A stretch of DNA of 64,000 bases from Apostichopus japonicus (taxonomy: Eukaryota > Echinodermata > Holothuroidea > Aspidochirotida > Stichopodidae): contig NC_092573.1 in NCBI RefSeq assembly GCF_037975245.1, forward strand, positions 22,659,265 through 22,723,264. The letters run 5' to 3'. The notes beneath the pieces were generated by a model. It worked only from the letters and a program-made list of their open reading frames with translations, ran no database searches and was not told the origin of the DNA. A program made the translations under genes and the position numbers. Below, one piece after another: positions 1 through 64,000 of this stretch (its first letter is position 1; each line of letters begins with the position of its first letter).

Positions 1-3000
1 CGCGGTATTACATAGAGTTTTCAACTGGCAAATGGGCTGATTGATCGGATATGGTTAATTGTTAAAATTATTTCTCTTCGCTTGTTTCAGGGAGTAGTTA
101 GATTATTTAAAAAGAGAAATTAAACACAGTGTACGGTTGGTTTCGAAAGTGCCATCTTACTCATTATTTGATGTTGATGTGTTTTTTATTGGTTGCATTT
201 TCGTTAGTTTCTCGCCTGAAATATATATATGATAACCATGACTGTATATAAGCACATTATACTTCATACTAACGGTACCGTATATACTAGTCAATTAAGT
301 GGTGGGTTTTCAATATTATCATTAGTTTTAATTATATTAATAATATAATTCATAAAATGCAAACAATACCAAACGTCAATATTGCATATGAACGTTCAGA
401 TGAACTTTTCAGCTGGAACGTCTGAAGACTTTTTAGAAATTGAAATGATTTTTTTTCCACTCCATGGGCTATCATTTAACTAGCATGGTTTACAGTACAA
501 TTGGAGGCCACCCCACGTAAAAGTTGCAATCCATAAGCCTTTCCGGGCTCTCCCACAATCGTGGTCGCTTAATTAAGCGTCGTAAAAATAACTGCCTGAT
601 GATGATGATGATTATGATTAAATAAACTCCATTGCAACAATGTTTATGTACCGCGTTCCATACATATATTGAATGGTTGACTGAGTAACAGGTGGTCTGT
701 ACGTGAACTCGAAACGTACTTCGAAGGCCAAGGCACTGTATCAACACAAAAACATGCAATGTGAATGCAGCTGATTAGTGACAATTCCTTCACTAGACGC
801 TTTTGGCAAACCTGTTCTGTAGTGTAACTAAGCCCTACAGTTACATTGTATTTGTAAACATCTAAGGATAAGATGATCATTTGAGGGAGGCCAAGACTTT
901 TCGGTGATATTATAGTGTTGTACGCGATTGTCCTTACTTTTAGGTAAATATTCGTAAGTATTTACTCAACTAGGTGCTAGAAATCAGTAGGCCAGTAGTA
1001 GTAGTAATCGAACTAGGGGCCTAGGCTAGTCCTACTGTAGCTCTAGCACAACTTACAAGACAAGTTTCTAAGTTTGTTGGCCTATGATTATTATGCAATG
1101 TATCATGTAGGCTAGCTCTAGGCCTATCTAGATTAGTACTAGTTAGCCTAGGCCTACCTGTTTTTGTAAAGTGTCCCACAGTACAGTATCCACTATCTGG
1201 GTAGGTAGTCCTAACGTAGGCTATAACGAACAAAAAATAGTCATTGCCAAAAAGAGAAAGAAAAGCTGTTGTTTTATGCCAACTGGAAGTATTCCTGTAG
1301 TTGGCCAGAAATTCAAAATGGTTTCTGATTTTTTTGGTTTCTTGAGTTAAAAAATGTGTTGGGTGTTCCAAATATTGGTTAATTGTTGTAGGCATTGGAC
1401 TAATTCAACAGTTTTTGCAATTAATCTATAAAAATCCAACATTAATTTTAAAGTTGTTTTTCTTTCTCTGGACGGATATGATCAAAATTTCAGGTATTGT
1501 TATACTGTAGGTAACATATTTTTTTTGTCTGGTGGTAAGGATAAGTGTATTAGAACTTCCTGATTCACTGAGATTTTGACAACCAAAGAAAAGAATGGAC
1601 CGTTTGGGTTACTGTGGACTTACATTACCTATCCTGCTACTGCAGACTAGGGCTACTGTAACTTAGGCTCAAAAGTTGTTAGCCTACTTTACTTACTATT
1701 TTAGGCTAACCTAGTAGCTTAGGCTATTAGCACTAGGCCTACCAGGTTTAGGCCAAACTTAAGAATTTCACATACTAAAATTCAAGTTCCCACTTCAGCA
1801 CTTCCCATATCAATTACTGTATTGCAATAAAACTTTACAGTAGGCCTATGTTCTTAATCATGTCTCATTACCTGCAGAAAAATGTAAACTACCTTGTTTG
1901 TCTACTGGCAAACAGCAAAATCCACTTGCAAACATGTAGCCTGACTGTAGACTATCATCACCAACCCAGTCATAGGCTAGCCAAGATGTTAAGCCTAGTA
2001 TTATTTTCAACTCAAGTGATTAAAATTATAGCATGTACCAAACAAGACCTCATCTTTTGCTCCTAATATTGACTAATTAAATGAAAGACTTATTCAATGG
2101 TGGAAGTGACTATAAGCTGCTGTAGGGTAGCTATCCAAGCCTTGGCATAGATGTTCATTTTGATGCATTCTTCAGGATACCCTCCCCCACCCCCCCCTTC
2201 CCTCAAATCATGAATTTGACACTAAAAAATAAATTGGCTACAAAAGGGCCAACCTTTGGTAGGGAAAGTACCATTGCATTGTGTGATGATAGGCGTTCCA
2301 AAAAAATACTAATTATCTGATGATAAGATAAAGAACTTATAGTGGAACTGCATTATGGAGAAACATAAATACCGTAGCCAAAGTTAACCTGCTTTAATTT
2401 GTCTTTAACTGTGTATTTCATTGAGAGTAGATATACTAACACTATATCAATAGTTTAGAGGTTGTCCAGGCATCACAAGCTGTAGTATTTCAACGGGACT
2501 GTACTTTGTGCAATCATCCATTTAGGGATTGTCATGTAGACTGCAAACTTAAAGTGGTGACTTAATTAAAATCAATTTCAAAGCTGATTTTTAGTGTACC
2601 AGTTACTGCGGTAACAGTGCTTATGAAAGGCATTCCCCATCATTTCAAAGCAACAATAGTTCCATACGTGTGCATTGATACAGCTCATTCATTCTGTTCC
2701 TTACAGTTTTAATTTAGTTCAAAATTTACAAACTTCCTATGTTTGGAATTTACTATAAATAACATGAACTTCTTTGCATTAAAAAGGGGTTATATTGGGG
2801 AAATCCCTGAGATCTCATTGACAAAGGAGTGGGCTGGATACAGGTCACATAATTTGAAGGCGTACGGTGTTTAAACAACTTGATCCAGAGTACATATGAA
2901 CATAAAATGTATGCAAACACAGTAGAAGCCAAGCATTCCCAAGTTGTGCGCAACTTTAAAGGAAAACTTTAAAATTTTGTGAGAAATATCTTTTGCCAGA

Positions 3001-3108
3001 TTTCCTACCAAATAATGAATGTACTTTTATATATATATCTCCTTCATTATACAGGACCTATATCCAGAGTTATGATTCTACTTTTTTAGGATTAGTAGAA
3101 GCACAGAG
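1..3108. other. 5' flank (or 5' noncoding region) of OTUD7, no coding gene recognised
   Basis: No open frame here resembles a known protein. The stretch contains a SINE copy (about 415-620) and a dense run of TAGGCCTA-like motifs between about 980 and 2000, the same signature seen at the 5' ends of the other genes. The OTUD7 start codon lies just after an acceptor-like TTTTTTAG at 3083-3089. The true promoter and a noncoding first exon are therefore probably within this stretch, but I cannot place them. Confidence 0.5.
415..620 (+). mobile_element. SINE copy without its tRNA head, (GAT)n tail
   Basis: This segment aligns by eye with the minus-strand element at 30776-31040. Shared blocks include TCTGAA..GACTTT.TA.AAATTGAAA.GATT, GTGGC.TCCAATT (inverted relative order preserved) and CGTCGTAAAA.TAACTGC.TGAT. 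It ends in a GAT/ATG microsatellite at about 598-617, typical of a LINE-mobilised SINE tail. The tRNA-like head of the other copy is missing here, so this one is 5'-truncated or more decayed. Confidence 0.6.
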
Positions 3109-6100
3109 ATGGATCAAAGGCAACGTCAACTAGTCGCAAAGTTTGTCCAAGAGACCAATCTGGATAGAGAACTTGCCGTTGATATCCTCGCAGGTACTGC
3201 ACAACATGTCTCTTTTTTAAAGCAGATTTGAGTTAAAACATTTGGGTTTTGGGTAATCGGTGCTCAATTACCATCGTTAGAGTACTTGTACCATGAGAAG
3301 GTCTGCAATAAATTGAAACATATCATACAAGACCCAACACACCCTTTGTTTCAGCACTATAATTACAACCGCTCTGGACTGCGTTTATGCCCACCACGTA
3401 CACTTAGGGGCCGCTACAGATACTCATTTGTGCCTAACTCTATCCATATGTTTAATTCACAAGTGAGAGATTAGGTTCTTATTTGTAGTCACTTGCTGTA
3501 TATATGTTTGTATTACTGTATGTGTATCGCAGTCTATTGATACATATACTATTGCTTTTTTTTTTTTTTTCGTTTACCACCTGTGTAAGCCGAATTTCCG
3601 ATTGGGGACAATAAATTCAAATTCAATTCAATTCAAGTACCATTAACAATCAGAAAATACATAACTCAAAAAGAGAGTCCAGGTTCAGATTTCATCAGAG
3701 TTGAAGGACATAGGAAAAGTAAAAAAGTGACCACAATCAGAGTATACATTTAAATTTAGTGTTTGTAGCATATATCTTTTATAGGGAAATCTGTTGACAT
3801 CAGCCTCCGTTTGACGTACAGTATAACAGTACAATTATGGGAGGAATCTTTTGGTGTTTGAAAGAGGGCATTGACGGTGCCTCATAATTTCACTCGGGGG
3901 TGTGGGGGTGGGGAGTAAATTTTAATGTACTGTGGATTAAGCAAATCATTTGTACCTTTTCCAAGGGTTCTCTAGTTCTCTACCAATGGGGATTTTAGAA
4001 TATGAGAAGATTAAATAATTAAATAAATTAAGATGTAAAATCACAATTTGTGGCGTAGCAAACAGTTCGTCAATTTGCCATTTTTAATAGTCAGTACTGT
4101 CCAGCAGTCAAAGTAATGAGTGAATGACGATTCTTACAAAGAACATTATTTCATCTGTTAAAGGTTTATTTTCTTCTGATCATTTCTAAGGTTATTGAAT
4201 ATTTAGACAAGTTTCAAATATAAGTGATATATATAAAGATTGTATGCAATCATATCTGTGTGTGCGTAGACTGAACAATAGCAGCTAACCTTGCATTGTA
4301 ACATCTCATTATTAACCCCAGGATGATCGGGAAGGACACAATTAAAATGCATTAGTGAGGCTTGGTCAGCTGTAGTACACAGCTACTGTAACAGTGTACA
4401 GTGTTTAAAGGGAGGAAATTATGTTGAATAAATTAAAGCAAATGTTAGAAGTCCCACTGTCATCCAAGGTGCTCTCTGTAGTACACTACTGTAAGTGTAC
4501 AATGTTAAAAGGGAGGAAATAATGTTGGATAAACCAAAGCACGTGTTAGAAGTCCCACTGTCATCCAAGGTGCTCTCTTTAGTGCATTACTGTATGTGTA
4601 CAGTGTTTAAAGGGAGGAAATTATGTTGAATAAACCAAAGCATATGTTAGAAGTCCCACTGTCATCCAAGGTGCTCTCTGTACAGTAGTATGCTACTGTA
4701 AGTGTACAGTGTTTAAAGGGGGGGGGGGGTAGATAATGTTGGATGAACCAAATCACATGTTAGAAGTCCCACTGTCATCCAAGGTGCTCTCTGTAGTATG
4801 CTAAGGGTGTGTTTTAAAGGATACCATTGTACTGGATAAACCAAAGCATTAAACGGAGCTAATATTGAAATTGATTTTAGAATTGTTTTGATTATTCTGT
4901 ACTGAAAACCCAGCACAATGCAGTTTGTGAGCTTGCAAAAGCTGATCTAATTTGGCATGTGAAAATCAATTAGTATTCATTTTGGAAAATAAGATATCTG
5001 GGTGGATGTCCCTGTTTATCATTTGCAATCTTCATTTTGTGCATGGTCATGTTCTGGTCCTTTGTGTTTAGAGGTTCAGTAAATCTGTGTGAACCTAATG
5101 AAGTTTGGTTTTTGTCCATTTTATATTATCTTTGTAAATAATAATGTTGTGTATGAATTGTAGATTTGTCTGATAGTTTCCTTAACCTCTCTAAAACATT
5201 ACATTTTAATATATCGTTGTAAACCTCTCTAAAACACTACATTTAATGTATTGATTTTTGGGTCACTAAACAGGAACAGAATGGAATTACCAGACTGCAG
5301 TGCAAGTATTCAACAGGATGCTGAAGACCAATGATCGTAGGCTCAGTTTCTCAAGTCCTCCGAGTAAACCCACTCAGGCCATCTCTAATCACAAGATTAT
5401 AGATGATCCTCCCCCAAAATATGAGAGGTCACCTCGTCAATCTCCAGGTAACTTTTTTTTTATGAGGAAGGTGGAGTTGGCAGATTTGTTTCTATCCAAA
5501 GGCTGATATATGGTATGACCAGTATGAGGTACGTACAGTACAGTATGAGGTATGGCGGCTACAGACACAGTATGTGGTATGACTGCTATGTACAGTACGT
5601 AGTATGGCCACTATGTACAATACAAGGTATGACAGCTATGTACAGTACATGGTATGACCGCTACGTACACTGCGTGGTATGGCCACCATGTACAATACGA
5701 GGTATGACAGCTATGTACAGTACATGGTATGACCGCTAGTACACTCCGTGGTATGGCCACTATGTACACTGCGTGGTATGACCGCTAGTACACTGCGTAG
5801 TATGGCCACTATGTACAGTACAGGATATGACAGCTATGTACAGTACATGGTATGACCGCTACGTACACTGCGTGGTATGGCCACTATGTACAATACGAGG
5901 TATGACAGCTATGTACAGTACATGGTATGACCGCTACGTACACTGCGTGGTATGGCCACTATGTACACTGCGTGGTATGACCGCTACGTTCACTGCGTGG
6001 TATGGCCACTATGTACACTGCGTGGTATGACCGCTACGTACAGTGAGTGGTATGACCGCTACGTACACTGCGTGGTATGACCGCTACGTACAGTACGTGG

Positions 6101-9100
6101 TATGACCGCTATGTACAGTACGAGGTATGACAGCTATGTACAGTACATGGTATGACCGCTACGTACACTGCGTGGTATGACCGCTACGTACAGTGAGTGG
6201 TATGACCGCTATGTACACTGCGTGGTATGACCGCAACGTACAGTGCGTGGTATGACCGCTATGTACAATACGAGGTATGACCGCAACGTACAGTGCGTGG
6301 TATGACCGCTATGTACAATACGAGGTATGACCGCTATGTACAGTACATAGTATGACTGCTATGTACAGTGGGAGGTATGATCGCTACGTACAGTACGTGG
6401 TATGACTGCTACGTACAGCACGAGATATGACCGCTATGTACAATTCGTGGTAATCTTTTATTGCAAACGTGTTTTTGAGTATTTATGTATTGACCACACT
6501 TACTGCAAAAGTCCTAATTTATCAATCTTTTCTTCCTCATTTGAAAAATTTGATGCAGTCACTCAAAATTGATTAATGTGAAAGGACACAAAACCAGGGT
6601 GCAACAAATCGTAAAAGAATGTAAAATCCATGGAATTTGAAAAGCAACATACATGTGTGATATAACACACATTTACAGATTGGCAAATGAAACGTCATCG
6701 TCGATTTTATTGTATCTTGCCATACATGATTCTAGTACCAAGTGCTACCCTTTCTGTCCTTGAAGGATCACCAGAGGCTAGACCATTGCATAGAGGAATA
6801 TCCTACGCTCATCTCAAAGCCACGAAGGGAGGGAAGACCCTGAAGTTACCTGTCACTGTCGTGGAGAAAGATGAAGCAAAGGTGGATTCCCACGGTTACT
6901 ATTTCATGCTCCCAGACCTACGCGTCCTCCCTTCAGAACTCAGTCAAATCATCAAGGAAGATCTGTTAGATATGGGAATGATGAAAAATCTTCAGAAAAA
7001 TGGTGAGAGAGTATAAAACAACCATGTAAACATTAAATGTATTAATTTGAAAAACAGGTTTTTGCTGTTTACTCAACATCAAGAAATTGTATCATGCTTT
7101 CCTACAGCTGAAAATTCTGTCAAGCATGTTACAGTGTTCCTGTTTGTTAAGCTTTCTATGCATGATTCAAAAATTCAATGATAGTGATTGGTCAATATAG
7201 GGGTTGGTTATGTGTCAAAATTATGCAAATTGTGGTCCCCAGAATAAGGTGACCATATTTGCCTGACTGGAATCAGGGACATTTATTGTGTGACTGATAT
7301 GGGGGAGGGGTCTAAGGGGAGGGGTGTCCCCCTGAAAATTTTCAAGTGCCTAAGGTGCTTAGATGTAAAATGGTGATACTTAGAAGCACTTTTCAAATCA
7401 ACTTTATTTTCAAAAATGTAGCTTTTTCTTAGATGAAATTTACTTACTTTACGAAGGAGTGCTAGGCTAGATCGATCTAGCATATTCCACTTTACATTGG
7501 CCCACCTGAAATACTGGTTAGTTCCGTTCTGCGACTGCACACTTGACTAAATTTTGTTTTTACAATTATTTTACTAATAATGTGGGATATTTTCGACATT
7601 CCTGAACATTTTGACGAATCGGGGACATTTTCGGGGACACTTGCTCATCAGGGACAGCACACTGTAATCAGGGACTGTCCCCAAAAATCGGGACGTCTGG
7701 TCACCTTACCCCAGAACCCTGTTCTGTGACTCCAGTAAGAAGGCCTCTTTTTGGGTTTGCTACTTGGTTATGCTATATAGTCAGATGCACAGACAAATAT
7801 GTAGTTGAGAATACCAACAGGATTAAGTATGAACATGTATTAAAGCAATTTATGAACAGATATGAAGCAATTATGCAAAATATGTATTTTTTTATCTTTT
7901 GAAATTTGTTTTCTTCATATTATCAGGTCACCTGAATTGGTGGACTTCTGCTAATACTTGTTCCCCTCTGTACACCATGACAACATCAGGGGATGGTAAT
8001 TGTTTATTGCATGCTGCCACTCTGTGTAAGTACAGTTAATCTATCTATATCAAATAATATAGATTTTAGGTTAAATCCCACAAGAATTATTTACATTACA
8101 TATATCTCTTAAAAGAACACGTTTAAGCTGGATTTCTCATTTCTGCCACCCGTGACAGACCGTGCGGTAATATTCACAGATAATAGGATAGCCATCCATT
8201 TAACTGAGAGATATTTTGCGATGACAAAAATATGAACTTACTTTCCTTTTTGTTGTTATCCACACAGCAATATGGGGTATGCACGATAGAGAGCTGACTT
8301 TACGCTCAGCCTTAAATCAGGTCTTGACAGACGAGAAGTTCACCATTAAAATGAAAAAGATACAGCGTAGATGGAAGAGGCAACAGATGCAAGTCAACCA
8401 AGAGGTGAGCACATTTACCTCCTCCAGAACAAGAACAGTCCTTCACTCCCTGATTCTTCCTCTCCCAATCCTCACCCCCTGATTCTCCCTCCCTCACACC
8501 CGATTTTCCCTCACTTGCTGATTCTCCCTCTCACCATTCCACCCCTCAACCCTGATTTTCCATCCTCACCCCCGATTCTCCCTCACCTGCTGATTCTCCC
8601 TTTCACTATCCCATCCCTCACTCCCTGATTCTTCCTCCCTCACCCCCTGATTCTCCCTCCCTCACACTTGATTCTCCCTCACTCCTGATTCTCCCTCTCC
8701 CACCCGTCACTCCCTGAATCTCCATCCCCCCTGTTTCTCCCTCCCCCACAGCCTGTGTCTTTATAATACGCCTCAGGTCACCTCTGACCCCGAGGATGCC
8801 TGGAAGAAAAGTTTTGATTCTGAAAGCGATTACGCCACAAGTTTGACATTTGAGCTCAAGTCACACTGCTAAAAGTGTCCTTTGTGCTGTAGGTTTGATT
8901 TGAAGCTGGAGGTTTTTTACTTGATCTGGGCCTGATACAAATCCAAGCCCAGTGTCAATCAGTAAAGGATGTTTTATGTTCAAAGTTAATTTCACGCTCT
9001 GCTATTTTTAGCGCAAGTTCCTCGAATGTTTTTCGTTGTAGCATATTTCCACCTTGATTGGTCCTCCTGTTTTTTCCTTGGACCTTATGGACACCCTCAT

Positions 9101-12100
9101 TCTCAGCTTTGATTAAAATTATAAATGGAGATTTTAGACTTGTTAAGTTTTTCGATATCGGAGAAAACGGAGTGTGAAAAAAAATACCACCAAGGGCATC
9201 CCAACGCAGCCTCTAACAGTTTCTGTAACCCTCTTAGAAAACATGTAAAATGTGCAAAGCCAAACGAGCTGCAGATGGTTCTCGCAGTTTTATTACTTCC
9301 TCCTGGGGTTATCCATCTGTTACAAAGTCTCCAGCCATCTGCTCTGATTATCAGAGGGTACTTTGTTTTTGGAAAGATGGAATGAGCCGCGAGGAGAGAG
9401 AGTATACTTTTGATAATTGCTTCTTACAGTTTGCAGTTACCAAAAGTAATAAAAAAAAAATTAAAGTCAAACACTAAAATATAGACTGAACAAAATGCAT
9501 CTTTAATATGTAAAATATTTTATGTTGCATGTTTGAAAAATTGCTATCATATTGAACCTATTGCTTTATATTCTAAAAATAGCCAACGTTTCTTAACTTC
9601 AAGGCAACCATTGAAGAGGATATCATTTTCTACCGTAATGGAGATTTTTAATACATGTATAATAGCTAATAGTCATACATGCAGAAATCCTACAAAATTG
9701 GTTTATTAGAAAAGATCAAAAGTAGAGATGGTTTGGTTTTTTTCGTTTTGACTGTCAAGTGGTTTATTTATTGTGACTGTTTACTCTAACCTCATACACA
9801 GTCAGGAAAGCATATTTTTGATCACAGACCATACAAAAGTTAGTTCAAACTAATCCCTTTTGCCCATATTTTGATTTGAGTTTGTTTGACTCTCGACAGC
9901 ATTTTAGTTGGCCTTTAAGTATCGAGAATTGAAATGAAGTAAGTGAAATATGGAAGATTAATTCAAGGTGAACAAAAATCTGAAAGTTTATAAATCAAAG
10001 GATCTTCTCATATTTTTTGACGCTACTGTTGAAAACTCCTGTCTTCCTCCCTCCCACCCACCCTCCCTCCCACCCTCCCTCCCTCCCTCCCACCCTCCCT
10101 CCTTCCCAATCTGTTCTCTAATTCTCTCAATTCAATATATTCACAGCAATTAACCAGATATGTGAATTTAGTTTGTTCTTTCTTCTATTGTAAGGGCCTC
10201 CAATTCACTATTGTAGCTGAAACATGAGTCCCCGATGAAAGCATTAACATTAAGCCACTAATTTGGGGGGGGGGGGGGGAGGGGGCAAGGTGCAATGAAC
10301 CACATGTTTACTAATAACTCACATTTTTGCAAGAAAGCTTTTATTAACAAAAACAAGTCCATTAGACTGGGGCTCTCAGCTTCAGAGTATGAAGAGATTT
10401 CTGGGGCTGCATCAAATATTAGCAAACACTTCTCTGCAAGAGGCAGGTGAAGAGAAGCCCATTTTGCATTTAATAAGGTTCCCTTGGAAAGATGTTATAA
10501 GAAACTGGAGAAAAAAAAATAGTACTAGCAGTATTATGAGTTTGCCCATTGAAGTTACTGAGATGGACATTTATAGTTTGACTTGTTCTTCGGTCATTCT
10601 GTGAGAGCCTCCAAGTATTATTGTAGAATGTTATTTACCTGTTGTGAAATAGATGCTAAAGATTGAATCATCATAATCATTCACTTAAAATTTTCTCATT
10701 TGACGTATTACAAAATGCTAGGTAATTAGTATAGGAATGTAGTTTACTGCACTTTTTCCTTTCCTCTGGAGTATTAAAAGCATCACAAAAACTGAGTCAT
10801 AACAAACGGACTTTCTCTCTGTTTTGTATCGCTAGCTTGGTTTAGAGTACACAGCAGCTGAGTGGGAAACTGAATGGGATAATGTATTGAAGTTATCCTC
10901 CACCAAGCCAAGACACCATCGATCTCCAGGGAAACAGTTGGAGGAGGAGGAGGCCAAGTAAGTCTCCTTGTTGCAACACAGGATGTTTACATCCTCTTCC
11001 AGCACAAGCCAAATTGTAAACAGTTTTTGTAACTTTCAAAGGATACATGTATCGTAGTGTAAAAGTTGATTGAGCTTCAAAACTTGGTATGTACATCCTG
11101 GTTAATGAGTGGAAGAAAATTTAAGGGAAACTCCCAATCCTGCGGCTGAAATTGAGGGATATTCCTGCATCTGAAGTCGAGGGATACTCCTGCGGCTGAA
11201 GTCGGTGGATATTCCTGCGGCTGAAGTCGGTGGATATTCCTGCGGCTGAAGTCGGTGGATATTCCTGCGGCTGAGGTTGAGAGATATACCTGCGGCTGAA
11301 GTCAAGGGATATACCTGCGGCTGAAGTGGAGGGATATTCCTGCGGCTGAAGTCGGGGTATACCTGCGGTTAAAGTCGAGGGATATACCTGCGGCTGAAGT
11401 CGAGGAATATACCTGCGGCTGAAGTCAGGGATATTCCTGTGGCTGAAGTTGGGGGATATACCTGCGGCTGAAGTTTGGGGATATACCTGCGGCTGTAGGC
11501 AAGGGATATACCTGCGGCTGAATCAGTAATCAGTTAAGATATCTTGTCTGTTAGACTTCAGTTCAAACTAATGTAGCTGTACACTTCCAGCAACAGGTGG
11601 TTTGAAGTCTGCTCTGATCAAAATATCTCAAAAACTGTACACAATCAGCTTAAATTTGAAACAAGATCTTCTCCAGAAAAGAACAGTTTTCAGATTAGTA
11701 TTATTCTCAGAAACAACAAACACTCATTTGTTTTGACAGCTCGATGTCAGCAGATGTCACATACGAGAGCCTGGAAGAAATCCACGTCTTTGTGTTGGCA
11801 CACATCTTACTCCGACCGATCATAGTCGTCTCGGACAAACTGCTTCGTGACCAAAACGGGGAACCGTTAGCTCCGAACACCTTTGGTGGGATTTATCTAC
11901 CTCTAGAGAGCCCTCCGGAGAAATGCTGCAGATCACCGATAGTCTTGGCCTACGATGCATCCCACTTCTGCGCTCTTCTACCGATGAATAGTACCAAGAA
12001 AAGTATTCCAAGTGAGTGATGTTTTTTCTTAGACCTTTTTTGCATGATTCATGAAGAATTCATGGTTAAGTCTGTATTTGAGTTGTACATAACTGTGGTA

Positions 12101-13355
12101 GTAATTTGTCAATAAGAACAGAATTAAGCTTAGCCTCATGAAGACATGTGGGTAGGATGAGTCCATCGTGGACTGGTTTCGTTCGAAACATGCTAGCTGG
12201 GTTTCAAAATGCAAATGATCAGTACGGACTTGACTCAGTGCGATGCAACTTGCACATTAATCAACCCTTCTTCTTCTACAATCTTTTACAGATATCATAC
12301 CTATAACCGATGCAGGTAATAAGATACTCCGAGTACAGTTTGCAGTAGATCCTGGCCTGGCCTGGAAATTTAACGATTCAAAGAACATTGTCACTGAACT
12401 CACCTCAGAGGAGAACTTAAAACTGCTTGATAAGTATTTAGACCTTGTAAAAATTCCATCATCATCATCATCATCTAAAAGGTCGCTCGGCCAGGATAAA
12501 GTGACCGTCTCGGATTTCAATTCTCCGGATTTCATCATCGGAGTCGCTCTGTCGGACAAGAGGCATCCAGAGTACGAGAACCTGATCAAAGATTATGTCG
12601 ACTCGGCTCGTAGAAAGTCTGAAAGGAGGAGGACTCCTGCAGCTTCCTCTTCTTCCTCTTCTTCTAAAGATGCAACAGATGGGTCGCATCCTCCATCTTA
12701 TGGACAGGCGATGCAATCATTGAGAGGAGGAGGCGGAGGAGGAACTGGTGCCTCTAGAGTAGTGGCTAACCCATCAGCCAATCAGAGGTCAAGTAATCAC
12801 ACGAGCACCAAAGGTGGCCAGGTTACTAGTCCTTTAAATAGTGGTCACGCCCCTAATGCCCCCGTTTACACTAACATGACCGCCGGGTCCCAATCTTCTA
12901 GGAGTAATCCTCCACGTAGCCCCGGCACCAACAAAGAACCGAGAAGTGCCCGAACGGCGGGTAGCAGCCCTCAGCAATACAACGCAGTCAGTAATCCTCC
13001 ACGTAGCCCCGGCACTAACAAGGAACCGAGAAGTGCCCGTACGGCGGGTAGCAGCCCTCCGCACTACAACGCAGTCAGTAATCCTCCACGAAGCCCCGGC
13101 ACTAACAAGGAACCGAGAAGTGCCCGTACGGCGGGTAGCAGCCCTCCGCACTACAACACAGTCGGCAGTCCAGGGAAGAGAGGTCCCGCTAAGAGCGCGA
13201 CACTGGGTCCCAGTGGCAACAGTAACGGTCCAGTCCCAGCCCCTAGAGGTGTCCTTCCCAGAAGAGACGTTTCAATGCAATGCAGGAATAAGGACTGTTC
13301 CTTTTATGGAACCGAGAAAACACAGTTTTATTGTACAAAATGTTATCAAGGTTAA
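3109..13355 (+). CDS. OTUD7: OTU-domain deubiquitinase, Cezanne/OTUD7 family (complete, 8 coding exons, 701 aa)
   Basis: Coding exons: 3109-3193, 5274-5447, 6766-7002, 7927-8025, 8268-8404, 10836-10957, 11740-12011, 12292-13355. All junctions are GT-AG and in frame. The family removes ubiquitin chains (K11-linked for vertebrate Cezanne) and damps NF-kB signalling. An N-terminal UBA-like segment (about 5-45) comes first. The OTU core follows: [10 protein letters not shown] gives Asp160 and nucleophile Cys163, and AYDASHF gives His332. Near the C-terminus is one A20-type zinc finger, C678-X4-C683-X11-C695-X2-C698. The single finger and the UBA-like start favour OTUD7 over TNFAIP3, which has seven fingers. 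The last exon encodes a Ser/Pro-rich linker with three 29-residue repeats. At 701 aa it is shorter than vertebrate OTUD7B (about 840), mainly in the linker. The start ATG lies in a downstream exon, so a 5' noncoding exon is likely. I cannot assign it to OTUD7A or B. Confidence 0.93.
3250..3640 (+). mobile_element. 3' end of a non-LTR retrotransposon (RT C-terminus plus 3' UTR)
   Basis: An open frame without a usable ATG ends at 3474. It reads [20 protein letters not shown], then [13 protein letters not shown], the usual C-terminal tail of CR1/Jockey-type reverse transcriptases. It is followed by a short 3' UTR and a GGGGACAATAAATTCAA-type end with an (AATTC)n tail at about 3610-3640. The element lies in OTUD7 intron 1 in sense orientation and is heavily 5'-truncated. 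Confidence 0.7.
4380..4850. repeat. Tandem repeat, period about 101-113 bp, about 4 copies
   Basis: The block GTTAGAAGTCCCACTGTCAT recurs at 4444, 4545, 4646 and 4759. Each is followed by CCAAGGTGCTCTCT and a TACTGTAAGTGTACA-like stretch. It lies in OTUD7 intron 1. Confidence 0.85.
5513..6450. repeat. 25-bp minisatellite, about 37 copies, in OTUD7 intron 2
   Basis: The unit begins GGTATGACCGCTACGTACA and closes with a variable CTGCGT or GTACAT tail. Copies alternate between a few subtypes (GACCGC, GGCCAC, GACAGC). The period is not a multiple of three, so long open frames of 25-residue repeats arise in it; these are artefacts, not genes. The array starts about 65 bp after the exon 2 donor. 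Confidence 0.93.
7245..7708. mobile_element. Non-autonomous hAT element (MITE), 464 bp, with 8-bp target duplication
   Basis: The element starts TAAGGTGACCA and its reverse complement starts TAAGGTGACCAGACGTCCC, giving inverted ends. It is flanked by a perfect 8-bp duplication CCCCAGAA (7237-7244 and 7709-7716), the length produced by hAT transposases. The inside has no transposase frame and carries repeated GGGACA motifs. It lies in OTUD7 intron 3. Confidence 0.88.
8410..8765. repeat. CT-rich imperfect repeats (CTGATTCTCCCTC-type)
   Basis: Variants of CCCTGATTCTCCCTC recur every 20-35 bp directly after the OTUD7 exon 5 donor. The open frames in this stretch follow from low complexity and are not genes. 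Confidence 0.75.
10036..10108. repeat. CCCTCC/CCCACC polypyrimidine tract
   Basis: Simple repeat of CCCTCCCTCCCA units in OTUD7 intron 5. A poly-G/A stretch on the same strand lies shortly downstream at 10264-10286. Confidence 0.85.
11118..11525. repeat. 25-bp minisatellite, about 16 copies, in OTUD7 intron 6
   Basis: Units of the type GATATTCCTGCGGCTGAAGT recur with a 25-bp spacing and small indels. The sequence is unrelated to the 25-bp array in intron 2 although the period is the same. Confidence 0.9.
12903..13163 (+). repeat. Three 87-bp in-frame coding repeats in the last OTUD7 exon
   Basis: Units at 12903-12989, 12990-13076 and 13077-13163 each encode 29 residues beginning [20 protein letters not shown]. 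Units 2 and 3 are nearly identical; unit 1 differs by a few bases (SSPQQYNAV versus SSPPHYNAV). The repeats fall in the disordered linker between the OTU domain and the A20 finger, and 87 is divisible by three, so copy number can vary without breaking the protein. Confidence 0.95.
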
Positions 13356-13684
13356 TCTTATGGAGAAAAAAAAAATTAATATTGATAATTTAACGATGAG
13401 GTCATAGGTTGTTGGAATGAGTTAAAATGTTGGCTCACATGCAAGAATATCTCAGTGACAGCAATTACTGAGATGTGATAGTTGATTCCATGGATGCAAT
13501 TAGAATGCTGTGCTTTGATCGTATAAGGATAATGGTGAGGGGTAGTATAACAGTATTGCCGGTTTGACGCCCAGATCAAATATTTAATAATGAAGTTGGA
13601 AGAGAAGTTTTTTCTGGATTCAATTCGTAGATATGCAATTTTTTTTTTAAAAGCAAGAACAAATTTGTAAAGTTTATGAGTAAC

Positions 13685-13690
13685 AATAAA
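13685..13690 (+). promoter_or_regulatory. Candidate polyadenylation signal of OTUD7
   Basis: The first AATAAA downstream of the OTUD7 stop codon lies 330 bp after it. Further AATAAA-like hexamers occur at about 14098 and 14177, so the true 3' end is unproven. Confidence 0.35.
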
Positions 13691-14699
13691 CTGATAAGAA
13701 ACTGATATTATATTACTATAGAATATCGTATAAATAATGCAGAAAGCTGCCATATCATAAATGACATTCAGAATGAAATTTTGAATATTAAAGGCCTTGT
13801 TTTTACAATTGTTTACCTCTTCGTAAGATCATAAAATATCCTTTTAGGTAAATGTTATAGAATTTTACTGATATCTTTCCAAAAACTGATTTTCATGTCT
13901 CTCTCTCCACTTATGTTTTACTCCCAAATTGTTTACTCACATTGAAGAATTTTGACAGTATATTATTCATCAATTTGAAATTCAGCAATGTTAACCTCTG
14001 AGAGGTAATTTTCACTGCCCAGATTATCATTATACATGGTTGAAAATTATCTGCCTGAAGACAATGGCATTATTAAACTATTTATTCCTCTGGACAGAAA
14101 TAAATATCTGATGAGATATAATGAGAAGATATTGGATATTTCTAATTTAAAAAATTTAATTTACTCGTGTAGAAAATAAATTTTATTTTTCTGTATTGCT
14201 CATTATTAACTTAGCATTTACTATCACTTTGCATACCTTTGACATTTGTTAGGGTTAGGTGGGGAGTTGAGGGGATTTAGAGGGGCGGGGGGGGGGGAGG
14301 GGGAGCTAAAGAAATCTGTGGGTTTACAGATATAATTGGTATTCATCTACTATAGACATTTACTTCCTTTCAAATTTTGAGCAAAACTTTCAATGTTTGA
14401 TATGATCTCTGCCGTTTTGTTTTACAAACTTTAATATTTTATGATTTATTAGAATACTAAGCTATTATTAGTAGTTGAAACTAATGTTAAACATTAATGT
14501 AAGTCTACCTCTTTGTTAATTCTAACCTAATCAGGTATTCATCATTATCACTGTCATCTCAAAGAGAGACTGTTTTTTTAATTTATTTTGTTTTTTATAA
14601 GGAAACATATATGTCAAATGTTAAGTTTCTTTCTTTAATGTTGAGAAATCCATCAATTCTTAGAACATGTTTAATACCAATTGAAGATTCACCTTCTGT

Positions 14700-15300
14700 C
14701 ACGGTGTTTGTAATACGACTATTGACATACCATGAGTAATGGGAACACACTTCACACCAAACCTGTTCCAATATTATGGTGCAGTTGTACGACTATTGAC
14801 ATACCATAAGTAATGGGAACACTTAACACCAAACCTGTTCCTTTCCATCACGGTGCAGTTGTACGGCTATTGACAAACCATGAGTAAATGGGAACACACT
14901 TAACACCAAACCTGCTCCTTTCCATCATGGTGCAGTTGTACGGCTATTGACAAACCATGAGTAAATGGGAACACACTTAACACCAAACCTGCTCCTTTCC
15001 ATCATGGTGTAGTTGTACGACTATTGACATACCGTGAGTAATGGGAACACACTTTACACCAAACCTGCTCCTTTTCATAATGGTGCAGTTGTACGACTAT
15101 TGACATACCATGAGTAATGGGAACAAACTTAACACCAAACCTGCTCCTTTCCATCATGGTGTAGTTGTACGACTATTGACATACCGTGAGTAATGGGAAC
15201 ACACTTAACACCAAACCTGCTCCTTTTCATAATGGTGCAGTTGTACGACTATTGACATACCATGAGTATCGGGAACACAACACCAAATCTAGTCCTTTCC
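14700..15300. repeat. Tandem repeat, 74-77 bp period, 8 copies
   Basis: GACTATTGACATACC (or GGCTATTGACAAACC) recurs at 14717, 14791, 14865, 14942, 15019, 15095, 15171 and 15247. Each copy also carries GGGAACACACTTAACACC and CCAAACCTGCTCC. Confidence 0.92.
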
Positions 15301-16139
15301 AGGAAAATGTGGATAAAGGATAAGTGTATACTTAAGGGAAAGGAAGAGTGCAAAATGGACGCCTGCTAACATACTTACTAACATACTTTTCTGGTTCTCA
15401 CTTAATTCTTGGACAAAATTTAAGTCACTTGCTCTACATAAATCAGATGGTGTGGAATTTTGAGCAAATTTTATGTCAAGGAATCACAAAGCCAACTTGC
15501 TTTCTGGTTTCCCTTCCTGAGATACAGTGCCTGTTAGCTTACATCAAACTGCTGACATTGTTTTTGATAAAAAAAGATAAAATTGGTTGATTGCCAACTT
15601 GAAGTTGTACATCACTGCTACTTGTCTTGTTTATTCTCTGAAAATGATCTGTTTAAAGCAGCTGTAAAGAATTTGCTTATTTATGTTATAGAAAAAGGAG
15701 TCTAGAAAACTTTGTTTTATAAATAAAGACATTTGGTGTTATTTTGTTTTTATTATTAGAGGTTTTATTTTTGAGAAGCATCAATGAGTTTAACTGTTTT
15801 TCTACTTTAAGGCTTTTCTTGGTTCTTCCATAATTCATATTCCTTCCTGTAAATATGATTTCTCGCTATGTTTTTATTTATTTTTAAATTTAAATAGGTA
15901 GTTTTAAGTTATATTATCTACAGATAAGCGGTTTCATTTTGCATGAAATTGAGGTTATGGGTAACGTGATTCAGTATTGCCCCTCAATAATTATACTTTT
16001 ATCTTTTAATTGTTGCCTGTTCGTGCTACTTCCATTTTTCTTTTTCATGAACGCGCCCATGATCTTTCTTATACGACACTGAATATATTAAATCTTTTGT
16101 GAATGTAATATGTTTGGTATATGCAAATTGTGTTTCTTG

Positions 16140-16350
16140 AAAGTGTCTCTCCCCCCCCCCCTCTCTCCCTCCTCCTCGATCCCTTGCTCAACCCCATCCT
16201 CCATCCCTCCCTAGCTCAATCCCTTCCTCCCATGCTAAAGCACTTCCTCCATCCCTCCCTCGCTCAAGCCCTTCCACGTCCCTCATACACCCCTCATACA
16301 CCCCTCCTCAGTCCCTCGCTCCACCCAGTCTTCTGTCCCTCCCTAAATAG
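16140..16350. repeat. C/T-rich low-complexity tract
   Basis: Runs of CCCTCCCT with irregular CTCAAGCCCTTCC insertions. No gene is supported here. Confidence 0.7.
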
Positions 16351-17704
16351 ATAGTACATATCATCAAGTCAGTCAATAGTCATTCGATTTCAACACTAAG
16401 TAACTGATACCCAGTCATCCAATCGATGTAAAAGCCAACTTTTTTTATTGACAATATTGGATGTCAAAACGAATTCGTACCCGTGATTAAAAACATACAG
16501 TGTGAATGGCGAACCTAATCTGAGTGACAGTTTGGGTGATTCTGTATAGGACTGATATATGATCTGAGGCTGAGTGAGGAATGGTGAACCTAAAGAGAGT
16601 GTCATTATGTTGAGTCTGTTTAGGATTCGTTTCCATGCTTGAGGAAATATGACAACATGTAGATCTTGGTTTCCCTTTTTTGTCTCAATTATGATTGAAC
16701 ACAAAGTTTTATTTACATATATATATACAGTGAAGAAACTATACATCCGTTTGAAATGGGTAACTTTTCGACAAACAAAGTCAATATTATTTATTATTAC
16801 ATGGGAATTGAACAATACCCCTGAACCATGGCAACAGGGAATTAGTTACTTACCTGATATTTAAACCAAAATGATATTAAAGAGAAACAAACTGTTGTCC
16901 AAATGAAAAGGACACACAGCAGTTTTACAAGTGAATAGCGCCTCTTCTATCGTATATTACAAAAATGTCACAGATTTCACGATTGCTTCACAAACCCTCT
17001 AAACAGTTAATCAATCCCTGATCAATCAATCCTGATCAAAATGGTTTATCAATCTGTGATGTTTCCATCATCGGACAGAAAGTTTCAAAACAGCTGATTT
17101 GATATCAAACTTGAGAAGTCAGTGAATGAACTGCATTTTTGGTGTGGGAATCAAATCCCACTTGTGAGGAGAAACTTAAATAGATATCCCTGTGATAGAC
17201 AATGATTTGGAAAGGCCCATGATCCCCCCCCCCTCCCCATCTCAATATCTTGTCCATAGCTAAAGATATGGTCGATTGACTGTAAGCTATTTTATACTGG
17301 TTTATGCTTAATGCTTTAAAGCAGCATTCAATTTGAAAGAGAACCAAAATTAATTGTTGATGTAGTCCATGTATCTGTTCCCCAATATCCAGTGGTCCAA
17401 AAATATCCAGTGATCCAAAAATCTAGTGGTCAATACCACTGGTCCAAATAAATGTGAATAACCTCCACTATTTTATAACTAAACGGCAGAACCAGTTATG
17501 AAGCTGGGAGTAAGCTTCACTTTACACACCCCTGTGTTAAAATGTCTTTCCTTCTCTGGGTCTGTTATCTTCCTTTTGTTAACCATAACAAATAGAAACA
17601 TGTACATTTCCTACTTTTACTCAAAAGCCTCGTTTCTGTGTGACCTCAGTAAATATACAGACCATACATAACTACAACATGTTCGCCATGACCTATAACC
17701 ACAT

Positions 17705-17842
17705 CAGTCCCCACACATGGAACTTGAAGTTAATAATACAAAACCCAAACCTAAAATAGTCCCCACACATGGAACTTGAAGTTAAAAATCAAAAACCCAA
17801 ACCCACAACAGTCCCCACACATGGAACTTGAAGTTAGTGATC
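17705..17842. repeat. Three tandem copies of a 51-54-bp unit
   Basis: CAGTCCCCACACATGGAACT (or a close variant), followed by TGAAGTTA, occurs at about 17707, 17758 and 17811 in the intergenic DNA between OTUD7 and PAN2. Confidence 0.8.
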
Positions 17843-18170
17843 AAATGCAGTCCTCACTTCCCCAACCCCTGTTTCTACTCCCCACCCCCTCCCCTTTCAC
17901 CCTAGTGAGTGGAATGTCTCAACCATCTATAAACATAAAGTATCAAATGACATAATTCTACATCCATTTTAGTACTACATATTTTATGAGTATGTATCTT
18001 GATGACTGTTTGCTTCTAGGAAAGTTTCAAATGAAAGACTAAATCTTTCCTTCATGCCCCCCCCCACCCCTGTGCTCCCTGCCCATACCAAGGAGACAAA
18101 CTTTCTTGTTGGTCCATGTTAAGAACTATAAACAATAACAAATAGAGTGACTTTTCAGATCCAGATCTTT

Positions 18171-18250
18171 TTTCATGGAGGTCCCTTCCATTTCAATTTG
18201 CGCCCCTTTTCATGGTGGAGGCACCTTCCATTTCAATTTGCGCCCCTCTT
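18171..18250 (-). repeat. 40-bp tandem duplication across the PAN2 stop codon
   Basis: The block encoding the final [11 protein letters not shown] of PAN2 is repeated 40 bp further on in the 3' UTR, so the segment around CCTTCCATTTCAATTTGCGC occurs at 18184 and 18224. The TGA at 18212-18210 separates the two copies. Confidence 0.85.
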
Positions 18251-21200
18251 CATACAAGGCCTTGAGTTTTTCCTGCCAGGCCTGTTCATCTAGTCCTCCG
18301 TTGCTGTGATTTAAGTAATAATGATATAGTTTGACCGCAGTGCAGGCATCCTCTGTACTGTCGTGGGTCTCAGACTGGATTCTCAAGCCTTCTGAGAAAA
18401 CAGAATGACAGAAATAAGAGAAAGTTTAAACTGTACAAAAGAAAACAACACTTTCATGTTATTTTGTCTGTTAATCTTTATCATAATAGGCAAGAAATTA
18501 AAGGTGTCATTAGTATTATCTCAAAAAAAATAAATTAAAAATATCCCTAAATTGCTGAAAGTTTCAAAAAGCGCTTTCCTATTGTTTGTGACCCTCTAAT
18601 TGAATCCCAGAAATTGACATTTTATTAAATAATATTAATCAATATTTCAGTGAATGAAAATGATATTAGAGTGGCAACAAAAATGCCTCCTGAGTTTATT
18701 TATTTTTAACAGACTGTTCAGCACACAGGTGGCCATTACTGGTGATTTTTTAAACAAATATCACAAACTTGAATATGTCAAAAATAAACACACGACATCA
18801 TCTAAGTGAATAAACAAAATGTTTTGTCCACTTTGTGCAGCATTAACAAGAGTTATTTAGTTGATAACATGTGAGGACAAGCAGAAATGATTAAAGGAAA
18901 GAAAACAAACAAACAATACACAATGCTCTGATTGGAATGACAGATGTTTTCTATTGTTTGTTGTTGTCCAGGTATGAGATATATTAACAAATTATGTTAA
19001 CAAGTTATGAGACTGACAATACAAAACTACTACAGCAGTAACAATCCAACATAATCCTACATCAACAAAGACAGTGGATTTAGAGTCTGTTGTATCAACC
19101 CTCAACTCTGCTATCCTCCCCATCCCAACCTACACCCTACTCCAACATCACTCCTACACCGCCCAACACTACACAAACGTCATTCCCACACAAAACACCA
19201 GTACTATGTCAATATCACTCCAACAACACCCAACACCACTCCCACACCACCCAACACCAGCACTATATCAATATCACTCCCACACCACACCACCCAACAC
19301 CACTCCCACACCACCCAACACCAACACCACTCCAACACCACCCAACACTACACAAACATCACATCATACCAACATACAAACATGCATCACATACATCATA
19401 CCACATCATACCACCCCATACACATGACACCAGTACATTGTTAACATCACTCCCACACCACCCAACACCAATACACTGACAGATAGCCCCTCAGTCTTAT
19501 CCTTTGCTACTTACAGATATCGCTTTGAAAAACTATAAATAAAACGCCTCTTTCTACCTACCAAGAAAATACCAAGCCAGGAACCTTAGAGATACTATCC
19601 TTTGAGTGGGCAAGTTGTATAAATGAGCAGTGTCAATAATTTTATTGTGAGAGACCTGTGGAAGAAAACATCATGTATTAGAGTACGAAGAAAATGTTAA
19701 AATGTCTAAACCCAAGTTCAACCACCCGTTTCACATAGTATCATACAATAATATTGTACCATAATATATAACATGAAACATACACAACAATATTGTAGCA
19801 TATACAGTAGTGTTATATGGTACCAATGATATATTATGATAACAATGAGTTATTATTATATTTCTAAAAGTACACTAGTATTGTAACTAGCATCGTTAAT
19901 CAGCTGGTTCTAACTTACCAACAGATTTATGACTCGGAAGTCTTTCCTGAGTCCATGTCCGACAAACGTTGCTCCACAATCCACCAGATGTCGAAGTTTC
20001 AGGTAGGTCACCTTCAGTGTTGTCAAATGCTTTTGGGAAAGCGTAGCGTCCAGATCTCCGGGATGTATTCCAGAGAAACGAGTGAGATAATCCACCACCT
20101 GTACCAGAATGAATAGAACATCAAATAATGCATTAATGGTATACCAGTAGAAGACCAAGTGAGGTAATCCACCACCTGTACCAGAAGGAATAGAACATTA
20201 AATAATACATGAATGGTATCCTAGTAGCAGACCAAGTGAGGTAATCCATCACCCGTACCAGAATGAATAGAACAGTATCTGAGAATGTGCTCACTGACAG
20301 ATGCTGAGGTATAATATCCTCTGTCAGATGGGAGGTATTTATATGTCTCTTGCTGGGAGCAGGAATGGGTGTGGCAATTACATGCCTGCCTCATAATTAT
20401 CTGCATACTCATGAAAGAGAGAAGGCTTCATGTAAGTCTGTGTTTCCAAATGAGCTTCTGTTGGTTTCCTAACCTTTTGGATTCACCAAACTAGACTAAG
20501 CTATAAATACACTTTTGTAAATTGATATTTTTTACCTGTTCTTGAGTGGATATGTAGTCGTCTATGAATGCTACCATGTTCTTCTCGTCTCCGCCTCTCA
20601 CACAGGTTATCCTCGCCACTGACATTTGACTTGGTTTGATAGTGGAACGAGTTCCATCGCTACGAATTTCAGCTTCCTCCTACAAAGGTTGAGAAAATAT
20701 CATTCACCCAAAAAGCTATCAATAGATTTCAATTTTTCTTCTTAGCTCATATAATTAGGAGTTTTTATTCTACTTCACAAACCACAGTTGCATTATTGAC
20801 ACTAACAAACAGATACCATCATCTAAGCTCCTTGAAACTAAAAACAAACTTGTTGGACATTAAATTGCATCATAATGATTTTGAGAAAACTAATTCTCGC
20901 AGAAAGGCTTAATTGTTCCACTTTTTACCATCTATGCCAAAGCTATTTGGTTATATCATAATGTTGAAATGTATTCACTTCCATGACTTATATAAGTTTA
21001 TAATGCAACATTTTCATGTTATGATGGCATTTGGTCATTTGGAGAAAGATTTCACAAACTTCTTTGTGTAACTTTACATTGAGATACTTAGTGAGTTGGG
21101 ACATAACTCATTTAGACTGTGCTTATTAATTGAATCATTCATGATAAACATAGGCCGACTCACTTAACATTTGCTGATTTAGATTGTCATACACACATCA

Positions 21201-24200
21201 GTATCATTTCATAGTCAGGCACCACAAAGAATGTGGCCAAAGATCTGATTTGAATCAGCCTGGCGTTCATCAATACGTACCTTATTGAGAGACACAAACT
21301 CTGCGTCTAACCCGACTAAGTCACCTTCCTTGATGGCCTCACCTGGACCGAGGGGAGTGAATGTCATGTGAGGTTGGACAAAACTGTGTTCAGCTAAGGA
21401 GGCTCTGGGTTGTAGGATGCTGACTTCATTAGGGTTATGAACTGTCGAGACAGAGTCAAAATACTTTGAAATGCCGATCATTGCTAGCAAAAATTACATT
21501 AAAGAATGAACTTGGGGACAAAATAAATTCTTGTGTGTTGTAGACCATTACAAACATTGCTATCAACCCACAAGGTATTTCTATGAACCTTCTATAATGA
21601 CCCTTTAAACAGCTGAGATTCATCAATAGACTATATACTGTAGCCTAACACACTTGATTCATCAATGGACTATATACTGTAGCCTAATACACTTGATTCA
21701 TCAATGGACTATATAGCCTAACACACAGAATACTAGGTCAGTCCTTCAGAAACATAACTGGCAATCAGTTTTTTCCTGTTTTTCTCGGACTATAACATAT
21801 CAAGACTAATATTTTGCCTGCAGTCACCCTTTAATTTGTTATTAAATGCTTTGCCTTAATTTTTCATATTTAAGACTTGATAAAGTAGATACTATTTAGA
21901 TCATACTTTCTAATTTATTCTGTTATTTAGTAATAAATGCATGGAAGCATCCCTCAACTCCTGGATTTGGTTCATTTCATGTTATGTCAATGGACTGGTT
22001 GAATATATTGTTGGACAAAATACCACTGAACTGAACTGAGATTTGTACTTGGCCCTAACTCCTCTTTAATGGGTTATTCCAGAGACAGGCAACGTAAAAC
22101 TTTTCTTGAAGTGAAGAAACCCTATTCCACACTGTATTCAAGTTGAAAGCCCCATTTTAATATCTTAAACTCGCAATATGGTTGATGGAAAGTAACCTGT
22201 TGAAGTTAAGATACTGGAGTACAATATGGAGTGGTCTTAGTATAGAAGGGACATGTCCCAACTGACTGTAATATTAACACAATCAACTGAATATGAACTT
22301 CCAAGAAAAGTGTTCTATGAATATTCATAGATGCAGACATGCATATCTTTGAAGTTCTTTTGGCATAACTATTATTTGATCGAGTAGCTTCTTACTTTCC
22401 AGGTCGTATTTCTCATTTATTCTGCTGTTTACAAAGTATAGAATGCACGGGACTTTCCAATCCATGTTGAAGTCGATCGCCTCCAACTTGTCGATTGACT
22501 CGATGGAGAAGTCATTGAATAAATACCACTGAGAATGTGTGACACCCTGATGAAATAGAAAACACATAATGATTGTATCAGCATCCTTATAGAAATGGTT
22601 TGACTATTTAAACCAGGAGTTCACTCAGTTCTTTAATATCTTGTTGATGTCACAATCTCTTGAATTTTTTATAAAGAGATTGCTGAAACCAACCCTGACA
22701 AAACAGGTCTCAAACTTTGCTCATATTTAAATGACACTGTAGAATATCAATCTAATTTTATACCAATCGTTCTTTTCAAAAACGTCCATGTTTGTTAGTA
22801 AATACTAATGTAAGAACTAACATTAAACTACATAGAATAAATTTGATCTGGGTTGCTTTCCTCTAAGTTTTTATAATGAAAAAGACCCCAGAAAGCCAAT
22901 TGGCATGAAAATATTCAACAGTAACACTGCATACAAGATTTTTAACCCAATACTGACTTTAAGTTAGCATGCAGACCCACCCACCTGTGAAGTGCAAACT
23001 TCATCCAATATTTACAATATTTATTACGTTTGCTTCCAGTGCTAAAAACCAAGATCATATTTCCTTCTTTTTTTTTTCACAATTTTATTTATTCCGGTAT
23101 AAATATAAATTTATAAATAGGATGAAAAGTACATAAACTGATGTGCTATGAAGATTTATTAATTTACCTCCTTTCTCTTGTGATAAGTGTTGCCAACATT
23201 GATATGTGCGAGCAGGTTTCCACCGGTCTTTGGATCCACGACATGAACCAAGCTGGCATGGAGAGAATACGGCAGGTAGCCTTCCTCTGCAGATTTCTAC
23301 CGTGAGATAGGCAAAACAAAATAGGAATATATAATAACATTGAAATTGGATATATTTCAAGACAAAGACTGCCAGTTTGACATATAGTGAAATGGTCACA
23401 GAGACAGTTTGAGATCTGGAAATGAACAGGTTGGAATATTTAAAGATTTTTAGAGCCAATATCTGATTTCAAAATTTTTAATGAAGACAGGTTGAGCAGA
23501 TACTTTCTATAAGCTAAATGGAATCTTACATGAGTAGTTAGAGGGGAAATCATTACCAAGAAAACAATTGCTAGTTGAGAAAAATGTTGTTCTATTTTAA
23601 GGATATTTATATTAGGCTGAAGACTTGAGTTAATCTACAAGTGACATCATAGGGTCAATTTTGCTTGAAGTTTCTTTGTTAATTTTTATTGATAAAGGTG
23701 ATATTTTGCAAATGCTGTTTACTTCTGCTGTTAACATTACACAATACTATTAACATTATGCAATATTATTAACATTACATAATACTATTAACATTACACA
23801 ATACGATTAACATTACACAATATGATTAACATTACACAATATTATTAACATTACACAATACTATTAACACAATACACAAAACTGCCATTTTTTCTATAGC
23901 ATGCTGCTTGCTTTTAACACAAAAGTATGAACAAAGGATAACAAAGAGATATCACCTGCTAGTGACACTATGACATCACATACTGACAACATGGTGAACC
24001 CCTGAACTTTCAATTTATGATATGTCAAAACCGCTTAGAATTTATGTTTACCTGTTTTTGGGGAATTGTTCGTTACAAGGAACTTTTGCACAAAATAAAT
24101 ATATGATGGTTGGTTTCATTTGGATATCAACTCTTTTGACAAAATAGATAGTAATTATGCACTGTGTGAGTGCAATGGGCAAACACTGCACAATTCAGTC

Positions 24201-27200
24201 ATCTACAAACATAAATTGGATGTATCATGCTCAGCAGTTTGTGACTACAAATCTTTAGTATATTCTGTCCAGTCTGAAATGATACAGAAAAATCATCAGG
24301 AATAATTTTTTGTTCCTTACGTCATCAGGGAATTCCTTAACATCCACCATACCATCCTCCTTCAACCTCATGTAAATCTTCAACGGAACCCACTTCACAG
24401 AATCTGACATGCTCGGTGGCCGCCTCCTTCAATCAAATCAAATAATAAAACAAGAGAATTCATGGCAGAACTTTGCTGGAAGCTGCAGTCATGGTGTTGT
24501 TTTCTATCTATACTGACACGGCAGTTATCTGCATATTTGGTAAAATTTATAAAATAATATATAATACAATATAACATATACAATATAATAAAACATGTGC
24601 ATGTGTTGTGAACTGTTTCGATACTTCTAAAATTTAATTTGTGAGTAAAGATTTTTTCTTTGCATTTGCACGAAATTTTTTGTTGATTAATTTTACGAGT
24701 TTTTCATCACTGTAATACAGAAAAAGTTCTTGACTCGATATTATCTTAGCAAGATTAACCAAAACTGACAGAATGGTAACCTGCTTTAAGTCACTAAGAA
24801 AGAAATTACTTCAGGTATGTAAAAAGAATCCCAGAATCCAATTTTTGTCGTTCCATTGTGTGGGATTCTATTAACTGTCCAAAAAAAGTAAAAATGAAAA
24901 TCATTTAATATTTACACACTTAGTTACTCATTCCTATCATTTATCATTCACAATCTCCTCTCACAACTATTACACATTTCCATTCCTTATCCATTCAAAG
25001 GCCTACCATAACATTGCCCTATCACCCTACCAACCAAATGAAGTATTTTATCATAACTCTGAAAAAGACTTAGCAAAAGACCCCTTTCTGGTAATTTGCT
25101 GTCAAGAAGTCCAATCCTTACTTTATTACAGGTTTTCCTCCATGGCCAAACTTGCAGTCGGATCTTGTGCAATCATCGCCAAATTTACAAGGTTTAACCC
25201 AAGTTTCCTCTACTATTGTCTCTTCAATTGTTTCCGAGTCATTCTGGATAAGAAAGGGGCAAAAATATGAAATTCCTCGTATATTTTAATCAACATAGTT
25301 TACACTTCATGAGCAAATGCTGGAATGTTACAAGAACAAGAAGAAACAACTGCTTACACTTTTATAAGATGATATCTGACGTCTTCGCGTAGCATGCTTA
25401 CGTATAAATCCATCTCAGATTATATCATCGAGGGGAACTATCCACTTGAACACCGTATGAAGTTGTGTGGAATGCCATATAGAACACCATTAACGACCTA
25501 AGGTGACTTCTCAATTATTTCACAACCAAAACTGATTCAGTCAGACTGCCATCTGTTGTGGTACCACCAATAGTGGTCTGTGAAAGCTAAACTGCTTTGG
25601 ATATTTAACAAATTCCAGGGTTTTCCCCCCAAATTTAATATCAAATTCCAAAGAGACTTACTTCCAGCTGTTTCCGCCAAAACATTTCATCTCCTTGAGT
25701 TTCAATGTGACAATTGATAGCTATAACATCTTGTAACCTCTGATAACTTCTCGTTTGGACCTAGTAGTTTTTAAAAATGAAAAGAAACATAAACAGGATA
25801 GCTGTAGAAAATGGTGCCAGAAGATTAACCATAGGGGGAGGAAACAAACATTTGCCTTTTACCTTTGAAAGATCTTACAATTGTTGAAACGCAGCCCATT
25901 GACTATGAGATATTAAAGGAATAGCAGCTCTTCATGTTTCTGCACATTTGATGACTTGAGCAAGTCTAAAACTTGTACCATTCAGCCTAATTCATTACTT
26001 TCCTGTTTCCTTGATGGAGACATATTTTGTAAAATGTTTTGTTCCAAAAAAAAACTATTGAAGGTTGTATTATTACTTAATGCCAATGTTAGTAAACTTA
26101 TAGAGGGAAATATTTGGTAGTGATCAAATACGAGTAATTGTAACAAACTTGGTTTGATGGGATGTATTGCTGTACAATAAAACTAAAATGCAAGTTATGA
26201 GTTATAGAGATACTCACCGATGGCTGGTACTTCTTACAGTCCTCACAGAAGGTATAAGTTGACTGGTCTGAACACATACTCTTCTGAAGAACAGTTACAA
26301 AGTCAACTTTGTTAATTGCTTTGCCAGGAGCTGAAATCGATATAAATAAAGTGTTTGGTATAAACAAGAACATCATCCAACTAAATAAATTCAAGTCAAG
26401 GTACTTCTTCAAACAAGTTACATACCTGTAGTCACCTCCATGTTGGTAATATCTACTAATTAATCTATAGGTGATTATTAATCAGTCTAATGTTTTACAA
26501 GGGTTCATTTCCAAGAAACTTGTCTTGGCAAAGTCTTACATATAGGTCAATAATTATGAAAGATGGATGTTTTTTCTTCAGAAAAACAAAACGAACAGAA
26601 CATACATTTCTTTCTCTCCTGTAGTCTCGTCTAAAATTTGTAACACGATCAAGATCACAAACTAAGGACTCTGATATATTGTTTTTATTTCTTTAGTATT
26701 TGGTTCCTCTCTAGGCCATTAATGTATATATATTTGGCCAGAATGTTTCCATAGTTCCCTAGCAACCAACCAACATGTTTTAAAAAATGTTGCTATCAGA
26801 TTGTCTTAACTGAATAAAGAGGAGACAGTTTCTATCATGTTATTGACCCTAGGAGTAACATATGATTATAAAACCAGGACCATTTTAATCTGTCAACACC
26901 TTGAAATTGTGTTCAAGAATTCATGAATTACAATAGTTGCCCTAATTAAACCACCTCATTAGCTTGTTCCCAGGTGAATGTCATCTCTGATCAACAACCA
27001 TACAACCTTTCATTGATTGGATTTAATTACTCCATCTTATGCAATACAAAATACAAACTCAAAACAAAAACTCTGATTGGTCTAGTAAACCATGATATCA
27101 AATTATACAACCTACAATCAACATGTTCAGTAAAAATCTTTACTTTCCAACCAATCATCTCCATTTACAACAGTGGCTCGTGTTATTACAACATATCCGT

Positions 27201-30200
27201 CCTTTTCAAATCGATAAATAAAACTTTCTATCATCAATAATACTGTATATTGTATTCAACTTTCTATGAGCAATAATATATTCTGTCTACTTCACAAGAA
27301 TTATTTGCATAATAAGATATAATTTGTCTTACCAACAGAGGGATAGTTCAGTGTCACCACACTCGATGCTGAAACCCTCTCTGATTCCTGGGAGCAGGAT
27401 CTGCACCTGCTCTTGGTATGGACTTGAGCCTCAAACATATCACCAACGGCCGATGGTTCCTGCCTATCTTTGCCCTCTTCATCCTTTGTAACGATGTTTG
27501 TCTCCTTGAGGAGCAAACATAGAAAAAGCATCATTATAGATTACGTCAATTTTATCAAGTTTCTCTTCTGTTTGTGATGATGAAATAAATTGTAAAACCT
27601 TGATTTTTAACTTGTGCACAATACGACAGCATCAAAAACATTCTCATACTCAGCTTCTCATAAAATCAACACAAACATGTCTGTCCATCTTTCCCACATT
27701 TCATTTCCCATTATGAATAATTCTTAGTAGCCAACATCATAAATATATCCAGCCATATTTGCATGGTTCAATATTTGAATACGTAGCTAATTTTCACATG
27801 ATCTCTCAATGGTAGCATTTCTGTTGAACAATCTCATTCCAGTGTATCCCTCTTGACTTTGATGAACTTATAAACATTTTGCTGCAGTTGTTGTCACAGC
27901 TTTGGATAAAGCTTATGGTGATCATTTGTCCCAACAGTTTCCCTTTTGTCTCAATCTGTGCAGATTGGATTTGTGATATGAAGTAGAAGTCAATTTGAAA
28001 CATTGCATTTTGAGTTTTGCCAATACAATTCCTGGCTAGGGTAGATTACACTAACAAACTGAAAAGTATCCCACTCAGGATGGTTGCAAAATATATTATT
28101 ATACAGCAGTGAGACATAAACTGCAATCACAAAGTTATTTTGATGTGTTCCATCTCCTTTGTAGTTTTTTGCAAATCTTTCAAATATGTCACATTCTGAG
28201 ATTTATGATATGATGAGTCTAGGCAGCACTGTTTGGCCTTCTTATCTTTTTCTTTCCTCTTTAGTGAGAGCACAAACTTGGCAACTTTTCAGTTCTGAAA
28301 AAAAAGTACCGTTGGATTTAAATAATTAGCGATGAGTCGATAGAATAGCAAATAAATTATCTGACGAAAGATAAACCTAATACCTGAACAATCTGTTGAA
28401 GGACAAATCTGTTCCAACTCTGTATAAGCCGCGGGAAGTTGGCTTTCCCTGTCGACTCTTCTGCATCCCCCAAGAGAAGACCGAGGGCGGAACCCTCTGG
28501 AATAGTTCGAAATGCTCGTAAGAAGTTACTTGCCTGAAACAAGCGAGACAGATCAAGATATAATTCACATGCTGAAACAGTGGTAAGTTTGCCAAAGAAA
28601 ATGATGTCTGTTACCATGTACTTCTGATGCATTGAATCTGTAAACTGACTGCACCATGAACTTTTGAGGCATTGAATCTGTAAACTGGCTGTTACCATGT
28701 ACTTCTGAGGCATTGAATCTGTAAACTGGCTGTTACCATGTACCTATGAGGCATCGAATCTAGAGCACTATGTATGATTGGTTTTCACCAATGATTGTAA
28801 AGGTCTCATTCACAAGTAATCAAGGGTCAGTCAAGTAATTTTACTTTCGTAAATCTAAGTCTTTCTCCTTGAATATCAATACTATTTCTTTAACATTTTG
28901 AACAGTATTTGTGGAGCATCCAAATCAGAACCACTGAGGGAGTCCCCATATTGGAAAATGGTTATTACATTACATATGACTGCATATTAAATTATAATTT
29001 ATAAATTGTTGCCTAGTAACATTGCTGAACTTACCAAGTGTAACAAAAAACAAAAAAATAGAAGGAAAAGTTTTGATTGCTCAAACTAAGACTCTCTGCA
29101 AGACTTTTCAACTTACAAAACAAATAAATTATACAATTTGTGGTCCTATTTGATGCCAACAATTTTGTTACCCAGGCATATTTGCGTATGAAACTAGTAT
29201 AAATCGCATGCCTGCCCCCCCCCTCACTCACAAAAAAAACAAACTTGACTTTGTCTTTACTTTTTAATTCAAAATTTTGATGACTCTATTTAAGAACTGT
29301 ATTGATTTAGTATTTAAGATTTGAAGAACATACCAAAATTGACCAAACCACAATTGCTGATTTAAATACCAGACTCAAACCTTTTGTTTTGCTACATTTT
29401 GATAGCATTCACATAGGTAGCAGTATAATAATTAATACTTTATATTATTATTCATACCTTGGTACATCACTAACCTGGCAGGTTTGACCTTTACAATGAT
29501 CCAGCATATAAAACAAAAAGCCCATTTCACAGGCCAGACAAAACTCCTTCTCACAAAGGTGACTTTGGAGGGCCACTCTGAGAGGCTCGATGAAATGTAG
29601 AACCTGTTACGTTACAAAGACGAAAAGAAAAAAAAACTGAAGGTAAACAGCTGGATGGATAGTATAAACATTTGTCTGTCTTTCATGAGTACATAAACCA
29701 ACCGTATTTGGAAAGTAACTATCAAAATAAAGTCTTCTTGATATAGTCAGACACAAATGTTTTGTAACAGTACAAAATATGGAGCGATGCATATATAACT
29801 TAACAGTGAAAGACTATACTCAATGATGGCACAAGATGGTTAAATTCCATTTGGATTCATTCACATTTATTTTGGATACTAATTTTTGTGTCAATTGTTC
29901 ATATCTTTAACTTTGCAACAGTACCATAGCATTGCCTGTTAGGCTATACCTAAAAATAGAGATGTGCTAGTGGTGGAAAGTGTGTACACCTTCCCTCCAG
30001 TACCTTAGTCCTCATTAGAACCATTGTTGTATTTAATGACATACTTTTATAACAATGCTACAAACTAACTTTGTGATTTGTTGATGATGCTGGGCCAAAC
30101 TCAAACAATTTGGGTCTGCCTGACTAGAGGCTGACGAAACTTGAAATTGGCTAAACCTTTGTCAGTTATAGTCATAAATCCACACGTGAGGAATAACAAA

Positions 30201-33200
30201 TATTTGATATGTTACAGGGCTTGAGTGGAGTCTTGTGTGTGGCCAGCTAATACTAGACCTCACCTGCAGCATGCTGTTACAGTAAGCATTTGGAATGTGC
30301 GGCTCTAGTCCGGCAAAGTTTGTAGAGTTGTAATGACGAAAGTTGAAGTCATCTACGCCAAACTTCCCGCTGTACTTGATCTCCACTTTGCGGTACTTCT
30401 TAGGTACGATACACTGCACGAGATCTTCGCCTACGGAGGGTGAAAGGTCATCGGAGGGAAGTTACAACATTTCGGTTTAGTAAAGTTGTGCATCCGTATA
30501 AAAAATTTACATGTGTTTGGGTAATTCTAGTCTCTGAATCCCACCAACTTTCCTGAACCATGGGAGTCATAGTGAAAACATTTTATGAATGATTATAATA
30601 ATTTTACTAGAATACCCATAGGCTCACCAGATAATGGGGTCCTGAAAGATATGTCCATAATCTAAACCAATAGATGTTGCTGATGCTAAACTAATATACA
30701 TCCAGCTAAGTCAATATACATGCTGTTGCTGTCAGGAGTCACACGCACAACCACAGAAAACACATTTTGCATAGGATAATCATGCAGTTACTTTTACGAC
30801 GCTTAAGCGTGGGAGAAGCCTGCAAGGGCTTTTGGTTTACAACTTACACATCGAGTGGCTTCCAATTCAACATTTGAACTCAAATTTGGAATCTTTTCAA
30901 TTTAGAAAGTCATTTCAGATGGGAAAACCGTAGATTGCTCTTGCATGAAAAACCCACCTTACTGTGACCCGGCCGGGTACCGAACCTCCCGATTGCTAAG
31001 CTTCATTGCTTCAAACGCCTTTATCCACTCGGCCACAGTACCGGGTACATTTACACCTTACAGAATTCTGATCAGATAGCATGTATGACAGACAGGCTAA
31101 TCCTGGTAGAACTATCTACAAACTGTAAGGGTCGTTCCTTAAATGGATGCTTGATAACACACTCTAAGCATCTCTACTAATTTAAGTTAAAGGCAACGTG
31201 AGAAGTAAGATATGTTGGTTAACTTCAAGTTTTACAAATACCCCATTTTAATACTTTCCATGGATTTTCTTGCACTGAAATTCATGTTAATCCATGCATT
31301 AAAGAAGAATGCTAAAAAGGAATGAATCAAAATAAGCTCCCACGATCCTCTGTTTAAACTCTTTCAGCACATTGACATATTATATAATGCATAGTGGTAA
31401 TGGTAAAGTAGGATTAATATTCGCCATAACTTTTTTTCTAATAGGGTTGTGAATGAGTGGGACGGTTTTCCTGAGAAAGTTATACTTGCAAGTAGTGTGA
31501 ATGGGCTTAAGAATGCTTTGGACAAGCACTTTAAGCTTTGTAATTGGGTCTGAATGTTTGGGTCTTAAGTTTTTTTTCTCTCCTATAGGGTCCTTGATGG
31601 GGACTTGAGTGTCCCTCCTGATCCTTTTTTTTCTACTAAACTAAACTACACTAAATGGTATTGAAGAAAACACTAGCAGACTACAGACCTCTTCCGATGG
31701 GTGATTCTGGAATAAGCTCTTTAGTTCCACCACCCAAGGTTGCGAGCACCTCTGGGTAGGCCACTTGGTTCCTCTTCTGACTCCCAGACTTGGGTGCGTA
31801 GCCTATAAAATCCACCACTTTCATAGTGCTCAGAATCTGAGGATCCACGGGTATGGTTTGCCTGCGTTATATGAAAAGAGAGAAAACATCAATAAGACTG
31901 AGAAATTCAAGGAAACAAAACACCAAACTATTGTAATTAGCTATTGTCATTTAAGACGCTTCAGATAAAATGATATATAGTATTTCTGATTCAAAAAATG
32001 GTAACATTTTTCAACGAGAACGCACAAATGGCAAGAAAATCCATCTTCCAGTCATTTGTCACAAACATAGCTCTATCATTTTATTAAAAAGATGAAAGAT
32101 GTTGGTCGTGTTTGCTTGGCATTTAAGAACGTCAAAGATGGGGATGGAATATAAGCCCTACTATTTATGAACAATATCTAGACAATTAATACACAATCCT
32201 TGGTTTACATATCACATGATGATATGAGACAGTAGTCAAGATGAACTAGATTCCGCTGATAATTATGAAACGCACCTGTGCACCGGTCTGCATGTCTCTG
32301 CTGGCCAATCAGACAGCAATGGCTCATCGTTGGCGGGAAATGGCAGAGGAATGGAAAACAGCGATGCGAGGGAGTTGTTGATGTCAATAGAGGGTATAGG
32401 GTCAACCTAAAAGACAACAAAAAAACAAATTATTTACAATCGTGGTCGTAGCTCTTGTTTGACCCAAAACACCTTCTGAGATCTGTAACATTCATAGTGG
32501 TCGTTGTAATTGCTCACGAATAAGAACGAAAAAGTACTTAAAGTTTCCATGACAACCTTTCTGGAGATTTAATCTGCCCTGCATATTATTCCCAGTTTAT
32601 GTTGAGGAGGGGATGAAATGAGACAAGTGTGTCAGGGATTGAGATACTGGGACAAAAGGCTGTAAAATAATAATCAATTTGATCCTTCTACCATATTTGA
32701 TGACAGAACAGATAACTTTTAAAGTTAAATCTCAAATAAGGAAGTTAGAATGATTGAATAGAGAAGAGTTGTGATGCATCTCAGATAAAAATTGTCATTA
32801 TTTCCACATTAACTACTGTGGGCTCAGTTTTACATTAATATCACCATCAAATGAAATACTGTTTGACTTCCATGGAAATGTTTTACATATTGTTGATCGT
32901 GCATTCTGTTGGTAAATGGAAGAAGGGTTAGCTTACTGCTAGCCTGGTGAGAATCATTTGAACTATCGTTTAGTATTAAGGACTGTTTTTACATCAAACT
33001 AGTAACCGTCATGGGTTTGCGTCGTGGAAATAAGAATCCTTGCTACAACTGTATAACCTTGTGAATGCCTGCTGGGGTTTAAACCAAGTGAGGTAATTTA
33101 AAACTCTTCATAAATGGATTACTCACAGAGCTGGCAAAGTTTGTATCTCTTGACATTTGGTTAAATGTTACCTCTTCTGCATCAGCCCAAAGGTGCACAT

Positions 33201-36200
33201 AACCTGAAAACAACAGAAAACAAGTTGAGTTAATAAGCTTTTGTGTTGGCAAATCACATGATAGTTGGCTTTGTATTTGAGTCAGAACTATGTGACATAG
33301 TCCACAATATTAGGTCTAAGGAAGAAAAGGGGACTAGCTTCCAGAATTGGATGAAGAGTTTCACTGTGTTAATTGAACCACATTTTTTTGGTCCAAATAT
33401 ACCAGTAAATTCTTCTTAGTACCCGTCCCTGCTGTCCCTCCTCACCCCCTCTCTTCTGTTCTGATACTGACCACCAACATCTCCAAGCACAGCTGCATAC
33501 ATAGTTAAATAATACAGATTCAGAAATAATAGCCCACTCCTCCCTCAATCTTTACAATCCTCCTTCCCTTTTGTTCTTCATTGATAGTAGCTTCTCCAAA
33601 CACTACTGCATATTCAGTTAAGGGTTTATCTTGTGTCACATCTCACAATCCTGCACTCTCTTCCCCTTCTTCTAATCAATTCTGTTATGCCTTGCTCTGC
33701 TATTAACTACTAATATTGTCAAACACGGCAGCTAACAACACTGTATGCATAATCAAGGGCACATACGTACACAGATCAGTTCCTATTCCTACTTTCTTAC
33801 CACTACCACTACCCCTCCTCTACTTCCCCTCTCTGATACTTACCCCTCCCCTACTTTCCCTCTCTGATACTAACCCCTCCCCTAATTTCCATCTCTGATA
33901 CCTACCCCTCCCATATTTCCCCTTTCTGATTCTCCCCCCATCTTCCCCTCTCTGATACTTACCCCTCCCCTACTTCCCCTCTCTGATACTTTCCCCTCCC
34001 CTTCTTCCCCATCTCTGATACTTACCCCTCCCCCTTCTTCCCCTCTCTGATACTAACCACCAACATCTTGTAACACCATACTATTTTAGTTATAGCATAC
34101 ATAATCCTCTTCCACCCATCACCACTGCCTTTCACCCTCCCCTACTACCCCTTTCCTTCCCTTTTGGCAATGACCTGCCTCCAAATACTAACCAGCAACG
34201 TCTCCAAACACCATGCTATGATATGTGCTGCACACATCCATACACATCAACATATCTCCAGCAATGTTGACCTGATAGAGTACTATATCCTCCGCTGTCA
34301 TCAACCCTCCGGGGTCCACCAACTGAAAATGACCCGTCTACAACAAAATATGGGGAAGAAAATCAGGACATTTCACAATCAGAAATACTAATTCAAGAGA
34401 AAAGTGATGAAGCCATCTGGATATGTGTACAACACAACGTCTCCCTCCATAAAAACAAATTAACACAAAACAGTTATTGTTTCTTTACCTACATTAATAT
34501 CAGTTGATATGTTGAAGAGACTCTATTTCCTTTTGAAACAAATGTCAATGTTTATTAGAGGCCTACAAAACTTTCAGTTCAGTAGAGGATTTTAGGTTTA
34601 CTTTGTATTTACTACCATGATCACATGAACACGGTTAGGGTTAGGGGATAGGGTTAGGGTGAGGGGATAGGGATCTATACTCATCAAGCTATTTTAGTTG
34701 AGACATAATTTAGCTAGTTCAAAGCAACAATGCAGAACCTTGGTGTTCATGAAGATAATGAAGATATGAGCTAACTAACTCCTCTGTAAATTTATATGGG
34801 CAATGGCCCAGATTACTAGCTACACATAAATGTTTGCTCTCAACTTCACTACCAAAAAAATACATATATATATATATATATATAAACATATACTACATTA
34901 ATTGAGTGGTAAATCAATCACAAAAGCTGAAAAAGTTGCTTAGTACCTGACTCATAGCGATGACTCTGTTAGAATAAGTTGGTACATAACGAACAAACAG
35001 AGCTTCAATGGGAATGTGAAATGGTGGCATGGCTCGCATCATCCGAAGATCAAAGACCATCAAGTATCTGTCCAAGCTATAGTTTCCATGCCTGTTCAAG
35101 GATTAACATGATAATGTAATGTTAAGATGGCACTTGACCAGCATGGATATGTTTTTATCCTTCAAAACCTTACGATATACTTCCTTAGTGTTCACAACAA
35201 GAACTTCACGAGGTCGGGGGGTGGGGGTGGCCGTTCCACTTAGTTGCGCTGTTTGAGCTAGTAGTGCATATTTTGTATAGACTGCATATAACTGTTGTAT
35301 ATTACCAATGTTCTTTGTATTTTGTATCATTCATTGTATTGCTCACCGCAGATATGTAATTTCCTTCTGGGATTCAATAAAGTTGACTTACTTACTTTCA
35401 TGAACTATAAATAGAAATCAGTTTACACAAACTGTGTACATGGCAGATTATTGTAATGTAGAGGAGCTAAATGTGCAGCAGTTCTCAACTTGTATTGAAA
35501 AAAGGGGTAAATTTTTTCATATGAAATACACGAGGCAAATGCTATTCATCAAACTGGAAGGATTTCAAAAAGTGGCAGATGAGAATCCAGCATGAAACAT
35601 AATAATAACTGAAAAAAAAAAAAAACTTTTGTAGTGTCAAAGTTCAAAGCAATAGAACAAAATTCCATTCAACATCTAATATATGACAATACCACTAAAT
35701 AAGTAATTATTTCCAGCACATAGCTTGGATGCCTGGACTTGCATGTTTATTGTTTTACTGGCATCCATTCAAATATTTTTTTATTTTAAGATACGGTCAA
35801 CAAATCAGGAAACGGCGGTGATTATACCTGCCCAACAGAGCAAATTTATGCATTTATTCTTTCATAATGTTTCTTGGCCCCCTCCCACCCCTCCAACCCC
35901 TCCAACCCCCTTTTCTTTCCAAGAATGTCTATTTAAGCTAACAAGTGAATGGCAAATTATGAAGAAAGGACTCAAATTTAAGTTAAATGTATCCCTTGAC
36001 TAAGGATCAGCAAGTACCTTGTTGAAAATCCACAGGAGACCAGTTGGTTCTCATGAACATCAAAATCCGAAACTGATGTAGAGTGAGCCTCCAGAGTGTG
36101 TTGAATTTCCATGGAGGATGGATCACAGAGATGAATCTGAGAATGAAGGAAGGATGTAATACATAATTAACAAACATCATGTCATCAATTAATCCATGGA

Positions 36201-38563
36201 GGAGGGATCACACAGATGAATTTGAGAATTTAAGGAAGGATTTAGTAAATTAACAAACATCATGTCATCAATTAATCCATGGAGGAGGGATCACAGAGAT
36301 GAATTTGAGAATTTAAGGAAGGATTTAGTAAATTAACAAACATCATGTCATCAATTAATCCATGGAGGAGGGATCACAGAGATGAATTTGAGAATTTAAG
36401 GAAGGATTTAGTAAATTAACAAACATCATGTCATCAATTAATCCATGGAGGAGGGATCACAGAGATGAATCTGAGAATGAAGGAAGGATGTAATACATAA
36501 TTAACAAACATCATGTCATCAATTAATCCATGGAGGAGGGATCACACAGATGAATCAGAGAAATTAAGGAATGATTTACTACATAAACAAACATCATTTC
36601 AGCAATTTACAGCAGATACTCCAGTAAACAGTACAACAAGCACATGGTCAACAGCTAACCTGAAGTGTTGTGTTTTAATAACTGTTGGCTGGTCAAGCAT
36701 GTTAAATATGCCTCATGAATAAGGTACTAAATTAAAACTGGCCAACCTGCAAAGGTCTTAGGGTTAAATATTAAACAGGAAACAACAACTACGACTATGT
36801 ATAGCATAGAACTAAACAGGCGCATAAATTGCTAACATCAGATGTCACTGGCATATTTTGCAACTAAGAGGAAACGACGCCATCAGGACCTCTGCTCGGC
36901 GGTGTGAGCAGCCCTTTCTGACCTAGCAAACCCTTGTTCTCATGCCAGTTCATCGGTAGGCTATTCTGCTACTGTTCAAAGGGTTTACTTCAAAAGTTAT
37001 ATGGTGTCTTTGAACAAAATTACCCCAAAGAAAACCACCAATGAGAATCGGAACGATTGAAAGTTACTTTATAAAGTAAACATAAGAAATTCATTGTGTT
37101 ATGTTTATTTACGACTTGCTAACTAGAAGCAAGATGCCGTCAATTAGGCTCATTGTTTGTGATTTCATCGCTGTTTGGTATTAATCTATTGAGAACCAAC
37201 AAACACCTTAAACTGATTCCTCACCTTTCCGGTCGTATCGGCCCGACAGAGATAGCTATTGCTCATTCGCATGATGGTGATGCCTTCCTCTCCGCAATCG
37301 TAGAGACCCTTCTCCTCCCCCGTCTTGAGATCAATCTCCACCAGTTTCTCTTGCTGTCCTCCCGCTAACAACCTTGTCGAATCTTTTAAGATGATCATGG
37401 CTCTCATCTCTTCCATCGCTGATCCGCTGAAAGAAGGATATGTGTAAAAGTAAGTTGGCCTGACGTTTCGATCCTAGCAGGATCTTCTTCAGAGGCTAAA
37501 TGACAAGTAAAAGTAACAGAAGGGACAAAAACACGCACAGAATACAGACAGGTTAATGAGCACGGTGAACACAATGAGATAGATGAAAGGGGATTAGCGG
37601 GATGAGTAAATGACAAAAATGAATAAAACGCTGAAACACAAGAATACAATACAAGTACAAATACAGAGTAGATAAGGAGGATTACCCGAAGGGATACAGT
37701 AACGGAGCAATTACACAGGCTCTCTAGTGGATAAGCAGTTTGCTAACAGTTTTATTTTATTTTGAAAGAAGGATATAGAAGGAAAAAAAACATTAGAGCA
37801 AAAGAGACACAGCCCAATACCCACACCAACAAAAAAAACTCAAAAGAAGTTGTGCTGATTAGAAATCTGAAATTTAGTTTGAGATGAAACTCAAAGGTTT
37901 GGTAAAAGTACCTTGGGAATACAAAATGAGTTTCTTTAACGTTGATATTTACTTTCCATCAAATGCAATTGCTCTTGTTCATTTCAAAACAGTTTGCATG
38001 CTGAACATGAACAATACCTTTGTAGCCAGTTTGTCAAATTTGGAGGGGCATAGTGTTTGTTTAGAAGGGCAGAATTTTAGTTTGAGGGGGTTGTTTACAT
38101 GGATCCACCATTGGAGTCCATTACTGAAACCATAGATGTGAAAAAAACAAATTGGGGGAGGAGCATGATCCAAATATGGGGGGGGGGGTGGAGGGCATTG
38201 CCCAGGAAAATAATTGACGCTATGGACGCTGATTGTATGTCCAGAGGTTCGAAACTGGTAAGGAAGGTCGTTTGTCACCTGTATCGAACAATACTAGTTC
38301 TGTTTTGGTGACATATTTGCCTTACTCTAGAGATCAAACATGATGCTAACCAACTTGAAATAACTTATGATTCCTAAAGCCAGATCTCGAAAAAGATACT
38401 GTACTTTGAACAGACTGTTAAATGAAATGGAGGTAAACAACAAAGACAAAATATATATATATAATTGAAATTGTAGTGAGTTAGAAAATCCAGAACAGTG
38501 AAAAAACTTCCAGCCTCCACCAAGATTCGAACCTGGGCCTCCCACTTATATGCGCACACCCTA

Positions 38564-38655
<92 letters not shown>

Positions 38656-41312
38656 ATTTGATTCTAGCCCCTCATGACACATACTTGTAATCAAATAGTT
38701 TTATTCCCTGTCTGGAGTTACAGCGCAGTCCTTGTCTCGCCAGGGAGATGATTCCAGAATCCAAGGCTAGGAGTTGTCTGATCTCCTGCTGAGATGAATG
38801 AGCTTGGAAGGATGAATACTTCTGAAGGTGAGATCCATAGTAGGAAGTCACATGACCCTGAATAAAACAAAGAATGAACAGCATGATCGACTGTCTTCTT
38901 TCCTGCCTTCTGTTGATCTTTGCTGACATTTTACTTTTCTTATCTTTTTTTTTTTATTGGTAGTTCTTAAATATCATCAAGTTTGGTGCAACTAAAACAC
39001 GCTCTATCCAAATGAAGACTTCTATGGATTAAGACGTTTTAAGACGATTAAACTGTCAAAAATATATTCTTAACTTTGACCTAGAATGTTTAAAGAGGTT
39101 TGCATGTTATACTGTTGTTATTCTCTTGATTTGCAGTAACTTCTGAACTGATTCTTTTGTTCATTTTGGTAGGGAGGTACAGCGAAATCACTGCAAGAAA
39201 TTGCAACACAATCAGAAATGTCTTTCTTTAGGGAAAGCCAGTGGTCTGATGAATGGTATGCATCATTCCAAGTCTTGCAATCAGAGAAACTTCAGCAACT
39301 GAGAGGACTGTAAACTTTATAAAGTTTTTCCAATAACTACTGTCAGTGCTATGAGGCTACAATTAACTGCTCTTAAACTGCATCACTACCCACCCCTTTT
39401 CCATCTCGTTCTCAAACCACATGTCCCGTCACAGCACTGAGACATAATTACAACTTCTTCATCTTTCAGCTGAAGTGTTTAATATAATGTTAACAAACTG
39501 CAGAATTCTAAAAGCAGGTATGATTTCTATTGTATCTCCATGCCTGTATGTGTATCTTACTTATTATGCCCAGGCGCATAGCCAAGGGGGGGGCGAAGGG
39601 GGCAGCCGCCCCCCCTTGAGCATATTTTTTACAAAAATTTTTAAGGTTTTTATGATATCGCTAGTATTTTCAAAAGAGAAAATGCTAAGATACAACTAAC
39701 AAGGCATGGGAAGTGCCATTTCCGGCGATCTGGGAGGCATTTACAGCCAAAATTTTCTTGTACGCTCCGCGCCAACCATGGTGGCGCTACGCTTAGATAG
39801 TTTGCAATGCCAAATCTACAGTTTCGCCCCTCCCTTGGCAAATTCCTGGCTACGCGCCTGATTATGCCATATTAGTTCCTCAGTAATAATGATCTTAAAC
39901 CCTGCCTTTTCAACCTTAAATATGTACTAAATTTCATTTATGTCTAATTGAACAATTGACAACAATAGGGAAAACATTGAAGGAACAATTTCTAAAGAAC
40001 TTATTGGCTAAAAAAGAACTCAAGCCAGTGACATCACATTTACAGTTCTATTATCTAGCAAATGAGAATTCCAGCCCAGAGTTGGTAGAAGTCCACATTA
40101 ACTATTTCTTTGTGGGTGATGCCAGCACCATATTCACTTGATACAACTTGAAAAGTGGCAGGGAATGGGATTTGAAGAAACATTTAAACTTTATATAAGC
40201 TAAAATGGTCACATGATATTTGAACATTACTTCACACTTGGGAGTATTTCTCTAGCAGTTATGTAAACTAATTTAATATAAACAACCAAGGATCATACCC
40301 CTTGATTTCCCATCCACAAAAGCTCTTCAAATGGGTCAAAGTAGAGAGCACTGACACTAAATGTGGTCCCACCATCTGCAAAGACTGTTTGTAATTCCTG
40401 GTAAGAACCAGCCACTGGAATAGTCAAGTGACCTATCAGAAAAATAAAATAAAAATGAAAACTTTACGGTTGTTGATAGTACGTCTGTCACTTCTATTCT
40501 CCCAAGTTTCGATCTCGAATACACAGAATTACAACAATAGGGCTAACAATGAATGTATTCCATATAGACATTTCTGATAAACCTTGTGCAAGAGACATTA
40601 ATGTTCCTTATTCTACATTTATAATACTTTCCCAGTGCCCTGAGCAATGTTTATGTTCCCTCTAATCTATGGGTTTGTGCACACTCATTTTGAAATCTGC
40701 AAACCACGGAAAATAACAGATCCAGGACTGGATGGGATGTTTACACACCCTTCCCTTTTGAACCACTCTCCCCTAACATATTTTACAAATTAAAGTAATT
40801 AGAAGTCCAACCTTGCATGTAACTTAGATGTATGAAACTAATTTATAGCCTAACTTTGCCTTAGAATGCACTATTTCACATCTCTTTTATTATTGGGAGG
40901 ACCCTATAATCCTCTACACTGGAATCAGCTTCATCGATCTCAGGGCCATATCTCGTCCAAGACTTACAAATTACATTTGGCAAAATATATAAATAAATAT
41001 CTTTGGAAAAAGGTCATTTATTCAATTTGCACTATACTAAGATAGTGTTTTGCATCTGAAACTTTCTGACTGTTTAGATGGGATGCATGCACATGGACTT
41101 TGATCATTTAATTTTCAATGTTGTTACACTGATCATCCGCATTACTACTCAGTACACTTCTACGTACCATGAGCATTAGTGTAGGGTTCTATAGCTTCTG
41201 GGGGTACATCATGTGGGAAGTGCTCTAATGTTAGCCCCTCTGCCTGTGCTGGTAGCTGACCATACTCTGGGTGATACTGGCCTGGTCCTGCAAAGGCAGG
41301 GTGGAACTCCAT
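18210..41312 (-). CDS. PAN2: PAN2, catalytic subunit of the PAN2-PAN3 poly(A) nuclease (complete, 25 coding exons, 1193 aa)
   Basis: Exons in coding order: 41312-41168, 40432-40299, 38857-38685, 37426-37225, 36136-36018, 35091-34947, 34337-34193, 33203-33127, 32406-32276, 31861-31689, 30430-30264, 29603-29475, 28533-28384, 27504-27333, 26330-26218, 25760-25662, 25243-25122, 24426-24321, 23296-23168, 22546-22396, 21483-21281, 20679-20536, 20098-19919, 19655-19562, 18388-18210. The 3582 nt stay in frame throughout. PAN2 starts cytoplasmic mRNA decay by trimming poly(A). The N-terminal beta-propeller spans about 60-330 ([12 protein letters not shown]), then a PAN3-binding linker. A UCH/USP-like domain starts near 520. 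Its NAYCNSMLQ (529-537) has Ala530 where active USPs have Cys, as known for inactive PAN2. The DEDDh exonuclease has Asp987, Glu989 (LDAEF), Asp1096 (GLRKDF), His1143 and Asp1148 (HDSTEDA). Length matches human (about 1200 aa). Oddities: a CCCH finger at 777-792 and a retroelement at the exon 4 acceptor. The exon 25 acceptor could lie 3 nt upstream, adding one residue. Confidence 0.96.
19110..19480. repeat. CAACACCACTCC-type minisatellite in PAN2 intron 24
   Basis: CCACACCACCCAACACCA and related units recur with irregular spacing of about 12-25 bp. Open frames rich in Thr, Pro and His on the plus strand are composition artefacts. Confidence 0.8.
20060..20270 (-). repeat. Tandem array copying the start of PAN2 exon 23 and its 3' splice site
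   Basis: The real junction is at 20098/20099 (intron ...GGTACAG, exon GTGGTGGATTA). Near-identical copies lie at 20175/20176, where CAG is intact, and at 20253/20254, where it is mutated to CGG. Spacing is 77 and 78 bp. Each copy carries about 20 exon bases and about 55 intron bases. Confidence 0.88.
21615..21728. repeat. About three copies of a 39-bp tandem repeat
   Basis: TTCATCAATGGACTATATAC followed by TGTAGCCTAACACACTTGA recurs in PAN2 intron 20. Confidence 0.8.
23715..23880. repeat. 18-19-bp tandem repeat (ATTAACATTACACAATACT-type)
   Basis: About eight degenerate units lie in PAN2 intron 18. Confidence 0.85.
28606..28755. repeat. 41-bp tandem repeat, about 3.5 copies
   Basis: CTGTTACCATGTACTTCTGA followed by GGCATTGAATCTGTAAACTGG recurs in PAN2 intron 12, about 75 bp beyond the exon 13 acceptor. 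Confidence 0.85.
30776..31040 (-). mobile_element. tRNA-derived SINE with intact-looking tRNA head (31040-30960)
   Basis: On the minus strand the element begins with a tRNA-like region. It has an A box (TGGCCGAGTGG), a B box (GGTTCGGTACC) and a 7-bp acceptor-stem match between TACTGTG at its start and CACAGTA at its end. The Ser/Leu-type A box is followed by a poor anticodon arm, so it is a SINE head and not a working tRNA gene. A body of about 180 bp follows and ends CGTCGTAAAAGTAACTGCAT, matching the copy at 415-620. It lies in PAN2 intron 10, in the same orientation as the gene. Confidence 0.75.
31370..31650 (+). mobile_element. 3' end of a CR1/Jockey-like non-LTR retrotransposon
   Basis: The frame ending with TGA at 31551-31553 encodes [20 protein letters not shown], then [14 protein letters not shown]. 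This fits the common RT tail pattern NRVVxxWNxLPxxVVxAxSVNxFKxxLDxxW. A short 3' UTR follows, ending in TACTAAACTAAACTACACTA. The element is antisense to PAN2, in intron 9, just below the exon 10 boundary at 31689. Confidence 0.78.
33775..34065. repeat. 30-bp pyrimidine-rich tandem repeat
   Basis: Units of the type CCCCTCTCTGATACTTACCC recur about nine times in PAN2 intron 7, close to the exon 7 donor at 34193. Confidence 0.82.
34632..34673. repeat. Short interstitial telomere-like tract (TTAGGG variants)
   Basis: GGTTAGGGTTAGGGGATAGG followed by further GTTAGGG and GGGGATAGGG units. TTAGGG is the telomere repeat of most animals except most arthropods and nematodes. Confidence 0.7.
35105..35398 (+). 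mobile_element. Possible non-LTR retrotransposon 3' UTR
   Basis: The segment ends TTCTGGGATTCAATAAAGTT followed by (ACTT)n, a layout typical of CR1/L2-type 3' ends. No RT-like frame is legible upstream. It begins only about 15 bp beyond the PAN2 exon 6 acceptor at 35091. Confidence 0.4.
36040..36565 (-). repeat. 83-85-bp tandem array copying the start of PAN2 exon 5 and its 3' splice site
   Basis: The real junction is at 36136/36137. Copies of the same junction lie at 36221, 36304, 36387, 36470 and 36555. Each contains about 30 bases of exon and about 50 of intron. The acceptor AG is changed to AA in the copies at 36221, 36304 and 36387 and lost at 36555. It is intact at 36470, where the upstream pyrimidine tract is also preserved. 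Confidence 0.92.
37442..37763 (-). mobile_element. Penelope-like element fragment with 13-bp target duplication, in the PAN2 exon 4 acceptor
   Basis: The 322-bp insert is flanked by direct repeats GAAAGAAGGATAT (37429-37441 and 37764-37776). On the minus strand it starts with an AAAATAAAATAAAA-type stretch and ends near a CTGAAGA...GAAACGTC motif and ACTTACTTTTACAC, a layout I associate with Penelope-like terminal repeats. No coding frame remains. The exon 4 splice site lies at 37426, so only 15 intron bases separate it from the insert. Confidence 0.65.
37458..37496 (-). ncRNA. Hammerhead-ribozyme-like motif
   Basis: Read on the minus strand: stem I GCCU/AGGC closes the motif, then comes core CUGAAGA (fits CUGANGA). 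A stem II of GAUCC/GGAUC with a short loop follows, then GAAA and CGUC with a minimal stem III. One extra A lies between the CUGAAGA core and stem II, and stem III is almost absent. Self-cleavage is therefore uncertain and may need a dimer, as proposed for minimal hammerheads in Penelope-like elements. Confidence 0.5.
38475..38560 (-). mobile_element. Possible tRNA-like SINE fragment next to a (TA)n tract
   Basis: On the minus strand CCCAGGTTCGAATCTTGG contains a good B-box-like core (GGTTCGAATC) with a weak flanking stem. The A box is not clear. It abuts the (TA)n tract at 38568-38653. Confidence 0.4.
38568..38653. repeat. (TA)n dinucleotide microsatellite
   Basis: Uninterrupted TA repeats of about 85 bp, 32 bp from the PAN2 exon 3 donor at 38685. 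Confidence 0.97.
39571..39860. mobile_element. Non-autonomous hAT element (MITE), 290 bp, with 8-bp target duplication
   Basis: The ends are inverted: CAGGCGCATAGCCA at the left and, on the reverse complement, CAGGCGCGTAGCCAGG at the right. Both sides carry a perfect ATTATGCC duplication (39563-39570 and 39861-39868). There is no transposase frame. It lies in PAN2 intron 2 and is unrelated in sequence to the hAT copy at 7245. Confidence 0.92.
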
Positions 41313-42295
41313 TGGACCCGAAAGTGAGAGATCCCTATAGAACTACTGTATAACAATGTTTGCTTCAGAGAGTATGAATTACAATTGATCTGTATTAAAA
41401 ATAAAGAGAAAGAAAACATTTATAAGTGACATATCAAGTTATAAGTACTGCATTGATCAAAGAAAAGCTAATGGTAATGCAGTGTTATTATAGGCATACG
41501 CTGTCGCTAAACTAGGCCTACTGTAGGCTAACGTTAATTACTAGGTTTGTCGTCGAGTGACACATTGGCCCACATGCTATTCCATGTCTACCACCTGTAA
41601 GTTACAAGGCTCATAACTGAAAAAGTTTTGTTTGAGTCTATGAAATGTAAACGTGCTTTACTCTTTTTAACTAATAAGAAAGCTCTGTTCACGAACAATC
41701 CTTTCGAATACTGCGAGTTCCTTCTAGTTTGGTCGAGACAATAACCTCGCAAGCATAGTAGGCCTAGGCTATGTGAAATAAGAATAACATGCAAATTTAC
41801 AATAATATGGTACATCGAAACGTAAACAATAACCTTAACTTGCAACATTTTAAGAAGCCTGACCTTATTACCAAATGTTTTATTTAATACCGACAATCGA
41901 TCAATTAAAAATGGCGTTATGATATCCTTTCAGAACTGCAATTTACTTGTAATTTTCACAATCACTGATATCCATTGAAGATGCTACCATTTGTGTAGGG
42001 GTGCACCCTTCTTCCATTTCTCAGGGTCGGTTTCACTGAAATCGGGAGGTGACGTAATGTGAAGGATCAGCTGTTGACCTACTGAGGTCACGATAACCTA
42101 TTGTTTACATCATGCTACATCATACATGAACACAGTTCACCTAACTTTTACCCTGACGACTAGTTATCTGTGGGCTTACGTTACTTTGTAGAAGTCAGAT
42201 AGGCAAGGTTACCTGATCATTTCGCGGTACCGTGGTTGTTGCGATAAATATCTTTACGTCTGTGGCGAAACCAGTTGAAAAGTCAAAAGTGCATC
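41313..42295. promoter_or_regulatory. Shared divergent promoter region of PAN2 and PGPEP1
   Basis: The two start codons face away from each other with 983 bp between them, leaving little room for separate promoters. The stretch contains TAGGCCTA-like motifs (about 41510-41535 and 41755-41775). No open frame of interest is present. Transcription start sites cannot be placed by eye. Confidence 0.6.
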
Positions 42296-45200
42296 ATGCC
42301 AGACCAAAAGACAGTCGTTGTAACCGGTAAACTCTTTGAAATTCAGATAAACCTAACCAGGCAGTACAAACTAGGTTTGCCTCTATCACTGTATCAGCAG
42401 TTAGGCTAGTACTTGCCAAGTAGTAGTACTTCATTATCAACGCTAGACATACTTTACCGTAGGATTAGTGTTAGTAACTTAGAAATAGAGCCAGGAATAT
42501 TACCTAGCCTAAGTTAAAGATCTGCTTTATTGGCTCCAACTATAGCACGCTATAGCTAGAAAAGTTTCTTGCCACAGTCGTAAGTCGACCTCAGGCTCAA
42601 CAATTAGCCTGCATAGCCATTAGGCTCTTTGCGTAAACACTGTGGATATATGTTCAATCTAGAGTGTAGTTAATCATACAGCGTTCACAAAAAGACCCTC
42701 ATACAAGAAAAAGTCTGTGGCAGGCGTTGCAGACTAATTGGTAAAAAGAGGTCATTTTACGACCAAGGCAGGTCGATTACATAATCTCAAGAAACTTTTC
42801 CATGATAGCATGCTATAGTTGGGGTCTATACAGCAGACCTTCAAGTAAAGGCTAAAATAACAGTTAGACCTACAGTTAAACAATTTAGACAACTAAGATG
42901 GGTTGCGAGAAGTCTCTAGTGATACACCATGGGCTAACCAAAATAAAGTTCAGTTCCAATCCAGTTGGTTAGGCCTATTATCAGACTATGTATCCATGGC
43001 AAGAACGATATCTTCAGGAGAAACATGGTGGCCACCGCACCCCGGGGTGAATTATGACACACATCAAGATGATCAGCTATGATCCCACAACCGTTACCAA
43101 AATCCCAGATCTGGGCCAGATGTAATACTAAATGTCCAGATCTGGAATATTAATCTGGGCCAGATCTGGAATTTATATCTGGCCAGATAAAAAATTGGGC
43201 AGATATAACTTGATATAAAATGAAGTTTATATGGCCCATATAAAAGTTATCTGGTCAAATTTATGGCATCCATATCTGGGTAAGATAAACCTTATCTGCA
43301 TATCTGGATTGACCACATATCCAGCTGTATCTGGCTTTATATGGCCAGAGAAAACTTAATCTGTATATCTGGAATAACTGTATATCGGACGTGGAAGCGG
43401 AATATCTAGCATATTAGGGGCCACTACAGCATACCTTTAAAGCTGATAGTGGAGAGATAGCTAAAGCACTCAGTAACCAAGGTTACTCAGTGCAGTTCAC
43501 GGTACTGTAGTTTAATACCAGAGTTTGTTTCTTAATCGCTGTGATTATTCTTGTACAGGCTTTGGACCGTTCGCAGAACATCGAGTCAATGCCAGCTGGG
43601 CTGCTGTGCAAGAGATGAGCAAATTAGATCTACCTGATTATTTATCCGTCATTCCAGTCGAGATGCCCGTAGAGTACAAAGCAGTGGATGAAATAGTTCC
43701 ATTAATTTGGGCAAGGTACAAGCCAGATGTAAGTACCCTGTCATAACCATGTATCTGACCCAAATTATCATAAATTTTCATTTCAAAAAAACTAGCAGGG
43801 TGAGTTATAAGTAATCAGGAAATATGATACCATTGAACTGTTCCAAGCTGTTCTTCTGGTTTATATGATGATTCTGAAAAGCTCTGTAGACTCAAAAGAA
43901 AGCTAAGAGTAGGGAAATGTCAGTATTTATATCTCAAATTTTCAAAAAAATTGTCCAGAAGTTTTCAAATTATACTTCCACATGATACTGAAAAATTCCA
44001 AGACCTCTAAGATTATCCTTGAATTGTTTCTCTTCCAAAGGAATAGGATGGAAGCTTCTGTAGTATATTGACATATATAATTAACACATTTAATTATTCA
44101 ATAGCTCCACCATATTGATCAAAGTACATGATTTAGTACTAGGTGAATGAGTTAGCCGGTCAGAGTACTAGGTGAATGATCTAGCCGGTCAGAGTACTAG
44201 GTGTATGATTTAGCCGGTCAGAGTACTAGGTGAATGGACAAAGACACAAGACTTGACTGATTAGAAGAGAGACCAAATCGAAGCGTTAACGAAGTTGTTT
44301 GTTATTTCTTGTGAATCCTGGTTAAATCTGTAACATCCGATGCCTAGAAACTTCACGGCTAATGATAAACTTTCATAATGTACAGGAGGATATTGTGTTG
44401 TAAATGTCAACCCTATATCTCAAATTATCTGGTACATACATGCAATTGGTTTCCTTCTGTGTTGTCTGACTCTTACAATATGGCTGATGTGCTGAAGAAT
44501 TTCAAGAAAAGATCAACAGACACACAAGCTTCCAGCAGATGATTTAGACAGCATTACCTAATCATACTTATAAAGTGTCTTTTGTTTGTTTTCGTTTTTA
44601 GTTGGTCATTCATATTGGTGTTTCTAGTATAGCAGCCGAGCTAACACTTGAACAACAAGGTCATAACAATGGTTATGACAAGTTGGACATAAGCAGTATG
44701 CTACCAAAAGCTCCGGTAAGTATTCATTGTAAAAACTGTGCAAAAATGAGCCAATCGTATGCCATCATTTTACTGAGTCTCCTTTCCAGATGTTCTTTCA
44801 GAGTGAAATTTTCACCTTTTTCCATATATAGTTTAGACCAACAGTTTCACTACAATTTGAGCCGTAAAAAAATGCAAGTGCACAAGAAAAGTAGTCTAAA
44901 ATCAAGTTCTCACTACAATTTTCCTGAAGTATGACACATCTGTTGGTTACTGCGAAGGCTATTGAGAGCACCCGATGCTTATTTCTGATAACAAGCAGTA
45001 CTATACATGGCTTAGGTTTGATTTATGACTGTTTTTGTTCTTACTTTCTACTGGTAGAAAAATGCTGGTGCCTTTCTTCTACTGGCAACTCTATTTAGCC
45101 AATAAATAACCCCAAATTTGAGACCTGATAGTTGGTCTCAAGGTTTCAAAAAGATAATTTCAGTATGATCATCACTGTAGAGTGTATGTGTCATGGCAAT

Positions 45201-46896
45201 AGAGTGCTCGTGGCATTATGGGTATTAAAGGTGTACTCAGTATGTATGGTATGTAAAGTCCCAATGAGAATCAAATGATTTGAGTGGAGAGTTTGACAAT
45301 ACTGCTATTTATGGCTATTCAGTTTGTCAGAGAAATAATATCCATGTCTCCCACAGTTAGAGCTACTCATGTAAGATACTATAATGCTATGATTATGGGG
45401 CATTGATTGCATGTGATTGCGTTTCTTCTTTGTTCTGATTGGGTGTTAATTGTTAACGAATTTAATAAATGTTAGAGCATGCATACAGTTGTTGCATGGT
45501 TACGTAATTAATCATATTCCTTACTTTTTCCTTACTCATTGCCAGGTTTGCAAGGAGAATGGTCCTGATTGTATTCTTAGCCGCATCGATATGTCCAGAG
45601 TCTGCAGGGATATCAATTCTTCCGATTGTAATGTAAAGGCTGTCGTATCCTACTGCGCTGGAAGGTACATATTTTGCTTTTTGTCTCAATACATACTGCC
45701 CTCTCCCTCTCTCTACACTTCAGTGACACGTTATCATGCCTAGTGCCTGATGTACATGTCGCCATACAAAAACCATGAGGCCACCTGTGGGTTTGTATCT
45801 AGCCAGAAGTGGTCATAATGATATGAGAGAAAATATGAAATGAAAATGTAGACTGAGATTCTGAGTTGCCTGTTGATCGGAATTTATAGTTCATTGAAGT
45901 TGTAGGAATGTATAAATTAATATCTGAACAATCACTTCAGAAGAATCGCCTTAGTAACTTAAGTAACATCATTCCTTTTCTCTTGCATTGAAGTAGAAAA
46001 CGAAAAAGAAAATGTTTTTGGTATGACAAAAAAATGTAACCAGGCAAATTTCTGTTGCATCCCTGTTTAATCACAATTCCCAGTTCAGAGAGTAAGTTGC
46101 CCTTCTTCTTAAATATGATATCTGAGAACTAAGTTATTACTATTTGAGGAATTGTTTTTCTGTCACTTGTGAGACTATTTTTACCCTATTCTATAGGTTT
46201 GGAAGATATACCAAGTTTGGAATAGCCAACTGTTAAAATGAAATTATTAACTAATCAGCAGATGAATTGGGAGTTGTATGGCCACTTCTTTTGCTGGATA
46301 AAAACCTCATGGTCTAACAATTAGGCCTTCTTAGTAAAGGGCATGCTATTTAATGCACTTTCATGGTAAATTCTTATCGTTGGAACAAGAGGTAAATGAT
46401 TGAAGTAAGACTTTACTTTATAATACAAGTATTGTGAACTCTAGTACAGTACTTGTAAGGTAAAGAATACAGTACGTGCTGTCAATGCAACTGTACTTTA
46501 GCAAAAATAGAGCTGCGAGAATCGATTCACGTCAGAAAGAAAAGTTAACGGATTTCTTACCAATTTGACTGATGTGTCAATACTGTTATACAAATGGAGT
46601 AAATGATGGAAGTTTATGGTAATCAGTCACTTTGTGATTTTGCTGCTCAATTTGCTACTCATTCTTCCATAACATTTGTGCGAGTGAATATTTATTTCTG
46701 TATTTTTTTCTGTCTATGGATTCATAGGTACCTCTGTGGATATGCCTACTACACCTCTCTATATCAAAATCCCACCTGTTCGGCTTTCATACACGTGCCA
46801 CCTCTCGGTGGACCTTATTCAGCTCAACAACTCGCCCTTGGTATCAGAGAGGCCCTACTGAGCATGCTCAAACAGATATCGCCCGAAGACAGTTAA
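42296..46896 (+). CDS. PGPEP1: Pyroglutamyl-peptidase I, cysteine peptidase C15 family (complete, 5 exons, 200 aa)
   Basis: Exons: 42296-42326, 43559-43728, 44602-44715, 45546-45664, 46728-46896, in frame throughout. The enzyme is cytosolic and removes N-terminal pyroglutamate from peptides. The protein opens with a hydrophobic strand leading into TGFGPFAEHRVNASW, the family signature. The catalytic triad is visible: Glu84 (TLEQQGHN), Cys148 (GRYLCGYAYY) and His167 (AFIHVPPL). These fall within one residue of the human positions 85/149/168. The 200-aa length compares with 209 in human. The first coding exon encodes only ten and a third codons and is followed by a 1.2-kb intron rich in ATCTGG-type palindromes. 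The start codon lies 983 bp from the divergent PAN2 start, so the two genes probably share a promoter region. The downstream neighbour MSTO1 is convergent. Confidence 0.95.
43105..43395. repeat. Cluster of short CCAGATNTGG / TATATGGCC palindromes in PGPEP1 intron 1
   Basis: CCAGATCTGG, ATCTGGCCAGAT, ATATGGCCCATAT and many partial versions recur about every 15-30 bp in both orientations. No terminal inverted repeats or target duplication were found. Confidence 0.65.
44133..44242. repeat. 29-bp tandem repeat, four copies
   Basis: GTACTAGGTGAATGATTTAG followed by CCGGTCAGA recurs in PGPEP1 intron 2. Confidence 0.9.
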
Positions 46897-47399
46897 GGTC
46901 TGCTTAGTTTGGGTATAATCATCGTCATTATGTGAGTGTTAGCTCCCTATTGGATCATGTCATTTTATATGTGTGTTTACTATGCAGATTGTGTAATATT
47001 GCTGTTGTCATGCAACTTCTTCATTTTTATTGTCAGACTGGATTCGAAAGGTTTCCTTCTGTTTTGAAAAAATACAAATAGAAGGCTGCCTCTTGAAAGA
47101 AGGCTGAAGGCTGCTTTAAGAGCAAATCATTTTTTGCTTGATAATTTTGCTATTGTTTGCAGCATTTCCATTCTATATTATTCTGAAGGGATATAGAGGT
47201 TTGTAAACGTTTTAGAAGTGCACTTGTTGGAAGAGTTTTGTATCAGTCAGAAAGATCTGAGCAGATTGTTTTGGAAGACGTAGTGTGGGAGAGATTCTCC
47301 TGTGGTTATATATTATTATTATTTTTTGGCTTATAGAGTGCATATGACAATATACTGATTATTCTAAAAGTGAGAGTTGGAAGAATTGTTCAACACACT
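46897..47399. other. PGPEP1 3' flank
   Basis: Presumed 3' UTR. No AATAAA hexamer stands out near the stop codon, so the transcript end is unknown. Nothing else is recognised. Confidence 0.4.
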
Positions 47400-48425
47400 T
47401 TATGTTACTGATGCACGAAATTCTTGATGAGAGATGGGTGGTGGTTGATACGGAGATGTGATTTGTGACTGAAGTTTCTTCATGTTACAGATACACATAG
47501 TTCTTGATAATTGATGTGGTGGTTGATAGGGAGATGTGATTTGTGACTGAAGTACCTTTATGTTCTTGATAAGAGATTGGTGGTGAGGAAATGGAGATAT
47601 AAATTGTGACTGAAGTTTCTTTATGTAACAGATACACATAGTTCTTGATAAGAGATGGGTGGTTGATTGGGAGATGTTATTTGTCATTTGAAGTACCTTT
47701 ATGTTCTTGATAAAAGATGGGTGGTGAGGAAATGGAGATTAAATTTGTGACTGAAGTTTCTTTATGTTGCTGATGCACATAGTTCTTGATAAGAGATAGG
47801 TGGTGGTTGATAGGGAGATGTGATTTGTGACTGAAGTACCTTTATGTTCTTGATGAGAGATAGGTGGTGGTTGATAGGGAGATATAATTTGTGACTGAAG
47901 TTTCTTTATGTTACTGATGCACATAATTCTTGATAAGAGATAGGTGGTGGTTGATAGGGAGATGTGATTTGTGACTGAAGTACCTTTATGTTCTTGATGA
48001 GAGATAGGTGGTGGTTGATAGGGAGATATAATTTGTGACTGAAGTTTCTTTATGTTACTGATGCACATAATTCTTGATAAGAGATAGGTGGTGGTTGATA
48101 GGGAGATGTGATTTGTGACTGAAGTACCTTTATGTTCTTGATGAGAGATAGGTGGTGGTTGATAGGGAGATATAATTTGTGACTGAAGTTTATATTTATG
48201 TTGCTGATGCACATAGTTCTTGATAAGAGATAGGTGGTGGTTGATAGGGAGATGTGATTTGTGACTGAAGTACCTTTATATTCTTGATAAGAAATGGGTG
48301 GTGGTTGATAGGGAGATGTGATTTGTGACTGAAGTTTATATTTATGTTGCTGATGCACGAAGTTCTTGATAAGAGATAGGTGATGGTGGATAGGGAGATA
48401 TGATTTGTGACTGAAGTTTATTCTG
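47400..48425. repeat. Higher-order tandem repeat, 144 bp made of 80 + 64 bp subunits
   Basis: TTCTTGAT markers end at 47790, 47854, 47934, 47998 and 48078, giving alternating 64 and 80 bp steps. Subunits share GAGATAGGTGGTGGTTGATA and TTTGTGACTGAAGT. Because 144 is a multiple of three, open frames up to 171 codons appear on the minus strand; they are repeat artefacts. Confidence 0.92.
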
Positions 48426-51400
48426 CATGCATTAATCACAAAAAATGATTCATCCATACCCAAAAGTACCAATAATTCTAAAAAGCTACTTTCACAACAT
48501 TGTAGTATGAATCTGTTTAGCCAGGTGTAGTCATTTAAATGGTAATATCTAATGGTAATGAACAATTGAAATGTTTTCTGCTGGTCTTGGGAGGAATAGC
48601 ATTATCAGTGATATATACTACAATCAGTGAGAGGAGAAAAACAGATAATACCTGGATCAACATTGGTCAGACATGAGATTATATTATAAATAATAATAAA
48701 TATATAATAATAAATATGATTATAAAATAAAGTTTACACGTTAATAAAATATGTTAATTAACATATTTTATTAATGTTTCATATCAGATCTTGAAATGTT
48801 GGTTGGCTTGCATAACACAAACAAGTACAGTGCCTGTATGAGCACATAAAACAGTGACACAGTTTCCTATGAGTACTAAAACAATCAGTACTTTAGAGTA
48901 CCTGACCAATCCTTTGGGTGTGATGAGTACCAGTGTTAGATGGGCCTGTGTTACTTCTAAATTACTAACCTAGTAGGAATATTCAATTTCTCTATTTCAT
49001 TCATAAGAATACGTCTCTGAAGTGACGATTAAAGTATGAGCCCGAATATAAGCTTAGGTTCAAGTAACAGAGCCTAGACAAGTATGGAAGTAAGCTGTAG
49101 GTAATTACTAGTGTGGATGTTGAAGATTGAATTAAGTACAGGATTTATACAGACCATTTACTGGCTCCCAGGTAAGCATTCCAACTAGAAAGCAACAGTA
49201 ACTGAAACAATTCCTCTATAAGAATTACTCGTTTGAGCGTATCAGTACCTACTAACCATATCACCATACAATGCCAGATACATTTACACTTTCTGTACAC
49301 CTTAAGATCAACAACTTATTGTAACATTTGGCAGATTTGATGATATCATGAGTCAAAGTCTTACAATGATTCAAATTTTAAAGGTACTAGAACAGATTGA
49401 TTGGATGAGGTGTGAGTCACAAAACTCACAACAAGTTATTCAGACTTTTTGGTCAATTTATAGAATTAATGTAGGTATGTTGGTGAATGAAAATTTGCTG
49501 CCGATAATAATAAGTTATAGGTAGGTGATAAGTACATATCCACAGTTCTCATTTCACTTGCATGTGAAGGAGCTTCAGGTTTTTGTGAATATGAGGAATC
49601 GTGACAGAAAATGCTAAGAAACAGAGAGAAGAGAAGGATGTTTGAAGTCGAGATGAGAAGTGGGCTGTAAAGGTAGAAGGGTCGTTTTTTCAGATTTCAT
49701 ACAAATGATAGTAGAGGTCAAAGCACATTAATTTTTACATGTAAAGCGAGTGTAGTTTTTGTACAATAGCAGAAGCATATATTGTAGATAGATATCCGTA
49801 TATGCACAAGAGTGCTTTCATCATTTTAATTAAACAATACAATTTATTTATTCCTTTTTTATTCTTTTGTAATTCCTGTATGTTATCAAACATTCCAATC
49901 AACACAGATAGCATGGAGGGAAAGTACATTAACAGGAAGAGCACATTGCAAGGAGTAGTCTTTAAGTGTGGCAGGATCAGTTATGCACAGTGAAATAAAA
50001 ATTTAAACTGAAAACAAAGATCTAGATTATTTGAATTATTGTTTTTAACATTTTTCCAAATTAGTAAGTCTTACTTTGCAAGAAGGGACCATTAAGTACC
50101 AAACTTATCCCGCATTCCATAACATTGAGAAAAACAATGCCTCAACAATGCCTCAACAGAAACCGTGCCTATTTTTGTTTTTTAATTTTGTCCGTGGCCT
50201 TGGCCCTCGGTGTGAAGTCTTTTCTTTCGTTCAGAGAAGAAAGAAAGAAACCAACAGGGGAAGAGGAGAGGTAGGAGATAAACAGTGAAGGGACAAAGAG
50301 AGGATTAACGGAAGGGGTAGGGAAATCATGTCATGAGATGAACGTATTCATTTGCTTATGTAATAGTTAACTTATAAATACAGTACCAGCAACATTTTAA
50401 GCCAGCAAGATGAAAACTGCTAATGATGGATCCTTCAAAGTTGCAAAACAAATAGTTAAAAATTGTATCCATTTTTTGATAAATTCTAACAATTATGCTG
50501 TAAAATGTTCTCTGATCTAAACAAAGACACACAGAAGGACAATTACAAATACCAAATGTTAGATTCAGGTAAGGTGTAATCCTCCATTTGCATCTTGCTA
50601 TATTGGAACTAACATCCGGCTGACCATTTGGCTATTGTGAAAAAATATATTTTTCTTTATCTTGGTTCATCTATAAGGCTTTTTGTGCTACTGCTGTTTC
50701 CAGTGAGTGCTTATAGTCTCAATGCATTGTATTTTTTATACTTTTACCAAGTTTACTGTTTGTAGCTCTTGTTCATATTATATTAGTTTCCAAGCATTAC
50801 AAATGGGGGTTCATTTATTGCTGTAAGAGAGGTGTGGTGTATTGTTGGATGTGATATGGTGCAATGTAACTCATAATTATTTTATCTTCACTTTTCTTTA
50901 ATTGGGCTTGTCTGGAGTAGTATTAAATATCAAGTACTTTAGCTTTATTATTATATTATTCAAGTTTTCAAAAATATGTATTGTTTTGTACCACCGATTA
51001 TCTGCTTTTAACGAATAGAATGAAGTAATAAGGAAGTCCACTCTAGAATCGATCTTTTGTTTTGTTTCTTCCTTTTTTTCACATCTTTTATTACAATTTG
51101 TTACATTATGAATATGCAAGGATCATAAGGGCAGCAGCATTTGCTTTGATATTTGCTAAATTAATTGTTCATGTAATTTGATACTTCTATCTCATAGCGA
51201 TGCAATTTGTCACCTTGAACAACTATGTTTCATTTCAAATATTCTATCCTTTTGTATATGACTAATCCATTAAATGAACTTTACAAGGCAATAAAAAAAA
51301 AATTGAATAACTAGCTTTTTGATAATCTAGTTATGTCCTAGTAAACTCCAATGAGCATTAATACTCAGATTTCCTAACCCAAACCCAGCCCTCTAGTCAT

Positions 51401-52316
51401 CACAATATGAGTCTGGTGTTATTGTTGTACCATTTAGAGCTCGAAAGCACATTAATGCTACCATTTGCACTGGGTTTTAACATACCAGGCCTCTATTTAA
51501 CTATTCAGGATACGTAACACTGTTACAACTTAAAACCATTTAGGTGGGTCATTCAATGTTCAATGTAATACAGAAAATGTCACGTCCAATATGTTAATCG
51601 TGTAAACATTGTGCTTTTTTCATTTCTAAACGTTCATACCTAAGTTTGACTTCTTCACTCCTGTTGCGAGTTTGTGGTAACAATTGAAACAGATGATCAC
51701 ATTGTTAGGTATATCATCTTTCCCTTTAACATGGCAAAAATACTACGAACAGATTGTAACAAAATTTTCTTCACAACAGCCTTAAAGGTTCCAAATCTTT
51801 GGCATGCCGATTATTGCCGAGATTTCAAAACAACTTCCTGGAGAACAACTGATCCTCTAAATCATTCGCAGACAACAATTAAAACTCTGGAATGAGTTTT
51901 TAAAAACCTAAAAAAAAAAAAAAAACCTAAAAAAAGTAATAAAAACCTAAAAAAAAATATATGAAAATAATATAAAAAATCCTCCGAGATATAAGTGAAG
52001 TATTACTCAGGAGTCCATAAAAGCAAGCAGCTATGACAAAGCATTCCTCAACTACAAAACATTCTCTACTAACAACACTGATAGTTCAAATTCCTCACAT
52101 CTGACCTCCGATACCTAACAGCAACACTGTCAGGTAAATCAGAACCTGCTGCATAACATGGCACAGAGTAGCTTGGTCTTGAGTTTAGGACATTTACTTC
52201 CATGCCACTGAGTAAATGACCGGCCGCAACAGTACAGCAAGCTTCACCGCAAGATAGGACATTCATATTTGGAACATTACTATGGCAACGACATGACGCC
52301 GGTTAGGCCGCACCCG
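48426..52316. other. Convergent intergenic region between PGPEP1 and MSTO1
   Basis: AT-rich sequence with no recognisable coding region. An A-rich stretch with AAAACCTAAA repeats lies at 51900-51960. The MSTO1 3' UTR runs into this region from 52316 downwards. Confidence 0.5.
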
Positions 52317-55300
52317 TCAATCGTCATCGCTGTCATCCATGCTTGAGGCTCCGGTCTCATATTTTTGACAGAGTGAATCTAAATTGTTGAGAATTTCATG
52401 ATACTCATCCTCCTCCATGTTGCTCTCAAAGTAGCCATGATGTTTTCGAAGGTCTAATTTCTTAGCTTCGGACGTCAGCTTTTTGAGCAAGTTCTTGGTC
52501 GCCGGTGATGATTGGAGAGACGTAACCAAGGGGATGCTCTTGACGACTGATGGTAACAAAAACAAATAAACGTACTGAATATACACTTGCCGAAAGGAAT
52601 TGAGTTTTACAAGAAAACTTTCTTGAATGATCAAGGAATATGATCTTTGGAGAAATTTGCATTCAATTTCTACCTGTATATTTTGGAGTAACTGACTACT
52701 GAAGTTCTCATTATTTGTAGCAAAAATTAACATGAAACAAACCAATCCTCTGCAAGAAATAAAACCTAACTTTATCAAATGAAAGACAAGTAAGAAGAGA
52801 AGAATGGAATGGTCAACAAAGAAGTCTAAAATGATGAAAAAAAATAATAGAAGAACAAGAAAAATTCAAAGCAAGTAATGTTTGACATTTCCCATATGCT
52901 ATGAAAAGATGCATTGCAATTTTATAACAAATGTTGACCAGACTTTATAGAAGTACCACAAAAAGCGCTACCAAAATATATACGCATCAATTGTAATGAT
53001 CGGAAATTCACTTCATTTTGCATTAACTTAGCTGAATTCATTAGAAGAAATTATTTCATCCAGTAGACCGGAATATTCACCAACTCTGCTGAGATTAAAA
53101 TTCTTGTCATGTTGTTTCAAAATAACATTACCTTCATCGGCAGAGCGTGGTTTATTGCCGACCAATCCCGTCGGAGAGACCAATGGACTAAACAGATGGG
53201 GATAAGGGGTGCCTGTTGGAGCTGCTTGGTTTACAGTCAATAGTGAACTGTTGGGGAAAAAAGAGTAAAAAGCAAATCGGGAATTAGCTAATACATTAGT
53301 GAATGAACCTGAAGATGTTATTAGATTCAGATGGATGCATTGCTTGAATTTCATACTAGCATAGAAGTACAGACTTGAAGCCAATAGACTTCAAATTTAG
53401 ACTGAAGATTTACAGTAAATGCATTTTGATCAGTTCTTTAAATGCACAACAAACAGACTTGAAGCAGAAGTGAAAACAGACTTGAAAATATGACTCCATG
53501 TTTGGATTCAATACAGATATATTGCACAAACAGTTTACAAGGCTTCTAAGCAGAATATGCAAACTTCAGACTAAAAGAAGCTATTCTCAGTTAAAATACA
53601 ACATCATTTTACCTGACTGTCCTTGGATACAGACTTGATACAAGCATTTTCATCATCTCATCCACTGACTTGCATAAGTCAAAAGGATTCTGAGGTTGAG
53701 GTACACGACTGACCAAAGTCAAAGAAGAGAATGAACATTTAGATTAGCTTAGCATCAACGTGGTGTATGGCAAACTTAAATCTCAAGCACTCTGAGTGAT
53801 GACGTTTAATATCTTATAATGACTGTTAGTCATTGACTAATGTAAGCTATAAATGAAAATCTTATAGTTAATAAAGTTAATAAATAATCTTATAGTTGAT
53901 AAGCCTATGAGGCTTCTTCGCGAGTTCCTGCTTGCAGGTGGATCTAATATACATACATACATACATATACATACATAAAATATGAAATTATGCTATGATT
54001 CCTCCATTAACTATACTGGTGGACAGGGGGTTATCAACAAACCACCACAATGTTGTTATGTATGGGGCTGGTCATGATAGGCCAAACAGCCTAACCTTAG
54101 TATAAATGAAGATGGACCAAACACACGTCTAGGTAATCCCTGTCTAATTTATTCTGCATCAATCACATGTACAATTATCAAAAATATACACCCAGCACAG
54201 CAGGTTGGAATGTAATCATGGATTTATAATTAGGTCATGAATATTCATAATTTTTAACAAACATATAGGATATGAAAAATATCATATTGCATTGACATAA
54301 CTCAACAAAAGAAAGGAATCTTTATTACTTTTAATATCAAAACCAACTACTACAACAAAAGTCACATTTTTGAATATGACAAATACCACAATACTTTGGA
54401 AATGATTCAGTTTTATTAAACTACCTTTATCAAATAAAAAAAAAAACACTTACTTTTTGAGCCCAATGTTTGGAATGCCTCTGCAAACAACAAACTGAGA
54501 AAATGGAGACATGCTATTAAATTTATCAACCTCAGCTGCAAGTGGTTTCAGGAACGAAGTATCTTGAAATGCCGGAAGCCTTTTCACCAATGACATGCTC
54601 TCTTGTAATGGAAAAGGGAAGGATGAGCACAGTGTTCCAATCTGTAAGATATAAAAACCATACTAACTCACCAGACATTTACATCAAGTAGTTAGTAGCA
54701 AGAGCTGCATGACAGCCAATCACAGAGTTACAAGCTTGCTAAAAACGGCAACAAAATTTTACAAAACTCATAACAAAATGTTACCATGTTTTGAATATTT
54801 TGAAACATCTATTTGCTTCATATTCATAATTTTATGGCAATCTTAGTATTCACTTATAGCGACATAAAATGAGTATGGCAGTTTACTGAATTTTGATTTT
54901 CTTATTGCAAAACTGTCCCTTTAAGAACCTAGTCATTTTGCAGACATGTTTTGTAATGACAACGATCAACCATGCATACTGAGAGTGCTGCATTAGTGTC
55001 CTGACAAATAATATTATTTCTCTATTTAGCAATTTCATCCTCAGAAAAACAATATGCACATTAATAACATATTCTACATAAATCCACAATACAACTAACA
55101 AAAGAAAAAAACATATAATTTTAAAAGAGAGTCACCATTTCAACGATATATTCTATGATTAGCAACTGTCTATGGACACGAAAGCTTTGCATGTAGTCTG
55201 ATATTTGTAACCAAATTTTGGCCTATTTAGTACTCAGACGGGACAAGTTCTCCACTTTTGAGGTCAATCACTGCCCAACTTTACAAGAAAACTGGACAGC

Positions 55301-58300
55301 ACTCACTGTATGGCTTCATAATATCAGTCATAAGCACTGTAAAGTTTTACAATCCTATTGGTAGATTGTACCTTCGAAATTCACAAGTTATGTAAATAAA
55401 TTAATAACACATAATTTACATAATAAATTGAGTGCTAATGTTTATAGGACGTTAACATTAACATTAACAATTTCGAGGAAGTAATAAACCTTGCGCAAGA
55501 TCGTGATACGTGGAGGAGGTTGATCACTAAATGTGCACAACAGCTGTTGTTTGTCTGGATGTAATTATATTACCAAAATCATTCTACAAAAAAACAAATT
55601 TTATTTACCAACAAAAACAGCTGACCAGTAAAGCAATTATATAACCGATTTAAGTGAAATGCCTAATAGTTCTTGCCTGATCTATACAACAGTATATTTT
55701 AATTTTGAATTAGAATAATATAGGTATCTTTCTCTGTTACAAAACAACTTGCTGAACAGCATTATAAATTAACACATTTGAATATGCACAAGCCTTAATA
55801 TGATTGTGCTATATATTTCAGTCAGGCAAATTATCTGTCCAAATGCAACTTAGTCATGAGATGAATGAAAACATTTAATACCTTTCTCTCTCCGACAGAA
55901 AGCATTGCACAAATTTCTGGAATGGTTAAAGCCTCTTTTTCCAACCTGAATGGTAGTGTTGCTGTGTCTATACAGCTTGCTAGTATTGCACTGGTATGGT
56001 AATTCAAATTAGGCTGTAAGGATGAAAAAGAAAGACTCTCAAAGCTAACGCTTTTACAAGAATATGTAAAACATTTGTGCATAAATTCAAAACAGTCACG
56101 GATAGTTTGGCATTGTTTGATTCAGTGGATGTTTTAATAATATCTATAATATAATATATATAATATCTTGGTTTGAATAGCTCATATAAAAAGCACTGAA
56201 TTTAGCATCATAATATGCTATAGTTCCTGAGTGCATAAAATGCTATAGAACTTGTATATTATATCAGAACCTTAGTACTTTTCACCTGATGTACATACAG
56301 TAGTATTTCAATGTTCCACTGATTTCCATTACGATAAACTCCAAATCAAGCGACCAATCAAATTTGAGAATGGTACAGGACCTTCGGAGAAGGCTTTATA
56401 CTGTTACCATACTTTGAAGACGATATACAAATTATTTGAACATGAGGATAACCTACACACACCAAAAGCTTACCATCCTAATATTATATATAATATATTA
56501 TATATAATATATTATATATCATATATAATATATATATATGATATATAATATATATTATATATAGTATATATATTATATATAATCAAGCAGAGTACTTACA
56601 TTATATGAGAGATAAGGACTGGTAAGAGCGGGCCCCTGTTTCCTCCAGAGAGAAGAATTCAACGACAAGGGAACGAAAAAGGAGCTGTATTGACTCAGCT
56701 GCTCAAACGCTAGGGCAGAGTTGATTACTCTGTAGTTATCCATGAGAGTAGACTGCAAACGTAAAGAACAAACATCTTGCAGTTACTGATGACGTGGAAA
56801 TTCGTACAACTTAAGCTTTTTGGAAAATGAATATTCATAAAATTGCTGATATAACTGTTGGCAATAAGACATTTTCTTCTTAGATGTTACATGTTACAGA
56901 TTAAACCATGGTGGTTATGAAGATTAAAAGTATCAAAGTGTGAATCCTTTCTTTAAGGAGGTAGAGTATAGCTCATGCTGTAATGCTTTTGCTAACAACC
57001 TGCACAATTGACATCCCACTAAAACTAAGAAGAGGTAGGCTGTAAAGTCTGCTTAGCAACAGGGTCTCACCTTGTTACACGTTCACTGTAGATCATCACA
57101 CTGTGCTACTGTTACATGTTGTACTGGTATCTGTGACAACAGTGACAAAAAATGTCATCTAATAATTGTCACAATTTCAAAAAAATACTTCTAATCTACT
57201 TCTGACAGCATTGTGCAACTAACAAGTTTTGACATGAAGTTTAATTACCAGTTATATTCAAAATATAGACTCACCTTTACAGAAGGTACGGCAGGAATCA
57301 CTCCCCAAGTAAGAATACCTTTACCGTGATATTCATCATCTAGCAGCTCTACGAGACCAGAAGACATGCCAGAGAAGCCATCATCAAAATTTGTTAGAAC
57401 TTGAAATCCCTAAATCAAGTTTGGAAAAACATATACATTGGTAAAATATGATATGGTGAGAAGCAAAAATATATATAAGAGATCAATATTACAAGAATGG
57501 TACATAAGGCTCTCTGCAACAACTCCTCCCTACACCACCATAACCCATCAGCTGCCATATTGCCCTGGTGCAACTCCCCCCCCCCCTACCACCCCTCATT
57601 TGACATTTCTTAACAACTGATGGAAATTTATGCAACATGAGTTATATGCTATGAAAAGAACAGTACACATTAAGCATGTACAAAACTTTATAACAAAACT
57701 AAGTCAGAATCATGAAACAACATTAGAGCAAGCCCTTCCTGTAACTACCATCATTCTTTGTCAGAGAAATACATACTTGCAAATGATCGCACTCCTCAGC
57801 AAAGAAATGCAGCTTGTCCTCTAGTTCCTCTGAAACTGTCCTTTTCTTAAATAAATCCTTTCCCTGTGGGAAGAGTTCAAACATCTCTGTGTCACTAGGA
57901 GAAAGAGTAACACAGATATGTGATACATGTATAAACTGAAGTACATTAATGCATTATACCTTCTGAAAGAGAAGTAACACACTGACATCAAACTGATTGC
58001 AAACTTTAGTACCCTATGACTAGTCAGTCTTTCATAACAAAATCCTGATCCCTTATTGATGACAAAAACTTTCCAAGTTTTGACTTCAAAATCCTGGTCT
58101 TCAGCAGCTGTCCACACCCTCTAGGCCCCCGAAATCCTCAGTAACTTTTCTGAGGACTGAGGATTCCCACTCCTAAGAATCAATGCTCAGAATACATGAA
58201 AGTTAGGCTTGGACTACAGTACGCACTGGCTGGTAAAAATAAAAAATTTGAAATAAAAAATTTGATTGCATCTCTGGCAGTTTGCGACCCATTTTGGGGT

Positions 58301-61300
58301 TGTGTGTAATAGTTTGTGGAAATTTACCCTACTGCTATAATTTCTCACCTTTACTATCAAATCAATTAGATTTGGCTTCCATGTTTTGAAATACAGCAAG
58401 ACACTTGGCAAATAATCAAATTCTACCTCATCAATAGGTACCAATCCACACACATACTGTAGGTTACTGTAATCATTGTTTCGGACAAGCTATAGGATAT
58501 ATGTGCATTCTGTGCCGTTCAATCATCACTGGTAGACCCTTAACTAAATTTAAGCAATCAGTATTGACAATCCTGTCAGCTAGCTGTGATTTCATCTATG
58601 TTGGGTAGCAGCTGGTTCTACTCAATGTCCAGAAGAACATAATTTTTGATCTGACAATCATACTTGAAATTGAAGGTTTATGAGAATCTGCAAAATATGA
58701 TCTACATTAAGTAATAATCATTATCTCATATCTTGTACAATTATACGTGTATGTATATTCACATTTTCCTATGAAGCCATCAGAATGTATTACTTCAATT
58801 CAAGAATCATAAATACCTCTGATGTGCAAACTCTCTCACAATATTAAGAGATTTTGGATGGAGATGTCCGTATAAGAAGTCTGACCAAACTGACACACTG
58901 TCGTCAAGGTGATATATTCTGTCCTTAATGGATGGAAGGCTTTGGCTACTGGACATTGATGCATCTTCCAAATCCTTGTCTGGACTTTCAATATGAGGAT
59001 TCTGGAGGGCACCTTCCTACAACAGTAAAGGATTCATATCAATTCCACATTTAAGCTACAGGTAATAAATGACCAATCTCACATGATCAATAATATTAGA
59101 TTCAGCCAGGACAATATTTGAGAGTATTTTAGACCAAGAGGATAGGAGATAAAGACATTGTAACACACATACCGTGATAGGTGAGAGCATGGGCACTATA
59201 CAGAAGGTTACTAGGGAAAGATGCTTTGTGACCTCACAGTGTGACAGGTGAACTACCAAAGGTACCCCTGTAAATACTGTAGCCCAAGCTTTGCTATGGT
59301 ATGTTGACAGTACACAAGTGCAGTAGAGTTCTGTAAACAGTGCATGGAAATTAAATTTGCAAAAGATAATTTCATACACCACTTCAGTATTCAAAGTTTC
59401 CACTTTGCAGATATAATCCTAAACTCAGTTTAGTCTTCAAGTAGCTATTTCCATTTTTTTGCCATTTAAATACTTCAGTAGATCAACTGAGGCAACATAA
59501 GTAATGATCCAGGCACACATCATGGTACTCTAATGTACAATAATGTATATGTTCAGGTTTTTAGACTGAAAAAAAAGAAAAACAAAAAATAACAATCAAT
59601 GACCAAGATCCATTTGAAAATTGGATCAGAATACTGAAACAAACTCGGCTACAATTAAAAAACAAAATGTTGAACAAACCTCTGACATATCTAAGTCAGA
59701 AAGGAACTGGTTTCTCACTGGCGGACTTGCTTTGTGCATTGTGACATCACCTCCCCTACATTTAAAAATAGTTTAAAAGAAAATTTCACTTTAAATAAAC
59801 CACTTCCTGTCATTCTATTTTTTACTTGCACTCTATCGAAAGAATTATTACCCTTCGATAATGGAGTTGAAAGACCTCAGTTTAGTTTTTTACAGTGTTG
59901 ACTTGGTTACTGAAGTTCATGGTTAAGTTTTGTCATTTTAAGATACATCTTACTGGTCAGCTTCGATTTAAGAAACTACTCTATAAAACTACAAACAAAA
60001 CATTTCCAAATGGAATTGCCTTTCACTAAAACTGAAGGGGAAAAATTTACAAAACATTAAAAAATGTATCTAGCAAGACAGATGCATAGCTTACTTCTGA
60101 ATAAGGAATTTTATACATGTCAACATTCCACAATAAAATTAATATATAAACTCTAGTTCACTTCTCTTAAATATCAGGTGTTGTTGAACTTATTGGTGTT
60201 TTGTCTGATAGAATTAGTTTAGAATTTCAATTCCTCATCTGATAATTTACTGCTCAAGGTAAATTTTTACTCACCAGGTGATACCACTCTGTTCAACTTC
60301 CACATCATACAGGACTCCATCTGATCTTAGCGTGTTCAAACTACCACTCAGATCCACTGCTATCAGACGTGGAGTGTAAGTAACATCCCCCTACACAGAA
60401 AACAAAACAAAAGAAAAATAAACCTGCTCAAATTTTCTCTGTCTTTTGTTTATACAAATGTAAGGAAGGAATTCAGTTGCTCATCAACTTTAGAAATTTT
60501 GCAGAGTAAAATTCATTGTTTTTAAATATGACGCTCTATGGTAAAACACAGTACTATGTACCAGAAACTTTCAGTATGGTACAGTAATAATTGGGAAAAA
60601 AGATAATTAAATGCATGTCTGAGGTTTGGAGTGAAACATTGTGAACGTAAGGAACTTCCATGTCTGTCATTTGATTAAAAACGTACCGAAAGGGTCCTTC
60701 CCTCACGATATAAGACATCACTGTCTATTTCTTTTGGAGCGGCTGCGGTCGCTGCTTCTGAAGCACCTTGGCAGTAAGAGAATGATGTCTCCTAAGAGGA
60801 AAAAAATTGAATTACTTTACATATTTCAGTAATAAAATTTATCTTTAGAATGATGTTCAGTAAAAGTGACTAAGTTCAATGTTAAAGACCTTTCTGAGAA
60901 TACATTTCAAAGTATTAAATTCATGTGCAACTTCAGACAACATGATATCAAATTAAAGAAATTTTAAAAGATGTAGATTGACTTGGACACTTAGGCCTGC
61001 ACAGTACTTATGCTATGCACTCAGTAAGTAAGTCCTCTAGAGGTAGATTCACTAAATGGGATATTAAGGCTCGCACTGGCCACCCAAGCCTAGTTACATC
61101 ATAATAGATCCCCCATGCTAAGCCCTATGCCTTAATCACTGTCATTCCCAACAATGAGGTAAATTAATATATATATAATCATAAAAAAGAGTATAGCCTA
61201 GGGCATACAGTAGGACATTATGCTAAATGGTAACCTTGTCCTACTGATGGCTCCTACTCCAACTCAGCAATCCATATTCACTGATGCAAAATGAAATGAA

Positions 61301-61766
61301 GTGAAATTGTAGTAAGGCCCAGTACAACAAATACTACTGTACAATTTACAAAGTTACAAGTTAGACTAACTGTGTTACCTGTCAGCTGTATGCCTAGTGT
61401 AATGTTACTTGTTAGCCTCGAATTTGAAAGAAACGTCAGAATTGACCTAGCCAAGGACTGTTAGGCAAGACTTAGGCAGCAGGTGATACAAACGTTTGCT
61501 ACATGATTATGAAATACAACTTGCAAGTACAAATACTGTCTGCTACCTCCTTAGCCTCAGTCATAGACTAGAGAGCTACTGTATATAGCCAAGGCCTAGG
61601 CTAGCCATGCTACACAGAGCTTACTTACGATATGCCGACTGTAGGCCAATTAACGTACAGTATTAAAATATTAACAGCGACCGACCTGAATGTTCCAAAA
61701 GTGTGTCCCAACGAAATTGGCGAAATGACCCAGCTGTAATGTTATTACTTCTTTGGACGAAGACAT
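52317..61766 (-). CDS. MSTO1: Misato homologue (complete, 13 coding exons, 581 aa)
   Basis: Exons in coding order: 61766-61686, 60791-60687, 60390-60275, 59755-59680, 59016-58817, 57894-57777, 57409-57275, 56752-56600, 56013-55882, 54641-54454, 53708-53613, 53247-53132, 52546-52317. The total of 1746 nt stays in frame. Misato proteins are tubulin/FtsZ-like and act in mitochondrial distribution and morphology. The N-terminus ITLQLGHFANFVGTHFWN is the family hallmark. Other landmarks are SVWSDFLYGHLHPKSL, FDDGFSGMSSGLVELLDDEYHGKGILTWG and FRLEKEALTIPEICAML. The C-terminus is acidic (MDDSDDD). Length is close to human (about 570 aa). The exon 4 donor is GTTTGT, weaker than the others. The intron between exons 5 and 6 contains an open stretch at 58422-58349 with splice-like borders. 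At 74 nt it would break the frame, so I left it out. The gene is head-to-head with PTS, with about 2 kb between start codons. Confidence 0.95.
53945..53985. repeat. (CATA)n microsatellite
   Basis: ATACATACATACATAC repeats in MSTO1 intron 10, preceded by a short GC-richer segment that may be the end of a retroelement. Confidence 0.7.
56478..56582. repeat. AT-rich self-complementary tract (TATATAATATAT-type)
   Basis: Alternating TATATAAT and ATTATATA blocks that can fold back on themselves. It ends about 17 bp from the MSTO1 exon 8 donor at 56600. Confidence 0.85.
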
Positions 61767-62750
61767 ATTACTTTCTGACATGAGATGGTTGTACATTAAT
61801 TTCTGAGGGTGCCAGTTCGATCGCACCGTTGTTGGTGTGGTCGTGTATGTATTTCTTCAAAAGCAAGCTAGTTGTGTGCGACTACTTTCTAAGGTAGCTT
61901 ATAAGAGGCGTAGAAGCTCTCGTAAATGATTTTGTTTTGCATGATCATATTTAGGGAATTGTATAACAAAAAGGTAGCCGTAGTCAGCTGTTAGTTGCGT
62001 TGTTTTGCCACTGGTTGTGAACTGTGGAAATACGCCTGTTCTTCATCTGTCTGAGAAAATGAGTGTAAGTTAACAGCAAACCATTAAAACTGCAACCTAG
62101 CAAGACCAACTGACGTATTAGATATTACCAGTTCGCATTAACAGTTAAGTAAAGGTAAGTATTCTAAATTAATTTCCCCATGAAACATCTGATTTGCATT
62201 GGCCCCAGCTCTTAATGAATGTATAACCTATTGGGCCCAAGTTAGTCCTAAGGCCGTACAGTAGTTAACAAGGTTTGCATGATGTAGTTTATGTTCTACC
62301 TCGAGTTCTAGTATGGGCCTAGACCTATGCTATATATAATCCATGTGGGTGAAGCCTTACATAAGACCAAACCTACTAATAAAAGATACACATTTAATCG
62401 TAAGATATGCCTAATTGAGTCATATTAAGTTAGACTAGTCTAGCTAGACCTAAGTACCTTGCAGAATGCAATGTGGCAACTTGAAATCTTATCTTGGGAG
62501 ACTCCTGTTTTAAACTACTGTATAAAGTAAGGCCAATGTGTAAATTTAAAATCAGGGAATTCTCTATTGTTTCAATTGACTGCAAAGCCATTGTTTCAAA
62601 AGGGCAAGTTGGTGAATTATACGGCATTCAGCAATGACTCCCTTGCGATTGCCCCAGCAATACCTTGGATTACTGGTTAATTTTCTCCATTAGTGACAGT
62701 TTAATCAACGATTTCAGAATGTATGTTTGCAAATTGATCAATTTAAATGA
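61767..62750. promoter_or_regulatory. MSTO1 upstream region, part of the divergent interval towards PTS
   Basis: No coding sequence is recognised. TAGGC/GCCTA-type motifs recur here and in the first MSTO1 intron (61190-61640). An isolated ATG AGT followed by a GTAAGT donor at 62059-62070 could be a short first exon on the plus strand, but nothing proves it. Confidence 0.45.
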
Positions 62751-62754
62751 AGAA

Positions 62755-63530
62755 TAACGCATACGTAACTTATGCAGCTCTTATATGTGGCACGTTGCAT
62801 CCCACAATTAGTGCAAGAACTGTATTGTTTTGCAAGGGGGTCAAAGGTTATTTGGGGTCAGCAGAGGGCAAAATCCAGAACCTGAAAATCAAAGGAGATC
62901 ATATGCATGGTAGATTAGCCTTATGTAGTGTAAAGTTTATACACCATTTGGTGTAGGTCAGAGTTCAAAACTTGAAACATGATATCTCCAGATAGGAAAA
63001 TTTATAGGCTCTCATATCTTACATGTGGCTTCCCTATGATGAGTACAAGAACCCTATTGTTTGGTGGAGGTCAAAGGTCATTTAGGGTCATCAAAGGTCA
63101 CTCTCTGCAAAGCCTAATAAACACATACCTTGTAAACACGATATCCCAAGATATGTTACCTTACAAAGCGCATGCATGTTTGGCATGTGTCTTTCTTGTA
63201 GTGAGAACAAGAACTATTAGTTTGGTTGGAGGTCAAAGGTCATTTGGGGTCAGCAGAGGTCCAAATATCAAAAGTACTTTATTTTGACAACTTTAACTTC
63301 AACGGATTATACATGCATGGTAGATTACCCTAATGATAAGTTTTTAAATTGCTCCACAAGTTGGAGGGCCTATAGGTGAACGCTCATTAAAGGTTTGCAG
63401 AAGTCTCACCCTACGGAATTTCTAAAGGTCAGGTCTCAATGAAGATGTGAAACTTATGCTGATGTGACTTCCCCATATGTAGTAGTTCTAACCTCTGTGC
63501 TGTTTTAGGTGGAGGTCAAAGGTCGGCTTA
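62755..63530 (+). repeat. Four diverged copies of a 150-230-bp repeat carrying DR1-type half-sites, upstream of PTS
   Basis: Each copy ends with the direct repeat AGGTCA-A-AGGTCA or a close variant: 62838-62850, 63068-63080, 63230-63242 and 63513-63525. Copies also share a GATATCnC-like start, a CTTCCC/CTTTCTTGTAGTGAGAACAAGAAC-like middle and TTTGGGGTCA after the DR1. Divergence between copies is high. Confidence 0.75.
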
Positions 63531-63770
63531 TGCACATGCAGTACATTGAACTTCAGCCAGGGTTAGCTTGCAAACTCCTCTTGTTCTACACATATATAAT
63601 GTATTTAAAGGCAAGTAGCCTATGGGAGGGGTTTCTATCTGGTAAATGCATATAATGGATGCAAATGTTTGTAAACTATATATTCCTGTGGTACTGTAGA
63701 TACATATATTCAGACAGCGCACGAATCTTCGTTCACAGTGTTAGTCCTACAGACAGACTTAAAGCTGATC

Positions 63771-63853
63771 ATGACTACAATAAACCACAACAAGAAACCT
63801 GTTGTTCAGATAACCAGAATACAAAAGTTTTCTGCTGCTCATCGACTGCACAG
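63771..63853 (+). CDS. PTS: 6-pyruvoyl-tetrahydropterin synthase, first coding exon only (gene runs off the window)
   Basis: The exon encodes 27 codons plus two bases and ends at a CAG|GTAAAG donor. The peptide carries VVQITRIQKFSAAHRLH, which matches the first strand and FSAxHR motif of PTPS. The His in that motif is one of the zinc ligands. The enzyme makes 6-pyruvoyl-tetrahydropterin from dihydroneopterin triphosphate, the second step of tetrahydrobiopterin synthesis. The remaining exons lie beyond base 64000. The frame is open upstream of this ATG back to about 63720, so a longer N-terminus from an upstream exon is possible. A candidate is ATG AGT followed by a GTAAGT donor at 62059-62070. 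A DR1-bearing repeat lies immediately upstream. Confidence 0.82.
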
Positions 63854-64000
63854 GTAAAGTTTGTCTAATGTGGAAGAAAAGAACATGTATGTAATTTTGT
63901 ACATCTTGATCAATTGTTATATTTGATAAGGACAAACATCAAGCACAATTATTTATGGACTGTGGCATCAAATCTTGATGCCCAAATTTGAGTAGACAGT
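63854..64000 (+). other. Start of PTS intron 1
   Basis: Intronic sequence after the GTAAAG donor. No further exon is visible before the window ends. Confidence 0.7.

Follow-up and report, generated by a model that had tools for sequence, protein, structure and literature searches.

The window analysed here, a stretch of 64,000 nucleotides from Apostichopus japonicus, sits on contig 13 of the 671.6-Mb genome (35 contigs). Its minus strand carries a gene of 25 coding exons which, when spliced by hand, encodes a protein of 1179 residues (Table 1). The exon ends were hand-picked from open frames and splice sites with human PAN2 as a guide; all 24 introns run from GT to AG, and the exons join into a single open frame. 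The predicted protein has the PAN2_N (PF20770, 268.8 bits), UCH_1 (PF13423, 311.9 bits) and RNase_T (PF00929, 59.2 bits) domains in the expected order, all scoring above the Pfam cut-offs. Its closest solved relative is human PAN2 (PDB 9qtu chain C, 1166.8 bits), with a match that extends over residues 55-1179 and leaves the start codon and the first 54 residues uncovered. Judged by sequence, the gene is PAN2, the orthologue of the human gene.

Several other features are found in the window. Beside PAN2, on the opposite strand, there are open frames for an OTU-type cysteine protease (PF02338, 44.0 bits) and an A20 zinc finger (PF01754, 30.3 bits), which probably belong to one OTUD7/Cezanne-like gene. 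A short open frame lies inside PAN2 intron 10 and appears similar, by its motif, to the end of a reverse transcriptase from a non-LTR retrotransposon. Three segments contain long repetitive open frames with the look of tandem repeats, and a further open frame, ending in EEDEYHEILNNLDSLCQKYETGASSMDDSDDD, may be the terminal exon of some other gene.

Table 1. Coordinates of the predicted PAN2 gene, its exons, the zinc finger and the other features of the window.
Feature	Position	Strand	Remarks
PAN2 gene	41312..18210	-	predicted
PAN2 exons 1-5	41312-41168, 40432-40299, 38857-38685, 37426-37225, 36136-36018	-	predicted
PAN2 exons 6-10	35091-34947, 34337-34193, 33203-33127, 32406-32276, 31861-31689	-	predicted
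PAN2 exons 11-15	30430-30264, 29603-29475, 28533-28384, 27504-27333, 26330-26218	-	predicted
PAN2 exons 16-20	25760-25662, 25243-25122, 24426-24321, 23296-23168, 22546-22396	-	predicted
PAN2 exons 21-25	21441-21281, 20679-20536, 20098-19919, 19655-19562, 18388-18210	-	predicted
PAN2 exon 16	25662..25760	-	UCH-domain stretch before the insert; ends in phase 0; aligns to human PAN2
PAN2 exon 17	25122..25243	-	122 nt; residues 759-798 and two bases of codon 799; holds the CCCH finger
CCCH finger C777-K-F-G-D-D-C783-T-R-S-D-C788-K-F-G-H792	25142..25189	-	C-X5-C-X4-C-X3-H
PAN2 exon 18	24321..24426	-	UCH-domain stretch after the insert; entered in phase 2; aligns to human VWLPFSIRM
Open frame in PAN2 intron 10	31407-31553	+	
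OTU and A20 frames	11699-13352	+	
Repetitive open frames	5450-6400, 11080-11520, 47400-48600		several frames
Open frame ending in EEDEYHEILNNLDSLCQKYETGASSMDDSDDD	52317-52865	-	

Splicing of exon 17

Exon 17, which is bounded by the acceptor TTTCTTATCCAG and the donor GTAAGGAT, has an entry phase of 0 and an exit phase of 2, and its junction with exon 18 codes for a basic stretch, KRR. If the exit phase of exon 16 and the entry phase of exon 18 are right, an exon of 3n+2 bases is required between them, and splicing exon 16 straight to exon 18 results in a frameshift and an early stop. The gap between the two exons holds 32 frame-keeping candidates, taken as stop-free AG..GT segments 20-399 bases long and scored by splice-site tables built from the other sites of PAN2; exon 17 is the best of them, with 12.2 versus 9.4 for the runner-up. 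Its acceptor and donor score 5.5 and 6.7 bits, compared with 4.1-13.5 and 3.8-11.3 bits, respectively, in the 23 others, which themselves supplied the tables. Such sites are weak for PAN2 and would suit an exon that is missing from the mature mRNA or a gene model that is wrong at this point, but the need for a 3n+2 exon, the first rank among the candidates and the stop that follows from skipping make this very improbable. The same span had been proposed as an in-frame exon in the first-pass annotation, and the splicing described here predicts identical borders.

A shorter exon 17 of 114 nt, which ends in phase 0 at 25130 and is followed by GTAATA, was rejected, as no exon 18 acceptor was seen in frame with it; the end at 25122 (AAA/GTAAGG) joins exon 18 in frame. 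At E <= 0.001 the 55-residue open frame that includes exon 17 matches nothing in the genome but itself.

The finger and its relatives

In the translated exon 17, the four putative zinc ligands C777, C783, C788 and H792 stand exactly where the first-pass annotation had put them. The pattern C-X5-C-X4-C-X3-H arose in 6 of 20,000 shuffles of the PAN2 protein and is therefore beyond chance. The 1179 residues contain no second CCCH pattern, let alone a tandem array of the kind found in the Nab2/ZC3H14 family. Fingers of the PF14608 (zf-CCCH_2) type have the ligand spacing C-X5-C-X4..6-C-X3-H, which the PAN2 finger fits, and the X5-X4 variant is also present in yeast Nab2. The PF14608 profile gives 25.3 bits (E 2.1e-5) on a 38-residue peptide, 0.5 bit below the curated cut-off of 25.8 bits, 24.0 bits on the 55-residue open frame, and 19.8 bits within full PAN2, 6 bits below the cut-off; accordingly, the finger is described here as Nab2-like in make-up and not as a certified member of the family. 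A search of PDB sequences with the exon 17 peptide at E up to 10 returned eight distinct sequences, of which the four best are all Nab2 and none is a PAN2 chain. The top match, yeast Nab2 fingers 5-7, reaches 1.1e-7 when summed over three fingers, the best single finger having an independent E of 0.059. By its spacing and its best PDB matches the finger is a single CCCH finger of the Nab2 type, in line with the Nab2/ZC3H14 class to which it had been assigned from spacing at first sight.

The likeness to Nab2 and ZC3H14 consists of the C-X5-C-X4-C-X3-H spacing, a basic and an aromatic residue after the first cysteine, and an aromatic residue two positions after the third, and the PAN2 finger shares 9 of 16 residues with finger 5 and 10 of 16 with finger 6 of yeast Nab2. 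In a PF14608 scan of the 671.6-Mb genome, which yielded a lower-bound list of 26 matches, it took sixth place with 25.1 bits (E 0.035). A finger could be read by pattern from 18 of the 20 loci examined among these matches (not from L016 and L021), and among the genome fingers so read the X5-X4 spacing occurs only in PAN2 and in a gene on contig 8 (3.815-3.835 Mb, loci L022 and L023) with about five Nab2-type fingers, which we call ZC3H14-like from its fingers alone. One further finger of that gene, CRFGKGCSRLGCKFFH, is 9/16 identical to the PAN2 finger and is absent from the genome-scan list. The fingers differ in number: Nab2 has seven, the ZC3H14-like gene about five, and PAN2 a single one inside an enzyme subunit. 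Exon 17 was also considered as a copy of a ZC3H14-like exon; however, by exon borders judged by eye, the latter appears to begin one residue before the first cysteine and exon 17 begins 18 before it, and with such unlike starts a direct exon copy is unsupported.

Two other deadenylase fingers invite comparison. First, the deadenylase complex of PAN2 includes another lone CCCH finger, that of PAN3, and the first-pass statement that this finger is N-terminal and binds poly(A) agrees with a study in yeast, where it is poly(A)-preferring (PMC4158885). The yeast Pan3 finger nevertheless differs in its spacing, C14-X8-C23-X6-C30-X3-H34, in its location in the partner subunit, where it is N-terminal, and in its presence in two copies per complex. 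Its first two cysteines being separated by five residues rather than eight, the PAN2 finger falls outside both the Pan3-type and the C-X8-C-X5-C-X3-H fingers. Second, the DEDD deadenylase TOE1 is reported to have a CCCH finger in its catalytic subunit and so provides a precedent, although its finger has the spacing C300-X8-C309-X5-C315-X3-H319 and it belongs to another enzyme family (PMC13316410). The same source describes TOE1 finger mutants that keep deadenylase activity and lose some general exonuclease activity (PMC13316410).

Position in the UCH-like domain and range among animals

Within the UCH-like domain of PAN2, CRSC 664, CEDC 716 and VIAINC 737 are followed by the finger at 777-792 and then by the stretches at 809 and 844, so that the finger lies downstream of the second CxxC and upstream of the stretch with the former histidine box. 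For USP domains, a review assigns the CxxC motifs to boxes 3 and 4, the catalytic histidine belonging to box 5 (PMC5372499); on this scheme the insert is placed, by eye, between boxes 4 and 5. Between the flanking anchors human PAN2 has 47 unrelated residues compared with 53 in the A. japonicus protein. In the alignment with 9qtu chain C, the four ligand places are taken by S, F, W and a gap, one cysteine and one histidine being located elsewhere in the human insert. Both the earlier placement of the finger in a variable UCH loop and the earlier statement that human PAN2 lacks a finger there are thereby borne out. In the four fungal chains among the matches listed, the alignments break off before the finger site and restart after it. 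Domains of the USP type frequently accept additional modules at set positions, and in PAN2 an extra module is likewise found after the box 4 CxxC. Insertion points in the USP family are the subject of a study by Ye et al. (2009). To our knowledge, no Nab2-type finger has been described at a USP insertion point.

The comparison of PAN2 across the finger site covers human PAN2 only. Scans of viral contigs and genome contigs and a tblastn search of plasmids found no PAN2, and a literature search over titles and abstract openings showed no mention of a finger in PAN2 among the matches listed. There is about an even chance that the finger is an old feature, common in invertebrate PAN2 and lost or replaced in vertebrates, which would be compatible with a role in poly(A) binding. 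The human insert, of similar size and at the same site, is what would be expected of a diverged older insert, and insect PAN2 may perhaps carry something similar. In that case the finding would be real and merely unremarked. PAN2 shortens the poly(A) tails of mRNA, and the A. japonicus enzyme appears to carry a poly(A)-type finger that is missing in the human protein and by which it might itself grip its substrate.

Putative adenine contacts and a possible role

Residues that contact adenine in Nab2 have counterparts in the PAN2 finger. First, the crystal study of Chaetomium Nab2 is reported to predict a two-adenosine finger from aromatic residues two positions after the first and the third cysteine and a basic residue directly after the first (PMC3874189), and PAN2 has the aromatic F779 and F790 and the basic K778 at these positions. 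Next, in finger 6 of yeast Nab2 an adenine is described as held by Arg445, Asp447 and Phe450 (PMC5388407), the positions of which are occupied by R785, D787 and F790. In total, five Nab2 side-chain adenine-contact positions are filled in PAN2, by K778, F779, R785, D787 and F790. Two named yeast contacts are unmatched, Leu449 being replaced by K789 and Glu456, two residues before the first cysteine, by K775; Arg445, Asp447, Leu449 and Glu456 are each a contact in one yeast Nab2 finger. Finally, the adenine counts of the rule did not hold in the later yeast structure, in which finger 5 is reported to bind one adenine where two were predicted and finger 6 two where one was predicted (PMC5388407). 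Basic and aromatic residues also commonly occupy the rule positions in other CCCH fingers that the genome encodes, and because of this, the two lost contacts and the counts unmet in yeast, the contact residues favour adenine binding by the PAN2 finger but do not prove it. The segment that precedes the finger, residues 759-773, has six acidic residues and no basic ones.

On these grounds of sequence, we tentatively consider the most likely role, at a little under an even chance, to be that of a Nab2-type module in the UCH loop that folds around one zinc, holds one or two adenines and acts by avidity. The single finger would fold around one zinc, and K778 and F790 would flank one adenine of the poly(A) tail; a second adenine would either follow the Chaetomium Nab2 arrangement and sit on F779 or, like that in yeast Nab2 finger 6, be held by R785 and D787. 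One such finger would be weak and would thus work through avidity: alongside PABP and both the fingers and the pseudokinase surface of PAN3, it would help to keep the tail near the exonuclease, and from the UCH loop it could allow PAN2 to grip the tail to some extent in the absence of PAN3. Zinc binding, poly(A) binding and an effect on activity are what we infer for the finger. In yeast, the 3′ end of the RNA is reported to enter a cavity shaped by the RNase and UCH-like domains (PMC6547884), which makes a UCH loop a plausible place of RNA contact. In the yeast complex, isolated Pan2 is described as not binding RNA, which is brought by Pan3, and the single Pan3 finger as preferring poly(A), its apparent Kd being roughly 60-100 uM (PMC4158885). 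Deletion of the Pan3 finger is reported to affect in vitro deadenylation modestly or not significantly (PMC6547884, PMC10590902), and this, together with the active TOE1 finger mutants, argues against a strong effect of the PAN2 finger. The presence of one finger in PAN2 as opposed to the tandem arrays of Nab2 also speaks against a poly(A) contact, as do the Pfam scores below the cut-off, the independent E of the best single Nab2 finger and the acidic segment 759-773.

Alternatively, the finger could be structural or protein-binding, its zinc pinning the long UCH loop or the finger docking PAN3, PABP or another partner, without any contact to RNA. The unrelated insert of human PAN2 implies that the loop tolerates other content, and the USP-type CxxC/CxxC zinc site, which in PAN2 would correspond to CRSC 664 and CEDC 716, is reported to be important for conformational stability (PMC5372499). 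The two lost Nab2 contacts and the failure of the rule for two yeast fingers likewise lower the case for poly(A) binding and raise that for a structural finger. However, five adenine-contact positions are filled, and R785 and D787 would be needless in a purely structural finger, so that we regard this alternative as possible but rather doubtful. That the finger is a degenerate relic with its zinc binding lost, in a loop under little constraint, would agree with its score below the Pfam cut-off but is quite improbable: the PAN2 finger retains its four ligands as well as the aromatic and basic residues that the rule requires, and these are usually the first to go in a relic.

The usual division of labour between PAN2 and PAN3, a picture based mostly on yeast, assigns RNA recognition to PAN3 and leaves PAN2 with catalysis. 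The proposed adenine contact bears on this picture: were PAN2 to have a poly(A)-type finger, animals would differ in how the two subunits share these tasks. A stronger form of the proposal, in which the catalytic subunit gained its own adenine-specific finger in this lineage and holds poly(A) or A-rich 3′UTRs by itself, seems unlikely, and if true it would change which tails PAN2 trims and how short. The unrelated insert at the same site in human PAN2 offers a natural comparison.
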